DNA of 64,000 nt from assembly GCF_900178525.1 (NCBI RefSeq), contig NZ_FXDJ01000009.1, forward strand, positions 62,001 to 126,000, in the 5' to 3' direction. A model generated the notes under the pieces. The model had not been told where the DNA came from. It saw only the letters and a list, made by a program, of their open reading frames with translations, and did no database searches. Every line of letters begins with the position of its first letter. Position 1 is the stretch's first letter. Source of the DNA: Massilibacteroides vaginae (GTDB lineage Bacteria; Bacteroidota; Bacteroidia; Bacteroidales; Tannerellaceae). The position numbers and the translations under genes were made by a program. Below, piece by piece: positions 1-64,000 of the stretch.

Positions 1-732
1 AAGAGACATGTTTTTCTTATCGCGATTATTCTTTGAAATTTTTTGTTCAATGTATGGGTATATCCAATAAGCAACTTTTGTGCTTAGTATTCCAAGACCT
101 GCACCAAAAGCTACATCACCTACCCAATGTTTGTTATTATATATTCTGAATATCCCTGTTCCGGCAGCAATGGTATATCCTGCGATGCCATACCATATAG
201 AAACGTCTTTATATTCTTGCCATAAAAATTCAGCACCCATGAAAGCGACAGCCGTATGCCCCGAAGGGAATGAATTGTTTGCCGATTTGTCGGGTCTTTC
301 TACTTTTGCTGTGTATTTTATGCTATTTACTGATGCAGCTGTGAACAATGCCGACAATCCTAAAATAATTGTTCGGTCTTTAAAGTTGTTTTTACCTTTT
401 ATACCAGCTAAATTCAAAGCATATACACTTGCAGCAGGAACATATTGAGTAATATCGTCAATCTGAAACTTTTCAGGTTGGTGAGTTATTACCTCATGAC
501 CTATGGCATAGTTTAATAACTTTTTATTCGGTGCAAGTGTTGTCTCAACAGCTCCATAAGCCATTAAAGTTGCCGGAATAATCAGTTGTTTATATGGAAA
601 CTTGGATGATTTATCAGAAATACTATCAGCTTCTATTTTTATTATATCATCATTGTCGGCATTAGCCGCATACGATGAAAATATGGAAGAACATAGTATT
701 AGTAAACTTACCATTTTCTTTCTTAATGACAT
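1..732 (-). CDS. PAP2-family phosphatase, exported (3' end beyond window)
   Basis: The frame stays open from an ATG at 732 to the window edge (244 codons), so the C-terminus lies outside. The N-terminus is a signal peptide (MSLRKKMVSLLILCSSIFSS). All three PAP2 acid-phosphatase motifs are visible: KX6RP (K..AKVERPD), PSGH followed by TAVAFMGAEF, and R-X5-H-X3-D (RIYNNKHWVGD). The family removes phosphate from lipid or other small substrates with a histidine nucleophile. Several hydrophobic stretches around the motifs suggest membrane association. It is the last gene visible in the minus-strand metal block, separated from the His-rich gene upstream by about 100 nt that includes two small inverted repeats. 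The substrate cannot be inferred; a link to metal resistance is suggested only by position. Confidence 0.88.
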   Translation of the reverse strand, partial: MSLRKKMVSLLILCSSIFSSYAANADNDDIIKIEADSISDKSSKFPYKQLIIPATLMAYGAVETTLAPNKKLLNYAIGHEVITHQPEKFQIDDITQYVPAASVYALNLAGIKGKNNFKDRTIILGLSALFTAASVNSIKYTAKVERPDKSANNSFPSGHTAVAFMGAEFLWQEYKDVSIWYGIAGYTIAAGTGIFRIYNNKHWVGDVAFGAGLGILSTKVAYWIYPYIEQKISKNNRDKKNMSL

Positions 733-777
733 ATATTATACAAAAAATAAGGTTGTAATATGTACCATTCCCTATAC

Positions 778-825
778 ATCCGATTCAATCGGATATACAA
801 ATAACCTATTTAATGTGAATAGGTT
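778..825. repeat. Two small inverted repeats between PAP2 and the His-rich gene
   Basis: ATCCGATT and AATCGGAT (778-794) form a 17-bp palindrome with a 1-nt centre. AACCTATT and AATAGGTT (803-825) form a second stem with a 7-nt loop, just after the stop codon of the gene ending at 832. The second could end that transcript, but no long T run follows. The first may be an operator for the PAP2 gene starting at 732. Confidence 0.4.
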
Positions 826-831
826 TATAAA

Positions 832-1269
832 TTAAGAAAGTAAGTAAGGCGGGGCACGCAAACCATTAAATAGGTTCGCTTCTGCTGATTTGTAGAAAGA
901 AATAAATTCCCCGTAATCCGATTTAGACGATAAGTATTCCGGATTTAGGATAAAATCCGAAACAAGAAAATATACGGGAAATAAAAACGAATATGAATTA
1001 TCATCGTGGCTTTCTGATTTTGCCACTTTGTATTTTATTCCATTGTTCAATGAAGAAGCAATATAATCAACTTCGGCAACACAAGATTGGTCATCGCCTT
1101 TTGGAATATTGCCATGATGGGTATGTTCATCGTTTATGGCATCATCTTGTTCACAGTATTCTGTAACAATACAAGCAGTCCCTTCATGATGATGATGAGG
1201 CACAATTGCAACCAACATCAAAACTAATGTTGATAATGCAATAAATGATATGGAAACTGCTTTTTTCAC
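832..1269 (-). CDS. Small exported His/Cys-rich protein (DUF6769-like)
   Basis: The product has 145 aa. An N-terminal hydrophobic signal segment (about residues 3-23) is followed directly by PHHHHEG and by Cys residues (TACIVTEYC), then HTHH. The rest has no motif I recognise. The shape, a signal peptide ending in a run of His, matches small Bacteroidetes periplasmic proteins that I associate with DUF6769; that family name is a tentative recollection. Clustered His and Cys beside a Fur-family repressor gene (44 nt upstream) point to metal binding or metal-regulated expression. A -7-like TACATTTG and a dyad lie in its upstream gap, so it may be a direct Fur target. Function is otherwise unknown. 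Confidence 0.75.
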   Translation of the reverse strand: MKKAVSISFIALSTLVLMLVAIVPHHHHEGTACIVTEYCEQDDAINDEHTHHGNIPKGDDQSCVAEVDYIASSLNNGIKYKVAKSESHDDNSYSFLFPVYFLVSDFILNPEYLSSKSDYGEFISFYKSAEANLFNGLRAPPYLLS

Positions 1270-1288
1270 TAATATTTTATTAATAACG

Positions 1289-1326
1289 CAAATGTACGTA
1301 AAAATGTTTGCAACTAAGTTGCAAAC
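1289..1326 (-). promoter_or_regulatory. Candidate promoter and Fur-type operator before the His-rich gene
   Basis: On the minus strand a TACATTTG element (1289-1296) matches the Bacteroidetes -7 consensus TAnnTTTG. Just upstream lies a perfect dyad, GTTTGCAAC-TAA-GTTGCAAAC as read on the plus strand (1306-1326), which overlaps the stop codon of the fur-like gene. The dyad sits where a repressor would block the -33 region. The assignment to the Fur-family protein is inferred from proximity. Confidence 0.5.
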
Positions 1327-1736
1327 TTGTCACAATCTCCGCAATAGCCTTTAATTACAAGGTTTATGCCTTCCATTTCCATGCCTTGAGGCAATTCAAA
1401 TTTAGGCATAAGAATATTTTCTAAACAGAATGCTTTCTTGCAATAGTTACAGTAAAAATGCACATGAGAATCACTCACTTCGCAATTACAATCATCTTTA
1501 CAAATCGAGTATTTGATAGCCCCCGATCCATCGTCAAAACTGTGAATCAGTCCATTATTATTAAAAAGATGAATGGCTCGTGAAATTGTTGATTTATCAA
1601 CACTAGTGAGCTTGCTCTCTAAATCTCCAAGGCTGAACGCACTATCAAATTCTTTCATCGATTTAAAAATCAGAATACGACCAGAGGTCGGTTTAATATC
1701 CCGATTTTCAAGTAATTTTTCTATTGATTCTTTCAT
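1314..1736 (-). CDS. Fur-family metal-responsive transcriptional repressor
   Basis: The product has 140 aa, the usual Fur length. The N-terminal winged helix covers about residues 5-80, with the typical DKSTISRAIHLFNNNGLIH recognition region. The C-terminal half carries the metal sites: HVHFYC, CNYC and CGDC supply two CxxC pairs for structural zinc. Fur proteins dimerise and bind AT-rich dyads when metal-loaded. Whether this one senses zinc, iron or another metal cannot be read from sequence; the copper/zinc-type neighbours favour a non-iron metal. It lies between two His-rich protein genes on the same strand. A long dyad overlapping its own promoter region (1767-1805) suggests autoregulation. 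Confidence 0.88.
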   Translation of the reverse strand: MKESIEKLLENRDIKPTSGRILIFKSMKEFDSAFSLGDLESKLTSVDKSTISRAIHLFNNNGLIHSFDDGSGAIKYSICKDDCNCEVSDSHVHFYCNYCKKAFCLENILMPKFELPQGMEMEGINLVIKGYCGDCDKFAT

Positions 1737-1766
1737 GTATAATTTAATTACTAAACATTTACAACG

Positions 1767-1805
1767 AATATGCCAAAAGTATAGTTTCTATACTTTTGAC
1801 ATATT
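1767..1805 (-). promoter_or_regulatory. Long dyad upstream of the fur-like gene (candidate autoregulatory operator)
   Basis: CAAAAGTATAG and CTATACTTTTG flank a TTT centre as an 11-bp perfect inverted repeat (1774-1798). After one mismatch it extends with AATATG/CATATT to 18-bp arms. Read on the minus strand it contains TACTTTTG, a match to the -7 consensus, about 30 nt before the fur-like ATG at 1736. A repressor bound here would cover the promoter. It could instead act as a terminator hairpin for the gene ending at 1831, although the T run is short. Confidence 0.5.
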
Positions 1806-1830
1806 CTTCTTGAAAACGTACTTCAAGTTT

Positions 1831-2424
1831 TTATTTATGATGCCCTCCATCATTATGGTTGTTGCTATTGTTAGTTGTTCCATGATTATGGCTCTTATCT
1901 GTGCAGGTTGCCGCATCATGAGTATTTCCGTTGTTGGCTTCACCATGATTATGTGTAGCATCATTACAGGTTGCTACATCATGTGTCCCTCCATTAGTTG
2001 TTCCATGATCATGATTCTTATCTATGCAGGTTGTAGCATCATGAGTTCCTCCATTGCTGTTTCCGCCGTGATTATGTGTAGCATCATTACAGGTTGCTGC
2101 ATCATGAGTTTCTCCGTTATAGTGAGAATGACCTCCTTTAGCAGATCCGTTAATATGCTTCCCGTCATGTGTAACACCATCATGGTCAGGGAAAGGACAT
2201 GCTTGATGCGTACCATCTGCAAGGATTTCACAATTCTCATGATTACCCAAAGTACATTGGGATAAAACGCTTGATGTGTATGATTTAACATCCGAATATC
2301 CAAGATTTGAAGCACGGGTTGCTACACCATTATCTGAACTTTCAAGACCTTGAATATCGTTGTCTTTACTACATGATGTGAATAATAAAGCTGATGCGAA
2401 AAATAAATAAAAGATTACTTTCAT
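1831..2424 (-). CDS. His-rich tandem-repeat lipoprotein
   Basis: The product has 197 aa. The signal peptide ends in a lipobox (LLFTSC) at Cys18. A short middle region contains CTLGNHENCEILADGTHQAC, shared almost word for word with the next lipoprotein gene. From about residue 100 onward there are four tandem repeats of 20-21 aa, each with GTHDAATC and THNHG-like cores, giving about two dozen His plus one Cys per repeat. The DNA shows the same period of 60-63 bp. The protein should be a surface or periplasmic metal-binding sponge, probably for copper or zinc, judging by composition and by the adjacent Fur and Cu-efflux genes. I know of no named family for it. Confidence 0.8.
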   Translation of the reverse strand: MKVIFYLFFASALLFTSCSKDNDIQGLESSDNGVATRASNLGYSDVKSYTSSVLSQCTLGNHENCEILADGTHQACPFPDHDGVTHDGKHINGSAKGGHSHYNGETHDAATCNDATHNHGGNSNGGTHDATTCIDKNHDHGTTNGGTHDVATCNDATHNHGEANNGNTHDAATCTDKSHNHGTTNNSNNHNDGGHHK

Positions 2425-2447
2425 GATTTAATTTATTACTGTTGTTT

Positions 2448-2478
2448 TTCTATTCTTGCTTTTGAGCAAGTAATAGAA
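2448..2478. terminator. Stem-loop between the two His-rich lipoprotein genes
   Basis: TTCTATTCTTGCT pairs with AGCAAGTAATAGAA around a TTTG loop, with a single bulged base. It lies just after the stop codon of the gene ending at 2482 and before the next start at 2424. The downstream T run on the minus strand is poor, so it may be a processing or attenuation hairpin rather than a strong terminator. Confidence 0.4.
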
Positions 2479-2481
2479 TTA

Positions 2482-2841
2482 TTAATTATGCCCTCCGTTA
2501 TGATTCTGACCATGAGAACCATGAGAGTGCCCGTTCGCATCGTGCGTTCCGTGGTCGGTTCCGTTGTGATGAGTTCCATCATGCTTAGTTCCCGAATGCT
2601 CTGCATAACCACATGCTTGGTGTGTGCCATCATTCAGAATATCGCAATTTTCATGGTTCCCGGCAGCATGTTGCTCTGCTACACTTGCTTTGTAAGCGTT
2701 AGCATCCGAAAAGCCAAGAGATGAAGCACGTAGTTCCAAATTTTGTTCTGTATTTCCTAAGTTATGATCATCATCCTTACTGCATGAGGCAAATGCAACT
2801 ACAAACGCTAAAATGGCTAATGAATAAAATACTTTTTTCAT
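2482..2841 (-). CDS. His-rich lipoprotein, short paralogue
   Basis: The product has 119 aa with a signal peptide and lipobox (VAFASC, Cys20) followed by SKDDDH. The middle region (HAAGNHENCDILNDGTHQAC) is clearly paralogous to that of the neighbour encoded at 1831-2424, including the two Cys. Its tail is a compact run rich in His, Gly, Asn and Asp (HHNGTDHGTHDANGHSHGSHG) without the longer Cys-bearing repeats of the neighbour. It is probably a metal-binding lipoprotein that arose by duplication. Upstream (2883-2917) lies a bipartite element also present before the ECF sigma gene at 18277, so expression is probably metal-regulated. Confidence 0.8.
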   Translation of the reverse strand: MKKVFYSLAILAFVVAFASCSKDDDHNLGNTEQNLELRASSLGFSDANAYKASVAEQHAAGNHENCDILNDGTHQACGYAEHSGTKHDGTHHNGTDHGTHDANGHSHGSHGQNHNGGHN

Positions 2842-2882
2842 GTTTCTCTTATTTTTAATTATTTAAATTGAAATTCTATCTA

Positions 2883-2917
2883 TATACCAATTAGTAATAA
2901 TTTTACCCTATGGTAAA
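2883..2917 (-). promoter_or_regulatory. Bipartite regulatory element, copy 1
   Basis: On the plus strand the element reads TATACCAATT, 11 nt, then TACCCTATGG. The second half lies in a perfect dyad TTTACC-CTAT-GGTAAA (2902-2917). The same two half-elements with exactly the same 11-nt spacing recur at 18298-18331. Both copies lie directly upstream of minus-strand genes (proximal ends 42 and 21 nt from the start codons). The element is either a promoter for an alternative sigma factor or an activator/repressor site. Confidence 0.55.
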
Positions 2918-2937
2918 TCAGAAAATAATTTCAAAAT

Positions 2938-3309
2938 CTATTTACGGTACTTGCAGCATCCGGGAAGAGCATCATAAGTTGCTTGATCCGCTTTGTGTTT
3001 TTCTGTATCATGCCCCACTTTCGCTAAAGCCTTACTTATAGCATCAACAGATGTTTTGCTTCCATCAAAATTAACGTGTATTTGTTGCGTTTCTGCATCC
3101 CACTGAGCCGATGAAACTCCATCAATTGATTTAGCCGTCTTTTCAATTCTATCCTTACACATATCGCATGACCCATTAACTACAAAATGTTGATGGACTT
3201 GCTCTGTTGTTGTTGCTGCTTTTTGTTGGTTAGCATTCTTTTTAGAACCACCTGATCCACAAGCTGTCAATAATGCTACAGCGGCAATGATAATTAATAA
3301 ATTTTTCAT
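2938..3309 (-). CDS. HMA-domain lipoprotein (periplasmic metal chaperone-like)
   Basis: The product has 123 aa. A signal peptide with lipobox (LLTACG, Cys17) is followed by a Lys/Gln linker and a heavy-metal-associated fold with the metal loop GSCDMCKDRIE. The terminal LPGCCKYRK adds a CC pair. The HMA part is closely paralogous to the C-terminal domain of the CusB-type adaptor encoded at 5831-7414, down to the same CCKYR ending. HMA domains bind Cu(I) or similar ions through CxxC and hand them to partner proteins. It lies 22 nt downstream of the CopA-type ATPase gene and is probably cotranscribed. A role passing copper between ATPase, adaptor and His-rich lipoproteins is inference. Confidence 0.85.
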   Translation of the reverse strand: MKNLLIIIAAVALLTACGSGGSKKNANQQKAATTTEQVHQHFVVNGSCDMCKDRIEKTAKSIDGVSSAQWDAETQQIHVNFDGSKTSVDAISKALAKVGHDTEKHKADQATYDALPGCCKYRK

Positions 3310-3331
3310 AATAAACTTCTTTAATTTGTTG

Positions 3332-5827
3332 TTATAAATTGATATTTTTTAATCTTAATGCGTTTAATATAACGCAAACTGAACTTAAACTCATCGCAAT
3401 GGCCGCAATCATAGGAGATAGTAGTATTCCAAAAAGCGGATACAAAATACCGGCAGCAATCGGAATACCCAATACGTTGTAAATAAATGCAAAAAACAAA
3501 TTCTGCTTTATGTTTTTCATGGTTGCATGACTTAACTTTTTAGCTTTTACAATCCCTTGTAAATCTCCTTTCAGCAACGTTATTGAAGCACTTTCTATCG
3601 CTACATCTGTTCCGGTACCCATCGCTATGCCAATGTCAGACTGAGCCAGAGCCGGTGCATCGTTTATACCGTCTCCGGCCATAGCGACCACCTTGCCCTC
3701 TTTTTGTAACCGGTGTATTTCATCCAATTTATCTCCGGGCAAACATTGAGCTTTATAATCAGTTAAACCTAATTCGTCCGCAACCGCTTTTGCCGTGAGT
3801 TCATTATCTCCGGTTAACATGATAACTTGAACATTTTGTTTTAAAAGCATTTGTATTGCATTCGAGCTTGTTTTCTTAATGGCATCGGTTATACAGATAT
3901 AGCCTGCTATTTCAGTATTAACCGCAAGATATGATACGGTTTTACCCATACCCTGTTCATGCTTGACCTCTCTTTCTACAGACTCAGGAATTTGAACATT
4001 GATTTGTTCCATCAACTGCTTATTCCCTAATGCCAATTTGTTATTTGCAATATATCCGATAACGCCTTTGCCCGAAACAGCCTCAAAATTAGAGATACTA
4101 TCTGTTTTTGACTTAACTGATTTTCCATATTCAACAACAGCTTTTGCCAACGGATGTTCACTATATTGATTAATTGAAGCACTATAGTATGCCACATCCT
4201 CCTCAGTGTAGCTTCCAAATGGTTTTACTTTACCTACAGTAGGCTTACCTTCTGTTATTGTACCTGTTTTATCTACGATGAGAACGTTTACTTTATCAAA
4301 TCTCTCCAATGCTGCGGCATCTTTAATCAGAACTCCGTTTTGAGCACCTTTGCCTATACCGACCATTACAGACATGGGTGTTGCAAGTCCTAAAGCACAA
4401 GGACAAGCAATTATCAGTACAGCAAGTGCATTACTAAATGCAAATACATATGCCGGAACCGGCCCCCAAATTATCCACACGGCAAAAGTGAGTAAAGCAA
4501 CAGCGATAACAACAGGAACGAATACTCGAGAGATTCTATCCGCTAACTTTTGGATAGGTGCTTTTGAACGACTTGCATTCTCAACCATTGTTATAATCTG
4601 AGATAGAATAGTTTCGCTTCCTACCTTTTCTGCTATCATTGTAAATGAACTTGTGCCGTTTATTGTGCCGGAAGTAACTGTATCCCCTTTTATTTTATCC
4701 ACAGGTATTGGTTCGCCGGAAATCATTGACTCATCAATACTGCCTGTGCCTTCCAATACATATCCGTCAACAGGGATTTTATCCCCGGGTTTTACACGTA
4801 AAACATCACCTTTTTTTATTTCACTGATTGGTATTGATCTATCCTCTCCATTAATTACCAATGTCGATTCGGTTGGAGCCAATTTTAAAAGTTCTCTCAA
4901 TGCAGTGTTTGTTCTGCTATGCGCTTTAGCTTCTAAAAGTTGCCCCAATAAAACTAAGGTAAGTATAACCGTTACCGCTTCGAAATATAGAAATACCTGC
5001 CCGTTATGCCCTCTAAATTGTTCGGGAAATATGGACGGAAATAATAACGCTACTATGCTATATATAAATGCTGCTCCCGTACCTATACCTATCAGAGTAA
5101 ACATGTTTAGATTCATTGTTCTGATTGAAGTCCATGCCCTCTGAAAAAACATCCAAGTTGCGTAGAATACAACAGGAATTGAAAGTGCAAACTGTAATTT
5201 ACTTGAAATAGCAGGTGAAATTATTTTTGAAACAGGATTTCCGGGTATCATTTCAAGCATTGCCAATACAAATACAGGGATGGTAAAAAGTAAGGCTACT
5301 TTAAACTTTTTCAATAAATCTTGGTATCCAGAGTCATTGTCTTGTGCCTGTACGGGAACTAAATCCATACCACAAATAGGACAGCTTCCCGGTTCAGGTT
5401 TAATAATTTCCGGGTGCATCGGGCATGTGTACTCACTTACTGTAATTACAGGCTGCTTTATCAAATCCATACCGCAAACAGGACAACTTCCAAACTTATC
5501 GTAAGTTTTATCCCCTTCGCAATACATAGGACAGTAATATATTCCTTTATCTCTATCGACCTTCGACGATTTAATACTTGCCGAGCCACAGCAACCCGAA
5601 TGATTTTTATGTTCATTTCCTTTGATTTCCTCAATTGTGTAACTGCCAATTTCGGATAATGCTTTTTGAAATGTTTGAGTAGGGATATGCTTGTCCATCG
5701 TAATGATAGCCTCAGGAGGGGTTAAGGTTACAACGGCCTTAACACCCTCTAAGCTATTCAATGCTTTTTCTACTTTACTTAGGCAACCGTTACATGTCAT
5801 GTTGCCGATTTTATATTTATGTGTCAT
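3332..5827 (-). CDS. copA: Cu(I)-translocating P1B-type ATPase
   Basis: The product has 831 aa. In order it has an N-terminal HMA domain (GNMTCNGC), two heavy-metal-binding YHS-like modules (CPMYC...CPVCGMDL and CPMHP...CPICGMDL), then the transmembrane and catalytic core: TGES-like SGEPIPV, the CPC metal motif in ACPCALG, the phosphorylation site DKTGT, HP (SEHPLA), TGDN and GDGINDAPAL. The YN pair (YNVLGIP) and MSLSSV...NALRL near the end are typical of the Cu(I) subgroup. It uses ATP to pump Cu(I) or Ag(I) out of the cytoplasm. It is spaced 3 nt from the adaptor gene upstream, so pump, channel, adaptor and ATPase form one operon. The symbol is a family-level call. Confidence 0.95.
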   Translation of the reverse strand: MTHKYKIGNMTCNGCLSKVEKALNSLEGVKAVVTLTPPEAIITMDKHIPTQTFQKALSEIGSYTIEEIKGNEHKNHSGCCGSASIKSSKVDRDKGIYYCPMYCEGDKTYDKFGSCPVCGMDLIKQPVITVSEYTCPMHPEIIKPEPGSCPICGMDLVPVQAQDNDSGYQDLLKKFKVALLFTIPVFVLAMLEMIPGNPVSKIISPAISSKLQFALSIPVVFYATWMFFQRAWTSIRTMNLNMFTLIGIGTGAAFIYSIVALLFPSIFPEQFRGHNGQVFLYFEAVTVILTLVLLGQLLEAKAHSRTNTALRELLKLAPTESTLVINGEDRSIPISEIKKGDVLRVKPGDKIPVDGYVLEGTGSIDESMISGEPIPVDKIKGDTVTSGTINGTSSFTMIAEKVGSETILSQIITMVENASRSKAPIQKLADRISRVFVPVVIAVALLTFAVWIIWGPVPAYVFAFSNALAVLIIACPCALGLATPMSVMVGIGKGAQNGVLIKDAAALERFDKVNVLIVDKTGTITEGKPTVGKVKPFGSYTEEDVAYYSASINQYSEHPLAKAVVEYGKSVKSKTDSISNFEAVSGKGVIGYIANNKLALGNKQLMEQINVQIPESVEREVKHEQGMGKTVSYLAVNTEIAGYICITDAIKKTSSNAIQMLLKQNVQVIMLTGDNELTAKAVADELGLTDYKAQCLPGDKLDEIHRLQKEGKVVAMAGDGINDAPALAQSDIGIAMGTGTDVAIESASITLLKGDLQGIVKAKKLSHATMKNIKQNLFFAFIYNVLGIPIAAGILYPLFGILLSPMIAAIAMSLSSVCVILNALRLKNINL

Positions 5828-5830
5828 AAC

Positions 5831-7414
5831 CTATCGGTATTTGCAGCAATCAGGTAAGGCGTTGTAAGTTGCTTGGTCTGCTTTGTATTTATCGGTGTCG
5901 TGACCAACTTTAGCCATAGCCTTACTGATAGCGTCTATTGATGTTTTCGATGATTCAAAATTAACATGTAACTGTTTAGCATTTTGATCCCAAGTTGCAG
6001 TGGTAACTCCGGCAATTGCCTTTGCTGCTGTTTCAATTCGTTCCTTACACATTTCACAACTGCCGTTTACATTTATCGCAGCGTGTTCTGTCTTAGCACT
6101 ACTCTTGCTTGAAGTTCCACCTGACATGTCATGTCCTTCATGCCCAGTCATTGGTTGTGATACTTCATTGTTCATCATACTTTTTTTGCCTTCAAGTTGT
6201 GCGCTTGCATCAATAGAGAATACTCCGTTTGTAACTATTCTTTCACCTTCTGTTAAACCGTCTAATACGACATACGAATCGCCCAGTGACGGCCCGAGTT
6301 CAATTTCACGCAGTTTGAAAATAGGGGAATTGCTATTCGCCTGTTTAACGTAAACAATTGAGCGTTTCCCTGTCCAAAGTATAGCTGTTTTTGGAATCAC
6401 AATTTCATTCTTCAATTGTTTTAGCGGAGCATTTACTATCGCGCTTGCATACATTTCGGGCTTCAATTCCATCCCGGGATTTGATGTTTCTACTCTGACT
6501 TTTGCCGTACGTGTAGTTTTATCTATAATAGGGTCAATAAAGGATATGTTGCCAGAAAACTTTTTGCCCGGAATAGCCTGTAGGGTAAATTCGAGCTTGT
6601 CGCCAACCTTAAGAAATGGCAGGTCTACTTCATAAGCATCGAACATTGCCCACACTCTTGATAAATTTGCGATGTCAAATAATACACTTCCGGCTGTAAT
6701 ATAATCTCCCTGACTAACTTTCTTCGAAATAACAATACCGCTTGTATTTGCCTTAATATCAATATTCGGCGATACATTACCCGATGTTTCGATTTTAGAA
6801 ATCTGCTCATCTGTTAATTTCCACAACCTTAACTTTTCTTTTGCAGCTTCAACTAATCTCGGCTGAGTTTCTTTCAGTTTAACTGCCTCCAACAATTCTT
6901 GTTGAGCATTTAGCAGGTCGGGAGAGTAAATGGTTGCAATGGTTGCACCCTGTCTTACACTTTCTCCTGTAAAGTCAACATACAATTTTTCAATACGCCC
7001 TCCGACATGTGCCGTTTGTGATTGAAGACTTCGTTCATCAGGCTGGATTGTTCCGTACAAAGACACTTCTTTAATCGGCCTTTCTCGGCTCACTACAGAA
7101 GTTTGAACATTAGCAAGTGCCGCAGCTTCCTCTGATAGTTCTATTGCTCCATCATCAGCTATATCACTTGAACCGCCTGTTCTTAACGGAATTAAATCCA
7201 TTGCACAAATAGGACATTTACCGGGTTTGTCTTGTTTTATCTGTGGGTGCATCGAGCATGTCCAAACTTGGTTCTCTACAACTTCTTTATGTTCGCTTTC
7301 ATCATGTCCACTTGATGAGCCTCCAAAAATGAGCCACCCAACGAACAGTCCTATCAAAAGCACTAAAGCATATCTTAAATATTTGCTTTTGAATATATTT
7401 TTGATCTTTTCCAT
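5831..7414 (-). CDS. cusB: CusB-type RND periplasmic adaptor with HMBD and C-terminal HMA domain
   Basis: The product has 527 aa. An N-terminal membrane anchor (about residues 14-32) is followed by a heavy-metal-binding module (CSMHP...CPICAMDL), then the membrane-fusion core: barrel-sandwich, alpha-hairpin (LLNAQQELLEAVKLKE) and beta-barrel regions. A fused C-terminal HMA domain starts near residue 445 with GSCEMCKERIE and ends CCKYR. CusB adaptors link the inner-membrane pump to the TolC channel and can pass Cu(I)/Ag(I) to the pump. The C-terminal HMA is an addition to the usual CusB layout and is nearly the same as the lipoprotein encoded at 2938-3309. It is spaced 2 nt from the TolC-type gene. 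Confidence 0.93.
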   Translation of the reverse strand: MEKIKNIFKSKYLRYALVLLIGLFVGWLIFGGSSSGHDESEHKEVVENQVWTCSMHPQIKQDKPGKCPICAMDLIPLRTGGSSDIADDGAIELSEEAAALANVQTSVVSRERPIKEVSLYGTIQPDERSLQSQTAHVGGRIEKLYVDFTGESVRQGATIATIYSPDLLNAQQELLEAVKLKETQPRLVEAAKEKLRLWKLTDEQISKIETSGNVSPNIDIKANTSGIVISKKVSQGDYITAGSVLFDIANLSRVWAMFDAYEVDLPFLKVGDKLEFTLQAIPGKKFSGNISFIDPIIDKTTRTAKVRVETSNPGMELKPEMYASAIVNAPLKQLKNEIVIPKTAILWTGKRSIVYVKQANSNSPIFKLREIELGPSLGDSYVVLDGLTEGERIVTNGVFSIDASAQLEGKKSMMNNEVSQPMTGHEGHDMSGGTSSKSSAKTEHAAINVNGSCEMCKERIETAAKAIAGVTTATWDQNAKQLHVNFESSKTSIDAISKAMAKVGHDTDKYKADQATYNALPDCCKYR

Positions 7415-7416
7415 AA

Positions 7417-8871
7417 TTATTCTTTTTCTGTATTTGATATTAATCTTTGTAATGATGCAATCATAGTATTATACTCAGCAATTGCTTCCGATTGTTTCAA
7501 TTGATAATCAAGAAGCTGTCGTTGAACTTGCATAACATTTGTCAAATCGCTTTTACCTGAAATAAATTCCTGTATAATGATGTTATAAGTTGTTTGAGCA
7601 AGTTCCGTTTGCTTAATATAAAGCTCAATTTTTCTATCTGCATCGTTGATTTGATGTTTAACAGTGTAATACTGAGCTTCCAACTCCTTCTGTGTGTTAG
7701 CGTACTTTTCCTGACTTGATTGCCAATACAGCATACTTTCCTTTTGTTGTGCGTTGTATTTTTTTCTGAATATTGGTAGGGTTACCGATACCATAGGCAT
7801 TATCATGTCTTTCCCATTCATATGTGTGATGGGAAGTCCCATACCATCATCCATTCTTTTATTAATCATGGTATAGTTAATACCAACACCAAACATCGGA
7901 TAGCTCATCTTCTTATCCATTTCGCCTTTTGCTTTGTATGCTAACGATTCTTCTGTAATCATTTTCAGCATCGGATTATTATCCATAATGTTTTCTAATG
8001 TACTTTCTTCATTATCATAAACAAATGGTAGTTTTTCAAATCTATCTGGTATAACAACACTTTCATTAGCAGGTCGACTTAGAAGAGAATTAAACTTAGC
8101 TTTAGCTGCTATCATTTCAGAATTGATGCTTTTGATATTATTATCTAACTCAGCGATTTCCAACTGTATTCTTAATACATCGGACATGCCAGAGGAGGCT
8201 CCCCCCATGCCGCCACCACCAGCAGACATACTCGCAGTGGTAGTCTGAGCAGCTTGTCCGCCTCCCATGCCCATTCCACCCATTCCTCCTGATGAGTTTG
8301 CGGCAACAGGTGTGGTTGAAGCAGAAGGAGTAGAAGCAGCTTTTGATGATGCTCCTGTATTTGAACTTGAGAATCTGCGTAAAGCCAACTCTTCGAGATG
8401 TGTCAAGATATCTTTATTAGCTTGCGTATTTACCAAACGTTGTTTAAGATTACATAAAACAAACCATTGATTATAAATTTCGAAATATAGATTATCTCGA
8501 GTTTCTCTAAACTTCTCGTATGCCATTTTTGACATATGTTGAGCCTCCGTTCTTGCAGCTTTTCGTGTACCAAACCAAGGAAACATTTGCATCAACTTAA
8601 AATCGGCTACTTGTTTACCATCAATAATATCCATCGGTTGTAGAAAAAAACCTATTTCCAATTGTGGATCTGCAAATGCACCGGCTTGAGGTATTTTTTG
8701 AAGCGAAGCCTCATATACGGCAAATTCTGATTTCAACAAATGATTGTTATACGCTGCAATCCTCAAATAGTGCTGCAATGAATCAGCTTCCTGAGCATGG
8801 ATGGTATTTGCACTAACTATTAATGCAAGCACTAAAATATATTTATTAAATATTATCCGAAGCATAATCAT
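7417..8871 (-). CDS. TolC-family outer membrane channel of the metal efflux system
   Basis: The start is set at the ATG at 8871 (or the second ATG at 8865), because a signal peptide ending SANTIHAQ follows directly; longer readings run into the pump gene. The product has about 484 aa and the long alpha-helical repeats of TolC/CusC proteins. In place of a short loop it has an insertion of about 50 residues rich in Ser, Thr, Ala, Gly and Met (SSGGMGGMGMGGG...MSAGGGGMGG, near 8190-8360). Met-rich loops can bind Cu(I), so this may be a metal-contacting segment. The start overlaps the end of the CusA-type gene by 26 bp, consistent with translational coupling. Confidence 0.9.
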   Translation of the reverse strand: MIMLRIIFNKYILVLALIVSANTIHAQEADSLQHYLRIAAYNNHLLKSEFAVYEASLQKIPQAGAFADPQLEIGFFLQPMDIIDGKQVADFKLMQMFPWFGTRKAARTEAQHMSKMAYEKFRETRDNLYFEIYNQWFVLCNLKQRLVNTQANKDILTHLEELALRRFSSSNTGASSKAASTPSASTTPVAANSSGGMGGMGMGGGQAAQTTTASMSAGGGGMGGASSGMSDVLRIQLEIAELDNNIKSINSEMIAAKAKFNSLLSRPANESVVIPDRFEKLPFVYDNEESTLENIMDNNPMLKMITEESLAYKAKGEMDKKMSYPMFGVGINYTMINKRMDDGMGLPITHMNGKDMIMPMVSVTLPIFRKKYNAQQKESMLYWQSSQEKYANTQKELEAQYYTVKHQINDADRKIELYIKQTELAQTTYNIIIQEFISGKSDLTNVMQVQRQLLDYQLKQSEAIAEYNTMIASLQRLISNTEKE

Positions 8872-11800
8872 TATTATTTTCTGTGATTTCTTTTTTCTTT
8901 TCTCTCTTAATTGCCGATTCCCTCCACCAGCACTGAAATACCGGAACCACAAACATGGTCATGGATTGAATAAGCATACCTCCGAAGGTAGGAATTGCCA
9001 TCGGAACCATTATCTCTGCTCCCTTGCCTTGAGCCGTTAGAACAGGTAATAAGGCTATCAATGATGCAGCTGTTGTCATAGCTGCGGGACGTACCCTTTT
9101 GAGTCCTGCGAATACCACAGCTTCTCTGATAGCCTCCTTGGTTTTTGGGTCTCTTTCAATAAATGTATCATGTATATATGTTCCCATCAACACTCCGTCA
9201 TCCGTTGCAACGCCAAACAGAGCAATAAATCCGACCCATACGGCAACACTTAGATTTATGGGGTGCATTTGGAATAAATCCCGCATATTGGTTCCTGCCA
9301 CTGCAAAGTTCATAAACCAATCCTGACCGTATAGCCATAAAAAAATAAATCCTCCCGAAAATGCAACAAAAACTCCTGAAAAGTGGATAAGTGATGCGGT
9401 AACTGTTCTGAACTGAAAGTAAAGAACTAAGAGTACCATCATTAGCACCAAAGGAACAATTATCATTAAACGATTTGTTGCACGTTCTTGCTGCTCATAG
9501 TTACCTGCAAACTTATAGTTTACTGCTTCCGGTAGTTTTAATTCGCCTGAAGCTATTTTCTCCGAAAGAATTTTATCAGCTTCCTTTACCACATCAACTT
9601 CTGCCTTGCCCTGTAATTTGTCAAATATCACATAGCCCACTAAAAACGTATTCTCGCTTTGAATCATTTGTGCGCCCTTGGTGTAAATTATGTCGGCAAG
9701 GTCATTAAGCGGTACCTGAGCACCCGTAGCAGTTGGAACAAGCAACTTGCCTAATTCTTCCGGACTGTCTCTCAATTCCCTTGCATAACGTAAACGTACA
9801 GGGAAACGCTCTCTGCCTTCAACTGTTGTTGTTAGACTCATTCCTCCTACAGCCGCAGATAATATCTCTTGTAAATCACCGACATTAACGCCGTATCTTG
9901 CCATATTTCTTCTATTGAGCTTAATTTCAAGATAAGGGGCACCTACTGCTCTGTCGTAAAAAACGGAAGAGCTGACTACGGATGGTACTCCTTTAAGCAC
10001 TTGCTCTATGGCTTTTCCTCCTTCCTCAATCGACTCCAAATCCGGGCCGTAAACTTTTACTCCCATTGGTGCTCTCATTCCTGTTGAAAGCATTACAAGG
10101 CGAGCTTCAATTGGTTGCAACTTAGGTGCCGAGGTTAGTCCCGGCATGTGAGTTACATTCACAATTTCCTGCCATATATCATCCGTATTCCTTATATTAG
10201 GCCTCCATTGCCTGTAATAATCACCTCTTTTATCTTTAACCAAACTATCGACAGGTATTAATCTAAATCCGTCTTTTGGATTATAGGTATTTCCGCTTAT
10301 CAGCAAGTATTCTCCTTTTGAGTTTGTCTTAAACCTTTGCCTCTGCCCGTCCTCATTAAGAGCGTATTCAGGTCTATAGTTAATCGTATTTTCAAACATT
10401 TGTATGGGAGCAGGGTCTAAGGCAGAGTTAACTCGCCCCCACTTACCGACTGCTGTTTCCACTTCTGGAATTTTAGCTAAACGTTTATCTAATAGCTCAA
10501 TGAACTCTAAATTTTGCTCAATCCCTGTATGTGGCATACTTGTAGGCATCAATAAAAACGAGCCTTCATTTAGACTGGGCATAAACTCCTGACCAATGCC
10601 CGGAAATTTTTCGCTTGCTGCTTCCCAAAATGCTGTTTTTCTAAATTCTTTCCAACCTACAGATTCAAAGCCTGTAGCTACAAAGCCAAAAACTCGGTTA
10701 AATCCAATCCAAATAACTAATCCAAAAACTACCACAGTTATTGGCAACATCATAAATTTGAATCTGTTTGCCAAACACCATCGTAGAATTTTTTCGTAAA
10801 AAACTACAATCGTCCACATTAACCCCATTACCACAGCTATGGCCAATGATACAAATACGATATTGACAAACATTCCTTTTTCGGGGCCTAAAGGTAGCCA
10901 CGATTGAGCCAAAATATATGTAACGATAACCAGTGCAATGCCAATATTGATATAGTTGCTTAGATTTTTATTTTTCCACTTATGTGCAAATAAATTGTTT
11001 GCTCCAAGAGCGATTAAGCCTATCGCAAGTATATTACCATAAACAATTAAAAAGACTAAACCGGCAGCAATCAGAATATAATTCAGTACTTTTCTGATTT
11101 TGGCAGAATTAATTTTGAACGAAAAAACGAAATAAGCAAGCGTTGGAAGTATTATCAATCCCAATACAAATGAAAAACCGAGAGTAAAGGTTTTTGTATA
11201 AGCTAAAGGAGCAAACAATTTACCTTCCTGTGCTTCCATTGCAAAAACGGGTAAGAAGCTCACAATAGTAGTCATCATAGCAACAGTTAATGCTCCTGAC
11301 ACTTCCCCAATAGCCTTTTTGATTAGTTGAAGTAATGGCTTCCCTTTCTTGGCATCTTTATTTTCAGGCATTTCCATATGCCGGATAATGTTTTCGACAA
11401 AGACTGTCCCCACATCAACCATTACCCCGATTGCAATTGCAATACCTGATAGTGCAACAATATTTGCACTTATGCCTGTATATTTCATCAGGATAAATGT
11501 GGCTAATACAGCTATCGGCAGTAAACTGGCAATGATGACTGAGGCTCGAAGGTTGAGAACCAATACTATGATTACAATAATACAAATAAGTATTTCTTCC
11601 ATTAAGGAGCTTTCAAGCGTTCCTATTGTCTCTTTAATGATACCTGTACGGTCATAAAACGGAACAACGGTTACTTTAGAAACTGTACCATCCTCAAGAG
11701 TCTTTTGAGGTAATCCGGCTTCCATCTCTTTTATCTTTTCCTTAACGTTATTGATTACTTCTAATGGATTTGAACCATAACGTGCTACAACAACGCCTCC

Positions 11801-12706
11801 GACTGCTTCCACACCTTCTTTATCCAAACCGCCTCTGCGCGGTGCCGGCCCGAGTGTTACAAAAGCGACATCTTTTATCTTTACAGGAACTCCATTCCGA
11901 ACAGTGACTACCGCTTCTTCAAGATCAGACACATTTTTAATATACCCAAGACCACGTATAAGATATTCTACTTTGTTTATTTCTACAGTTTCGGCTCCAA
12001 TGTCAAGGTTGCTCTTTTGTACGGCATTCATTATATCCATTGTAGACACATTGAATGAGCGCATAGCATTAGGATCTATTTCTACTTGGTACTCTTTGAC
12101 AAAACCTCCAACCGAGGCCACTTCCGAAACGCCCTTAGCTCCCGCAAGAGAGTACTTTACATAGAAATCTTGTATAGTTCGAAGCTCATCGGGATCCCAT
12201 CCTCCGGCAGGTTTACCTGTTTCGGGATTTCGACCTTCAAGAGTATACCAGTAAATTTGACCTAAAGCTGTAGCGTCCGGCCCTAAACTTGGTTGTACTC
12301 CTTCCGGTAAAGTTCCAGATGGCAGAGAATTTAATTTTTCCAGTATCCTTGACCGACTCCAGTAAAATTCAATGTCATCGTCAAAAATGATATAAATAAA
12401 TGACATGCCGAACATGGAACTGCTTCGGATTGTTTTTACCCCTGGGATGCCTAATAATGAGGTAGTCAATGGATAAGTTATTTGATCTTGTATATCCTTT
12501 GGTGAACGCCCCATCCATTCGGTGGCAACAATTTGTTGATTATCCCCAATATCGGGAATAGCGTCAACTGCAACCGGATTACTTGGTATAATCCCGCCAT
12601 GCCAACTGAATGGGGCAGTTGAAATGCCCCAAACAATTATTATGACCAGCAATAATATTGCAACTAATCGGTTGTCTAAAAAATAATCTACTATTTTCTT
12701 TAACAT
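8846..12706 (-). CDS. cusA: CusA/CzcA-type heavy-metal efflux RND permease
   Basis: The product has 1286 aa. It starts MLKKIVDYFLDNRLVAI with the first TM helix, followed by family features such as DIGDNQQIV, ATEWMGRSPKDIQDQ, the proton-relay TM4 region (AIAIGVMVDVGTVFVENI) and a second transmembrane block near the end (VATDDGVLMGTYI). These pumps use proton import to expel metal ions across both membranes with adaptor and channel partners. It is longer than the approximately 1040-aa E. coli CusA: additional hydrophobic segments lie between about residues 530 and 700. Neighbours are CusB-type, TolC-type and CopA-type genes, so Cu(I)/Ag(I) is the likely substrate, though Zn/Co/Cd export is possible. 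Confidence 0.95.
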   Translation of the reverse strand: MLKKIVDYFLDNRLVAILLLVIIIVWGISTAPFSWHGGIIPSNPVAVDAIPDIGDNQQIVATEWMGRSPKDIQDQITYPLTTSLLGIPGVKTIRSSSMFGMSFIYIIFDDDIEFYWSRSRILEKLNSLPSGTLPEGVQPSLGPDATALGQIYWYTLEGRNPETGKPAGGWDPDELRTIQDFYVKYSLAGAKGVSEVASVGGFVKEYQVEIDPNAMRSFNVSTMDIMNAVQKSNLDIGAETVEINKVEYLIRGLGYIKNVSDLEEAVVTVRNGVPVKIKDVAFVTLGPAPRRGGLDKEGVEAVGGVVVARYGSNPLEVINNVKEKIKEMEAGLPQKTLEDGTVSKVTVVPFYDRTGIIKETIGTLESSLMEEILICIIVIIVLVLNLRASVIIASLLPIAVLATFILMKYTGISANIVALSGIAIAIGVMVDVGTVFVENIIRHMEMPENKDAKKGKPLLQLIKKAIGEVSGALTVAMMTTIVSFLPVFAMEAQEGKLFAPLAYTKTFTLGFSFVLGLIILPTLAYFVFSFKINSAKIRKVLNYILIAAGLVFLIVYGNILAIGLIALGANNLFAHKWKNKNLSNYINIGIALVIVTYILAQSWLPLGPEKGMFVNIVFVSLAIAVVMGLMWTIVVFYEKILRWCLANRFKFMMLPITVVVFGLVIWIGFNRVFGFVATGFESVGWKEFRKTAFWEAASEKFPGIGQEFMPSLNEGSFLLMPTSMPHTGIEQNLEFIELLDKRLAKIPEVETAVGKWGRVNSALDPAPIQMFENTINYRPEYALNEDGQRQRFKTNSKGEYLLISGNTYNPKDGFRLIPVDSLVKDKRGDYYRQWRPNIRNTDDIWQEIVNVTHMPGLTSAPKLQPIEARLVMLSTGMRAPMGVKVYGPDLESIEEGGKAIEQVLKGVPSVVSSSVFYDRAVGAPYLEIKLNRRNMARYGVNVGDLQEILSAAVGGMSLTTTVEGRERFPVRLRYARELRDSPEELGKLLVPTATGAQVPLNDLADIIYTKGAQMIQSENTFLVGYVIFDKLQGKAEVDVVKEADKILSEKIASGELKLPEAVNYKFAGNYEQQERATNRLMIIVPLVLMMVLLVLYFQFRTVTASLIHFSGVFVAFSGGFIFLWLYGQDWFMNFAVAGTNMRDLFQMHPINLSVAVWVGFIALFGVATDDGVLMGTYIHDTFIERDPKTKEAIREAVVFAGLKRVRPAAMTTAASLIALLPVLTAQGKGAEIMVPMAIPTFGGMLIQSMTMFVVPVFQCWWRESAIKREKKKEITENNNDYASDNI

Positions 12707-12711
12707 GATTC

Positions 12712-13293
12712 TTATTCGTTAGTTTTTCCTACAACGTTTCCGCATGTAAGCATTTTATTTCCAAAATAAGGGTTCTTAATTTCTTTTTCAAGACTTAACC
12801 AATTGGCTCCTTTGTTGTTTAGAGCCATTGAACAGTGTGCAATATATATACCAGCTTTAGATTCTTTTGCTAAAAGAATATACTCCTCGCTTATCTCAGA
12901 TAAAACAACTCGAGCAGTATCAATGTTCTTTGCAGAGTAAATCTCTTTCGACAATTGTTTGATTTTATCATTATTTGCAGTTTTTTCAATTGCTTTTGCT
13001 TCTGATTTTACAGACTCAAAGTCGGAACGGACAAAAGCATCTTTGAGTTTGAAATATTCAACAAAAAGGGCTGATTTAGTATGATCCGCATGATTGTGTT
13101 CTGTTAGATTACCTTGCTTATGGGCTGAATGATCTCCATCTTTAGGACATGATGCTTCCTTATGTTTTTGGTTATTAGAACAGCATGACGATGAATTTTC
13201 TTTGTGCTCGGAATGAGAAGATTGAGCAAATGATTTTGCGCTGAATAGAGTAGAGAACAGGACTATACCTGTTATAATTATAATATTTTTCAT
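12712..13293 (-). CDS. DUF3347 exported metal-associated protein
   Basis: The product has 193 aa with a signal peptide ending KSFAQ. A His/Cys-rich stretch (HSEHKENSSSCCSNNQKHKE...HADH) precedes a DUF3347-like domain: a helical segment (YFKLKDAFVRSDFESVKSEA) and the conserved tail HCSMALNNKGANWLS...NPYFGNKMLTCG. This domain is often found beside or fused to CusB-like adaptors, where the His/Cys/Met residues are candidate Cu ligands. It lies 5 nt before the pump gene and is the likely first gene of the efflux operon. A periplasmic metal donor or scavenger role is inference. Confidence 0.85.
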   Translation of the reverse strand: MKNIIIITGIVLFSTLFSAKSFAQSSHSEHKENSSSCCSNNQKHKEASCPKDGDHSAHKQGNLTEHNHADHTKSALFVEYFKLKDAFVRSDFESVKSEAKAIEKTANNDKIKQLSKEIYSAKNIDTARVVLSEISEEYILLAKESKAGIYIAHCSMALNNKGANWLSLEKEIKNPYFGNKMLTCGNVVGKTNE

Positions 13294-13396
13294 TTTATCG
13301 AATTTTAATATGTTACAAATTATACAATAGAAATAGAACTCACATGAATCAACTTAATGTTAATTCAAAGAGTTAAATCGAGGTATAATTAATAAA

Positions 13397-13789
13397 TCAA
13401 ATTCGATATACGCAAATAAAGGCAAGCCTGTCCAAGACTTTTCTGAACAGAGTTCCAACAGGGATGAATCCCTCATCCTTTAAATCCGCACTGTGATCGG
13501 AAGTAATAAGCAAGTGTTGTTGTACAATAACAAACGCACTTATTATACTGAAATTGGAATGAACTTGTTGTGCTTGATAATTATCTGTAGATAGAACAAC
13601 AGTATTATCATTGCAACATCCTGCTTTGTGTATGCCTTCGGCAGGCAATTCACCACAGCACTTTGTATCCTGAGGAGTTTGAATAGCGATTGAACTTAAT
13701 TCGCCTTGGCAATAATGAAAATAGAGCACTGGTTGCACAGCTATAAGCAGTGTCAACAAAATCAGTGATATGAATGCTATTCTTTTCAT
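13397..13789 (-). CDS. Small Cys-rich exported protein (HYC_CC_PP-like)
   Basis: The product has 130 aa. It has an N-terminal signal or anchor (residues 4-20), then FHYCQGELSS, a CC pair (KCCGEL), a second CC pair (GCCNDN) and a Tyr/Gln motif. This spacing of HYC followed by CC pairs resembles the small Bacteroidetes family named HYC_CC_PP. The Pro-Pro near the usual C-terminus is not evident here, so the tail may be divergent. Such genes occur beside copper-efflux genes; the Cys pairs could bind Cu(I). It stands alone, 103 nt upstream of the DUF3347 gene. Confidence 0.7.
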   Translation of the reverse strand: MKRIAFISLILLTLLIAVQPVLYFHYCQGELSSIAIQTPQDTKCCGELPAEGIHKAGCCNDNTVVLSTDNYQAQQVHSNFSIISAFVIVQQHLLITSDHSADLKDEGFIPVGTLFRKVLDRLAFICVYRI

Positions 13790-13930
13790 TTTAAGTCAAA
13801 ATGTCCAGTAAATATATTTCAGACAATTATCCTGCAAATGTCGGAAATATTTCCGGATATGCTTTATACTATTTCTCGTTTATTTTATATATTTTACAAC
13901 TTCGTCGTTTTTAGATTAAAATCATGCTTT

Positions 13931-14494
13931 TTAGATTTCATCTAAAGCCTTACGGCTATTGGGTTGTATCTCTTTGAACTGACTCGGAGAAATGTTTGTA
14001 ATTTTTTTAAACTGACTACTTAAATGTGCAACACTTGAATAATTTAGTTGGTCTGCAATCTCACTCAAGGTCAATTCTCCATATTCCAATAATTCTTTTA
14101 CTTTTTCTATTTTTTGAGCAATGAAGTACTTCTCAATTGTTGTAGTTTCAACTTCTGAAAAAATATTGCTCAAATAATTGTATTCAAAATGAAGTTTTTC
14201 TTGCAGATAATCCGACAAATTTGTTTTGAGAATACAATTCTTGTTATAAATTAAATCAATAATTATAGCCTTTATTTGCTGAGTTGTTTGACTTTTTTTA
14301 TCAATAACCAAAGCAAAGCCTAATTTTTGAAGTGCCAAATCAATTTTTTCTAAACTAATGAAGTCCAATTCATCAGCAAACTCCACAACTCCTAATTTTA
14401 CAGAAGTTGGAGAAAATCCTAACTTTTCTAACTCTTTATTTACAACCATTATGCAACGATTGCAAACCATATTTTTCACAAACAATTTATACAT
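13931..14494 (-). CDS. AraC-family regulator with N-terminal HMA-like metal-binding domain
   Basis: The product has 187 aa. Residues 1-65 read like a degenerate heavy-metal-associated domain with VKNMVCNRCIMVV, where CxxC would bind the metal. Residues 85-180 are an AraC-type double helix-turn-helix (LSEIADQLNYSSVAHLSSQFKKITNISPSQFK). Combining sensing and DNA binding in one short chain makes it a plausible direct metal sensor for the downstream efflux genes. It precedes the two Cys/His-rich genes and the efflux operon on the same strand. A TAACTTTG -7-like element (minus strand, 14510-14517) lies just before its ATG. The regulated promoters are not proved by sequence. Confidence 0.87.
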   Translation of the reverse strand: MYKLFVKNMVCNRCIMVVNKELEKLGFSPTSVKLGVVEFADELDFISLEKIDLALQKLGFALVIDKKSQTTQQIKAIIIDLIYNKNCILKTNLSDYLQEKLHFEYNYLSNIFSEVETTTIEKYFIAQKIEKVKELLEYGELTLSEIADQLNYSSVAHLSSQFKKITNISPSQFKEIQPNSRKALDEI

Positions 14495-14509
14495 TGAAAT
14501 TTTTTATAG

Positions 14510-14517
14510 CAAAGTTA
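14510..14517 (-). promoter_or_regulatory. -7 promoter element of the HMA-AraC regulator
   Basis: On the minus strand TAACTTTG matches the TAnnTTTG consensus, 16 nt from the start codon at 14494. The -33 partner is weak. Confidence 0.35.
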
Positions 14518-14577
14518 TTACTAATTTACATCAGATAATAGTTTTAAATCTGTTAGAAAATAATTTTCACGCCAAAA

Positions 14578-17007
14578 TCAGAAAATAATTTCAAAAAATA
14601 ATACTGGAGTAAGGGGTGTTGCTTTTGTATAAACATTATAGGCACTATTTTGATTAGACAAACGGTAGCTGTATTTAACGTTATTTGTATTGAAAACATT
14701 AAGAACAGAAGCACCTGTCTGAATCCTTATTTTTTTTAACTGCAACTTGTATGTAAGAGATAAATCCAAACGGTTATACGGAGGTTCATTAGAAGTATCC
14801 GAATGTTGATGCCCATTTCCATGCTGCTGCTCTTCATCACCTTGCCCATGCCCATGCCCGCTTGTGGACAAGTAAGGGAATCCGGAACCATAGACATAAG
14901 TTGCGGAAAAGTGGAACGATTTTAATGTATATATCGCTCCTAACTTTACTTCATGCGCTGTATATTCTTGCGGATTGGCTGAATTGATAAAAGAGTATGA
15001 GCCAAAAGCAGTAAGTCTGTTCCATTCTTTTTTAGCATATACATCGACACCCCAAACTGTATTGTCAAATGAAGAAACAACATTGTCGATAAAATATAAT
15101 TGATTTCGATTTTTCTTTACATAACCTTCGGTACTAAAAAGCCAGCCGTTTTTACTGTATGCAAGCCCGGCTAAATAGTGTGTCGATGAGAGATATGTAC
15201 TATCCGACAAGTTCCAAATCATCTGATAGCTTCCTTGACGATATTGATAGGGAATGCGTGTTAGAAATTGATTGTACAATCCGAAGGAAGCCGTAGCTGT
15301 CAGTTCGTCGGTAAGTGAATAGCTTGCTGATAATCGCGGCTGAATGTGTATTTTTTTGTCAGGTACTAAATCGGCTCTCAATCCTGCCTTTAGTGATAAT
15401 TTCCCCAGCAATATATTATCTGTAATGTATAATGAAGGGTTATTTATTTGTGTTTGCCTATCGTTAAATTCACTTGTATAGTTTTGCCATTGTCCACCTA
15501 TTTGTATTTTTTGCCTTTCGCCTAAATTGAAATTATGTTCCAGTTTTGCTGAGATTTCTTGTATTGAGTTTTTGATATTAAACACATCCAGAGGCGTTGC
15601 TTGGTTATTGGTAATACCAGTAACATTATCTACGGTAGCATCGAGTTTTGAATATGAAATTAGGAGCTTACTGTTACTACCACTATTCCATATCCTATTA
15701 TATCCTGTTGATGCACCATATTGCCTGTTTTTTTCGGTAGCATTTACCTCATACTCCTGCTGTTTTACATAAAACTTGAAATGGTCGTCCGCTCCATACA
15801 AGCTAAGGTGGTAGCGGTCATTACCGAATGCTTTTCCTGCATATTTGAGGTTCAAATCACGAAAATCGTAATTGGGCTTAATATATGTTCCCGATTGAGT
15901 TTGTGTACCATGATTTCCATTTGAACCGTTTACATCTTCATTATTATAGAGGTTGTAAAATGTTTGACGATAGGCTACCGACAGGGCAGAGGTTTTCTTT
16001 ATTGGAATCGAAGTGTAAATATTCGCTGTATAGTTACTGACATTTAACTTTACTGATGGTTTAGAAAAATCGCCTTCATTTCCTGTTATTTCGGCTATTG
16101 CTCCGATACGATTACCCGATGAAGCATCATATCCTCCTTTTTGCAAACGAATATCTTTTGCCAAATAAGGGTTAACGGAACCTATCTGGTCGTTGAAACT
16201 TTTCATCCCGAAAATGGTAAAACCATCATAGGTTAAACGGCTTTCTCCCCAATTACTTCCCCAAACAAAAAGATCTTCCGATGGTTCTCCCGAAGCACGC
16301 ACTCCGGGCAGCATACGCAAGAGGGTGAAAACTGAATTATCAGCACTTCCGGGCATATATCGTGCTATTTGATGATTTATTCTCATCTCGCCCGAAGTCT
16401 TTCCCGATTGCATCAACATGGCTGTTGATGAAGGTTGGACAACAACTTCTTGCATTGTAAATACCTTAGCTGATAAACTAAGTTTATGGTTACCTACTAT
16501 CAATGTAGTATCAAGCGGTTCAAATCCCATATATTGTGTTTGAATCCGTGTGGGTTGATTTGTTTCTTGGATAATTGAGAAATACCCTGATTCGTTGGTG
16601 ATTACCGTCCCCTTAATTGTTTGAATATACGCATAAGGTAAAGGCTCTCCTGACACCATATCATATAAGACTCCAGAGATAGTATATTTTTTAGGTATGA
16701 CTGGTGTGTGTGTATTCTCGATTTCTGCTTTGGGCGAATAAGTAATAACATAGACATTACCTCTTTTTCGCATCGTCAGAGGTTTGTCCTTTATTAAATA
16801 ACTTATAGCTTCTTCAGGTGTATTAAAAGTTTTTGAAACAGAAATAATATATTTTGATAATGCCTCATCATCGAACGAGATTTCTACATTCAATGAGTTC
16901 AGAACTGTATTTAGTGGCTTTTCAGATACAACTAACCGCAACCCTTGTGAAAAAGTTGCGGTAACGGATGTAAATAGTATAGCTATTAAAAGAAGCCCCT
17001 TTTTCAC
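14578..17007 (-). CDS. TonB-dependent outer membrane receptor with STN signalling domain
   Basis: The product has 809 aa, starting at a GTG that overlaps the FecR stop (GTGA). A signal peptide ending ATFSQG is followed by an STN (secretin/TonB short N-terminal) domain at about residues 22-95, a carboxypeptidase-regulatory-like beta domain (YTISGVLYDMVSGEPLPYAYI), a plug domain (MRINHQIARYMPG...LFVWGSNWGESRLTYDG) and the beta-barrel. An STN domain next to FecI/FecR means ligand binding is signalled to the sigma factor. A late loop, GHGHGQGDEEQQHGNGHQH (coded near 14801-14863), is strongly His-rich and looks like an external metal-binding loop. The substrate may be a metal or metal chelate. Confidence 0.92.
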   Translation of the reverse strand: MKKGLLLIAILFTSVTATFSQGLRLVVSEKPLNTVLNSLNVEISFDDEALSKYIISVSKTFNTPEEAISYLIKDKPLTMRKRGNVYVITYSPKAEIENTHTPVIPKKYTISGVLYDMVSGEPLPYAYIQTIKGTVITNESGYFSIIQETNQPTRIQTQYMGFEPLDTTLIVGNHKLSLSAKVFTMQEVVVQPSSTAMLMQSGKTSGEMRINHQIARYMPGSADNSVFTLLRMLPGVRASGEPSEDLFVWGSNWGESRLTYDGFTIFGMKSFNDQIGSVNPYLAKDIRLQKGGYDASSGNRIGAIAEITGNEGDFSKPSVKLNVSNYTANIYTSIPIKKTSALSVAYRQTFYNLYNNEDVNGSNGNHGTQTQSGTYIKPNYDFRDLNLKYAGKAFGNDRYHLSLYGADDHFKFYVKQQEYEVNATEKNRQYGASTGYNRIWNSGSNSKLLISYSKLDATVDNVTGITNNQATPLDVFNIKNSIQEISAKLEHNFNLGERQKIQIGGQWQNYTSEFNDRQTQINNPSLYITDNILLGKLSLKAGLRADLVPDKKIHIQPRLSASYSLTDELTATASFGLYNQFLTRIPYQYRQGSYQMIWNLSDSTYLSSTHYLAGLAYSKNGWLFSTEGYVKKNRNQLYFIDNVVSSFDNTVWGVDVYAKKEWNRLTAFGSYSFINSANPQEYTAHEVKLGAIYTLKSFHFSATYVYGSGFPYLSTSGHGHGQGDEEQQHGNGHQHSDTSNEPPYNRLDLSLTYKLQLKKIRIQTGASVLNVFNTNNVKYSYRLSNQNSAYNVYTKATPLTPVLFFEIIF

Positions 17008-17780
17008 TTTTTTATATTGAATGTTATACCAAATGGCTCTCCGATTATATCCAAAATTTCTTGTGCATCTTTTTCTTTTGAGAAATTTCCTGAGTAAAGA
17101 TAGTTTAATTTTGAAGTTGTTGTTACATGAATATCATACTGTCTTTCAATTTCTTCAATTACATCAGGCAAAGGTACTCCTATGAAACAGAATTTATTCT
17201 CTCTCCAACCTATTACCTGTTCCGACTTGGATATTTGAGATACATTCAATTTACCTTTATTAAGAACCGCCTCCATATTAGGCGTAAGGATCGTTTTCTC
17301 TTGATTTGAAATTACTTCAACTTTTCCGGCAAGACAAGTTACGTTATATTTATCGGTACGAGAGAATATATTGAAACTTGTTCCTAATACATGAACACTA
17401 TTATTATTGGAATAAACACTGAACCGACTTCCTTTTTCAACTTCAAAATAAGCTTCTCCTGACAATTCAATATCTCGTGAGATGTACCACCACAATGGTT
17501 TATATGCAAGTTTACTTTCTGCATTCATTTCTACCTTTGATCCGTCTGGTAAAATGACTGTTTTATGCACTCCTCTATCTGAAATTTCATTCGTAGAATA
17601 AAAATAAGCGAATGAAGTAAGAACTGCAAAAAGTATTACTGATGCAGCAGAATAATACGAGAACAATTTTAATTTACGCCCTTTCTTTTTTCCTTTTTTT
17701 AATGTGGAAAACTTTTCAAGCCAAATATCCTCACTTGATTTATCCCACTGTGGGTCTATTTGTATATCATCTATTTTCAT
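17004..17780 (-). CDS. FecR-family anti-sigma factor
   Basis: The product has 258 aa. Residues 1-40 form a short cytoplasmic part, one TM helix follows (about 41-62, FSYYSAASVILFAVLTSFAYF), and the periplasmic FecR domain carries VILPDGSKVEMNAESKLAY, ELSGEAYFEVEKG and VHVLGTSFNI. A C-terminal STN-like module (PLPDVIEEIERQYDIHV...FGITFNI) would contact the receptor. FecR proteins hold the ECF sigma factor inactive until the TonB receptor signals. It lies 2 nt after the sigma gene and overlaps the receptor gene by 4 bp, so the three are one operon. Confidence 0.93.
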   Translation of the reverse strand: MKIDDIQIDPQWDKSSEDIWLEKFSTLKKGKKKGRKLKLFSYYSAASVILFAVLTSFAYFYSTNEISDRGVHKTVILPDGSKVEMNAESKLAYKPLWWYISRDIELSGEAYFEVEKGSRFSVYSNNNSVHVLGTSFNIFSRTDKYNVTCLAGKVEVISNQEKTILTPNMEAVLNKGKLNVSQISKSEQVIGWRENKFCFIGVPLPDVIEEIERQYDIHVTTTSKLNYLYSGNFSKEKDAQEILDIIGEPFGITFNIKK

Positions 17781-17782
17781 AT

Positions 17783-18277
17783 TTAATCAACTAATAGTTT
17801 ATCTCTCAATTGCTTTAATGCTACAGACATCCATTTTTCAACGGTCTTAACACTTATACATAAAGTTTTGGCAATTTCACTATACTTCAAACCCTCGTTT
17901 CTGCTCATCAGAAATATGGTACGTTGCAATTCAGGCATATCATTCAACGCATCAGAGTAATTTGTTGTCAATTCCTGATATTGAATCTGTTCTTCGGGAG
18001 ACTCTTCAAAGCTTACTTTCAATCTCATGGTCTGTTCAAATTCGATATGTTTGGATTCTCTATGGTAGCAGTTAATAAACATGTCGTGAGCCATTTTATA
18101 AAGCAAACTTTTAATGTTAGTCAACTCTAAATCATCGCTTTTTTCCCAAACCTTAGTGAAAACATCTTGAGCTATATCTGAAGCCATACTCATATCTCCA
18201 CAGCGATAATAAATATATCTGCGGATTGAATCAAAATACTTATCAAATATGATTTTAAAATCATTTGTATCTAACAC
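17783..18277 (-). CDS. ECF sigma factor, FecI-like
   Basis: The product has 164 aa from a GTG start. Sigma region 2 (FDSIRRYIYYRCGDMSMASDIAQDVFTKVWEK) and region 4 (LPELQ-like MPELQRTIFLMSRNEGLKYSEIAKTLCISVKTVEKWM) are plain. It directs RNA polymerase to the receptor operon and perhaps other targets once FecR releases it. A bipartite element 21 nt upstream is shared with the His-rich lipoprotein gene at 2841, so this sigma factor may recognise or be regulated through that element. Confidence 0.93.
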   Translation of the reverse strand: MLDTNDFKIIFDKYFDSIRRYIYYRCGDMSMASDIAQDVFTKVWEKSDDLELTNIKSLLYKMAHDMFINCYHRESKHIEFEQTMRLKVSFEESPEEQIQYQELTTNYSDALNDMPELQRTIFLMSRNEGLKYSEIAKTLCISVKTVEKWMSVALKQLRDKLLVD

Positions 18278-18297
18278 GCCAAAACTTATTTTACTAT

Positions 18298-18331
18298 TAT
18301 ACCAATTGAGTGATAAAATACCCTATGATAA
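18298..18331 (-). promoter_or_regulatory. Bipartite regulatory element, copy 2
   Basis: The element reads TATACCAATT, 11 nt, then TACCCTATGATAA on the plus strand, matching 2883-2917 at 10/10 and 9/9 core positions with identical spacing. It lies directly before the sigma factor start (18277) and overlaps the last codons of the reductase-like gene. It is a candidate autoregulated ECF promoter or a shared operator. Confidence 0.55.
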
Positions 18332-18865
18332 TTTATCTTTATTATAATCAACTTTCATCATTCCCGAATCGTAAATTTGGGTTTTAACTATTTCCCATTT
18401 TGATTCCTTTGGTTTATTAGGAAACAAGGGAACGCCTTCTCCAAGAATTGCAGGAACATAGCAAATCTGCATTTCGTCAATAAGGTCATGATTCAGTAAT
18501 AATGTTATAAGTTGCCCACCGCCAACTAACCAAATATCACTTTTACTTTCTCTTTTGAGCTTTTCTATATTCTCTGTAATATTCTCTGTAATGAAATTCA
18601 CATTATCGTTCTCGTTCAAATTTGTATTACGATGAGAGATTACATAAGTAGTTTTCGTTTTATAAGGCCAATCAAAATTTGATTCAATTATTTCATGGTA
18701 AGTTTTGCTGCCCATGATAATTGTATCAATCGCATCCATCAATTCATCATAACCATGTCTGTTTTTTGAAGGCTTTAAGAAATCGGACAACCAATCTAAG
18801 GCTCCATCTGAGTGGGCAATGTATCCATCAAGTGAAGATGCTATGTACAACTTAATCTTTTTCAT
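18323..18865 (-). CDS. Dihydrofolate reductase-family (RibD C-terminal) protein
   Basis: The product has 180 aa. It starts MKKIKLYIASSLDGYIAHSDGALDWL, the standard opening of the RibD-C/DHFR-like family. Further motifs are IIMGSKTYHEI (NADPH loop), TYVISHR, DIWLVGGGQLI and LGEGVPLFP. The family includes NADPH reductases of pteridine-like or pyrimidine substrates; the substrate is unknown here. It is often carried on mobile DNA. It lies next to the integrase region, with an attC-like repeat about 30 nt upstream of its ATG, so it may be an acquired cassette. It is unrelated to metal resistance as far as sequence shows. Confidence 0.85.
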   Translation of the reverse strand: MKKIKLYIASSLDGYIAHSDGALDWLSDFLKPSKNRHGYDELMDAIDTIIMGSKTYHEIIESNFDWPYKTKTTYVISHRNTNLNENDNVNFITENITENIEKLKRESKSDIWLVGGGQLITLLLNHDLIDEMQICYVPAILGEGVPLFPNKPKESKWEIVKTQIYDSGMMKVDYNKDKLS

Positions 18866-18895
18866 GTTTTCTCATTTAAACGTTACTTATTCCGA

Positions 18896-19077
18896 AACGT
18901 TCACTATCCCACAAAAAAGAAGCGTGGAACTCACACTGCTCCACTTCGAGGTACTGGTATACCCGACAAACGAAACAGGCAAGCCCACGCCATACTTTCG
19001 TATAGCATGAACATTGCACTTTTCGTCTCGTTTGTCCTAAAATTACCAGTTTTCGAAGTGAGACTTCAGCGAACGTT
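18896..19077. repeat. Long imperfect inverted repeat (attC-like or MITE-like fold)
   Basis: AACGTTC (18896-18902) pairs with GAACGTT (19071-19077). Inside, CACTTCGA (18942) pairs with TCGAAGTG (19053), ACTGGTA pairs with TACCAGT, and GACAAACGA pairs with TCGTTTGTC. The apex holds a mini-hairpin ATAC-TTTC-GTAT. The arms are separated by unpaired bulges, as in integron attC sites, though at 182 bp it is longer than most. No coding frame fits here. Confidence 0.5.
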
Positions 19078-19082
19078 ATGTT

Positions 19083-19109
19083 ATAATATCTAACAGATAT
19101 TATCTGTTA
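19083..19109. repeat. Two overlapping small palindromes
   Basis: ATAATATC/GATATTAT (19083-19103) and TAACAGATA/TATCTGTTA (19091-19109) overlap, so only one hairpin can form at a time. They follow the long inverted repeat. This may be a regulator or recombinase binding site. Confidence 0.35.
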
Positions 19110-19210
19110 TTTTTATTTTTATTTAACGTGGCAAAGATACGAATTGTTTCTTGTTTTATTATTTGGATGTGCTACATTTATCCTGACAAGTTAAAAGCGT
19201 TTATTTAATT

Positions 19211-19260
19211 TTGTGCAAGGTGCAAGTATCTATATATAGATAAGCTTGCACCTTGCACAA
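19211..19260. repeat. 50-bp nearly perfect palindrome
   Basis: TTGTGCAAGGTGCAAG (19211-19226) and its exact reverse complement (19245-19260) flank an inner palindrome TATCTATA/TATAGATA. Only two bases at 19243-19244 break the symmetry. It has no T run on either strand, so an extruded DNA hairpin or a protein site is more likely than a terminator. Confidence 0.6.
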
Positions 19261-19504
19261 ACATTAAGATATTAATAATCAATGTACTTTGATATTCAAA
19301 AAGAATGTGTAACTTTGAACCTGAAATGGATGCAGTTTGGTTAGCGCCAACTACGTCAAATGAAGTGAAATACTTTTGGGACTAATTCGTCCCAGTACTT
19401 TTTGAGTAAGTGCTAAACAAATGATATTTAGGTCATTGGAGCGTTAGGTTCATAATCCCCTCTCTCCGCGGAAAGGCTAAGACAAAAGAAGCCAAAACAA
19501 AGAC

Positions 19505-19539
19505 AAACCCTACAAGTTCAATGACTTGTAGGGTTTTTT
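19505..19539 (+). terminator. Rho-independent terminator before the integrase fragment
   Basis: AAACCCTACAAGT pairs perfectly with ACTTGTAGGGTTT over a TCAATG loop, followed by TTTTTT. It would stop plus-strand transcription entering from upstream of the integrase. Four AAGACAAA-type direct repeats surround it. Confidence 0.8.
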
Positions 19540-19604
19540 CTTGCAATTCAGTCTGGTCTGAAAGACAAAAAAAAGACAAAAAGGGACGCACTTTGCGCTC
19601 TAAA

Positions 19605-19641
19605 TCGTACCCCTTTTTAGTTTTCCGAAAAAGGGGTACGA
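19605..19641. repeat. Perfect 14-bp stem hairpin
   Basis: TCGTACCCCTTTTT and AAAAAGGGGTACGA form a perfect inverted repeat with a 9-nt loop, 100 nt upstream of the integrase start. It is probably part of the recombination or regulatory region of the former element. Confidence 0.6.
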
Positions 19642-19691
19642 ATTGTCCAAAATAGGCAGTGTGTTGTCTGGATTTGGCTGCGTCACATAAT

Positions 19692-19739
19692 ACTCAAATT
19701 TAATTAGTTAAACTATGTTTGTAACATTAAAATTTGAGT
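19692..19739 (+). promoter_or_regulatory. Integrase promoter flanked by a dyad
   Basis: TATGTTTG (19714-19721) matches the -7 consensus, 20 nt before the integrase ATG. It is bracketed by ACTCAAATTTAAT (19692-19704) and ATTAAAATTTGAGT (19726-19739), a 13-bp near-perfect inverted repeat, suggesting repressor binding or a leader hairpin. Confidence 0.45.
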
Positions 19740-19740
19740 T

Positions 19741-19983
19741 ATGCGAAGTACATTTAGAATCCTCTTTTTCCTAAAAAGAGACAAGAAAAAAGCGAATGGA
19801 AATATGCCAATATTTTGTCGTATAACGATCGACAAAGAAGAGGCTAGATTCGGAATTAAAAAAGATGTCAATCCCTCGATTTGGGATGTTCAGGCAGGGC
19901 GAGCTGTTGGCCGCACAAGTGAAGTCGTTGAAATCAATTCCATTATTGATAAAACTAAGTCTGCCTTATTTAATGCTCTAACT
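19741..19983 (+). pseudogene. Tyrosine integrase, N-terminal fragment
   Basis: About 80 residues match the start of Bacteroidetes phage-type integrases: MRSTFRILFFLKRDKKK, then the arm-binding region PIFCRITIDKEEARFGIKKD and PSIWDVQAGRAVGRT...INSIIDKTKSALFN. The frame then runs into unrelated sequence and stops at 20043, so the core-binding and catalytic domains are missing. The break comes about 200 bp before the IS21-type element. The upstream hairpins and repeats are what is expected at the end of an integrative element. It is not the missing front of the integrase at 22813, because the two overlap in the same domain with different sequence. Confidence 0.8.
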
Positions 19984-20101
19984 CTATTACTTTCCGATTT
20001 AAAAGGATTAGCAATGCTTTATTTTTCGGCTCTCTTTTTTTAGAATCTCAAAGCTCTTTTTTTACATCCAAGCCAACGGGAATCTTCGTTTCTTTATTTC
20101 C

Positions 20102-20148
20102 AACCCGAATACGAAGGTAGATAGGATATTTACCTTCGTATTCGGGTT
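20102..20148. repeat. Perfect 18-bp stem hairpin left of the first IS
   Basis: AACCCGAATACGAAGGTA and TACCTTCGTATTCGGGTT form a perfect stem with an 11-nt loop between the integrase fragment and the IS end. No T run follows. It belongs to neither the integrase nor the IS as far as I can tell. Confidence 0.55.
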
Positions 20149-20240
20149 TATCTGTATATATTAATTAGGAATTAGTCCATCTTTCAATCGAAAAGTATAC
20201 CACTTACAAACTATGAACGTATAGGATTCGTTCATATAAA

Positions 20241-21776
20241 ATGTTAAGTATGTATACAAAACAAGAAATAGTCATTCAGAGTCATCGTGAGGGAAAAAGT
20301 CAACGTCGTATTTCCGGTGATCTGCATATCAGTCGTAAGACTGTAAAGAAATATATCGAAGAGTACGAGGGTTTATTGGAAAGTGGTCTATCTCCAGAAG
20401 CTGCTCAAAGTGTTTACTTCACAACACGGCCAGCTTATACCACGAGTACTCGTTCTAAGCTAAAGTTAACGCTTGAGGTTCAGCAATCCATAGATCATCT
20501 TTTGTTCTTAAATAAGGAAAAGAGAGCACTTGGTTTACGCAAGCAATTGCTGAAAAAGAAAGATATCCTTGAAGAACTTCATCGTCAGGGTTTTGAGATT
20601 GGTTACACCACGGTCTGCAATTATATCAGTAGAAAAGAAGCTCTCCCTTCAGTCCGTGAGGCCTTTATTCGTCAATTATATAACCCGGGCGATGTTTGCG
20701 AGTTCGATTGGGGTGAGATCAAGTTGTATTTGGCAGACAAGCTTGTTCGTCTTCAATTAGCTGTTTTTACAAGTGCGTACAGCAATTACCGTTATGCCTT
20801 TCTTTATAACCGTCAGGACACGCTTTCATTTATGGACTCCCATGTTCGTTTTTTCCGGGTATCAGGTGGTGTATACCGGCAGATGGTTTACGACAATATG
20901 CGTGTTGCGGTAGCAAAATTTGTTGGTCCGCACGAAAAGGAGCCTACCGCTTCTTTGCTTCAGCTTCGGGGCCATTATGGGTTTTCCCATCGTTTTTGCA
21001 ATGTATACCGTGGCAACGAAAAAGGGCATGTAGAGCGGAGTGTGGAATATGTTCGTCGTAAGGCATTTGCCCTGAAGGATCGCTTTACGGATATTGAAGA
21101 AGCAGAAGAGTGGCTTTTTAAGGCACTCGACAAGCTTAACGGTCAGAAGCAAAGCTTAACGGGAAAAAGTGGGCTGGAGCTGTTTTCAGAAGAGCAAGAA
21201 ACCCTTGGACGTCTGCCTTTGTCAGAGCCTGTATGTGCAGAGCAAATCCAATTGCGCGTAGACAAGTATTCCACTATCAGCTACTCAGCTAACCGTTATT
21301 CGGTTCCGGATCATCTGGTAGGGCAGTTTGTTGATGTGTCGATGCTCAGCAACGAATTACATATATATTATCAAAACGACAAAGTCTCGGTACATAAACG
21401 GAGTTTTGATAAACATGGATGGAGCGTGGATATAGAACATTATCTTTCGACCTTTAAGCGAAAACCCGGTGCTCTTGCCGGCAGCCTCGCTCTTGCCGGT
21501 AATGCCTACCTGAAACATCTCTACCAGACGCACTTCAGTGAAGATCCCCGCAGCTTTATAGACCTGCTTACTTATTGTCGGGACAATAGGATTACAGAGG
21601 AAAAGATGGAGGAGTCGGTCAAGCGTTTGCTCACTACGGGAAACGGTCAACTGACCACTGAAAAACTTCGGGCTTTACTAGGCAACAAAGAGGCTTCCTT
21701 CCAACAGTTGGCAGAAGACACGATCTGTATAACAGCCAGAAAACAATTATCTGTATTATCAACATTAATGCATTGA
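20241..21776 (+). CDS. istA: IS21-family transposase IstA
   Basis: The product has 511 aa, full length for IstA. An N-terminal helix-turn-helix (REGKSQRRISGDLHISRKTVKKYIEEYEG) precedes the DDE core: CEFDWGEIK supplies the first Asp, MVYDNMRVAV the second, and the conserved NEKGHVERSVEYVRRK the Glu. The C-terminal beta-barrel region (YSANRYSVPDHLVGQFVDV) is present. No frameshift is seen, so it is probably active. It works with the ATPase IstB encoded 128 nt downstream. Confidence 0.93.
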   Translation: MLSMYTKQEIVIQSHREGKSQRRISGDLHISRKTVKKYIEEYEGLLESGLSPEAAQSVYFTTRPAYTTSTRSKLKLTLEVQQSIDHLLFLNKEKRALGLRKQLLKKKDILEELHRQGFEIGYTTVCNYISRKEALPSVREAFIRQLYNPGDVCEFDWGEIKLYLADKLVRLQLAVFTSAYSNYRYAFLYNRQDTLSFMDSHVRFFRVSGGVYRQMVYDNMRVAVAKFVGPHEKEPTASLLQLRGHYGFSHRFCNVYRGNEKGHVERSVEYVRRKAFALKDRFTDIEEAEEWLFKALDKLNGQKQSLTGKSGLELFSEEQETLGRLPLSEPVCAEQIQLRVDKYSTISYSANRYSVPDHLVGQFVDVSMLSNELHIYYQNDKVSVHKRSFDKHGWSVDIEHYLSTFKRKPGALAGSLALAGNAYLKHLYQTHFSEDPRSFIDLLTYCRDNRITEEKMEESVKRLLTTGNGQLTTEKLRALLGNKEASFQQLAEDTICITARKQLSVLSTLMH

Positions 21777-21904
21777 ATAGATCAAGGATGCCATCGGGAA
21801 CCGGCAAGGTTTATTTGGCGACCCAGAAGACGTTAACTGGCGCTGACAAAAGATCCCCGGCAACATCCTCATCATCAATCGAAACAGACTAAATAAGTAA
21901 AGAC

Positions 21905-22657
21905 ATGGATTCAATCAAAGAAGATATAATTAAATACAGCAAGGAGTTAAAACTACCTGTTTTCCGCCGTGATTTTGAAGAATTAGCCAGAGAAGCTGCA
22001 GCTCAAAGAATAGATTACGAAGCGTATCTGCTCGGGTTATTGGAACGCGAGTTTGAACTCAGGCTTGAAAACCGGAAGAAAGCACAAATCAGGCAAGCCG
22101 GATTCCCTCTAAGGATGTACCTTACAAACCTTGAAAGGAATCAACTCCCTCCCGGAGCACAAGAAAAACTACCCTTGCTCGAGAGACTTGATTTTATAAA
22201 ATCAGCACAAAACATTATCCTGGCTGGTAACCCGGGAACCGGAAAAACACATATCGCCATAGGACTGGGCTTAAAAGCCTGTATGTCCGGCTATAAAGTA
22301 TTGTTTACTACCGTGCACGGATTACTCACACAGCTTCGGGAATCACACTCAAAGCGAACATTAAGACAGCTGGAAAGTAAATTTGAAAAATATGATCTTG
22401 TCATTTGTGACGAGTTCGGTTACGTTTCTTTTGATAAAAACGGAGCTGAATTACTCTTTAATCACCTGTCGCTAAGAACGGGAAGAAAATCAACTATCAT
22501 CACAACCAATCTAACGTTTGACCGCTGGGATGAAATCTTTGGCGACCCGGTGCTGACAGCTGCATTAGTAGACCGATTAACCCACAAGGCTTATTTAATA
22601 AATATGGAAGGGGAATCATATCGTATAAAGGAGACTAAAAAAATGATGAGGAAATGA
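21905..22657 (+). CDS. istB: IS21-family helper ATPase IstB
   Basis: The product has 250 aa. AAA+ motifs are visible: Walker A (GNPGTGKTHIA), Walker B (LVICDEFGYVSFD) and sensor 1 (STIITTNLTF). IstB remodels target DNA and stimulates IstA during transposition. The length and order after istA are standard. Confidence 0.93.
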   Translation: MDSIKEDIIKYSKELKLPVFRRDFEELAREAAAQRIDYEAYLLGLLEREFELRLENRKKAQIRQAGFPLRMYLTNLERNQLPPGAQEKLPLLERLDFIKSAQNIILAGNPGTGKTHIAIGLGLKACMSGYKVLFTTVHGLLTQLRESHSKRTLRQLESKFEKYDLVICDEFGYVSFDKNGAELLFNHLSLRTGRKSTIITTNLTFDRWDEIFGDPVLTAALVDRLTHKAYLINMEGESYRIKETKKMMRK

Positions 22658-22691
22658 AAAATAGAAGAAAGAGAATCAGGGCACCGGCCTT

Positions 22692-22727
22692 CGTAGTTGT
22701 TTCCGGGGTACCCCGGAAACAACTACG
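22692..22727 (+). terminator. Perfect 36-bp palindrome after istB
   Basis: CGTAGTTGTTTCCGGGGT is followed at once by its exact reverse complement. The stem is very GC-rich at its centre and lies 34 nt after the istB stop. It probably ends transcription of the IS or insulates its right end, although no strong T run follows. Confidence 0.6.
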
Positions 22728-22812
22728 ACAATACCTTTTGAATTTATAAAAAATGGTATACTTTTGGATTGAAATAGTGGTATACTTTTAGAGTGAAATA
22801 AACAAGGTAATG

Positions 22813-23838
22813 ATTATGGCAAGAGTTACCGTTGATGGTAAAGTTTGTCAATTTAGTACAAAACAAAGTATCCTCCCTGAAAACTGGAGCGTAAAAGCAG
22901 GCAAAGCTACGGGTAAATCAGGTGGACAAATAAACAAGTTGCTGGAGGATATTAAAGCATCCCTAAATCAAATATACCACGAACAGCAACGGCGTGACAA
23001 CTATGTAACTGCGGAAAAGGTTAAAAACCAATTCTTAGGGCATAGTGAAACTCACGAAACTTTACTGAATCTATTTGAAAAGCATAACAACGATGTTAAG
23101 CAGCTTATTGGCATTTCTAAATCTGCATCTACTTATCAAAAGTATGAAGTAACCCGCAAACACCTCGAAAGTTTCATAGAAAGGAAATACAAGTTGTCAG
23201 ATATTGCATTGAAAGAAATAAACTTAATGTTTATTACCGACTTTGAGGTTTATTTGAAAACAGTTGCTAAATGCAATGCCAATACAACAGCTAAGTTTAT
23301 GCAGTTCTTCAAACGCATTATTCTTATTGCGCGAAATAATGGCATACTTATCGGTGATCCTTTTGCAAACTATAAAATCAGACTGAATAAGGTTGATAGA
23401 GGGTATTTGACAGAAGATGAAATCAAAAAAATTCTTGAACTCAATCTTGTGTCCGAACGACTGGAGAATGTACGCGACTTATTTATATTTTCCTGTTTTT
23501 GCGGTTTAGCATATATAGATGTAGCTGGATTGAGAAATGAGCATATCCGTAAATCTTTTGATGGCAACCTGTGGATAATGACAAAACGTGTAAAGACCGG
23601 GACGGATGTTAATGTACCTCTACTTGAAATTCCTAAAATAATATTGGATAAGTATAAAGAAAAACTCCCTGATGGTAAAATTCTTCCTGTTATTAGCAAT
23701 CAGAAGCTAAATTCTTACCTGAAAGAGATTGCCGACCTTGCCGGAATCAAGAAAAACCTTACATTTCATCTTGCAAGACAAAGTTGCTTTTGCAATAAAC
23801 TGTATTTCAACTCATTGCAAAATGTTTTCGTCTCGTAG
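22813..23838 (+). pseudogene. Tyrosine integrase, 5'-truncated with a decayed catalytic end
   Basis: The homology begins directly after the IS end with IMARVTVDGKVCQFS, so the first 20-odd residues are missing. The SAM-like core-binding domain and most of the catalytic domain follow (FIFSCFCGLAYIDVAGL, IMTKRVKTGTDVNVPLL). At the HxxR box it reads FHLARQSCFCNKL instead of the HLARHTFAT pattern, after which the frame drifts and stops; the tyrosine nucleophile is gone. TTTTGCAATAAACTGTA soon after still resembles FATTV out of frame, so small indels rather than a clean cut caused the loss. It cannot be an active recombinase. Confidence 0.82.
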
Positions 23839-24451
23839 GTAACGATTTAGAAACCAGCTTGCTTCTTAGATATGCTTAATTTCCTCACTATAATAAAGAG
23901 CGACTTATCTTTTGTAAAGATATAAAATACTTTATTCTAATGTTTCTTTTTCTGTCCTTTTTTCTAATTTTCACTTGAAGAAGTTAGTCGCAAACTATAG
24001 ATAAGAATTCTGTTGTATATGAACAAGCCTTTCTATACAATTTCCATTACTTCAAAAGGTATTCTGCATGTCTTTTGAAGCTTTCTAAGAATATATAGTT
24101 TCATATGCTCCCTTATTATTTCAGAATTTTATTGTTTTCGGTGAGATTTAGGTTGAGAGTATTGCCAAAATGCTCGAAGATATCAATGTTTATGATAAAG
24201 TTATAAATTAAAAAAACGGAAACATTTTAATAAGATATCACAAAACAACAAATAAATCGATTTGTTTCCGTATCTTACATGTCTAACAATATAGTTTTTA
24301 TTGTATCTTTTCTTCACAATGATTTGCTCCGCCTCTGTTTGCGGATCTCCCCATCGTCAAAATCGACAACAAAATCAACTCGCTTGTTTATAGTATTAAT
24401 CAGTTATGAGAACGTATAATACGGTTGCTCATGACACATTTTGTAAATAAG
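23839..24451 (+). other. Non-coding degenerate stretch after the integrase
   Basis: No intact gene is visible. At 24155-24211 a short frame reads ESIAKML then EDINVYDKVIN, which resembles the C-terminal IESVAKMLGH box of tyrosine integrases and may be the decayed end of the gene at 22813 or of a third integrase. ACGGAAACA and TGTTTCCGT (near 24215-24270) form a distant inverted repeat. The remainder is AT-rich with stops in all frames. Confidence 0.4.
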
Positions 24452-24740
24452 ATGAAATCATTTTTTATAGGGAATCTGGAAGTCAAACTTCCGGTTATCC
24501 AAGGTGGAATGGGTGTCGGCGTATCTTTGTCCGGATTAGCATCGGCAGTTGCTAATGAAGGAGGTATAGGTGTAATTTCATGTGCAGGTTTAGGGCTCAT
24601 TCATAAAGGTCACGGAAATTTCATAAAGAATAGTATTTGGGGGCTGAAAGAGGAATTGCGTTTAGCCAGGGAAAAGACAAAAGGTGTAATTGGCATCAAT
24701 ATAATGGTCGCCCTATCCAATTTTGCAGATATGGCACGTA
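24452..24740 (+). pseudogene. Nitronate monooxygenase (2-nitropropane dioxygenase-like), 5' fragment
   Basis: About 96 residues are left, starting MKSFFIGNLEVKLPVIQGGMGVG, the typical opening of FMN-dependent nitronate monooxygenase/FabK-like TIM barrels, with ASAVANEGGIGVISCAG and GVIGINIMVALSNFADMAR. The second IS21-type element interrupts it at 24741, and the reading continues only into the terminal repeat. The rest of the gene is not found on the other side of the IS, so a deletion accompanied or followed insertion. The flavin-binding C-terminal half is lost. Confidence 0.82.
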
Positions 24741-24852
24741 TGGAAAATCCAGTTCAGATTGCCCCCTTGTTCCAATTCTAAATTGACCCTTGAAAAAACT
24801 TTATAATTACCCCTAGATTATCCTGGTCGACGGGGTCATTTTTATTTTAGAT

Positions 24853-25635
24853 TTACTTGTTTGTACCTGCCTTCATTTTTCTCACACTCTCACCGGTCAG
24901 TTCTATCTGATATGCCGAGTGTACGATGCGGTCAAGAATGGCATCAGCCACAGTTGGTTCTCCTATTGCATCATACCAGTTAGCAACTGGTAATTGAGAG
25001 GTCACAATGATAGATTTGCGCTCATGACGATCCTCGATGATGTCAAGCAGTATTGGACGTTCTTTAGCGTCAAGAGGAACAAGAAAGAGGTCATCAAGGA
25101 TAAGTAACTGACATCGTTCGATTTTCTTGAGTTCGGTCTCGAAGATACCCTTTGTCTTTGCAACTTTTAGCGCTCCCATAAGTTTGGATGCATTGGCATA
25201 GTTTGTTCGTATTCCGTTCTTACAGGCGTGATAACCAATAGCTGTTGCAATATAGCTTTTACCGGTTCCGGATGAACCGGTAATGAACAGATTCTTTCCT
25301 TGACGGATAAAGTCAAGCGACGAGAGGCGTTCTATATGGTTGCGGTCAAGACTTCGGTTGATGGTATAGTCTATACTCTCAAGATAAGCCTTGTATCGAA
25401 AGCCGGCTTGACGAATCAGGCGTTGTATGGAGGCATCCGAACGATAGTCCCATTCACGAGCCAATAGTAATGCAAGGAAGCCGTCAGCAGTCATAGACTC
25501 GGCAACGGTAGACTGTAGGCTTTCCTTAAAGGCGGCAGCCATACCATGCAGCTTCATACGGTTCATCAAATCCAGAGAAATGGCATTTTGGTCTTTCTCC
25601 TGAGTAACAGGTGCAGTTTTATTATTTGTTTCCAT
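24853..25635 (-). CDS. istB: IS21-family helper ATPase IstB, second element
   Basis: The product has 260 aa with Walker A (GSSGTGKSYIA), Walker B (QLLILDDLFLVPLD) and sensor 1 (SIIVTSQLPV). It looks intact. The gene overlaps the end of the istA reading by 14 bp, the usual arrangement. It differs strongly from the istB at 21905. Confidence 0.93.
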   Translation of the reverse strand: METNNKTAPVTQEKDQNAISLDLMNRMKLHGMAAAFKESLQSTVAESMTADGFLALLLAREWDYRSDASIQRLIRQAGFRYKAYLESIDYTINRSLDRNHIERLSSLDFIRQGKNLFITGSSGTGKSYIATAIGYHACKNGIRTNYANASKLMGALKVAKTKGIFETELKKIERCQLLILDDLFLVPLDAKERPILLDIIEDRHERKSIIVTSQLPVANWYDAIGEPTVADAILDRIVHSAYQIELTGESVRKMKAGTNK

Positions 25636-27206
25636 TGTTTTTGTTGGTTTTTGTTGTTGATTTTAAGAAGTATTCACGTCCACGGATGTTTTTGTGGTGC
25701 GGAAGTGATAAGTTGGTACCCAAGTCTTGATCAGCCTGTGGTAGAAAGTCTGCGTCATCGCCTCGGTTCAAAATACCGATAACATCTTGATATCCGTAAA
25801 CGCGCATCAATGATGCACAGGTGCATGCCGCCACAAGCCTGTCCAGTCCGAAGGTCTTTTCCAAGGCAAGGATACCTCTGCATGAGCGGAAGGCCTGAGG
25901 CATATATTTCTTCTGCGATGCCACATCCTTGAGATAAAGCAAGACGATATTGTCTATCTGAGCGGCTCGTTCAAAAACCTCGTCCAGATCCTTTTCGTAG
26001 CTACCATGCCTACCGGGAAGATTGTGTGCCTCCTTCTGAGTGTAGCCATAGGGTGTGTTCATCACGGTGGTGGGTTGTTACGAGCCGCAGGCCATAGAAG
26101 ATATCGAGAGTATCAGCATCGTAAACAATATCGACACGCTTGCCTACATATTCTTTTGGTACGCTGTAATGATGTTTCCTGAGAGTTACATAGCTATTAC
26201 GCATCACGGTCACAGATTTGCGTTCCTTCATCTGATACCGCACAGAAGGTAGAGTCCGTAGATAGTCTTTTTCCACCTCTTCAAACAACTGCCTGCGAGA
26301 CTGATTGCGTCCGGTAAGTTTTCTCTCGTTGAAACGACTTAGAGATTGGATAATGCTGGCATTGAGTGATTCCAGATCATGGAACATCAGACCTTCGAGA
26401 TCGGTATAAACAGATTTGTACATCAGTTTTACAGCGTTCTCTACAAGTGCTTTGTCTTTTGGATGCCTGACTCGCGCCGGATATATACTACAACCATAAT
26501 GCTCGGCAAAAGCGGCAAAGTCTTCGTTAATAACCGGCTCGTTGTGGTTGCTCCGGGTTACAGCCGACTTCAAATTGTCAGGGACGATTGCCATGGGTAC
26601 ACCTCCATAGAAGTGCAATGCATTCTCACATGCTTTTATCAGGTCTTCTTTCTTCTGCGACCAGACTGCCTCACAGTAGGTATAGTGACTACAAGGAAGG
26701 ATTGCTACGAAAACTTCTACAGATCTGACCTCGCCTGTTTGTTCATCAATGATCTGTAAACGGTCACCAGCAAAGTCGATATACAGCTGGTCTGCGGCAT
26801 AATGCTCAACGTGACCAACCGGACGAGATACAAGCCGATAGCGTTGTAGGTATGCTCCGAAACTTGCATGACGGAATCCATTGGGATGCTCTCCTCGATA
26901 CTCTTCATACAAAGATTTTATGGTCACTCCTTTGCGAGTAAGTCTTGCAGCATAATCAGGCAAGAGTGCCTCTAGCTCCAACTGCCGCACCGAAGGGCTA
27001 CGTTCCCTCTCTCCACTACTACCGAACATCTCCTCAAGGCGCTTGCCAGGGATTGACAGAAGCTGCTCTATCGGTATGTTACTCTCTTGAAACAAACGCA
27101 CATACTTGCGCACTGTGTTACGGGATAGCTCGAAGGTCGTACTGATACCTTTTATCCCCATCCCCATCGCATAGCAATGAAGAATGTTTGCTAACTTTGT
27201 TGTCAT
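25622..27206 (-). pseudogene. istA: IS21-family transposase IstA, frameshifted
   Basis: The first frame (27206 down to 26010) gives 398 aa: helix-turn-helix (GIKGISTTFELSRNTVRKYV), DDE core (LYIDFAGDRL, AIVPDNLKSAV, HPKDKALVENAVKLMY) and YSVPKEYVGKRVDIVYD. It is correct up to VTTHHRD near 26055, then runs off frame. The second frame (26065 down to 25622) resumes as NTPYGYTQKEAHNLPGRHGSYEKDL and continues to the normal end. One extra base in the GATGAAC context explains it. The catalytic residues are in the first part, but the C-terminal domain is detached. Confidence 0.85.
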
Positions 27207-27383
27207 TGTAATTTTAGTTTTAACCCATCGACCAGGACGGGAATCTAAATTACATAAAAATCCCCTGTTGGTTTAAACTCCGACAGGGGACATTTTTATT
27301 TTGGCGAAAAGGGTCAAACATGTTTTGGTGCAAAGGGTCAATTTAGAATTGGAACAAGGGGGCAATCTGAACTGGATTTTCCA

Positions 27384-28006
27384 ACTGCATCTGACTATTG
27401 AGCAACTCTATTCTATTGGCATGCAAAAATACGGATTATATATCAGAACCTTAATGACTAATTACCTTTAAGGTAGAAAAAACTTTTTCTTGTATCTTAT
27501 TGGCAAAGGTGAGCAGTCGAATGTGGTATTTCATGAATGGAACAAGAGTTTGTAGCAAAGGCATTTAGATATTAAGAACCGAGATATATGCAGACAAGCC
27601 TTTTTTATTGACACCATAGATAATCCAAAACATGGTTCTATAGGAATTGCCGGGAAGTGTATATTTAATTCCAGCATTTTAACAGTTCAAATTCTGCCTT
27701 ATGCAGAGGCTTTTTTTCACAATACTATATGTTTGAAAAGATATCCTTTATATTTTGAAAAATAAAGGTTATTTTTTCAAAAATAACCTTTATGTTTTTC
27801 AGTACATCTATTCCATTGATTATCAACGAGGTATAGACTGTGCAAAAAACCGAAGAAAAGGTGCTGTTTTTAACTTAAAAAGCTAAGGAAAAATTTGTCG
27901 CCAACCGGGTATTTCATTTGCCCCCTTTATTTTGAACAATGTATCTTTTGTGCTTTCATAAGTATTCATGCATTGATTTGCATTGATTTGAAAATCAGCA
28001 AAAACA
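27384..28006 (+). other. Degenerate intergenic stretch right of the second IS
   Basis: No intact gene is visible. Directly after the IS a short open frame reads LHLTIEQLYSIGMQKYGLYI and stops at about 27472; it could be the tail of the gene cut by the IS. From 27575 a frame containing FFIDTIDNPKHGSIGIAGK lacks a start and has a stop upstream; it looks like a gene remnant of unknown family. A dispersed repeat copy lies at 27711-27800 and a 10-bp direct repeat (CATTGATTTG twice) at about 27970. Confidence 0.4.
27711..27800 (-). repeat. Dispersed intergenic repeat of about 90 bp, copy A (inverted)
   Basis: Read on the minus strand it shows ACATAAAGGTTATTTTT, then an AT-rich unit, then TATAAAGGATATCTTTTC and CATATAGTATTGTGAAAAA. 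The same ordered blocks occur on the plus strand at 47225-47314 and 62914-63004. In this copy the middle unit is inverted, so AAATAAAGGTTATTTTTT and AAATAACCTTTATGTTTT form a hairpin. Confidence 0.65.
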
Positions 28007-28038
28007 TAAAAAAAGGCCGATGCAATCGCATCGACCTT
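28007..28038 (-). terminator. Terminator of the secG operon
   Basis: On the minus strand AAGGTCGATGC pairs with GCATCGGCCTT (one mismatch) around a GATT loop, followed by a T run. It lies about 80 nt after the secG stop. Confidence 0.75.
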
Positions 28039-28120
28039 AATATAAACTTCTTATTTTAGAAATATCATGTTTAAGACAACGTAGGGATACCTCCAATTTT
28101 TGATGTGACGCCTCTCCTTT

Positions 28121-28483
28121 TTATTCTTCTTCAGGAGTAGCGGCTGGAGCTTCTTCAGGGGCTTGTTGTGCTGTTCCGAAGTTAGGAGCGATTGTTCCCG
28201 GATCAATTGCTACAGCATCATTTACCTGTTGTTTAATCTCAGACTGTTTTACTGTTTGAGAAGTAGGTATAAACGTTGTGATAATAATACTTAAAACAAT
28301 AACGGTTCCAGCCAGAGTCCATGTTGCTTTTTCCAAAAAATCGGTAGTTTTTCTAACACCCATGATTTGATTGGATGAAGAGAAACCGGAAGCAAGACCG
28401 CCTCCTTTTGAATTCTGGATCAACACAATCAAGATCAGCAGTACTGAAGCTATCAGAATCAGGATAGAGATAAATACGTACAT
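28121..28483 (-). CDS. secG: Preprotein translocase subunit SecG
   Basis: The product has 120 aa with two TM helices (about residues 3-22 and 55-75). The family motif VLIQNSKGGGLASGFSSSNQIMGVRKTTDFLEKATW sits between them. SecG assists SecYEG in protein export. The acidic Pro/Ala/Glu tail is typical of Bacteroidetes SecG. It is the last gene of a four-gene operon, 1 nt after the TPR gene. Confidence 0.95.
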   Translation of the reverse strand: MYVFISILILIASVLLILIVLIQNSKGGGLASGFSSSNQIMGVRKTTDFLEKATWTLAGTVIVLSIIITTFIPTSQTVKQSEIKQQVNDAVAIDPGTIAPNFGTAQQAPEEAPAATPEEE

Positions 28484-28484
28484 C

Positions 28485-29237
28485 TTATTTTATATTTTTA
28501 TTGTTAATAATCAATTTCTCCAAAAATCGTATTTGGTCTGCAAAGTAAACATTTTTTTCCGGATATTTCAAGCGTAATTTTCCAATTATTTGTAATGCAC
28601 GCTCATAACGTTTTTGTTTTATATAAATTTGGGCTAATGTTTCTGTAAAAAAGGAATCATCCTGCGATTGTAGAATGTCGTCTGTAGATGTTTCCTGTAG
28701 CTGAAAGGTGTTGTTGCCCGGAATTGCAGGTTCTGAGAATTGTCTTGGACGCTCTCCTGCGCTTTCGATAAAAGAATCGATCAGTTGGTGGTGTTTTAAT
28801 TGAACGGTGTTTTCTTCGTTTACATCCGTTTCTTGCTTAGACATGGACCAATACATATAATCTGAAGACACAGATGCATTATTCAAGGTTTCATGCCAAT
28901 CACGGGATGATTCATTAGGCTGTAAGGAAAGAAAGGAGTCGATGAGGTCGAAAGCATTTTCGCGTTCTTCATCTACAACCATTGTTACAGAAGATTGGTA
29001 GTCTAACTTATCCTCTATCAATAGAAAAAGCTTACGTCTATCCGGAATTCCAACCGACAGTTTTTTCAGTTCAACACTAAAATCCGGATGATTCAACACC
29101 GCCAGATTTTTCAAATACAATATCTTGGCTAATGAAAAACTCGGATTACGATCGATGGTTTTCTTTAAATCAACCAATGTTTCATTGTTAAACAATGACG
29201 CATCTTCTATCAAATCATATAGAAAGTGAGTTTTCAT
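28485..29237 (-). CDS. Tetratricopeptide-type protein between lptE and secG
   Basis: The product has 250 aa with no signal peptide. The N-terminal half is helical (LKKTIDRNPSFSLAKILYLKNLAVL), the middle is polar and low in structure, and the end has one clear TPR-like pair of helices (FFTETLAQIYIKQKRYERALQIIGKLRLKYPEKN). It keeps a conserved position between lptE and secG in Bacteroidales. It is probably a cytoplasmic scaffold; the function is unknown. Confidence 0.8.
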   Translation of the reverse strand: MKTHFLYDLIEDASLFNNETLVDLKKTIDRNPSFSLAKILYLKNLAVLNHPDFSVELKKLSVGIPDRRKLFLLIEDKLDYQSSVTMVVDEERENAFDLIDSFLSLQPNESSRDWHETLNNASVSSDYMYWSMSKQETDVNEENTVQLKHHQLIDSFIESAGERPRQFSEPAIPGNNTFQLQETSTDDILQSQDDSFFTETLAQIYIKQKRYERALQIIGKLRLKYPEKNVYFADQIRFLEKLIINNKNIK

Positions 29238-29753
29238 TTACCAGTTGGCGACTGTTGCATTATAAATTTGGTCTGCTATTTCAGCGATAATCTCTTCGCA
29301 TAGTCCGTCCTGAACGTCCTGCAGCATTAGATTATTATCGAATGGGCGGTTTGCCGAAAATGTTTGTTCGAAATCTTCCTCAGGATTGGCTTGATTTCTA
29401 TAACGAACTCTGACTGTTATTGTCAACTGGGTTTGTGAAGCATAGGCGTCTTCTTTTACGGCCAACTGCACCAGGTCGTAACCGGTAATTTCTCCCTCAA
29501 GATACAGATCGCCGTTATCAGTAACGATCTGTAAACGAGTTTGCCGGATATACTTGTCTTTAAGTCCTTCTGTGAAATTTTGTGCCAAAGGAGGATAAAC
29601 CAATGGTGCCTGATTAGGAAAATCACGAATCGTAATCGATTTGGTTTTCGTATAGTCAATAGATGCTCCGTTCAGGGTATAAGAGATGGAACAGCCTTCC
29701 ATGAAGAAAAAGACAATTGTCAAAAAAAATATTGCAAAACAATGATTGCGCAT
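29238..29753 (-). CDS. lptE: LPS-assembly lipoprotein LptE
   Basis: The product has 171 aa. The lipobox is MEGC with Cys21, followed by SISYTLNGASIDYTKTKSITIRDFPNQAPLVYPPLAQNF, the typical Bacteroidetes LptE opening. The domain continues with DLYLEGEITGY and a C-terminal helix. LptE plugs the LptD barrel and helps place LPS in the outer membrane. It abuts the TPR gene with no gap. Confidence 0.9.
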   Translation of the reverse strand: MRNHCFAIFFLTIVFFFMEGCSISYTLNGASIDYTKTKSITIRDFPNQAPLVYPPLAQNFTEGLKDKYIRQTRLQIVTDNGDLYLEGEITGYDLVQLAVKEDAYASQTQLTITVRVRYRNQANPEEDFEQTFSANRPFDNNLMLQDVQDGLCEEIIAEIADQIYNATVANW

Positions 29754-29764
29754 CTGTTATTATA

Positions 29765-30955
29765 TTATTCGAGATTAAATTCTTTTATTTTGCGATAAAG
29801 TGTCCGCTCCGAAATTTTCAGTTCAGCAGCAGCACTTTTCCTTCTGCCGTTGTATTTCTCCAACGTCTTACGAATCATTTCTTTTTCTGCATCTTCTAAT
29901 GACAACACAGCCTCTTCAACTGCTTCCGCTTCCTGAATGATGTGATCAACATGGCGTATTGAATGTGGGTGTGAATGAGAATAAGTAACGTCATTTTCTT
30001 TAGTCGGCACTGCTACATTTCCAGACATTAATCCGTGTACCAATTCCTTCAATTCATTTACATCTTTTTTCATGTCAAAAAGAACCTGATATAAGATTTC
30101 GCGTTCACTGTTGAACAGTTTGTAATCTGATTCCTGTTGTTTAACCAACACGGGCAGTTTTTCCACCTGCGAGTTTGGCAGGTATTGTTTTAATGTTGTT
30201 GCAGTAATCGTTCTTTCTTCTTCAATAACGGAGATGCGTTCAGTTAGATTTTTCAGTTCACGTACATTTCCCGGCCATCTGTAAGAGACTAATATTTGTT
30301 TGGCATCATCACTTAATTTAACCGTGGGCATTCTATACTTCTCCGCACAATCACCAGCGAACTTTCTAAAAAGCAGGTAAATATCTTCAGGGCGTTCGCG
30401 TAAACTCGGAACAAGAATAGGAACGGTGTTTAAACGGTAAAACAGGTCTTCTCTGAACTTACCCTCGCCTACTGCCTGGGTTAAATTCACATTCGTTGCA
30501 GCAACTATTCTCACATTTGTTTTCTGAACTTTCGAAGAACCAACCTTAATAAATTCTCCGGATTCCAACACACGCAATAATCTTGCCTGTGTGGGTGTAG
30601 GCAATTCGCCCACTTCGTCCAGAAAGATAGTTCCTCCGTCAGCAACTTCGAAATAGCCCTTTCTGTCGGCTAATGCACCGGTAAAAGAGCCTTTCTCATG
30701 ACCGAACAATTCTGAATCAATAGTTCCTTCAGGTATGGCTCCACAGTTTACCGCGATATATTGACCATGCTTTCTGGCACTATTTTGATGTATTATTTGC
30801 GGGAAATTTTCTTTACCTACACCACTTTCACCTGTTATCAACACAGATAAATCCGTAGGGGCTACTTGTAATGCCACATCAATTGCTCTATTCAATAACG
30901 GACTATTACCAATGATCCCGAATCGTTGCTTTATTTGTTGTATGTCAATTTTCAT
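29765..30955 (-). CDS. Sigma54-interacting AAA+ transcriptional activator
   Basis: The product has 396 aa and has no receiver or sensor domain at the N-terminus; the AAA+ domain begins almost at once. Walker A is GESGVGKE, the sigma54-contact loop is GSFTGA, and Walker B is GGTIFLDEVGELP. R-finger motifs follow, and a Fis-type HTH closes it (RRKSAAAELKISERTLYRKIKEF). It remodels sigma54-RNA polymerase to open promoters. It is 11 nt upstream of lptE and heads the operon, an arrangement familiar in Bacteroidales. Without an input domain, its activity may be set by level or by partners. Confidence 0.92.
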   Translation of the reverse strand: MKIDIQQIKQRFGIIGNSPLLNRAIDVALQVAPTDLSVLITGESGVGKENFPQIIHQNSARKHGQYIAVNCGAIPEGTIDSELFGHEKGSFTGALADRKGYFEVADGGTIFLDEVGELPTPTQARLLRVLESGEFIKVGSSKVQKTNVRIVAATNVNLTQAVGEGKFREDLFYRLNTVPILVPSLRERPEDIYLLFRKFAGDCAEKYRMPTVKLSDDAKQILVSYRWPGNVRELKNLTERISVIEEERTITATTLKQYLPNSQVEKLPVLVKQQESDYKLFNSEREILYQVLFDMKKDVNELKELVHGLMSGNVAVPTKENDVTYSHSHPHSIRHVDHIIQEAEAVEEAVLSLEDAEKEMIRKTLEKYNGRRKSAAAELKISERTLYRKIKEFNLE

Positions 30956-31051
30956 TCCGATAACACGTTCTGTGATCCATTTTGTTTATCTCACAAAATT
31001 ACAAACTTAATTCAGAAATACACGTTTTCGATGTGAATCTATAATAATAGG

Positions 31052-31879
31052 TTATTTTTTCGCATTGTATGTTGCATTATAAAGATAAGAAGCTAACTCT
31101 TTACCGTCTTTTATCTTAGCAATTTCTTCAGTTGAGATCAATTTTCCAATGTAAACATCAGCCGTTTTTCCTTTCTTATTAAATGCTTCTGCAGGAATGC
31201 GTAAGGTTCGAATACGCCAATCAATGCGACCTAACCAATAGAAAAAACCTGTATTATAAAAATCAAACAGAACCGGACACACCGGTACTTTACCTTTTTG
31301 AATCAGCTTTACAACGCTATGGGTCCAGGGTAGATCACAAATTTCCTTTTTCTCCTTATTATAAAACGAAATCGCTCCTGCAGGAAAGAATCCCACCGGC
31401 GATCCATTCCTTAATCTTCCAAGAGATTCTCTCACACCATTCACATTCTGCAAATTTGCTCCTTGATTTTTAGAATCCGGCTTAACAGAAATAAAATTAT
31501 CTTCCATTGCGCCAATATTCTCAAGCACGCCATTAACCATAACTTTAAAATCCGATCGGATTGATGCAAAAATATCTATTAGGATAATACCATCCAGAGA
31601 GCCTATCGGATGATTTGAGACAGTAATAAATGCACCTTCAGGAAGTTGAGCCAGTCGCTCTTTATGATGCACTCTGTATTTTAAATCAATTAATGAGTCA
31701 TTTAGAATCGCAGTTGTAAATTCGGCACCTCTTAAATGACAATTCTTACGATGTACTTCATTCACTTTTTCAACACAAAACCACCTTAAAAACAATTTTC
31801 CAAGAAAACGTCCGACTGTAGTACCAAAGAAAGAGTTAAGCTTTTGAAGATCGTTTATATCAACAACAGTCTTTTTCAT
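31052..31879 (-). CDS. PlsC-type lysophospholipid acyltransferase
   Basis: The product has 275 aa. The acyltransferase motif is NHPIGSLDG, which has five rather than four residues between His and Asp, as in the hemolysin/ornithine-lipid acyltransferase branch. Further motifs are RNGSPVGFFPAGAIS (like the EGT/G block) and VPVCPVLF. It should transfer a fatty acyl chain to a lyso- or amino-lipid. It is the last gene of a four-gene operon with tight spacing (7 nt). The acceptor is unknown. Confidence 0.85.
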   Translation of the reverse strand: MKKTVVDINDLQKLNSFFGTTVGRFLGKLFLRWFCVEKVNEVHRKNCHLRGAEFTTAILNDSLIDLKYRVHHKERLAQLPEGAFITVSNHPIGSLDGIILIDIFASIRSDFKVMVNGVLENIGAMEDNFISVKPDSKNQGANLQNVNGVRESLGRLRNGSPVGFFPAGAISFYNKEKKEICDLPWTHSVVKLIQKGKVPVCPVLFDFYNTGFFYWLGRIDWRIRTLRIPAEAFNKKGKTADVYIGKLISTEEIAKIKDGKELASYLYNATYNAKK

Positions 31880-31886
31880 AAATAAA

Positions 31887-32774
31887 TTATTTCATAAAAT
31901 TCGCACACATTTTTTCGTGCTTATTCATCACAGTTATTAGAATAAGGTTAAGAACGATAATTTCATATAAAAAATAGGCCCATACATGCCCAGTCAATAC
32001 AATAGCAAACATAATCATTGTGCGACCATTGAAAGTAAGCAAATCTATAAATGGCATCAATTTTAAACTTTGTGAACGAAAGCTTTTCCGAATGGGATCC
32101 GGTATATCATCTCCGTATTTTTCAGAAAGATTTAACAACATTTTTTGCAGATTAGGCGTTGCTTTAACCTGTAAATAGGTATAACCAATGTAAAGCAGAT
32201 AAAATGTTTTACTCAGTCCTATTTTTGTTTCTTTGTGTGTTTCTTTAACTTGTTTCAGCGTCTGAAACTCCTTACCCTTCTCTTTGCTTATAAAGAAAAG
32301 ATGTAATGTTTTATAATAATCAGTAATGTTGGCTTGTATTAAATGCGAAAGACCGGATAAAACAGCTAATCCAAAGAACCAGGATGTTCCATAAATATCC
32401 ATCAGGCGGTAAGCAAAACCTATATAAATAGAGGCAAACCATACATCTCCGGCCATACCGTCTAATATTCGTCCAATAGAGGACTTAACGCCTGTCATTC
32501 TGGCTAATTGTCCGTCAACGCAGTCCAATATATTGGCGAAGATCAACAAACAAATACCAATAATAGAATAAACTATATTATTAACATAAAAAAAATAACC
32601 GACAACCCCTCCCACAAATATTGAGAAAACAGTAACCATATTGGGCGTTATATTGGTATTCGTCAACAAGCGCGCAATACGAAATCCTATGGGACGATAA
32701 AAAACACGATCAATAATGTTCTCCGTTTCGATCGACTTCAACGATGCTTCGTATTCTTTTTTTAAATCACCCAT
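31887..32774 (-). CDS. CDP-alcohol phosphatidyltransferase-family membrane enzyme
   Basis: The product has 295 aa. The catalytic motif is present: DCVDGQLAR, eight residues, then GRILDGMAGD. Several TM helices are visible. The family moves a phosphate-linked group from a CDP-alcohol or CDP-lipid to a second alcohol to make phospholipids. With a cytidylyltransferase in the same operon, the CDP-activated donor may be made locally. It is spaced 6 nt from the SDR gene. Confidence 0.88.
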   Translation of the reverse strand: MGDLKKEYEASLKSIETENIIDRVFYRPIGFRIARLLTNTNITPNMVTVFSIFVGGVVGYFFYVNNIVYSIIGICLLIFANILDCVDGQLARMTGVKSSIGRILDGMAGDVWFASIYIGFAYRLMDIYGTSWFFGLAVLSGLSHLIQANITDYYKTLHLFFISKEKGKEFQTLKQVKETHKETKIGLSKTFYLLYIGYTYLQVKATPNLQKMLLNLSEKYGDDIPDPIRKSFRSQSLKLMPFIDLLTFNGRTMIMFAIVLTGHVWAYFLYEIIVLNLILITVMNKHEKMCANFMK

Positions 32775-32780
32775 CTATTT

Positions 32781-33509
32781 TTATTTATATAAATATCCAC
32801 CATCAACAACTACGATCTCACCGTTAAAGTATTTGTTATCCATTAACATAAGAAAGACCTCCGCTATCTCTTCCGGTTCTGAAAAGCGACCTACTGAAAT
32901 TTTCGATTCAATACTCTTTCGTACTTCAGTCGGTTTCGTTTTTTGCCATTCGGTATCTACGAACCCCGGAGCTACAGCATTAACGCGGATATCATAAGGA
33001 ACAAGAAATTTCACAAGATTTTTAACTAACGAATGAACTGCGCTTTTAGACACGCCATATACTAATGAAACAGAGTGAGGTTCAATACCCATTAGAGAAC
33101 CTGTAAAAACAACAGATCCACCTTTACTTACTCTGCCGACAATTGATTGTAAAAGGAAAACTGGGAAATGAACATTCGCAAAGAAAACACGTTCCCAATC
33201 AGACAGGGTTATTTGTTCAAATGCATCACGACACGTTATACCGGCATTAAAAATAACGGTATCAAGCATTATTTCCTTTTCAGCTAAATATTCTGCAATA
33301 CCGGTAATCGCATCAACCGAAGTAGAATCTGCCTGCAAAAGAAACACATTCACTGCCGACAAACCTTTAAGCTCATCAGCTGTAGTTTTTGCTATTTTTG
33401 AATCCGAAGAATAAGTGAGTATTAAATCGTAGCCTCTTTTAGCAAGAGAAGTTGCAACAGACTTTCCAATTCCTTTTGTTCCTCCTGTAATTAACGCGGT
33501 CTTCTTCAT
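32781..33509 (-). CDS. Short-chain dehydrogenase/reductase
   Basis: The product has 242 aa with the Rossmann nucleotide loop TGGTKGIGKSVA, NAG (FNAGIT), catalytic Ser in FTGSLMG and YGVSK. It resembles FabG-like 3-oxoacyl reductases, but its operon companions suggest a polyol or head-group substrate. Spacing is 7 nt from the cytidylyltransferase gene. Confidence 0.88.
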   Translation of the reverse strand: MKKTALITGGTKGIGKSVATSLAKRGYDLILTYSSDSKIAKTTADELKGLSAVNVFLLQADSTSVDAITGIAEYLAEKEIMLDTVIFNAGITCRDAFEQITLSDWERVFFANVHFPVFLLQSIVGRVSKGGSVVFTGSLMGIEPHSVSLVYGVSKSAVHSLVKNLVKFLVPYDIRVNAVAPGFVDTEWQKTKPTEVRKSIESKISVGRFSEPEEIAEVFLMLMDNKYFNGEIVVVDGGYLYK

Positions 33510-33516
33510 AGAACAT

Positions 33517-33981
33517 TTATTTCAATCCATCTTTGACCGTTGTTGGTTTTGCCTTTTGCTGCAATTGTAAATTTGCCTCGTATGAATCGTGGATCGCTTT
33601 TTTAAGTGTTGAAGACGAAACTCCTGTTCCGTAGGGAAAATAAAAAACTTGTACACCTAAATCTTTCAGGTAGTCATATTTACCATACCAGTCATCTCCA
33701 ACAACAAAAGCATCGATATTTAGCTTTTTCACAATCTCTGAATGATCTAATGAATGTTGCGGAACAACTATATCCGGTGTTTTTAGAGCCTCAATAATCT
33801 GAAGTCTTTCATTAAAGGGGATAATAGGTTTAGCCTTGTAAGAAGAGACTAACTCGTCCGTACTCACCCCTACAATCAATATATCTGCTAAGCTCCGGGC
33901 ATAATTTATCATTCGCAAATGATTATAATGGAACATATCAAACGTACCCGAAGTATATACAATCGTCTTATCCTTAAACAT
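33517..33981 (-). CDS. Glycerol-3-phosphate cytidylyltransferase-like nucleotidyltransferase
   Basis: The product has 154 aa. It starts TSGTFDMFHYNHLRMI; the usual HxGH is HYNH here, with Asn for Gly. The ISSTxxR-like site reads VSSSTLKK, and GVSTDELV and DAFVVGDDWYGKYD are also present. TagD/Pcyt family members make CDP-glycerol or CDP-ethanolamine from CTP. It is the first gene of the lipid operon and probably supplies CDP-activated head group to the phosphatidyltransferase. Confidence 0.85.
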   Translation of the reverse strand: MFKDKTIVYTSGTFDMFHYNHLRMINYARSLADILIVGVSTDELVSSYKAKPIIPFNERLQIIEALKTPDIVVPQHSLDHSEIVKKLNIDAFVVGDDWYGKYDYLKDLGVQVFYFPYGTGVSSSTLKKAIHDSYEANLQLQQKAKPTTVKDGLK

Positions 33982-34046
33982 ACAAATAGTATCGTTTTAA
34001 TTTATCTCACAAACTTACACAAACTTTTCCTACAAAAAAACTAAAC

Positions 34047-35141
34047 TTACTCGTCTTTCGTCAGATCCAGCTTTTCATTATCTCCTCCTCTGTCGAAATA
34101 TTGTTTACGTAAAGGATTAGCAGTAGCCTCTTTGTATGCTTTACGGCTTCGATGCACATCGAGGGCTACATACAATGCCTGACGGAAAGAATCTTCAGAT
34201 GCCAGATTTTTTCCGGCTATATTATAAGCAGTTCCATGAGCAGGTGAAGTCCGTACAATTGATAATCCGGCTGTAAAATTCACACCATCTTTCATCGCCA
34301 ACACTTTGAAAGGAGCCAATCCCTGATCGTGATACATCGCCAATACGCCATCAAACTCCTCGTACAAAGATGCGCCGAAAAATCCATCGGAAGGATAAGG
34401 ACCAAAAGACATTACACCCTGCTTCTCTGCTTCTTGCATTGCCGGCAATAGTACATCCTCTTCTTCTTTTCCAATCACTCCACCATCTCCGGCATGTGGA
34501 TTTAAAGACAATACCGCTATTCGGGGTTTAATAATTCCGAAATCCTGAATAAGGGATTTATTGAATAGTATAAGTTTTTCTGTTACTGCTTCTTTTGTGA
34601 CTTTAACAACCACCTCAGACAAAGGAATATGCCCGGTAACAAGAGCAACACGAAGTTCATCTTTCATAAGAATCATCAAAGCCTTATTCTCATGATGCCC
34701 AAAACATTCTTCTAAATATTCGGTGTGTCCCGGAAAAGTAAAATTACTATTCTGAATATTGTTTTTGTTAATAGGTGCAGTTACCAACACATCAATTAAG
34801 CCTTGTTTTAAATCATTTACCGCAGCCTCCAAAGCCTTATAAGCAGCTTCCCCGGCAATATCAGTAGATTGAGCTAATTCAACTTTCGTTTCATCATCAA
34901 CACAATTAATAATATTTACCCGGTTTTCTCCTGCTTCGTCTGCTTTTGAAATGACACTCATATTAACCGAAGCCAACTCCAATGTCTTTCTATGATAAGC
35001 CGCTATCTTTGACGAACCATATATAATAGGAGTACATAATTCTGTAATGCGATTATCTGAAAATGTTTTTAAAATCACTTCATACCCAATACCGTTAATA
35101 TCACCGTGAGTAATCCCGACTCTGATTAATTTATTCTCCAT
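34047..35141 (-). CDS. pdxA: 4-hydroxythreonine-4-phosphate dehydrogenase PdxA
   Basis: The product has 364 aa. Motifs are GITHGDINGIGYEVI, DVLVTAPINKNNIQ, FPGHTEYLEE, LSLNPHAGDGG, and YHDQGLAPFK...VNFTAGLSIVRTSPAHGTA. It oxidises 4-phosphohydroxythreonine in the DXP-dependent route to pyridoxal phosphate. The C-terminal extension (after DVHRSRKAY) is longer than in E. coli. The gene is 4 nt after the DUF4837 gene. Confidence 0.95.
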   Translation of the reverse strand: MENKLIRVGITHGDINGIGYEVILKTFSDNRITELCTPIIYGSSKIAAYHRKTLELASVNMSVISKADEAGENRVNIINCVDDETKVELAQSTDIAGEAAYKALEAAVNDLKQGLIDVLVTAPINKNNIQNSNFTFPGHTEYLEECFGHHENKALMILMKDELRVALVTGHIPLSEVVVKVTKEAVTEKLILFNKSLIQDFGIIKPRIAVLSLNPHAGDGGVIGKEEEDVLLPAMQEAEKQGVMSFGPYPSDGFFGASLYEEFDGVLAMYHDQGLAPFKVLAMKDGVNFTAGLSIVRTSPAHGTAYNIAGKNLASEDSFRQALYVALDVHRSRKAYKEATANPLRKQYFDRGGDNEKLDLTKDE

Positions 35142-35145
35142 CTAC

Positions 35146-36192
35146 TTAATTGTTTAATTGGTCTTTGCCTTTGCTTGTAAACGATTCAGACACCGGAATA
35201 TCAAATTCTCCCGGCAATCGCAACGTGTATAAACAAGCCTCTCCCCTTCTCATCAGGTTTCTTTTTTCCATTTCCGGAGCAAAGACAAAACTTTCTACGA
35301 CAATAATTTTATTATTTACTTCATCTACTTTTGTCAGACTAACAAATGGACCTCCCATCATGTCTCCAACCGTTTTCCATAAACCTCTCATCACACCGCC
35401 ATATTTACCAAGATGCGTCATTGGTTTGTAATCTACTCCCCAACGCAATTCGGTGGCCAGATAAGAATTAGGAAAACTTCCGGGAAGATTTTCTCTCAAC
35501 ACAGAGTCACGTTTATTTACAAGGTAATTAACCGTAAAAGTTTGCGGATCAACATAAGGGAATGAATAAACAATAAAATCTACACGTCCTGTATTCGCAT
35601 TATTAGAAACCCAGAAAAAGTCGGTTGTATCTTTATAAAAAGTCATTTCCGCAGGCACATTTAATCTCACATCAAATTTAGCCTGAACTTTTTCCATTAC
35701 AAGACTACTATATGTTTTTTCAAGGGTAGTAAAGACCCTGTCCATTTCTGCTTTTGTGAAAAATTCGACAACTACACCTTGTCTGTCTTTAAGGTATTGT
35801 ACTACCGACGCTTGATCCGGAGCAGTAATTGTAAGCATAACCTGATTTTGCGCCCATTGATTTATTTCATGCCTTAATGAAACTTTGGTGTAAGAATTCG
35901 GATCCACCTTAACCTGAACAATATTTTTTGCATAACGCAGCATACCGTCAAACACTTCCGGAGTAACCTTGGTTAATTTAAGTGCTTCTTCCGGTTGCGG
36001 CAAACCGGGTATATCCGCTTCCATTTCAGCAATTAATGCCTCTCCGGCTTCTCCATCCCATACTTTTTGGTCGGCAACCACAACAACTTCATAAACCCAT
36101 CCTGTAGCCTGAGGCATAACGAAACTTGACGTACATCCCCCCAAAACAATAAGTAATGACAAAAGACTGAATATAAAAAGACGTGTTTTCAT
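35146..36192 (-). CDS. DUF4837-family lipoprotein
   Basis: The product has 348 aa with a signal peptide and lipobox (LIVLGGC, Cys20). The family hallmark ATGWVYEVVVVADQKVWDGEAG begins the mature part. The following repeats of alpha/beta type have no catalytic motif I recognise. DUF4837 proteins are Bacteroidetes envelope lipoproteins of unknown function, often next to pdxA or nearby. Confidence 0.85.
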   Translation of the reverse strand: MKTRLFIFSLLSLLIVLGGCTSSFVMPQATGWVYEVVVVADQKVWDGEAGEALIAEMEADIPGLPQPEEALKLTKVTPEVFDGMLRYAKNIVQVKVDPNSYTKVSLRHEINQWAQNQVMLTITAPDQASVVQYLKDRQGVVVEFFTKAEMDRVFTTLEKTYSSLVMEKVQAKFDVRLNVPAEMTFYKDTTDFFWVSNNANTGRVDFIVYSFPYVDPQTFTVNYLVNKRDSVLRENLPGSFPNSYLATELRWGVDYKPMTHLGKYGGVMRGLWKTVGDMMGGPFVSLTKVDEVNNKIIVVESFVFAPEMEKRNLMRRGEACLYTLRLPGEFDIPVSESFTSKGKDQLNN

Positions 36193-36244
36193 ATCTATTC
36201 GGTTTTATATTTCTACAAATATAAGTTTTTATATTTACTCTTTT

Positions 36245-37267
36245 TTAGTTTTCCTTTGATTTTGCGCTCGACAACATACCACAGGCGGCAAAAATATCTT
36301 CTCCTCTTGAAGCCCGGATTGTACAAACAAGTCCTTTAGCATTTAACATATCCCTGAATTGCTCCATTCTTTTCATGTCCGGACTTTTTAAGTCTACGTT
36401 AGGTATTGCATGAAAGCGTATTAAGTTGATCCGACAAGGAATATTTTTCAATAAGGTCGCTAAAGCATTCGCATGGCGTGGTGTGTCATTTAGGTCTTTA
36501 AACACAATATACTCAAACGAAACTCTACGCTGATGAGCGAAATCAATTTTACGTATCATTTCCAACACTTCATGAGAAGGAAAAGCCTTCTCCACAGGCA
36601 TCAAAGAAAGTCTTTCATCCGGAAAAGGAGAATGAAGACTTACCGCAAGATGACAGTCACTTTCGTTCAAAAAACGTTCCAAACCCTTCGTTATGCCAAT
36701 AGTAGAAACCGTTATACGTTTTGGACTCCAGGCATAACCGTAAGAAGCTGTTAATATCTCCAATACCTTGAACAATTCTGTCACATTGTCTAATGGTTCG
36801 CCCATTCCCATAAATACGAGGTTTGTCAAGGTGTCTGATTCAGGAATAGAACGAATCTGATTCATTATCTCATGGGATGTAAGATTTGCAGTAAAACCTT
36901 GCTTACCTGTCATGCAAAACAAACAATTCATTTTACATCCTACCTGAGACGACACACAAAGCGTAGCTCTATCTTCAGTAGGAATATACACCGTCTCGAC
37001 AGAACGTCCTTTATCAACACCAAATAAGTATTTAACCGTACCGTCTATTGACTTTTGTTCATGAATAGGAATGCTCCCTCCTACTTCGTATAACTCCTCC
37101 AATTTAGACCTGTTCGCATTCGAGATGTTTGTCATATCTGAAATTGACGACACCTTCTTTTTATATAACCAATCCGCAAGTTGAGCGGCTGTATATGATG
37201 GCAGACTCAGTTCGGAAACCACTTTTTTAAGCTCATCAAGAGTCATGCCCAATAATTTCTTTTTCAT
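36245..37267 (-). CDS. rlmN: 23S rRNA (adenine2503-C2)-methyltransferase RlmN
   Basis: The start is set at MKKKLLGMTLDELKK (37267); the longer open reading to 37363 lacks family similarity. The radical-SAM motif is CKMNCLFC, and further family motifs are GMGEPLDN, SWSPKR-like AWSPKRITVSTIG and RASRGEDIFAACGML with the second catalytic Cys. It methylates A2503 of 23S rRNA and A37 of some tRNAs. Confidence 0.94.
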   Translation of the reverse strand: MKKKLLGMTLDELKKVVSELSLPSYTAAQLADWLYKKKVSSISDMTNISNANRSKLEELYEVGGSIPIHEQKSIDGTVKYLFGVDKGRSVETVYIPTEDRATLCVSSQVGCKMNCLFCMTGKQGFTANLTSHEIMNQIRSIPESDTLTNLVFMGMGEPLDNVTELFKVLEILTASYGYAWSPKRITVSTIGITKGLERFLNESDCHLAVSLHSPFPDERLSLMPVEKAFPSHEVLEMIRKIDFAHQRRVSFEYIVFKDLNDTPRHANALATLLKNIPCRINLIRFHAIPNVDLKSPDMKRMEQFRDMLNAKGLVCTIRASRGEDIFAACGMLSSAKSKEN

Positions 37268-37368
37268 TTCTATATCTCCTATTTTGACGAAGTAATGACG
37301 TACAAAGATAAAAAAACTGCCATACATTTCTGTACAGCAGTTTAATATACCAATGGTAAACAATAATC

Positions 37369-39504
37369 TTAATAGAAACGAATACGATTATCTTTAATTT
37401 CCGCATCGTTTATCAGCTCCTGAATGCTCAGATAACCTACCCGATAAGCACTTGCAGATTCTATTCCCTGAATAGATGCCTTCTCATCATATGGTGTTTC
37501 TGATTTTTCTCTGTTATAAACTTTAAATACATACACCCCATTCTGTCCGGCTACAGGAGCACTAAGTTCTCCTTCCTTAGCAGCAGCAACATAAGCGTTA
37601 AGTTTTGGTTCAAGTCCAATGCTGGCAATACGTTGTGTTCCAAAATTCACGAATTTCACAGAATCAACAGCACCACCCATTACACCTGCATAAGCATCCA
37701 ACGAAGTAAGATTTTTAGAAGCTAAGTTTTGAACAATTTGTTCACCCTTCTTTTGTCTGATCAGTTCCGATCTTAACGAAGAAGAAACAGCCTGCAATGA
37801 ACTATAGCCTTCTTTAATTTTACCCTGAACAACAGCTACAATAAATTTATTATCACATTCAAAAATCTCAGAAATCTTTCCTTTATCATTTTCAAAAGCC
37901 CAACGAATCACTGGACGAGTGTTTTGAATAAAACCGATCGTCTGATCCTGTGCTGTAACAGTAATATTGGATACAAGATTATATCCGGCATCTTTAGCCG
38001 CATTATCTAACTTATCAGCATTGTTGTTTTTTGCAACAAACTGATTCAGATCATTGTAAATATTACTATATGTTTTAGAGCTTGGAGACACATTCAAAGC
38101 AACATTAGCCAGTTTGTATTTTTCCACATTAGCAGTCTTTTCTGTTACTTTTACTAAGTGTGTACCATATAAGCTTTTCACAACGACTACATCATTCAAT
38201 GGAGCAGAGAAAATAGCATTTTTAAACTCTTCGTTCAATCCATTAAGTGCGGCAATTTCAGTAAACCAACCTAATTCACCACCTTGTTCCGCTGTCTGAT
38301 CAACTGAAAACTCTTTCGCTATTTCAGCAAAATCAGCACCACCTTTCAATACATTTTTCAAGCTATCCGCACGTGCAGAAATTACGGCATCAGTAGCACC
38401 CGCCAACATAATATGGCTCACTTTAACCGAGTCAGGAGCAACTGTTTTTGCGACTAATTTCATTAATCGATGCGTATCATTCTGGAATGTAGGAACCGAA
38501 ACAGCTCCGATTTCAGAAGTTGTTACGAAAAGTTTAGCTTCAGCATCTAATGACGCATTACTAACGAAAGCATCTACGTAAGGAGTCTCAGAAGATTCAT
38601 TTACAAGATCAGCTACATTGTCCGTAGCAATTAATTCTTCTCGGATTTTTTCTATTTCAGCTTTAGCTTTGTTGTAATCTTCCTGACTTGGCAGAATGTC
38701 TACTGATATATATTTTATCATACGTCCTTCAGCCTGTTTAAACTGATCTTTACGTTGTTCGTACAATTTCTTCAGGTCACTATCAGCTACAGTTATCGTT
38801 GAGTCCGGGATTGTTGAATAAGACTGCATTACATAAACAATATCAGAATTTTCAACCGATGAGTTATACGCATCCTGAGCATCCAACACATTTGCAGAAA
38901 CAGCCTTACTTAACAATGTGCTGTATTTAGCTGTCAACGCCTGTTGTTTGATATTCTTTTCCCAGAACAACCAGAAATTTCTGGCTTGTAATAGTTGAGC
39001 TTGCTGATCCGCAGGATAAGAAGCTATATTATCATCGTTTATTGTTTTCAAAAAGTTTAACAAGGCAGCTTTATCAAACACGCCTGTTTCCGGATTGCGG
39101 AACATAGGCATTTGTTGAATCATAGGAGATACATTTTCACCTTGTATCAGATCAAATAATTCTTCCGGAGTTACTGTTAATCCTAACGCGGAAGTTGCAT
39201 CATCAATAACGACTTCCTGTACCATTGCATCAAATACAGACTGACGAATCTGTGTCATAAGTTCTTCCGCAACGTTACTAGTACCCGTTTGCATCTTATA
39301 CACCTCAGACATTTCGTCCACGCGCGCCTGATAATCGTGAATACTGATTACTTCTCCGTTAATTTCGGCAATTTTTTCCTGTGATTGTCTAAAAAAGGTT
39401 GATCCGGAATTTAAGAAGTCTCCAATAATGAAGGCGAACAAAGCCACTCCAACAACAGCAACCAAAAGTCCAGCTTTGTTTCTAATTTTTTCAAGCGTAG
39501 CCAT
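37369..39504 (-). CDS. PpiD/SurA-like peptidyl-prolyl isomerase, membrane-anchored
   Basis: The product has 711 aa with an N-terminal TM anchor (about residues 11-32, AGLLVAVVGVALFAFIIGDFL). A SurA-type N-terminal chaperone region follows, and a parvulin domain near residues 340-440 (VSHIMLAG...GGADFAEIAKEFSVDQTAEQGGELGWFTE). It is an envelope folding chaperone for outer membrane proteins. The organisation matches the PpiD family of about 700 aa in Bacteroidetes. It lies downstream of lptC in an envelope cluster. Confidence 0.92.
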   Translation of the reverse strand: MATLEKIRNKAGLLVAVVGVALFAFIIGDFLNSGSTFFRQSQEKIAEINGEVISIHDYQARVDEMSEVYKMQTGTSNVAEELMTQIRQSVFDAMVQEVVIDDATSALGLTVTPEELFDLIQGENVSPMIQQMPMFRNPETGVFDKAALLNFLKTINDDNIASYPADQQAQLLQARNFWLFWEKNIKQQALTAKYSTLLSKAVSANVLDAQDAYNSSVENSDIVYVMQSYSTIPDSTITVADSDLKKLYEQRKDQFKQAEGRMIKYISVDILPSQEDYNKAKAEIEKIREELIATDNVADLVNESSETPYVDAFVSNASLDAEAKLFVTTSEIGAVSVPTFQNDTHRLMKLVAKTVAPDSVKVSHIMLAGATDAVISARADSLKNVLKGGADFAEIAKEFSVDQTAEQGGELGWFTEIAALNGLNEEFKNAIFSAPLNDVVVVKSLYGTHLVKVTEKTANVEKYKLANVALNVSPSSKTYSNIYNDLNQFVAKNNNADKLDNAAKDAGYNLVSNITVTAQDQTIGFIQNTRPVIRWAFENDKGKISEIFECDNKFIVAVVQGKIKEGYSSLQAVSSSLRSELIRQKKGEQIVQNLASKNLTSLDAYAGVMGGAVDSVKFVNFGTQRIASIGLEPKLNAYVAAAKEGELSAPVAGQNGVYVFKVYNREKSETPYDEKASIQGIESASAYRVGYLSIQELINDAEIKDNRIRFY

Positions 39505-39597
39505 TTAAATTATTTGTTTTTTAAAATTTATATTCTCCATTTTAAGGGCACGAAGATACAAAAAAAAGGATTTATTATATCTTTTATCGCATTTTTT

Positions 39598-40245
39598 TTA
39601 GTTTGGGGTCATCTCCAAAGGTGAAATAGGTATCGAATCGGCAGCGGTTGTGGTCGTATCCGGTTGAGTATCCTTCACCGGAAAAGAACCCTGCGAATTA
39701 AATACATTATATTTAGTCATACTCATATTCGACTCAAAGCCGATTCCGGTAATAATCTTATCTTCCTGTTCAACGCGGATATACTTATCCGAATAGGCCT
39801 TATCTGCTTTTTCATCCATAAAAAGTTGCTCCGTATTAAATTTCTCACCTTGCAAACTGAGGTATTCCACATTTCCAACCAGTTTCCAGAGCCCCTTCTT
39901 TGTGTAATAAAAAACCGTATCAGCCTTTATACTTGCGTCTTTATTCAACAGCGAATCAAAACGCTCTAAATAGCCTCCTTTAGGCAATAACCAATAAGGT
40001 TCTTCCGCTTTATCATAGCTATACCATTCTTCGGCTATAATCTTATAACGAATGATGCCGGAATCCGAAATAAGTTCAGTTATATCGGTAGTTTTCATTG
40101 TATACGTATTTTCCGGATCAAAAGCCACCTCTACAACATCCGTTTTCTCTTTTCCACAAGAAGCTACCAATAAAACAAGCATAACAACTACACAAAAAGT
40201 AGTTGTTATGCTCGACTTATGATTCGTTTTACTAAGAAAACGCAT
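39598..40245 (-). CDS. lptC: LPS export protein LptC
   Basis: The product has 215 aa with a signal segment and lipobox-like VASCGKEK. The LptC fold appears as MKTTDITELISDSGIIRYKIIAEEWYSYD, YLERFD, ADTVFYY and KLVGNVEYLSLQGE...TEQLFMDEKADKAYSDKYIRVEQED. It bridges the LptFG transporter and the periplasmic LptA-type slide. The C-terminal Pro/Thr-rich tail is extra. Confidence 0.9.
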   Translation of the reverse strand: MRFLSKTNHKSSITTTFCVVVMLVLLVASCGKEKTDVVEVAFDPENTYTMKTTDITELISDSGIIRYKIIAEEWYSYDKAEEPYWLLPKGGYLERFDSLLNKDASIKADTVFYYTKKGLWKLVGNVEYLSLQGEKFNTEQLFMDEKADKAYSDKYIRVEQEDKIITGIGFESNMSMTKYNVFNSQGSFPVKDTQPDTTTTAADSIPISPLEMTPN

Positions 40246-40263
40246 TATCTTTTTTTTAGAATA

Positions 40264-41628
40264 TTATCTAACAATGGTACGTTCTCCGATCCAACCACCA
40301 ATTGTTATTGCTTTTCCTTTTTCCAGGTCAGGATGCATAAACACATCTTCTGTTGATGGGAAGTGCGCACGATAAGCAGAAATCTGAGAAGAAGCTTCTT
40401 CCGCACAAGAAGGATCAACCTGTCTTGCTTTTTCAAACTTATCTACAGCAGCGAAATAAACAGTTTTCCGCAATACCGGATCATTCGGATATACAGAACT
40501 TGCTGTTGCAGCATACATTTTTCCAATCAGAATATAAGCATTACCATAATTAGCGTTAGACTCTAAAGCTTTCAAGCAATATTGTCTTGCTTTAGAATAG
40601 CTGTTCTGTTCAAAGCTCAACAAAGCGATCATATAATAATCGTCAGCTTTAGACATAGGATCCGTTTCTAATCTTGCCGCTTCTTCAAAGAAATCAACAG
40701 CAGTTGCATAATCTTTTTTCTTAACAGCTTGCTTACCTAAACCTACAGCAGATTCGGCAGTCGGTTCTTTAGCATGTGCGTAACCCGAAGCAGCAAAATA
40801 AGCTTCAATTTCCTGGCAACGTACTCTGCGAAGCAAAGAGATCGTTTCTTTCAAAAATTCAAGGTCATCTTTATTTTGTTCTACCTTATCACTATACAAG
40901 GTTTGTAACAATTCACAATCAGCTGCGCCACTTCCAGCGAAACTTTGATCGATACTACTCTTAAAGGTAGTTAGCGCGCCTACTTCTTTTTCATTATTTG
41001 CTGCTTTAGCCGCATTTAACTGAGCATCCAAGATAGAAGAAGCTTTTAAATAGTTCTCAACGAATTCGCCCTTCTTATCGTTATCAGCGATCAAACGTTG
41101 ATGTGAAGCAAACATAAAAAGATTGACTGCCAATGGCTCTGTTTTTTCACCAAACTGATCAACAACTTCCTTCAACCAGCCATACAACATGTTATAGTCC
41201 GCCTTTTCACCTGCGTGTTTAACATAGTCCTGAGCTTTACGAGAAATGATCCAGTCTTTTCCATAACGATTATCATTACCGAAATATTTCACACGTTGAT
41301 CATAAACGGCCATTAACTTATTCAGCAATTCTGTTTTTTTCGCAGGATCCTTTTCATTCAGAAGTTGCCATTCTACGATACGTACACCGTACAAATAAAT
41401 ATCTTTAGTTGCAGCGGGACATTCCTCATAAACAATTTTCCAAAATTCATACGCATCCTTGAAATTTCCAGCTTTAGCATACGGAGTAAACAAACTGATA
41501 TTTGTTATACAACGAATACTATCCTCTCCTGAGCCAAATTGAGTCCCATTGTCGACTCCCTTTTGAGCAAAAGCACCAGATACCGATAAAAGTAATCCGG
41601 CTGCCAATAATACTACTTTCGTTTTCAT
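40264..41628 (-). CDS. Exported tetratricopeptide-repeat protein
   Basis: The product has 454 aa with a signal peptide ending SGAFAQKG. The C-terminal half has TPR helices (GLGKQAVKKKDYATAVDFFEEAARLETDPMSKADDYYMIALLSFEQNSYSKARQYC...). It lies between the barrel protein and lptC genes, a conserved Bacteroidales order. It is probably a periplasmic scaffold. Confidence 0.85.
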   Translation of the reverse strand: MKTKVVLLAAGLLLSVSGAFAQKGVDNGTQFGSGEDSIRCITNISLFTPYAKAGNFKDAYEFWKIVYEECPAATKDIYLYGVRIVEWQLLNEKDPAKKTELLNKLMAVYDQRVKYFGNDNRYGKDWIISRKAQDYVKHAGEKADYNMLYGWLKEVVDQFGEKTEPLAVNLFMFASHQRLIADNDKKGEFVENYLKASSILDAQLNAAKAANNEKEVGALTTFKSSIDQSFAGSGAADCELLQTLYSDKVEQNKDDLEFLKETISLLRRVRCQEIEAYFAASGYAHAKEPTAESAVGLGKQAVKKKDYATAVDFFEEAARLETDPMSKADDYYMIALLSFEQNSYSKARQYCLKALESNANYGNAYILIGKMYAATASSVYPNDPVLRKTVYFAAVDKFEKARQVDPSCAEEASSQISAYRAHFPSTEDVFMHPDLEKGKAITIGGWIGERTIVR

Positions 41629-41656
41629 ATCTATATTTTGAGTTTTAATTTTCTTT

Positions 41657-42931
41657 TTATTTTAGTTTAAACTTAAAGAACCATTGTTCGTTAAATGTGT
41701 AATTAATCGTTACTCTGAAATACTGTTCTTCAACCATGGAACTTAACTCAGGTTTAATCTTCGCATATTCAAATGAAAGATTCAAGATCGAACGGTTATC
41801 AATCAACGGCAATCCAAATCCAATACTTGCGCCATACTCTTTATAGCCGGCTTTATCTACCCCGACTTCATTTGTATTCACCTGTTGATAAGAGTTTCCA
41901 TAGTGAATACCGGCGCGATATCTTACACGTTTAAAAAAAGAACGCTCCATAAATCCCGGAATATACTCTACCCCTCCGGCTACACGATAACGATTATCAA
42001 AAACTCCTTTCTTGTCTTGAAAATAAGCCTTTTCCCATTCTTCATAAAGAACATCAAGACCTACTGTCAATTTATTCTGTTTTACATACGACAACCCAAA
42101 TCCATAAGAATTGGGTAAATCAAAAGCCGAACTGGTCAACGTGTCTGCTGTTATCAACCCGGTAGTTCCCTGTCCTTCTCTGAATGTATTATAAACCTTT
42201 GTATTCAGCTTGTTTGACGGAGAAAATGCCAACCCTACTACTACATGCTCTGTTTTACTGAAAGGATGCGTATACTGAACACCAAAGTCAAGCTTTAAAT
42301 CATTCACTCTGATCTCCTGCTTCTTTTCAATAGGCAAAGCTGACGTCGAAGACGGGAAAGTCAACAGACTGCTATGCGTAACTGTACCAAAAAGATAACC
42401 GGCATTAATACCGACTGAAAGACGCTTCTTCCATATATCCATAGACAAGCCAGCATAGATATCGTTTAATCCACCCTTGCCTGTAAATGTGTTAAGAGAT
42501 GTTTCTCCTGCAATTTGTTCTATATGGTTAAAGTCATATCCAACATAAGAATAAGGCAAAACACCGGCACTAACCGCCAGTCTTTTAGTAATTGGAAATT
42601 GCATAGCAATATACTCCACATTACCGTTTTTATTCTTCTGCTTATTGACCCCGTCGTTATACCAGGACATCTGCCCTGAAACCCCAAAGTCAAAAAGAAA
42701 TGTCATTGAATCAATGGCACTGTATGACGCCGGGTTCATCGGGTTAATTTGCTTTGAAGATCTTAGCCCAAAGCCAAGTCCTCCCATAGCTCGTCCTGCG
42801 CCAAACGATCTGTCTGCCAGCTCTCCATAACCATATCGAGTATAAGGAGAATTTGTACTATTCTGTGCAATTAAAGCTAATTGAGCAAACAAAAAGCAGG
42901 CTATTATAAATACCTTATTAATTTTCAACAT
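41657..42931 (-). CDS. Outer membrane beta-barrel protein (FadL/PorV-like fold)
   Basis: The start is the ATG at 42931, giving MLKINKVFIIACFLFAQLALIAQ as signal peptide. The mature part starts NSPYTRYGYGELADR and is made of alternating strands ending in an aromatic residue and K (WFFKFKLK). The gene overlaps the coaX remnant by 14 bp, reflecting an old operon coaX-barrel-TPR-lptC. Substrate or partner is unknown. Confidence 0.85.
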   Translation of the reverse strand: MLKINKVFIIACFLFAQLALIAQNSTNSPYTRYGYGELADRSFGAGRAMGGLGFGLRSSKQINPMNPASYSAIDSMTFLFDFGVSGQMSWYNDGVNKQKNKNGNVEYIAMQFPITKRLAVSAGVLPYSYVGYDFNHIEQIAGETSLNTFTGKGGLNDIYAGLSMDIWKKRLSVGINAGYLFGTVTHSSLLTFPSSTSALPIEKKQEIRVNDLKLDFGVQYTHPFSKTEHVVVGLAFSPSNKLNTKVYNTFREGQGTTGLITADTLTSSAFDLPNSYGFGLSYVKQNKLTVGLDVLYEEWEKAYFQDKKGVFDNRYRVAGGVEYIPGFMERSFFKRVRYRAGIHYGNSYQQVNTNEVGVDKAGYKEYGASIGFGLPLIDNRSILNLSFEYAKIKPELSSMVEEQYFRVTINYTFNEQWFFKFKLK

Positions 42932-43275
42932 TATACTCAAAGATTCTATTTAATCCTGTCAACACTAAATTAATGTCTGCAAAGATGGAATTTTTTAGTC
43001 GTCTTTCAAAATAATTTGAATGACCACTTGTTAAAAAAACCAAAAGAGAAAGGGATTTCTTTCCACATACCTTAATACAGCCATCCATTTCATACACAAT
43101 ACTATTCAGCACACTGGTCCTAATCGCACGCTCCGCATTAGTTCCAATAGCTGGAATTGCTTTTTTCTCTTCCGGCAACAATAGTTGACAGGTAAAGTTG
43201 TTAAGCTCATTATTCAATATTCGTATACACGGCAACTTTCGAAGAGGAAATTCCCTGTTCAATTATAAGATTCAC
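42918..43275 (-). pseudogene. coaX: Type III pantothenate kinase (coaX), internally deleted remnant
   Basis: From a GTG at 43275 the frame reads VNLIIEQGISSSKVAVY, matching the start of CoaX (MNLIIDQGNTSTKVAVY-like), but stops after 21 codons. A frameshifted continuation (43262 down) gives the family's C-terminal third: AIPAIGTNAERAIRTSVLNSIVYEM, VFLTSGHSNYFERRLKNSIFADINLVLTGLNRIFEYN. About 150 residues of the middle are absent and the Asp in the first motif is Glu. It cannot make a kinase. It lies where intact coaX sits in relatives, upstream of the barrel gene. Confidence 0.8.
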
Positions 43276-43507
43276 TTATTCTCTCATTATTTAGGCTGCA
43301 AAGAAACAAAAAGAAAATGAATTACTTACTTCCAAATTACTTAAAAGTTCAATAGTCTGTTTAAAACAGGAACGAAAAACAGGAGTAGCCTACATTATAT
43401 TAAAATACAAAGCGGTTAGGAAGGGCAAACCTAATCTGCAAATCAAAGATACTATTATTGCACCCAACAAATACATGATATAGTAATGTGGTATGAGCGA
43501 AATTCAT

Positions 43508-45166
<1,659 letters not shown>

Positions 45167-45177
45167 AAATCAGATAA

Positions 45178-47076
45178 ATGGATAAAAACACAATTACCGG
45201 ATTTGTATTAATAGGTATTCTGTTATTTGCGTTCAGTTGGTTTAATCAACCTTCTACTGAACAAATTGAAGCACAACGTAGATATAATGATTCTATAGCT
45301 AAGCTTGAGCAACAACTACAGGTTGAAGAGCAACAAAAAACGTTGGCATCAACCTTGCCGGCCGAAACCCTGGCGCTACCGGATTCCGCAAGAAACGCCA
45401 GACTGCAACAAACCTTCGGCGGTTTTGCAGAAGCAATGACCGGAGCGAATGAACAATTTTCATTAGAAAATGAATTGGTAGAGGTGAAGTTCAGTAGCAA
45501 GGGAGGAAATTTGTCTTATGCTCGTTTGAAGGAATACAAAACCTACGATTCATTGCCTTTAGCTCTTTTTGACGAAACACAAACAGCACTAAATATTGCG
45601 CTTATCACAGCGACTAATAAGGTTGTTAATTCATCAGATTTATACTTCACTCCCGTGCGCGGCAGCAATCCGAATAGCCTGACAATGCGACTGAATGCAG
45701 GGGATGGCGCTTACCTTGACTTTATTTACACGCTTCCGGCCAATGAGTACAGAATGGATTTTACGATTCAAGGTACCGACTTAAACGGAATTCTGGCACC
45801 AAACACAACGTCTTTTGACCTGACTTGGGAACAGAAAGCCCGCCAGTTGGAAAAAGGACGGAATTACGAAGACCGCTATACGGCGTTATATTATAAACTG
45901 ATGTCGGGTGATGTGGACAATCTTAGCGAATCGGGAAATGATAATGAAAGTGTTTCCGAGCACCTGAAATGGATTGCTTACAAAAACAAATTCTTCTCAA
46001 CCGTACTTATCGCGAAAGAAGGCTTCGGACCCTCTACACTCGATTCGAAAGCGGTTACGGATCCGGGCATTTTGATGAACTTTAAAACGGCAACATCTAT
46101 CCCATTCGATTTACAAGGAAAAACGCCTACGGCTTTACAATATTATATAGGTCCTAACCTCTATGGGCTATTAAATTCGTACGACAAAGGTATCGCTTCG
46201 GATCAACAGTTAGATCTGGAACGACTTGTTCCGCTTGGCGCCAGTGTGTTCCGCGCGATCAACAAATACTTTATCATCCCTGTTTTTGATTTTCTGGGAA
46301 AATACATCAGTAGTTACGGACTTATTATTTTACTGTTAACGCTATTGGTTAAAACAATACTGTTCCCGTTGACGTATAAATCATATATGTCGTCAGCAAA
46401 AATGCGAGTATTGCGCCCACAGGTTGAAGAAATAAACGCAAAATATCCGGGACAAGAAAAAGCAATGGAGCGTCAGAAAGCAACGATGGAATTATATAGC
46501 CGCGCCGGAGCAAGTCCGATGAGTGGCTGTGTACCCATGCTACTTCAGATGCCTATACTTATTGCCCTGTTCATGTTCTTCCCATCGGCTATTGAGCTGC
46601 GCCATCAAAGTTTCTTATGGGCAAGCGACCTTTCCACTTACGATGCAATCATCAGTTGGGATGCGCAAATTCCGTTGGTATCCACTTACTTTGGCAATCA
46701 CATCAGTTTATTCTGTATATTGATGGTAGCAGTCAATTTGATATACACCAAGTTCAACATGGAACTAAGCAATACCGGACAGCAACAAATGCCCGGCATG
46801 AAAGCGATGATGTATATGATGCCTTTAATGCTGTTGGTATTCTTTAACCAATTTGCGTCAGGGTTGAACTACTATTACTTTATTTCTACGTTAATTACTG
46901 TTGCACAAACCGTACTTTTCCGCTATACAATTAATGAAGAAAAATTGTTGGCAAAACTGGAAGAGAACAAAAAGAAGCCGATGAAGAAATCAGGTTTCAT
47001 GAAGCGTTTAGAAGAAGCTCAAAAAGCACAGGAAGATCAATTACGCAAACAAAAAGATCAGCGCAAAAACCGGTAA
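45178..47076 (+). CDS. yidC: Membrane protein insertase YidC
   Basis: The product has 632 aa. An N-terminal TM (TGFVLIGILLFAFSWF), a large periplasmic domain and the insertase core (YGLIILLLTLLVKTILFPLTYKSYMSSAKMRVLRP, PMSGCVPMLLQMPILIALFMFF) are present. It inserts inner membrane proteins alone or with SecYEG. The Lys/Arg-rich tail binds ribosomes in relatives. Confidence 0.97.
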   Translation: MDKNTITGFVLIGILLFAFSWFNQPSTEQIEAQRRYNDSIAKLEQQLQVEEQQKTLASTLPAETLALPDSARNARLQQTFGGFAEAMTGANEQFSLENELVEVKFSSKGGNLSYARLKEYKTYDSLPLALFDETQTALNIALITATNKVVNSSDLYFTPVRGSNPNSLTMRLNAGDGAYLDFIYTLPANEYRMDFTIQGTDLNGILAPNTTSFDLTWEQKARQLEKGRNYEDRYTALYYKLMSGDVDNLSESGNDNESVSEHLKWIAYKNKFFSTVLIAKEGFGPSTLDSKAVTDPGILMNFKTATSIPFDLQGKTPTALQYYIGPNLYGLLNSYDKGIASDQQLDLERLVPLGASVFRAINKYFIIPVFDFLGKYISSYGLIILLLTLLVKTILFPLTYKSYMSSAKMRVLRPQVEEINAKYPGQEKAMERQKATMELYSRAGASPMSGCVPMLLQMPILIALFMFFPSAIELRHQSFLWASDLSTYDAIISWDAQIPLVSTYFGNHISLFCILMVAVNLIYTKFNMELSNTGQQQMPGMKAMMYMMPLMLLVFFNQFASGLNYYYFISTLITVAQTVLFRYTINEEKLLAKLEENKKKPMKKSGFMKRLEEAQKAQEDQLRKQKDQRKNR

Positions 47077-47105
47077 TTATTTTATCGGAATATAGCAATA
47101 GATTT

Positions 47106-47141
47106 AAAACGGGGGAGATCGTGTATTTCCCCCGTTTTTTT
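47106..47141 (+). terminator. Rho-independent terminator after yidC
   Basis: AAAACGGGGGA pairs with TCCCCCGTTTT over a short loop, followed by seven T, 30 nt after the yidC stop. Confidence 0.88.
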
Positions 47142-47224
47142 ATTTTTTAAGTTAAAATTCAGGCTGATTTGCTCGTTTTTGAAGCCGCTCTTATATTCTT
47201 GATAATCAGAATATTAAATATAGC

Positions 47225-47314
47225 GAAAAACATAAAGGTTATTTTTCCGAAAATAAAGGATATATTAAAAAAAATAAAGGATATATTTTTATTTATATAG
47301 TAATGCAAAAAAAA
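47225..47314 (+). repeat. Dispersed intergenic repeat of about 90 bp, copy B
   Basis: The blocks are GAAAAACATAAAGGTTATTTTTC, two AATAAAGGATATAT units about 21 bp apart, then TATATAGTAATGCAAAAAA. It lies between the yidC terminator and the susC leader; no gene is visible in 47142-47624. Confidence 0.65.
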
Positions 47315-47520
47315 CACTTCTTTTTAGGCTGGAGATTGAATTGTTAATTTATTTCAGACCAACCGACAAATTACCGGAAAACCGAATTGATCTAATGTTT
47401 CATACTTTCAGTTAACAAAAAATACCCCTGAGCGCATAAAAAGAACCCCGCTGTGTGTTTTGAAACAAATCCTCCCCTTTTGTTTTACATTATCTATCCT
47501 ACCATCAAAACACTTAATCC

Positions 47521-47528
47521 TAAATTTG
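47521..47528 (+). promoter_or_regulatory. Possible -7 element of the susC operon
   Basis: TAAATTTG matches the TAnnTTTG consensus, 96 nt upstream of the susC ATG, but no good -33 partner is seen. A long leader would follow. Confidence 0.3.
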
Positions 47529-47624
47529 CATAGGTATTGTTAACAGTTAATATTGTTTTTTATATGTATTAGCCTCTGATGATACATTACAAGTGTATAT
47601 TTATTCAACTTAAATCAATTCTTT

Positions 47625-50600
47625 ATGGAAGAAAAATGTCGTACATTTTCTTTGTGTAGGCTATCTCGTAGTTTTACACAAATGCTAATTGTTGCATCTT
47701 TTCTGCTTGCGCATAGCCTCACAGCCTTCGCGCAAACGGGTGTAAAAGTAAAAGGAGTGGTAACTTCGGAAGCAGACGGTTTTCCGTTAATCGGGGTAAA
47801 CGTAGTGCAAAAAGGAACCGCGAATGGCACTGTAACAGATTTAGACGGGAATTTCGAATTAACCGTTCCCGCAAATGCCGAAGTAGATTTTTCATATATC
47901 GGCTACTTAAACCAAACGATTAGAACCACAGCCGGTCAAACAACCTACAATGTTGTTCTAAAAGAAGATTCTCAGGCATTAGACGAAGTTGTAGTGGTAG
48001 GTTATGGGGTTCAGAAGAAGAAACTCGTTACCGGAGCTACAGTACAGGTAAGTGGTGACAACCTTCAAAAACTGAGTACAACAAGTGCTTTATCGGCATT
48101 ACAAAGTCAGACGCCGGGGGTAAACATCACACAAAGCTCCGGTCAACCGGGTGAAGGCTTTAAAGTTAACATTCGTGGTCTGGGTACCGTTGGAAATTCA
48201 GGACCGCTATATGTTGTTGATGGTGTAGCCGGAGGCGATATCAACAATTTAAACCCGTCTGATATTGAATCTATTGATGTGTTAAAAGATGCGGCTTCTG
48301 CTGCTATCTATGGTGCTCGCGCGGCTAACGGTGTTATTCTGGTAACCACCAAACAAGGTAAAGCCGGTAAAACAGTTCTTTCGTATGACGGATACTACGG
48401 TGTTCAGTACATGGCAAAGGCTGCAGACCTGTTGAATGCGAAAGAGTACATGGCCATGATGGATGAGACGCGTTTTAACGAGGGGAATGCCACTTACGAT
48501 TGGGCCAACTTACTGCCAACCAACTTGTACAATTCGATTATGGACGGTAGCTGGCAAGGAACAAACTGGATTGAAGAGGCTTATAACAAAGCTGCTCCTA
48601 CTCAAAATCACGCCATAAATCTTACCGGTGGAAATGATCAGTCTAAATTCTCTCTTGGTTTCTCTTATGCTTCTCAGGAGGGTATTTTAGGAAAGCCTGT
48701 TCAATCGGACTATGAGAGATATACGGCTCGTATAAATTCCGACCATGTATTATTGAAGGGGGATGGCTTTGATATTATTAAGATGGGCGAAACATTAAAC
48801 TTCAATCACAACACAAAGTCGGGTATCGCGATCGGTAATATCTATTGGAACTCTGTTCACAACCTACTCATTGGCAACCCGCTACTGCCTGCATACAATG
48901 CTGATGGCGGTTTTTACGACTACAATAACAAGACTGCCGACGGATGGTTGTTTGACGGCAATACAGGGAACCCGCTTGCCGATATGGCACTATCCAACAA
49001 AGGGCTGAATGAGTCAAAAAACTATGGATTACAAACAAGTGCCTATATTGAAATACAACCCATCAAGCAGTTGATTCTTAAATCTCAATTCGGCTTTAAG
49101 ATGAATGCTTCCAGGTATCGTTCCTATGACGGTATACGCCATTTGGCTAACAACCAGAATGTAACGCAAGACAACACGGTGCAAGGTGCGAGTTCTGGTC
49201 ATAGCTGGACGTTAGATAACACACTTGCGTATAGCTTTACAATCAACGATCTGCATAATTTTGATGCGGTTATCGGACAATCTGTCGAAAAATGGGGTTT
49301 TGGAGCAGAGGTGGAAGCCAGTGGTAGAAACTCGATGTTTCCGGGATCGTTTGATTATTCCTGGATCGACAACACAAAACCGGCTGAACTTTCTCAGTTG
49401 GGAATTAAAGGAAAACCTTGGGACAATGGCGCTTTAGCATCTTTCTTTGGACGTGTAAATTATAACTATAAAGAAACCTACATGGCATCTGCCACAGTAA
49501 GAGCCGATGGTTCATCAAACTTTGCAAAAGGAAATCGTTGGGGATATTTCCCATCATTCTCCGCCGGTTGGGTTGTTACGAATGAAGCATTCATGGAAGA
49601 CACACGGAATTGGTTAGATTTCTTTAAGGTGCGTGCCAGCTGGGGACAAAACGGTAACGCGGATATAAACAACTTCCAATACCTTTCTACTTTTGCATTT
49701 GATGTTAAAAACGGCTATTATTTCTCTACCGACAAAACAACACAAACGGTTGGTGGATATGCTGATATTTTAGCGAATCCGGATGTTACCTGGGAAACTT
49801 CTGAACAGTTGAATATTGGTTTTGACTCTCGTTTCCTGAATTCTCGCTTAGGCATTGTGTTTGACTGGTATAAGAAAACAACAAAAGACTGGCTCGTTGC
49901 GGCACCTATCCCTGCTGTTTGGGGATTAAACGCACCCTATGTAAACGGTGGAGATATTGAAAACACAGGGGTTGAACTTGCGCTGAACTGGAACGACAAC
50001 ATTGCCGACTTTACATACGGCGCAACGGTAAACTTCGCCTATAATAAGAACGAAGTAACACGTATTGCGAATACCGAAAAAATCATTCATGGCGCAGCCA
50101 ATGTACTTAGTCAGACTACTTCTGAAATGTATCGTGCTGAAGAAGGATACCCTATTGGTTACTTCTATGGTTACAAAACGGCAGGAGTGTTCCAAAACTG
50201 GGAACAAGTGAATAACACAACCGCAAAATACGCCGGTGCTCGTCCGGGTGATTTGATTTTCGTCGATACCAACAATGATGGTGTAATAACGGAAACAGAC
50301 CGTACACAAATTGGAGATCCTAATCCGGATTTCACATTAGGGTTAAACCTGAATTTCGGATACAAAGGGTTTGATCTGAATATTACAGGAACAGGTGCTT
50401 TCGGACATCAGATTGCAAAATCGTATCGCTCTTTCGCCGACTCTCCTCTTCACAACTACACCACTTCAATTTTTGATCGTTGGACGGGTGAAGGTAGTTC
50501 AAACAAATTGCCCCGACTTACTTCCGGTAGTCATACAAACTGGCAAAACATTTCGGATATCTATATTGAAGATGGCGATTACCTGAGAATACAAAACCTT

Positions 50601-50831
50601 ACCATAGGCTATGACTTCAAGAAATTATTCCCAAAGATGCCTCTTGGACAAGCACGTTTGTATGTTACGGCACAAAACCTATTCACATTCACGGGTTATT
50701 CCGGTATGGATCCTGAAATCGGATACGGTGGCGATGTTAATGATGGTGACGGTAAATGGGCAAAAGGTATTGACGTAGGGTTTTATCCTGCTCCAAGAAC
50801 CTATTTAGTTGGTGTTAATCTTAAATTTTAA
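47625..50831 (+). CDS. SusC/RagA-family TonB-linked outer membrane transporter
   Basis: The product has 1068 aa. A signal peptide ends AFAQTG, then a carboxypeptidase-like beta domain (VKVKGVVTSEADGFPLIGVNVVQKG), the TonB box region (ALDEVVVVGYGVQKKKLVTGA), a plug (INIRGLGTVG-like) and the barrel ending GVNLKF. It imports a large ligand, often a glycan or peptide, with its SusD partner. The SusD-type gene follows 12 nt on. Confidence 0.95.
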   Translation: MEEKCRTFSLCRLSRSFTQMLIVASFLLAHSLTAFAQTGVKVKGVVTSEADGFPLIGVNVVQKGTANGTVTDLDGNFELTVPANAEVDFSYIGYLNQTIRTTAGQTTYNVVLKEDSQALDEVVVVGYGVQKKKLVTGATVQVSGDNLQKLSTTSALSALQSQTPGVNITQSSGQPGEGFKVNIRGLGTVGNSGPLYVVDGVAGGDINNLNPSDIESIDVLKDAASAAIYGARAANGVILVTTKQGKAGKTVLSYDGYYGVQYMAKAADLLNAKEYMAMMDETRFNEGNATYDWANLLPTNLYNSIMDGSWQGTNWIEEAYNKAAPTQNHAINLTGGNDQSKFSLGFSYASQEGILGKPVQSDYERYTARINSDHVLLKGDGFDIIKMGETLNFNHNTKSGIAIGNIYWNSVHNLLIGNPLLPAYNADGGFYDYNNKTADGWLFDGNTGNPLADMALSNKGLNESKNYGLQTSAYIEIQPIKQLILKSQFGFKMNASRYRSYDGIRHLANNQNVTQDNTVQGASSGHSWTLDNTLAYSFTINDLHNFDAVIGQSVEKWGFGAEVEASGRNSMFPGSFDYSWIDNTKPAELSQLGIKGKPWDNGALASFFGRVNYNYKETYMASATVRADGSSNFAKGNRWGYFPSFSAGWVVTNEAFMEDTRNWLDFFKVRASWGQNGNADINNFQYLSTFAFDVKNGYYFSTDKTTQTVGGYADILANPDVTWETSEQLNIGFDSRFLNSRLGIVFDWYKKTTKDWLVAAPIPAVWGLNAPYVNGGDIENTGVELALNWNDNIADFTYGATVNFAYNKNEVTRIANTEKIIHGAANVLSQTTSEMYRAEEGYPIGYFYGYKTAGVFQNWEQVNNTTAKYAGARPGDLIFVDTNNDGVITETDRTQIGDPNPDFTLGLNLNFGYKGFDLNITGTGAFGHQIAKSYRSFADSPLHNYTTSIFDRWTGEGSSNKLPRLTSGSHTNWQNISDIYIEDGDYLRIQNLTIGYDFKKLFPKMPLGQARLYVTAQNLFTFTGYSGMDPEIGYGGDVNDGDGKWAKGIDVGFYPAPRTYLVGVNLKF

Positions 50832-50843
50832 AAGAGAGTAAAC

Positions 50844-52607
50844 ATGAAAAAGATATTATATTTTACGGTAGCCGCTTTTTTATTGGTAGGTTGTGAAGAT
50901 TTTCTTGATACGGAAAGCTACACAAAAAAGAATACGGAGAACTACCCGAAAACAGAGAAAGACGCCATTGAAATGGTTACCGGTGTATACGCAACGATGA
51001 ATAATGTGACAAAAAACGTCCAAAATTCATATTTCTATGTAGCCGAATTAGCTTCAGACGATCGCTTTGGTGGTGGTGGTGAGAACGACAAAAACATGCA
51101 AGTGCTCGACCATTTACTGTACACGGATATTGATCGTTTTCAAACGTTCTGGTCTGATCGCTACTCCGGAATCAACCGCGCGAACATGGCTTTGGCTAAT
51201 TTAGATAAAGTAGAAAATGAAGAGTTAAGAAATCAACTCATGGGAGAAGTATTGATTCTTCGCGCATTCTTCTACAACGAACTGATTGAAATGTTTGGCA
51301 ATATACCTTTGATCACGGGAGTTCCTTCTTCTGTTGACGAAGCAATCATTTATCCGGCTCAGTCTCCTACCGATGACATTTATGGTTTTATGGCGGCAGA
51401 TTTAAAAAGAGCGATTGAAATAATGCCTTCAAAACCTTGGAAGCAAACGGTTTCCGGCTCAGAGCATCTAACAAAATGGGCTGCTGAAGCCTTGTTGGCT
51501 CGGATATATTTATTCTATACCGGTTTTTATGGAAAAGACGCGCTTCCTTTAATGAATGAAGAAGGTAGTCTTAGCGGCAGTATTGCAAAAGCAGAAGTAG
51601 TTGCTGGTTTGGAAGATTGTATTGCAAACAGCGGATTCGAACTGTTAAGTGATTTCCGCAGTTTGTGGCCATACTCCAACTCGTTGACTAAAAAGGATTA
51701 TCCATTCGCGCAAGATGCTCCTTCTTGGGTAAAGGACGGTGAAAATCCTGAACAGGTTTTCTCAATTAAATTCTCTCACATGGCAGACTGGAACATCAGA
51801 CACAATGGATACTCTAACCAGTATATGTTGCATTTCGCGATCCGTGACGGAGGTGCTGATGCTGATCGTTATAAAAAAATATTCCCATTGGGATATGGTT
51901 GGGGAGCCGGTCCTGTTAGTCCGAAACTCTGGGCTGAATGGAAAGCAGCAGAACCTACAGATATGCGTCGTGAGGCTTCTATCTTAGATGTAACAACAAC
52001 AGATGGTTATGTATATGGAGAAGACAAACAAATGGAAGAATCCGGTTTGTGGCAAAAGAAAATTGTAGCGACAAGAGCTGCTAAGAATTACAATTCCGAC
52101 GGATCAATGAATCAGTTATTCTGGAGTTTCTCTTCTTCTTCCGAATTTTTCGGTGATGGCGAGGGAGATGATCAACAGCTTAGCCATGAAGTAGACTTGA
52201 ATATAATTCGCTTTGCCGATGTGTTGTTAATGCATTCGGAATTAACGCAAACAGCAGACGGAATGAATCGCGTACGTGAAAGAGCCGGATTACCCGCAGT
52301 CACTTATTCCGAAAAGGCGCTTCGCAACGAACGTCGCTGGGAGTTGGCTTTCGAAGGAACAAGATGGAGCGACATCAGAAGATGGGGAATCGCTAAAGAA
52401 GCTTTGGCAAAACAGTTAGGCTCTACAATTTGGAATCGTGGCATTCAAACAACCATGAAAGAACAAGGCGCCGGTTATGCAACACGTTATGAAGCAACAA
52501 AAGGGTTTATGCCTATTCCACAAATAGAAATAGACCTGTCTGACGGTGTGTTGAAACAAAATCCGGGATGGGATGCTTCTGCATTGTTTGTAAGCTGGAA
52601 TGAATAG
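50844..52607 (+). CDS. SusD/RagB-family nutrient-binding lipoprotein
   Basis: The product has 587 aa with lipobox LLVGCEDFLDTE (Cys16). SusD helical features include YSGINRANMALANLDKV, GEVLILRAFFYNELIEMFGNIPLI and AEALLARIYLFYTG, and the end ALRNERRWELAFEGTRWSDIRRWG is the family hallmark. It sits as a lid over the SusC barrel at the cell surface. Confidence 0.95.
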   Translation: MKKILYFTVAAFLLVGCEDFLDTESYTKKNTENYPKTEKDAIEMVTGVYATMNNVTKNVQNSYFYVAELASDDRFGGGGENDKNMQVLDHLLYTDIDRFQTFWSDRYSGINRANMALANLDKVENEELRNQLMGEVLILRAFFYNELIEMFGNIPLITGVPSSVDEAIIYPAQSPTDDIYGFMAADLKRAIEIMPSKPWKQTVSGSEHLTKWAAEALLARIYLFYTGFYGKDALPLMNEEGSLSGSIAKAEVVAGLEDCIANSGFELLSDFRSLWPYSNSLTKKDYPFAQDAPSWVKDGENPEQVFSIKFSHMADWNIRHNGYSNQYMLHFAIRDGGADADRYKKIFPLGYGWGAGPVSPKLWAEWKAAEPTDMRREASILDVTTTDGYVYGEDKQMEESGLWQKKIVATRAAKNYNSDGSMNQLFWSFSSSSEFFGDGEGDDQQLSHEVDLNIIRFADVLLMHSELTQTADGMNRVRERAGLPAVTYSEKALRNERRWELAFEGTRWSDIRRWGIAKEALAKQLGSTIWNRGIQTTMKEQGAGYATRYEATKGFMPIPQIEIDLSDGVLKQNPGWDASALFVSWNE

Positions 52608-52639
52608 TATTCAGTTAAATTTAAAATTCAAAGAATAGT

Positions 52640-53476
52640 ATGAATAAAAAAATATTATATTCCGTATTAGGATTGGCTACACTAACGATCGCATGCGATC
52701 CGGTGGAAGACAGAAAAACATTGACCGGTGCATTAACAGCGGATCAGATCCAGATTTCTGCTGTTCCACAGGTTGTTGATGGGAAAAGCTCAAACTATAT
52801 TGATTTAAACAGTGATGGAGTGGGTGTACTTTCTTCATGGGACTATGGTAGTGGCGTTACAGTAAGTACAAAAACAACTGTTCAGGTTGTGCTAAAAGGT
52901 GAAAATGAGATAAAGTTCACAGGGCGTAATCATGATGGAACAACAATTGAAAAAATATTAAAAGTTCAGGTTGACACATTAATTAATGTGCCTGCGGAAT
53001 GGGGATATCTTTGTGGTTCCGGCGAAAAAACCTGGGTATGGGACAATACTCAGGCCGACGAAAAAGTTTGGGGTAATGGAGGTTATAAAGGAAATGTTTC
53101 TCCGGGTTGGTGGACTGTATCTATCGACGACTTAGATGAACAAGCTGCAGGAGAAGGACGAGGTTCCAGCATGACTTTTGCTATTTCCGGGTCTAAATTA
53201 ACAATGAACAAATCTGATGGGTCTAACCAATCCGGCACTTTTGCTTTCGACATGACACAACAAACACTTGACGACGGTGGTGCAGTTTGGGGAAAAGGTA
53301 AGTTAAGCACAAAATCAATCAGTGTTTTATGTGGTATAGCGCCAAACGAAGGCAATGCCCGTGTAATGGAATACGACATTCTAACATTAGATGATGATAA
53401 AATGGTTTTAGCACGCCCTGAACCGGGTGCCGGTTCTTGGGGAACTGCTTGGTTCTGGATGTTTAAGGCTGAATAA
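52640..53476 (+). CDS. Surface lipoprotein of the SusC/D operon, probable ligand-binding
   Basis: The product has 278 aa with a lipobox (LTIACDPV). The N-terminal part reads like a PKD/Ig-type beta module (STKTTVQVVLKGENEIKFTGRNHDG); the C-terminal part is Gly/Trp-rich (EWGYLCGSGEKTWVWDN, PGWWTVS, SWGTAWFWMFKAE), which could bind sugars through aromatic residues. It takes the SusE/F-type position, 32 nt after the SusD-type gene. No enzymatic motif is visible. Confidence 0.78.
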   Translation: MNKKILYSVLGLATLTIACDPVEDRKTLTGALTADQIQISAVPQVVDGKSSNYIDLNSDGVGVLSSWDYGSGVTVSTKTTVQVVLKGENEIKFTGRNHDGTTIEKILKVQVDTLINVPAEWGYLCGSGEKTWVWDNTQADEKVWGNGGYKGNVSPGWWTVSIDDLDEQAAGEGRGSSMTFAISGSKLTMNKSDGSNQSGTFAFDMTQQTLDDGGAVWGKGKLSTKSISVLCGIAPNEGNARVMEYDILTLDDDKMVLARPEPGAGSWGTAWFWMFKAE

Positions 53477-53496
53477 GTAGCATAATTCTGCATATA

Positions 53497-53536
53497 AGAA
53501 AGAAAGGCGAATCACTTTGACTCGCCTTTCTTTTTC
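53497..53536 (+). terminator. Terminator of the SusC/D operon
   Basis: AGAAAGGCGA pairs with TCGCCTTTCT and is followed by TTTT. The loop contains the TTTG that serves as -33 element of the next operon. Confidence 0.85.
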
Positions 53537-53547
53537 CAATATATTTG
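53516..53547 (+). promoter_or_regulatory. Promoter of the DUF4369 operon, overlapping the terminator
   Basis: TTTG (53516-53519), a 20-nt spacer and TATATTTG (53540-53547) match the Bacteroidetes -33/-7 consensus exactly. The gene's ATG follows 23 nt later. Confidence 0.65.
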
Positions 53548-53570
53548 CACTCTTTAATTAATTGACTAAA

Positions 53571-54164
53571 ATGAACAAATGGCTATATGGGCTTCTCTGC
53601 TGCTGCCTCTTTTCTTGTCAGACAAAGCAAGCATCCTATACAATCGCAGGAACAGTCTCCGGCAATGACTATGAGAACGAAGTTGTGTATCTGGTACCAT
53701 TAGAGGGAGCCACGGTTGAAAATGTAGACTCAACCTATATAAGGGATGGCGAATTCCGTTTTTCGGGAAAGATCGATACCCCTTCTATCTATATCATTCG
53801 TACAAGACCTATCGTGAGGCTTAAGTTAGAAGAAGTTTTAGTTGTTGTAGAGCCCGGTGAAATACAGGTAAAGTTGGAATCAACAAGTAGCACCGCAGGA
53901 ACAATACTAAATAATGCATTACAGGAATGGAAAGAGCGAAAAAGTTCCTATGAACTGAAAAGAAATCACCTCTCCTCTTTGCTCAACCAAACAGACAAGC
54001 CCGAGATTATCAAAAATGAAATTTCGACTATAGATTCTGACTTTTCTAAATATAATTATAGCTTTGTAAAAGAAAATAAAAAAAACATTGTTGGTAGTTT
54101 TGTGTTCAAAATGACACGCGCTCTCCTAAGCTCTGAACAAATAGTTGACTTGGAAGAACTTTAA
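53571..54164 (+). CDS. DUF4369-like lipoprotein
   Basis: The ATG at 53571 is chosen because it starts a lipoprotein signal (CLFSCQTKQ); the upstream TTG adds only three residues. The product has 197 aa. The part SYTIAGTVSGNDYENEVVYLVPLEGA...VDSTYIRDGEFRFSGKID matches the DUF4369 beta domain often placed before thioredoxin-like domains, but no CxxC thioredoxin module follows. The rest is helical. It is the first gene of a three-gene set. Confidence 0.75.
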   Translation: MNKWLYGLLCCCLFSCQTKQASYTIAGTVSGNDYENEVVYLVPLEGATVENVDSTYIRDGEFRFSGKIDTPSIYIIRTRPIVRLKLEEVLVVVEPGEIQVKLESTSSTAGTILNNALQEWKERKSSYELKRNHLSSLLNQTDKPEIIKNEISTIDSDFSKYNYSFVKENKKNIVGSFVFKMTRALLSSEQIVDLEEL

Positions 54165-54178
54165 AACGACATAAAATA

Positions 54179-55933
54179 GTGATAAGACAAGGAAATGAAA
54201 TACAAATCGGCAGTTTGACAAGAATGACATTCGTACTTTCTTTGGGGGTACTTTGCTTCTTGTTTTTTTACTTTATGCAACCTTATCATTTACTCTATGA
54301 AGAACAAATGCAATTATTTTTGTTCTCATCCGACTATTTCTTGTCTTACCTCAGCAAACCGGGTGGGTTAGCTTGTTACGCAGGAGACTTTCTTACTCAG
54401 TTTTATTGTATTAAAGGTGCAGGAGCTGTTATTATTACCCTAACCTTAGGAGTAGAACTCCTTTTGCTTTTATGTATATTTACTCGAATCGGAAAACGGG
54501 AAAACGGATTGTATGCAGTTATACCGGTTCTTATTGAATGGCATTTACATTTAAGTCTAAATTACCGATTGTCTTCTTCCGTGGCATTCATCTTTGCACT
54601 TGGTCTTTTTCTACTTTATACCTTGATCAATAAACAGAACGTCGCCGGAGTGTTCAGTCTGGTAATAACGCCTGTATTGTACATCTTGATAGGTGGTCAT
54701 TTTTTGACTTTCGCCATTTTAGTTATCATATTTGATATTACCCGCCGCCGATTATCTTCATTTCCCTATTGGTTATTATTAATAGGTGGATGCATACTAT
54801 GCCCTCTATTGCTGCGTGAACACTATTTACTAACAATCGAACAAGCATTCTTCTATCCCACAGACAGGATCAGTTACTTTCTTCCTACTCTCTCACTAAT
54901 CTTTCTGCTTATAGGGTATATTATTTCATTACAAAAACGATCATTCCGTTATCAATACAATGAAGTAACCATATTGTTTATTATTGCTTTAGGACTTACT
55001 ATTTATGTATTTATTCATACTGATCAAAACAAAGAAAAACTGCTGACGTTGGATTCCGAAACTTATTTCAACAACTGGGAAAAAGTTTCAACTAAGGCAG
55101 AATCGTTTCAAATGCAAAATCCGGCAACTACTTATTTTACCAATCTGGCATGGATGAAGCAAGGTTTACTTGCTGACAAACTGCTATCTACCTATCAGCC
55201 ATTTACGAATGGGATGTTTATTCCAGTTGGTCCACGCAGTACGCCTCTTGAAATATTATTCAGCGGAGAAGTGTATTTCCAGCTGGGAGATATGAATATG
55301 GCACAGCACGCAACTATGCTGGCTATGATTTTCTCACCTCAACACAGAAGTTCCCGTCTGATTAAAAGATTAACTGAGATCAATCTGATTATCGGTGATA
55401 CGGCCGCGGTAGACAAATATCTACGGATATTAGACAAAACATTATTTTATTCGGATTACGCGACAGGCATACGGAAGATAATGCAAGAAGGAGATGAAAA
55501 TCCATGGTTGGCAGAAAGACGTGCGTCTATAGCAACTTATGATACACTGCGAATGGCTTCGAATGTGGAGGCATCGCTCACTATGCTTATTAAAAGCAAC
55601 CCCCAAAACAAAGCCGCATTGGATTATTTGTTATGCTATCATTTACTGGATAAAAATATATCCGGTTTTATTTCTGTTTATGACAAATGGTACAAAAACA
55701 GCGAATACGATCTTCCAAAGCTTTACGCTGAAGGACTCCTCATCGCTTTAGCTCAACAAAAGGCATCCCCAAAAGTATTGGAAAGCTACAAAATACCGAA
55801 CGAACTGACAACGGATTTTCTGGCTTATACTAAACGCTATCAGGAAGCAGGAGGAGACGGAACTGAATTACAGGATCAATATGCAAAGTCTTATTGGTTC
55901 TATTATCATTATGCTCAAATGAAAGAACAATGA
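54179..55933 (+). CDS. Polytopic membrane protein (DUF6057-like)
   Basis: The product has 584 aa if the GTG at 54179 is the start; a later ATG at 54224 (MTFVLSLGVLC) is also possible. About eight to nine TM helices fill residues 15-280, followed by a soluble, helical C-terminal half that looks TPR-like (VYFQLGDMNMAQHATMLAMIFSPQHRSS). Its middle TM part resembles the Bacteroidetes DUF6057 family as I recall it. It overlaps the next gene by 4 bp (ATGA). Confidence 0.7.
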   Translation: MIRQGNEIQIGSLTRMTFVLSLGVLCFLFFYFMQPYHLLYEEQMQLFLFSSDYFLSYLSKPGGLACYAGDFLTQFYCIKGAGAVIITLTLGVELLLLLCIFTRIGKRENGLYAVIPVLIEWHLHLSLNYRLSSSVAFIFALGLFLLYTLINKQNVAGVFSLVITPVLYILIGGHFLTFAILVIIFDITRRRLSSFPYWLLLIGGCILCPLLLREHYLLTIEQAFFYPTDRISYFLPTLSLIFLLIGYIISLQKRSFRYQYNEVTILFIIALGLTIYVFIHTDQNKEKLLTLDSETYFNNWEKVSTKAESFQMQNPATTYFTNLAWMKQGLLADKLLSTYQPFTNGMFIPVGPRSTPLEILFSGEVYFQLGDMNMAQHATMLAMIFSPQHRSSRLIKRLTEINLIIGDTAAVDKYLRILDKTLFYSDYATGIRKIMQEGDENPWLAERRASIATYDTLRMASNVEASLTMLIKSNPQNKAALDYLLCYHLLDKNISGFISVYDKWYKNSEYDLPKLYAEGLLIALAQQKASPKVLESYKIPNELTTDFLAYTKRYQEAGGDGTELQDQYAKSYWFYYHYAQMKEQ

Positions 55934-57384
55934 ATAAGTTGATAACATATCTCATCTTGGTGGTTTCATTTTGTTCTGCCTGCAACCGCCCTACAAACGT
56001 CAGAAAAACGGACAGCCTGCCTCCTATTTATCCGGACTATACCAATATTACGATTCCGGTTAATATTGCACCACTTAACTTTCTGTTGAGAGAAGGCATT
56101 ACAAGCTCAGAGATATCTGTTCAGGGAACTCACCTGTCATTCACCCTATACCAGAATGAAAAAGTACAGTTCTCCATGAAACGATGGAAACACTTCCTCG
56201 AATCCGAAGTGGGCAATAAAGTAACGGTTCAGATAACGGCTAAGTCAAATGGAGAGTGGATCAGTTACGCACCGTTCTATTGGACTATTGTTCCCGAAAA
56301 AATAGACCCTTATCTGAGTTATCGTCTGATTGAGCCGGGGTATGAAGTCTGGAACACAATACAACTCTGTGAACGAAATGTCGAAACATTTAGAGAACGG
56401 GTATTGGCCGATAATAATCTGACTGATGGAACATGTATGAACTGCCACATTTACGGCAATCAGGATGCTTCATTGTCGATGTTCCATCTACGGGGTAGCA
56501 ACGGAGGCACTATACTAAATCGAAATGGCGAACTACGAAAGATAAACACGAAAGCTGACGGACAAATATCTCCGGCTATTTACGGCAACTTCCATCCTTC
56601 GGGCAAATACGCGGTATTCTCAACCAACACAATCATACCTGAGTTTCATGCTTACCGGAATGAGCGTTTGGAAGTATACGACACCGAGTCCGATCTAATT
56701 GTTCTTGATCTCGAATCAAACAAAGTATTCTCGTCTCCCTTATTATCGGGCAAAGAGAATCTGGAAACGTTTCCTGTTTTTTCTGCTGATGGGAAAACGC
56801 TTTATTTTTGTTCGGCTCCGGCAGTTGCATTACCGGATAGCATTCAGACATTAAAGTATAATTTATGCAGTATTGCATTTCATGAAACTAATGGTAGTTT
56901 TGGAACACAAATTGATACGTTATTTCATGCCTTGGAACATAATAAATCCGCTTGCCATCCAAAAACCTCTCCCGACGGACGGTATCTGCTATTTACAATC
57001 GCGGATTATGGAACTTTCCCGATCTGGCATCAGGAAACGGATTTACAAATGATTGATCTTCATACAGGTCGTTTAGATTCATTAGCGATTGTAAACTCTG
57101 ATCGATCGGACACTTATCACTCTTGGTCGTCAAACAGCCGTTGGTTTGTATTTGCAAGCAAACGAGATGATGGGTTGTATGGCAAACCTTATTTTTCGTA
57201 TGTCGACAAACAAGGAACAGTGCATAAACCCTTCGTGCTTCCACAGCGCGACCCTACGAAATATGATGATATGCTGAAGTCGTTCAACATCCCGGAGTTG
57301 TCAAAAGGACAGGTTCCTTTTGGCGCGGGAGATATTGAGAAAATTCACAAAAACGTTCCTGCCGAATCGGTTTCTAATCGCTAA
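55930..57384 (+). CDS. Beta-propeller (PD40/TolB-like) lipoprotein with CxxCH motif
   Basis: The ATG at 55930, overlapping the previous stop, begins a lipoprotein signal (VVSFCSACNRP). The product has 484 aa. An N-terminal all-beta segment is followed by C169-MNC-H173 (DGTCMNCHIYG), a classical c-type heme motif, then propeller blades with NFHPSGKYAVFSTN, FPVFSADGKTLYFCSA, HPKTSPDGRYLLFTIADYG and HSWSSNSRWFVFASKRDDG, typical of PD40 repeats. One heme could be attached if a maturation system exists. The combination with a polytopic partner suggests an envelope redox or sensing complex; this is inference. Confidence 0.82.
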   Translation: MNKLITYLILVVSFCSACNRPTNVRKTDSLPPIYPDYTNITIPVNIAPLNFLLREGITSSEISVQGTHLSFTLYQNEKVQFSMKRWKHFLESEVGNKVTVQITAKSNGEWISYAPFYWTIVPEKIDPYLSYRLIEPGYEVWNTIQLCERNVETFRERVLADNNLTDGTCMNCHIYGNQDASLSMFHLRGSNGGTILNRNGELRKINTKADGQISPAIYGNFHPSGKYAVFSTNTIIPEFHAYRNERLEVYDTESDLIVLDLESNKVFSSPLLSGKENLETFPVFSADGKTLYFCSAPAVALPDSIQTLKYNLCSIAFHETNGSFGTQIDTLFHALEHNKSACHPKTSPDGRYLLFTIADYGTFPIWHQETDLQMIDLHTGRLDSLAIVNSDRSDTYHSWSSNSRWFVFASKRDDGLYGKPYFSYVDKQGTVHKPFVLPQRDPTKYDDMLKSFNIPELSKGQVPFGAGDIEKIHKNVPAESVSNR

Positions 57385-57420
57385 ATAAATTGTTCCGTAA
57401 CACAGCCAGTCGGTTGTCGT

Positions 57421-58689
57421 TTACTTTCCTTTCAATCCGAAATGTAGTTGGGCAAAGCGGATGTAATTCTGCCAGTCGATATCCGTCACATCGTGTTTAC
57501 CCGGACGGATATGATAGCCTATGCGATTCATGATCGGCCGGTTGAGATCGGGCATTTCTGTTGTTTGCAATCCTTTATAGCCATAAAGCTCATAAACAGG
57601 ACCGGCAAGTACGCCGGCAAGGAATTCGCCTTTAGGATCAGCCCATCGATCTTCTTTGGCACTGGCAATATAAACCGGACGTGGAGCTACCAAGGCAATC
57701 AGTTCGTGCTGATCGAAGGGCAGTTTGTCTTCCTGGTCTGCATATTGCTCTGCAGCTTTACACAGCCAATGCGGAAAAGAAGTCGTCATGATACGAAACG
57801 TTTCGCCGTATCTTCTTTTAGAAATAGCCGCTCCTCCACATCCTGAGTTATTAGATATAACTATTGCAAAACGCTCATCCTGCACTCCGGCCCAAAGACT
57901 TGCTTTCCCTTGCCTTGAATGCCCCATCAACGCAACCTGTTCAGCATTTATTTTTTCTTCTTGCTCCAGATAGTCCATAATCCGACTTAATCCCCAGGCC
58001 CATCCGCCTATGGCTTGCCATGCTTCGGAGTTGTCTTTTGTTTGCCGATAATCGCTAAATAAACGCAGGATACTTTCGTCTTTCAGCTCTGCTTTGTCGG
58101 GGAAAATATCGTGATAGCACATTGTCGCTACACCGAATCCGGCATCAATAATCATCTCTACCGGCCATCTATCTTTTTGAAAGCCACGAGCCATAGACGG
58201 GTCGTCGGTACTCTTAACAAACTTCAAGCCGGGTGATACTAAGATATTTTCATCCGTATCCAGACTTTGATTGCCCATAAAGTTATAAGATAAAAACACG
58301 GGCACTTTACCCTTTATCGCATTAGGCAGATACAAAAGAAGGATTGCTTCTGTTTCTTTTCCGTTTTTACTAAAGCGCAGACCGATTTGTTTGCAGGTAG
58401 CCTTACCGGCAAGCGCATCCGTTTTTTCATCGAGCAAACGATAATCTACCGGAATAGATTCATTTGGAGTAACACCGTACATCTGTGTTGAAAACAAACG
58501 TAGTATTTCCGGACGGCGCACGGTTTCCCATTGCCCGGTTGTTGTTACAGCCTCCCCATTCTCGCAGATAAGCGGATCGGGCAATGTATAAACAGGAACT
58601 TTTGTTTCGTCGTAATTCTCACCTCTGGATTGTGCCTGAGCAACATATCCGAGTAGCAATAGTGTGGTTATAAGAAGTAGTTTTTTCAT
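57421..58689 (-). CDS. CE15-like glucuronoyl/acetylxylan esterase, exported
   Basis: The product has 422 aa with a signal peptide ending YVAQAQ. The alpha/beta-hydrolase nucleophile elbow is GHSRQGKASLW, in the place of the GCSRxGK of CE15 glucuronoyl esterases. ISNNSGCGGAAISKRRYGE, APRPVYIASAKEDRWADPKGEF and the late catalytic His (RPGKHDVT) follow. CE15 enzymes cleave esters between lignin and glucuronoxylan; some relatives are acetylxylan esterases. It lies next to, but is not cotranscribed with, the SusC/D operon. Confidence 0.87.
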   Translation of the reverse strand: MKKLLLITTLLLLGYVAQAQSRGENYDETKVPVYTLPDPLICENGEAVTTTGQWETVRRPEILRLFSTQMYGVTPNESIPVDYRLLDEKTDALAGKATCKQIGLRFSKNGKETEAILLLYLPNAIKGKVPVFLSYNFMGNQSLDTDENILVSPGLKFVKSTDDPSMARGFQKDRWPVEMIIDAGFGVATMCYHDIFPDKAELKDESILRLFSDYRQTKDNSEAWQAIGGWAWGLSRIMDYLEQEEKINAEQVALMGHSRQGKASLWAGVQDERFAIVISNNSGCGGAAISKRRYGETFRIMTTSFPHWLCKAAEQYADQEDKLPFDQHELIALVAPRPVYIASAKEDRWADPKGEFLAGVLAGPVYELYGYKGLQTTEMPDLNRPIMNRIGYHIRPGKHDVTDIDWQNYIRFAQLHFGLKGK

Positions 58690-58710
58690 AATAATAATCC
58701 ATCTTTTGTT

Positions 58711-59475
58711 TTATCTGTGGGTATTCATAAACTCCAGCGCTTTCTCCATATCTTCCGGCGTATCTATTCCGATTGTTTCCTGATGAGTAATACCGGCTTT
58801 GATACGATAGCCATTTTCCAGCCAGCGAAGTTGCTCCAGGCTTTCGGCAAGTTCAAGAGGTGATTGCGGCAAACGCGTGATCTCACGTAAAACATCCGCC
58901 CGGTAAGCGTACAGACCGATATGTTTATAATAGGTATAATTACGAAGCCATTCCGCATGTTCTTTTCCACGTGTGTATGGAATTACAGAACGACTGAAGT
59001 ACATCGCTTCGTTATGCTTGTTCAACACAACCTTCGGAGAATTAGGATTAAATAAGGTGGATTCAAAATCGCCATCCGGAGCAAAAGGTTTTACTAAAGT
59101 AGCGATTTCAACCTGCCCGTCTGTAAAGCAGGATTTCAACGTTTCTATCTGGGAAGGATGAATAAAGGGCTCATCACCTTGGATGTTGACTATTACCTCG
59201 TATCCCGTTCCGGTTTTAGTATAGGCCTCATAACAACGGTCGGTTCCGCTTTTATGATCGGCAGAGGTCATTACAACCTGTCCGCCAAATGCTTTAACCG
59301 CAGACTCGATACGCGCATCGTCGGTCGCTACATAAACAGCATCCAACAGTCCCTGCACTTGTTCATAAACACGCTGTATCATTGTTTTGCCGTTCATATC
59401 CGCTAAGGGCTTACCCGGAAAACGCGTTGATGCGTAGCGGGCGGGAATAATTCCGATAAACCTTATTCTATCCAT
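58711..59475 (-). CDS. kdsB: 3-deoxy-manno-octulosonate cytidylyltransferase KdsB
   Basis: The product has 254 aa: [49 protein letters not shown] and [11 protein letters not shown]...[12 protein letters not shown]. It activates Kdo as CMP-Kdo for LPS core synthesis. Confidence 0.96.
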
Positions 59476-59570
59476 CTCTGTTATTGTATTTGGAAAATAA
59501 ATTCTAACATCTTATGAGGCTGTATCAAAAAGCATGGCGCACCATCCTTTTTTTAACCAACCCCATGCTA

Positions 59571-59601
59571 TTGGCAAAGTTAGCTATTTATTTTATTTTT
59601 G
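59571..59601 (+). promoter_or_regulatory. Promoter of the AlbA_2 gene
   Basis: TTGG (59571) and TATTTTTG (59594-59601), 20 nt apart, match the -33/-7 layout; the ATG follows 20 nt later. Confidence 0.5.
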
Positions 59602-59621
59602 TCTGACTAATAATCGTCAAT

Positions 59622-60254
59622 ATGAAGAAGCATCCGATTGAAATATTGATTGAACAAGGTGAGCATCAACAGCTTGATTTCAAATTTGAAGTGAGCGACA
59701 GCAAAAAGATAGCCCGAACGCTAAGTGCTTTTGCCAACACAGATGGAGGGCGTTTGTTGATTGGCGTAAAAGACAATGGAGCGATTGCCGGAGTTCGTAG
59801 CGAAGAAGAATACTACATGATTGAAGCGGCTTCGCAATTATATACGAAACCCGAAGTAGCATTTACCGCGCAAAGATGGGAGGTCGGTGGAAAAACCGTT
59901 CTTGAAGTACATATCCCCCCGGCAAAAAACGGTCCCTATATGGCGCCGGACAAACAAGATGAATTTAAGGCTTATATTCGGGTAGACGACGAGAATATCC
60001 TGGCAAACGACGTACTTGTTCTTGCCTGGGAAAAACAGAAACGAACTAAAGGAACTTTACTGAAACTAACAAAGCCCGTAGAACGGTTATTCCATTATTT
60101 AGATAACCATCCTTATATTAATGCAAATCAGTTTTGCCGTATCGGACGAATTAATTATTACACGGCAAAACATATCCTGAGCGACCTGCTCGCAATTAAC
60201 AGTCTGCAATACGTGGTTGTTGACAAAAGGATCGCCTACAAACGAATTGCCTGA
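59622..60254 (+). CDS. AlbA_2/Schlafen-type protein with winged-helix tail
   Basis: The product has 210 aa. Residues 1-130 form the AlbA_2 (divergent AAA-4) fold: QQLDFKFEVSDSKKIARTLSAFANTDGGRLLIGVKDNGAIAGV, and VHIPPAKNGPYMA...AYIRVDDENILAND. Residues 145-210 resemble a winged helix. Such proteins bind nucleic acid and are often regulators or defence factors; the specific role is unknown. The 3' end overlaps the convergent NfeD gene by 19 bp. Confidence 0.85.
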   Translation: MKKHPIEILIEQGEHQQLDFKFEVSDSKKIARTLSAFANTDGGRLLIGVKDNGAIAGVRSEEEYYMIEAASQLYTKPEVAFTAQRWEVGGKTVLEVHIPPAKNGPYMAPDKQDEFKAYIRVDDENILANDVLVLAWEKQKRTKGTLLKLTKPVERLFHYLDNHPYINANQFCRIGRINYYTAKHILSDLLAINSLQYVVVDKRIAYKRIA

Positions 60255-61630
60255 ACGTAAACCTGCGCGTTTTCAAAGCGAACTACTTTTACAGGTGTTC
60301 CTTTTTCAATGTAATTCTGTATGGACACCCCATCATAGAGCTCTCCCTCAATCAATACCTTACCGGATGGTCGCAATACGGTAGCGGCTGTTCCTTCTTT
60401 TCCGACCAAAGAGGTTAGCACAGGACCGGACACAGCTTCTTCCAGATCTGTTACCAATGCCACCTTGCGGAATATTCCTTTATGCCCGATCCGGTTGGAC
60501 AGCCAGATCATCAACGCAAAACCAAAACCAAGCCCCATAAGCACTGTCAACGACGCCCTACCCGCTTCCATGCTGCTTACATTGTCAAAATTAAAATTCG
60601 TATTATTAAGCAAAGCCATTGTTAACCCACCGATTATAAGAACTATCCCGGAAATACCGGCAACCCCAAAACCCGGAATAACAAACACCTCGACCAGCAT
60701 GAGGAGGATGCCGACTATGAAAATAAGGATTTCCCAATTTGCGGCCAATCCCTCGATATACAAGGGCGCAAAATAAAAAACAGCAGCAATAACAGATGCC
60801 GCCGAAGGAAAACCAATACCGGGTGTCTGCATCTCAAAATAAATACCACCTATAATAATGATGATGAGTAGCGATTGAGCTAAAGGATTCATCAAAAGAC
60901 CTTTCAAATTATCCACCCACGATGGCTCATAACTTCTGATCTCATAAGTGTCATATCCCATATATTTCGTTATCACCTCATCCACTGATTCGGCAATACC
61001 CTCACAATATCCCCACTGCACAGCCTCGTCTGCCGTAAAAGTCAATATCTTACCGCTGTCTACCACATGAGGGATTTTGGTTCGTTCGTCTACCATAGCC
61101 TCTGCTATCTTAGGATCCCGTTTCCACTTATAAATGGTATCGCCTCCCTGAACAATCGTGTCCTTGCCGTGCGCCTCAGCCGTTGAGCGTATCATCGAGC
61201 GCATATAAGACTGGTATTTATCAGGCATCGCCTCGCCGGTTTGATTCACCACGGTAGCCGCCCCGATATTTGCCCCTTTCCGCATATAAATATTTTTGGC
61301 TGCGATAGAGATCAGTGCTCCGGCAGAAGCCGCGTTGTTATCGATAAAAACCGATACCGGTATGGGAGAATATAAAATCGCCGTGCGCATAGAGTCGGCG
61401 GCATCCACCAATCCACCATACGTATTCATGTGAATTAATATGGCATCAGCCCCCAACAATTGGGCTTCCGAAAGCCCTTTTGACAGGTAAATTCGCGTTC
61501 TGTTATCAATTTCATTTTTAATATCGATCTTATAAACTATCGCTTTATCCAGAGCCAAGGACTGATGGGCGTTTAAGAGGAAAAGTACCCCAAAAACAAC
61601 GAAAAACAACAAACGAGATATTTTATTCAT
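60236..61630 (-). CDS. NfeD-family membrane protein with ClpP-class serine protease domain
   Basis: The start is taken at MNKISRLLFF (61630); an ATG three codons earlier is possible. The product has 464 aa. A signal peptide is followed by the ClpP-like domain (AILIHMNTYGGLVDAADSMRTAILYSPIPVSVFIDNNAASAGALISIAA, with catalytic Ser in ASAGA), four to five TM helices and the C-terminal OB-type NfeD domain (LVGKEGTAATVLRPSGKVLIEGELYDGVS). Long NfeD proteins act with stomatin partners in membrane quality control; no stomatin gene is visible here. Confidence 0.9.
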   Translation of the reverse strand: MNKISRLLFFVVFGVLFLLNAHQSLALDKAIVYKIDIKNEIDNRTRIYLSKGLSEAQLLGADAILIHMNTYGGLVDAADSMRTAILYSPIPVSVFIDNNAASAGALISIAAKNIYMRKGANIGAATVVNQTGEAMPDKYQSYMRSMIRSTAEAHGKDTIVQGGDTIYKWKRDPKIAEAMVDERTKIPHVVDSGKILTFTADEAVQWGYCEGIAESVDEVITKYMGYDTYEIRSYEPSWVDNLKGLLMNPLAQSLLIIIIIGGIYFEMQTPGIGFPSAASVIAAVFYFAPLYIEGLAANWEILIFIVGILLMLVEVFVIPGFGVAGISGIVLIIGGLTMALLNNTNFNFDNVSSMEAGRASLTVLMGLGFGFALMIWLSNRIGHKGIFRKVALVTDLEEAVSGPVLTSLVGKEGTAATVLRPSGKVLIEGELYDGVSIQNYIEKGTPVKVVRFENAQVYVQAIRL

Positions 61631-61782
61631 ACACAACATTTTACATATTCATTGACAAATACAATCACGATATAGATAGTTTTTATGAGCTACAAATCGT
61701 AATCGAGCTAACCAACTGATAATAAACACAAAACAACAAACAATTGCAACAAAAACTTCACCAGCATAAACCTGTCCGAAAA

Positions 61783-61814
61783 TTTGTTATTTTCAATAAG
61801 AATTAGTATGTTTG
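61783..61814 (+). promoter_or_regulatory. Promoter of the ECF sigma gene
   Basis: TTTG (61783-61786), 20 nt, TATGTTTG (61807-61814) is a full match to the Bacteroidetes housekeeping promoter. A leader of about 60 nt follows to the ATG at 61884. Confidence 0.65.
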
Positions 61815-61883
61815 TGATACTAACAGTTCCGGCTAAAACTTTATTTTAGAATTAGAAGTTTATACATTTAACAAATTACGAAC

Positions 61884-62393
61884 ATGAATACGCTGCAATT
61901 TCAGAAAAAATTATTGGGCATGCAAGAAAACATGATGAATTTTGCTTTGATGCTCACAGCTAATAAAGATGATGCGAAAGACCTTCTTCAAGATACTACT
62001 CTCAAAGTTTTAGATAATCAAGAAAAGTTCGTTGATAATGTAAACTTTAAGGGTTGGGTACTAACTGTAATGCGTAATATATTTATCAACAACTATCATA
62101 AATTAGTACGTACTCAAACCATCGTAGACCAAAGCGTTGATTTATACAACTTAGATGTTATCAACGATTCCGGTTTTAATTCACCCGACGGAAGCTATCA
62201 GATTCAGGAAATAACAAAATCCATTAACGACCTGAATGACGATTTAAGAATTCCATTTTCCATGTTTCTGAGTGGATATAAATACAACGAAATTGCAGAA
62301 AAGCTGAATGTGCCTTTAGGTACAGTAAAGAGCAGGATTTTCTTTGCCCGACAGGAACTACAGAAATCATTAAAAAGTTTCCGCCCCGAATAA
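61884..62393 (+). CDS. ECF-type RNA polymerase sigma factor without linked anti-sigma
   Basis: The product has 169 aa. Region 2 (FALMLTANKDDAKDLLQDTTLKVL, FKGWVLTVMRNIFINNYHK) and region 4 (YKYNEIAEKLNVPLGTVKSRIFFARQEL) are clear. It resembles the constitutive Bacteroidetes ECF sigma factors rather than the FecI type encoded at 17783-18277. No anti-sigma gene follows. Confidence 0.92.
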   Translation: MNTLQFQKKLLGMQENMMNFALMLTANKDDAKDLLQDTTLKVLDNQEKFVDNVNFKGWVLTVMRNIFINNYHKLVRTQTIVDQSVDLYNLDVINDSGFNSPDGSYQIQEITKSINDLNDDLRIPFSMFLSGYKYNEIAEKLNVPLGTVKSRIFFARQELQKSLKSFRPE

Positions 62394-62421
62394 AGCAAAC
62401 TAATAATTTAATAATTAGAAT

Positions 62422-62467
62422 ATACTGAAAAGGTTCCGAGTTTATAAATTCGGGACCTTTTCAGTAT
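62422..62467 (+). terminator. Terminator after the ECF sigma gene
   Basis: ATACTGAAAAGGTTCCGA pairs with TCGGGACCTTTTCAGTAT, with one G-U pair, over a 10-nt loop. It is very stable but lacks a long T run. Confidence 0.75.
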
Positions 62468-62475
62468 AATCACCC

Positions 62476-62677
62476 TGTCGAAAGATCTCATACCAACTGA
62501 CCATTGTCATCTTGAGCTTGTCGAAAGATCTCATACCAACTGACTATTGTCATCCTGAGCCTGTCGAAGGATCTCATACCAACTGACTATTGTCATCCTG
62601 AGCCTGTCGAAGGATCTCATACCAACTAACCATTGTCATCTTGAGCTTGTCGAAAGATCTCATACCAACTGACCATT
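62476..62677. repeat. Tandem repeat of 43 bp, four full copies plus a partial one
   Basis: Units start at 62506, 62549, 62592 and 62635 with GTCATCyTGAGCyTGTCGAA; a partial copy precedes (62476-62505). Units differ at only a few C/T and A/G positions. The core (TGAGCTTGTCGAAGGATCT-like) is a dispersed sequence in many bacterial genomes. No spacers separate the units, so it is not CRISPR. Imperfect relatives (GATGACAAGGG, CGGAATGACA) continue to about 62800. Confidence 0.85.
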
Positions 62678-62913
62678 ATTAACGAAGCTCCATGCAGAGA
62701 TCTCTCCACTTCGGTCGAGATGACAAGGGGAGGGAGGTCGAGAAGACAGGAAGGGAAGTCGGAATGACAAGGGAAGGAGATCGGAATGACAGGGAAGGAT
62801 AGTCGGTGTTCGTAGGGGCGAAAAATCTTTCGCCCTATACCAACCGCAGCAACAATAAAAGCCCTTATTTTTCATCAAACACAACTACCTGATTATCAGA
62901 CATCCAAACACAC

Positions 62914-63004
62914 CCAAAAACATAAAGGTTATTTTTCGAAAAATAAAGGATATATTTTGAAAAATAAAGGATATCTTTTTTTTCATATAGTATTACGAAA
63001 AACA
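62914..63004 (+). repeat. Dispersed intergenic repeat of about 90 bp, copy C
   Basis: CATAAAGGTTATTTTTCGAAA, then two AATAAAGGATAT units 21 bp apart, then CATATAGTATTACGAAAAA. It is the closest relative of copy B. Confidence 0.65.
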
Positions 63005-63201
63005 AGGGCCAAATTGAACGCTGAATTCAACCTGAAAATTTTGTTCAAACCGGGTTTAACCAACCCCTTTTTTTGTACGCTTTATAACTTTTCGCAACCA
63101 TGCTTTTCTCTTTTGATGAAGCGCTGATTTTTTGAATAAAGCATTCCACCCCAAAAACAACTTGTTTGAACGAATAAAAAAACATGAACACAGACAAAGA
63201 A

Positions 63202-63233
63202 TGTGGTTAATACCTCTTTTTTGTCTATTTTTG
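63202..63233 (+). promoter_or_regulatory. Promoter of the last, partial gene
   Basis: TATTTTTG (63226-63233) matches the -7 consensus; TGTGG at 63202 is a weak -33 with about 20 nt spacing. The ATG is 31 nt downstream. Confidence 0.45.
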
Positions 63234-63264
63234 CAATAAACACAGTAAGGATTAAAGATAACGG

Positions 63265-64000
63265 ATGATCATGATTATAAAAAAGCTTAGTTTAGGATTC
63301 GTTTTTATATTAGTGCTCACTACCTCATTAAAGGCAAACGAACAAAGCATCAACAAGTTAAACGGTGCTCTGTTTATAAATAGAGTTGAACTACCTCAAG
63401 AAGTAGATACAGCTGAATATTTAAAAATAGACAGCCTTGATTTGATACAAATCAAAGACCTCAGGACTGTTTTTGAAAAACAGAACGAAAAATATAGCAC
63501 ACCAAAAGCTCCGGGAGAGAAGTTGCTTCGTTTTCTAAAAAAAGACGAACTTCAGATATCTACAGAAGCCATGTATTGGGCGCGACTGGTGAGAGACGCT
63601 TCTTATTATGTAGACGAATACTCTACCTTTAAAGATACGATCATCGTTGATCCGATCTATTTGCCTATCATTTTCAGAGGGCATCCTTTCACGAACAAGG
63701 AGCTGACTTTTTATTCCATGGACTTTCTCAACTCAAAATTCAAAAAGCCTGATCTGTATACGTCTCAACCTATTTTTAACAACTACTTACAACGAAAGGA
63801 AAGTGGAAAAATGGCTGTTCGTTATGTTGAAGAAAAGCATCCCTCCTACATCCAATATTCACGAAGGGATTTGCCGCAAGATATTATACAGACTACTGCG
63901 ATCAAAAAAGACATATATGAAAACTTACAATTGCGGGTAGAAAGTGAAGCCGATTTTAGCGATGTTGCTCCCGTAAAGTTCATTCCGGAAAGGCGATATT
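63265..64000 (+). CDS. Exported protein of unknown function (3' end beyond window)
   Basis: The frame is open from ATG 63265 (or 63271) to the window end, 245 codons. A signal peptide (IIKKLSLGFVFILVLTTSLKA) is followed by a mostly polar mature part with PIYLPIIFRGHPF and SYIQYSRRDLPQDI. I do not recognise the family. The last part (LQLRVESEADFSDVAPVKFIPERRY) looks like the connection to a further domain outside the window. It has its own promoter and no close upstream gene. Confidence 0.75.
   Translation, partial: MIMIIKKLSLGFVFILVLTTSLKANEQSINKLNGALFINRVELPQEVDTAEYLKIDSLDLIQIKDLRTVFEKQNEKYSTPKAPGEKLLRFLKKDELQISTEAMYWARLVRDASYYVDEYSTFKDTIIVDPIYLPIIFRGHPFTNKELTFYSMDFLNSKFKKPDLYTSQPIFNNYLQRKESGKMAVRYVEEKHPSYIQYSRRDLPQDIIQTTAIKKDIYENLQLRVESEADFSDVAPVKFIPERRY

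Follow-up and report, generated by a model that had tools for sequence, protein, structure and literature searches.

Two identical copies of a bipartite element, lying on either side of a set of metal-export genes in Massilibacteroides vaginae, are most probably promoters for the FecI-like ECF sigma factor encoded beside them, through which the sigma factor would regulate itself and an operon headed by a His-rich lipoprotein, the signal passing via a probable TonB-dependent receptor and FecR. The pairing of the element with these two kinds of genes is kept in many relatives across the phylum, and the sigma factor therefore very probably turns on both its own gene and that of the His-rich surface protein. 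The window analyzed here is a stretch of 64,000 nucleotides from contig NZ_FXDJ01000009.1, and the two elements and the island genes listed below lie on its minus strand.

Genes of the island

The sigma factor (17783 to 18277; GTG start) has 164 amino acids and carries Sigma70_r2 and r4_2 domains. It scored 130.6 bits against Sig70_bacteroi1 (TIGR02985; NCBIfam curated cut-off, 126.4) and 64.5 bits against FecI proper (NF041727; equivalog cut-off, 260) and is thus FecI-like rather than FecI. The adjoining gene (17004 to 17780) encodes a FecR-type anti-sigma factor or transducer of 258 amino acids, with PF04773 and PF16344 above cut-off; such a FecR with a FecR_C domain next to a sigma gene is expected of FecI/FecR/FecA-type cell-surface signalling. 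The product of the third gene (14578 to 17007) is very likely a TonB-dependent receptor, with an STN-like signalling domain at the N terminus and a CarboxypepD_reg domain (PF13715, above cut-off), although no receptor model passed its cut-off. Plug reached 22.8 bits against a cut-off of 23.9, CarbopepD_reg_2 was above cut-off, and no barrel family matched at an E value of ≤0.05. The receptor matched the STN profile at an E value of 0.0045 (17.2 bits, below the curated cut-off of 28.4), while 9 of 10 receptor N termini matched it at an E value of ≤0.1 (best, 1.7e-6). By eye, it also has a His-rich stretch close to its C-terminal end. Its search against solved structures gave no relatives at an E value of 0.01, and that with the lipoprotein lipoA gave four weak unrelated matches (best E value, 0.083).

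At the other end of the island, lipoA (2482 to 2841) encodes a His-rich lipoprotein of 119 amino acids whose lipobox, FASC, was recognized by eye. It is followed by lipoB (1831 to 2424), a second lipoprotein that aligns with lipoA and bears repeated His/Cys-bearing units, by a Fur-like regulator (1314 to 1736; FUR PF01475 at 22 bits, just below the cut-off of 23.1) that probably belongs to the same operon, and by a small His-containing DUF6769 protein (832 to 1269; PF20558 above cut-off), the presumed operon end. The order element, lipoprotein, Fur-like regulator, DUF6769 recurs in one near-identical mobile island, at five fetched loci, and the lipoA family has 16 copies in 8 of 123 family genomes, either at cassette loci of this kind or on short contigs that belong to the same island. 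At 1774 to 1798, an inverted repeat (11 bp, perfect) was considered as a Fur-type operator, but this led nowhere: the repeat has no second copy in the genome at ≤1 mismatch and is not conserved in five relatives.

The metal-export genes (2938 to 13789), assigned by profile matches with CusA and CusC named by eye, comprise orf130, DUF3347, CusA-, CusC- and CusB-like genes, a CopA-type P-ATPase and an HMA lipoprotein, and none of them is preceded by an element (best scores, 7 to 9 of 13). An AraC-type regulator with a CxxC, HMA-like N terminus (HMA by eye; the AraC part alone in Pfam) lies at 13931 to 14494. The host is a gut-type bacterium.

An identical element precedes the sigma and lipoprotein genes

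An earlier note on this DNA had described an identical element occurring twice, and our window search confirmed it: CATAGGGTA-N11-AATTGGTATA matched exactly at 18298 to 18327 (element 1) and 2883 to 2912 (element 2), with no further copies in the window at ≤3 mismatches. The genome-wide search proposed in the same note returned these two copies as the sole matches in 3.71 Mb at ≤3 mismatches, while a reversed control pattern gave two chance matches; the many copies in unrelated places that would have spoken against a regulatory role do not exist in this genome. Element 1, the candidate ECF-type promoter of the sigma operon, consists of a -35 box, TAGGGTA (18319 to 18325), a 15-nucleotide spacer and a -10 box, GGTATA (18298 to 18303). 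Element 2, the same candidate promoter before the His-rich lipoprotein operon, has its boxes at 2904 to 2910 and 2883 to 2888. The distance from the end of the -10 box to the start codon is 20 nucleotides for the sigma GTG (18277) and 41 nucleotides for the lipoprotein ATG (2841), and part of the -35 box of element 1 coincides with the TAG stop codon (18323 to 18325) of an upstream DHFR-like gene.

Genome-wide, the exact core TAGGGTA-N15-GGTATA was found only at these two window sites. Allowing one mismatch added three sites, one of them the promoter of a paralogous sigma gene, and at ≤2 mismatches the 64 matches were background, the reversed control giving 122. An E. coli-type promoter scan gave 76, against 72.1 in shuffles.

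The element is conserved before both kinds of gene in Bacteroidota

We compared 66 unique Bacteroidota loci (0.98 Mb), left from 79 named loci after 13 with identical 120-nucleotide upstreams or with <60 nucleotides upstream had been dropped. The element was present at the sigma gene in 35 of them and at another gene in 40 (three chance-like). There were 53 sites at ≤1 mismatch, 52 of which were on the sigma strand, whereas 12 scrambled motifs gave 0 to 2 sites each. A spacer of 15 accounted for these 53 sites, 31 of them exact, while spacers of 10 to 14 and 16 to 21 gave 0 to 8 (eight at spacer 21) and none exact. Scores of at least 12 of 13 were reached upstream of 29/66 sigma genes, 0/63 FecR genes and 0/59 receptor genes, and the order sigma-FecR-receptor was kept in 68 of the 79 named loci.

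At the non-sigma sites, the downstream gene nearly always encodes an exported protein. Among the 45 such sites with a following open reading frame, 34 had a lipobox (by regular expression), 8 more looked exported by eye, and 3 looked like chance matches. The equivalents of element 2 stand before lipoA homologues and other lipoproteins, and the lipoproteins found at cassettes are His-rich, LTXXQ/Spy-like, DUF2202 or of unnamed families. Of the 31 unique loci without an element at the sigma gene, 15 have a lipoprotein site, 0.6 to 1.3 kb upstream or 3.9 kb downstream, and 2 have only a chance-like match. The other 14 have no element at all; 8 of these are among the most distant sigmas, and 1 (L176) has an upstream of only 392 nucleotides.

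In the 123 family genomes, the exact core occurred 41 times: 17 copies stand before an orthologue of the ECF sigma gene, 19 before a gene for a lipoprotein and 1 before a TonB receptor gene, and 4 lie inside open frames with no open reading frame start within 130 nucleotides. One near-identical mobile island contributes six of the lipoprotein copies and four of the sigma copies. Within the family the count alone does not discriminate (41 matches versus 29 for the reversed pattern), nor does a start within 130 nucleotides (26/30 true sites checked versus 19/29 reversed). In contrast, a downstream lipobox was found at 13/30 true sites, the remaining ones being mostly sigma genes, versus 2/29 reversed sites, and 9/30 true sites versus 29/29 reversed sites lay inside an open frame of at least 100 codons; this check took in 30 of the 41 sites, and the other 11 were classified by downstream gene only. 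Of 24 family sigma upstreams, 20 had the element at ≥10 of 13, and two more, L013 and L014, have exact sites. None was found at this threshold upstream of the L018 sigma gene, and the L010 upstream comprised only 22 nucleotides.

The element, its spacing, the cassette architecture and the conserved position before both kinds of gene are directly visible in these loci. They correspond to what is expected of an ECF sigma promoter, namely, two boxes at a fixed spacing, close upstream of the gene for the sigma as well as of a target and conserved with the sigma.

Which factor reads the element

The earlier note had left open whether the element is an ECF sigma promoter that links the lipoproteins to the sigma/receptor operon or a site for another regulator. 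The comparative evidence supports the former and disfavors the latter. That the element is an operator for the HMA-like AraC or the Fur-like regulator, rather than a promoter, is unlikely even though both regulators are encoded in the island. A tblastn search (1e-4) of the 79 named loci with flanks of ≤10 kb detected the AraC-type gene at one locus (L151; a weak match, 27% over 79 amino acids) and the Fur-like gene at five (L140, L141, L143, L144 and L146); the Fur-like gene also lies in the mobile island beyond the flank, and yet the element persists. The AraC-type gene so rarely accompanies the element that its product is not a likely reader, and we rejected an AraC or Fur operator on the strength of these counts within the searched flanks. 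Moreover, the fixed 15-nucleotide spacing expected for two sigma contacts, the promoter-like distance and the location on the coding strand argue for a promoter.

It is quite unlikely that this promoter is read by a different sigma factor, either the primary one or another of the many ECF sigmas of the genome. Cross-talk between ECF sigmas is possible, and the genome has 26 FecR loci, including a paralogous cassette that is 52% identical. However, the primary sigma-ABfr consensus, given in the accessible text of PMC7366714 as TTTG near -33 and TAnnTTTG near -7, is not matched here: by inspection, neither element is followed by a TAnnTTTG box before the start codon, and a primary-sigma promoter was rejected on this ground. 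Among the 26 FecR loci, judged at the exact or one-mismatch level (two-mismatch matches are background), only this cassette and the paralogue have cores. The paralogue has TAGGGTA-N15-GGTTTA at its sigma gene and TAGGGTA-N15-GGTTAC at its lipoA gene, so that its -10 regions, CGGTTTA and CGGTTAC, differ from the TGGTATA of the window cassette. A promoter common to every FecI-like sigma was thus rejected, and as far as sequences can tell, the element is a mark of this sigma subgroup.

A T stands before GGTATA in the two window promoters and also in those of four further loci from Tannerellaceae; on the sigma tree this T has two origins. The tree omits 10 of the 66 sigmas (nine distant ones and L217, too short), and the sigma of the window forms a long branch in it, of unsure placement. 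In 27 promoter pairs, the base before GG agreed in all 27 (25 of them C/C), and the -10 hexamers scored an agreement of 132, no better than the 129.6 after re-pairing (p 0.27). Sigma residue N69 follows the choice of T or C at this position with 2 exceptions in 21, a weak lead as to a possible determinant of this base.

Finally, chance or a recent nonfunctional duplication is extremely unlikely: nothing but the existence of only two copies favors it, and against it stand the 0 of 100 dinucleotide shuffles of the window that gave two matches, the scrambled-motif and spacer counts in the 66 loci, the same gene types conserved across the phylum and the unlike spacers (AAATTATTACT versus TTTTATCACTC), on account of which no recent block duplication is apparent and that origin was rejected.

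Proposed mechanism and relation to known systems

In our model of the FecI-like sigma as reader of the elements, ligand binding by the presumed STN-bearing TonB-dependent receptor would be signalled via FecR, which would free or activate the sigma factor (17783 to 18277). The sigma factor would then recognize the -35 TAGGGTA and -10 GGTATA boxes across the 15-nucleotide spacer and start transcription at element 1 of the operon encoding itself, FecR and the receptor, a positive autoregulation, and at element 2 of the putative His-rich lipoprotein/Fur-like/DUF6769 operon. By context, the signal may be a metal, for example copper or zinc, since efflux genes adjoin and the products are His-rich.

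With E. coli FecI/FecR/FecA, the system shares an ECF sigma, a FecR with FecR_C and, very probably, a TonB-dependent receptor with a signalling N terminus in one cluster. Unlike in E. coli, where, according to the accessible text of PMC9249621, fecIR is Fur controlled and not autoregulated and the output of FecI is transcription of fecABCDE, here the sigma operon itself has the element and a second element serves the lipoprotein operon.

A mostly abstract-level literature search, that is, one largely without full texts, gave no pointer to TAGGGTA/GGTATA for an ECF sigma or to a sigma/lipoprotein pairing. Casas-Pastor 2021 is reportedly the ECF reclassification, and its promoter logos may include this motif. 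In the Has haem system (HasI/HasS/HasR), HasS is the anti-sigma factor. That system has an ECF sigma and a TonB receptor with a periplasmic signalling domain, as the cassette here probably does, and hasI is described as not autoregulated (accessible part of PMC9249621). In B. thetaiotaomicron, the anti-sigma/ECF sigma pair Dma1/Das1 raises NigD1 and so shares a Bacteroidota ECF sigma with an output that includes a NigD-like protein; Dma is a dual membrane-spanning anti-sigma factor, whereas the system here has FecR and a probable TonB receptor, and the available portion of that paper gives no promoter motif (PMC13088901). B. thetaiotaomicron has 50 ECF sigmas (PMC12596196, in part), for none of which a motif was known in 2020 (PMC7366714, in part). 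PM2, a noncanonical -10/-30 promoter of that species, likewise represents a Bacteroidota class thought to serve ECF sigmas, with PM2-like motifs proposed in 2025 for SigW-1 and SigH-1; the excerpts available give it a TGTT motif near -10, in contrast to TAGGGTA/GGTATA here (PMC7366714, PMC12596196).

Implications

Bacteroidota have many FecI/FecR cassettes, most of them with neither promoter nor targets described. Since the proposed promoter is specific to one cassette subgroup, sequence alone can point to the targets, which prove strikingly uniform in comprising an exported lipoprotein besides the sigma itself. The system is a new variant of FecI/FecR/FecA signalling, its transcription and signal being predicted. 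Tentatively, it might even represent an envelope system of four parts, widespread in Bacteroidota, in which the sigma's own TAGGGTA/GGTATA promoter ties together a sigma, a FecR, an STN receptor and an exported lipoprotein dedicated to them, the lipoprotein being more than an output, namely a working partner of the receptor (in ligand capture or signalling feedback) and the His-rich version sensing heavy metal at the cell surface. For the mobile copper-type island, the findings suggest that metal-linked regulation may run through a receptor at the cell surface.

A shared element precedes the sigma and lipoprotein genes

Both bipartite elements that an earlier note had called identical were found on the minus strand, at 18298-18327 before the FecI-like sigma gene (element 1) and at 2883-2912 before a His-rich lipoprotein gene (lipoA; element 2), with the same base at 19 positions. 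The element reads CATAGGGTA-N11-AATTGGTATA, and a genome-wide search allowing up to 3 mismatches returned no copy besides these two. Element 1 ends 20 nt from the GTG of the sigma gene (18277), and element 2 ends 41 nt from the ATG of the lipoprotein gene (2841). We read the core, TAGGGTA-N15-GGTATA, as the putative -35 and -10 boxes of an ECF promoter; only the lipoprotein and sigma genes, among 16 island gene starts scanned, scored above 10 of the 13 core bases.

On the minus strand, the island runs in the order sigma (TIGR02985), FecR, TonB-dependent receptor, AraC-type regulator whose N-terminus bears a CxxC, orf130, DUF3347, CusA-, CusC- and CusB-like genes (CusA and CusC named by eye), CopA-type P-ATPase, HMA lipoprotein, element 2, two His-rich lipoproteins, Fur-like regulator and DUF6769. 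Nine of ten receptor N-termini matched STN at E ≤0.1 (best, 1.7e-6), with the window receptor's own match below the curated cut-off. Because this N-terminus is STN-like, the sigma-FecR-receptor trio is, as judged from sequence, built like a cell-surface signalling system. In the gene-start scan of the island, the efflux genes lying between the two elements showed no element of their own; read-through may serve them, or they may be under separate control.

Directly upstream of the sigma gene lies a DHFR/RibD-like gene (18323-18865) whose stop codon overlaps the -35 box; it recurs at 52 to 56% identity in 13 of 79 related loci, 10 of which are the same mobile island. A perfect 11-bp inverted repeat, CAAAAGTATAG/CTATACTTTTG (1774-1798), located 37 nt before the Fur-like gene, had no second genomic copy at ≤1 mismatch and was not conserved in the 5 relatives searched. 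By eye, the C-terminal HMA-type domain of the CusB-like adaptor (5831-7414) closely resembles the separate HMA lipoprotein (2938-3309), as if one derived from the other. The adjoining stretch (19741-27206) holds integrase fragments and two istA/istB pairs of IS21-like type, all identified by eye, a pattern that suggests a mobile element in decay.

Conservation in Tannerellaceae

A search of 123 family genomes yielded 24 sigma homologues in 21 genomes. In 20 of the 24 sigma upstream regions the core was present exactly or nearly so, the spacer sequence varying; two of the other four carry the element, one lacks it and one is only 22 nt long. The exact core occurred at 41 sites in 23 genomes, the next gene being a sigma gene at 17 (including four copies of one near-identical mobile island), a lipoprotein gene at 19 (including six copies) and a TonB receptor gene at one, while four without a next gene lay inside open frames. 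Since the reversed pattern gave 29 matches, the case does not rest on the raw count. Among the true sites checked, 26/30 had an ORF start within 130 nt versus 19/29 reversed matches, 13/30 versus 2/29 were followed by a lipobox, and 9/30 versus 29/29 fell inside an open frame of at least 100 codons. The lipoA family numbered 16 copies in 8 of the 123 family genomes and was found in 2 of 393 order genomes, an even draw from a larger group, one being the genome studied here. In family genomes (loci L111, L113, L115 and L116), exact cores on other contigs lie ahead of lipoprotein genes or of a further receptor-like gene whose start is STN-like, which suggests that the regulon also has members in trans.

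A phylum-wide footprint with a fixed spacer

From a scan of named Bacteroidota genomes with the sigma alignment, 79 loci were kept, 68 of them in the order sigma, FecR, receptor; 66 remained once duplicate upstream regions and those shorter than 60 nt were set aside. These 66 held 53 sites at ≤1 mismatch, 52 on the sigma strand, versus 0 to 2 for each of 12 scrambled-motif controls. Enrichment was strong only at the 15-nt spacer (53 sites, 31 exact), spacers of 10 to 14 and 16 to 21 nt giving 0 to 8 sites, none exact. In the upstream regions, the top score was 12 or more for 29/66 sigma, 0/63 FecR and 0/59 receptor genes.

Under a slightly wider site definition, 35/66 loci had a site at sigma, 40/66 before another ORF, 52/66 either (two of them, L199 and L214, through chance-like matches) and 14/66 neither. 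Among 45 non-sigma sites with a following ORF, 34 of the products had a lipobox, 8 others looked exported by eye and 3 were chance-like. Among the products were homologues of lipoA, a lipoprotein with DUF2202, an LTXXQ protein and members of unnamed families. The second site, behind the receptor, lay about 3.7 to 4.9 kb beyond the start of sigma (locus L206, 1.8 kb; the mobile island also had one at 9.7 kb), and 12 loci without a sigma site had one before a lipoprotein gene 0.6 to 1.3 kb upstream of sigma. Dysgonomonas sp. PF1-14 (L143) has a third site at -964 from sigma, before a DUF3108 exported protein. The sigma upstream region is identical over 120 nt in ten genomes (L147 to L156; Bacteroides, Parabacteroides, Dysgonomonas and a Dysgonomonadaceae MAG), which also have the cassette in common; nine of them carry another lipoprotein gene 9.7 kb further along. 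The probable explanation is a mobile metal island that spread recently.

Specificity of the core

The M. vaginae genome has 26 FecR loci, and the exact core occurs only at this cassette; one-mismatch cores occur at a paralogue (52% identity) and at two sites that adjoin no FecR locus. The element therefore seems to be specific to a subgroup rather than a promoter for ECF sigmas in general. In the paralogue, the -10 variants are CGGTTTA at the sigma gene and CGGTTAC at the lipoA gene. GGTATA is preceded by T at both promoters in the window, and likewise at both in four other Tannerellaceae loci; over 27 promoter pairs this base was C/C in 25 and T/T in 2. On the sigma tree the T state needs two origins, a result to be taken with caution as the sigma of the window sits on a long branch. 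For the wider -10 hexamer, no pairing between a locus's two promoters was found (p 0.27).

Proposed regulation

What is observed is the site with its spacing and strand, its recurrence before sigma and lipoprotein genes, and the order of the cassette. By analogy with established ECF and Fec systems, the receptor would sense a signal, which from the gene context would be a metal, FecR would relay it, and the sigma factor would recognise the elements, its operon being positively autoregulated. The individual parts are of known kinds; a literature search of limited depth found no published description of the motif or of the sigma/lipoprotein pairing. In E. coli Fec, fecIR is not autoregulated (PMC9249621), whereas the system described here is predicted to combine an autoregulated sigma factor with a dedicated lipoprotein promoter.
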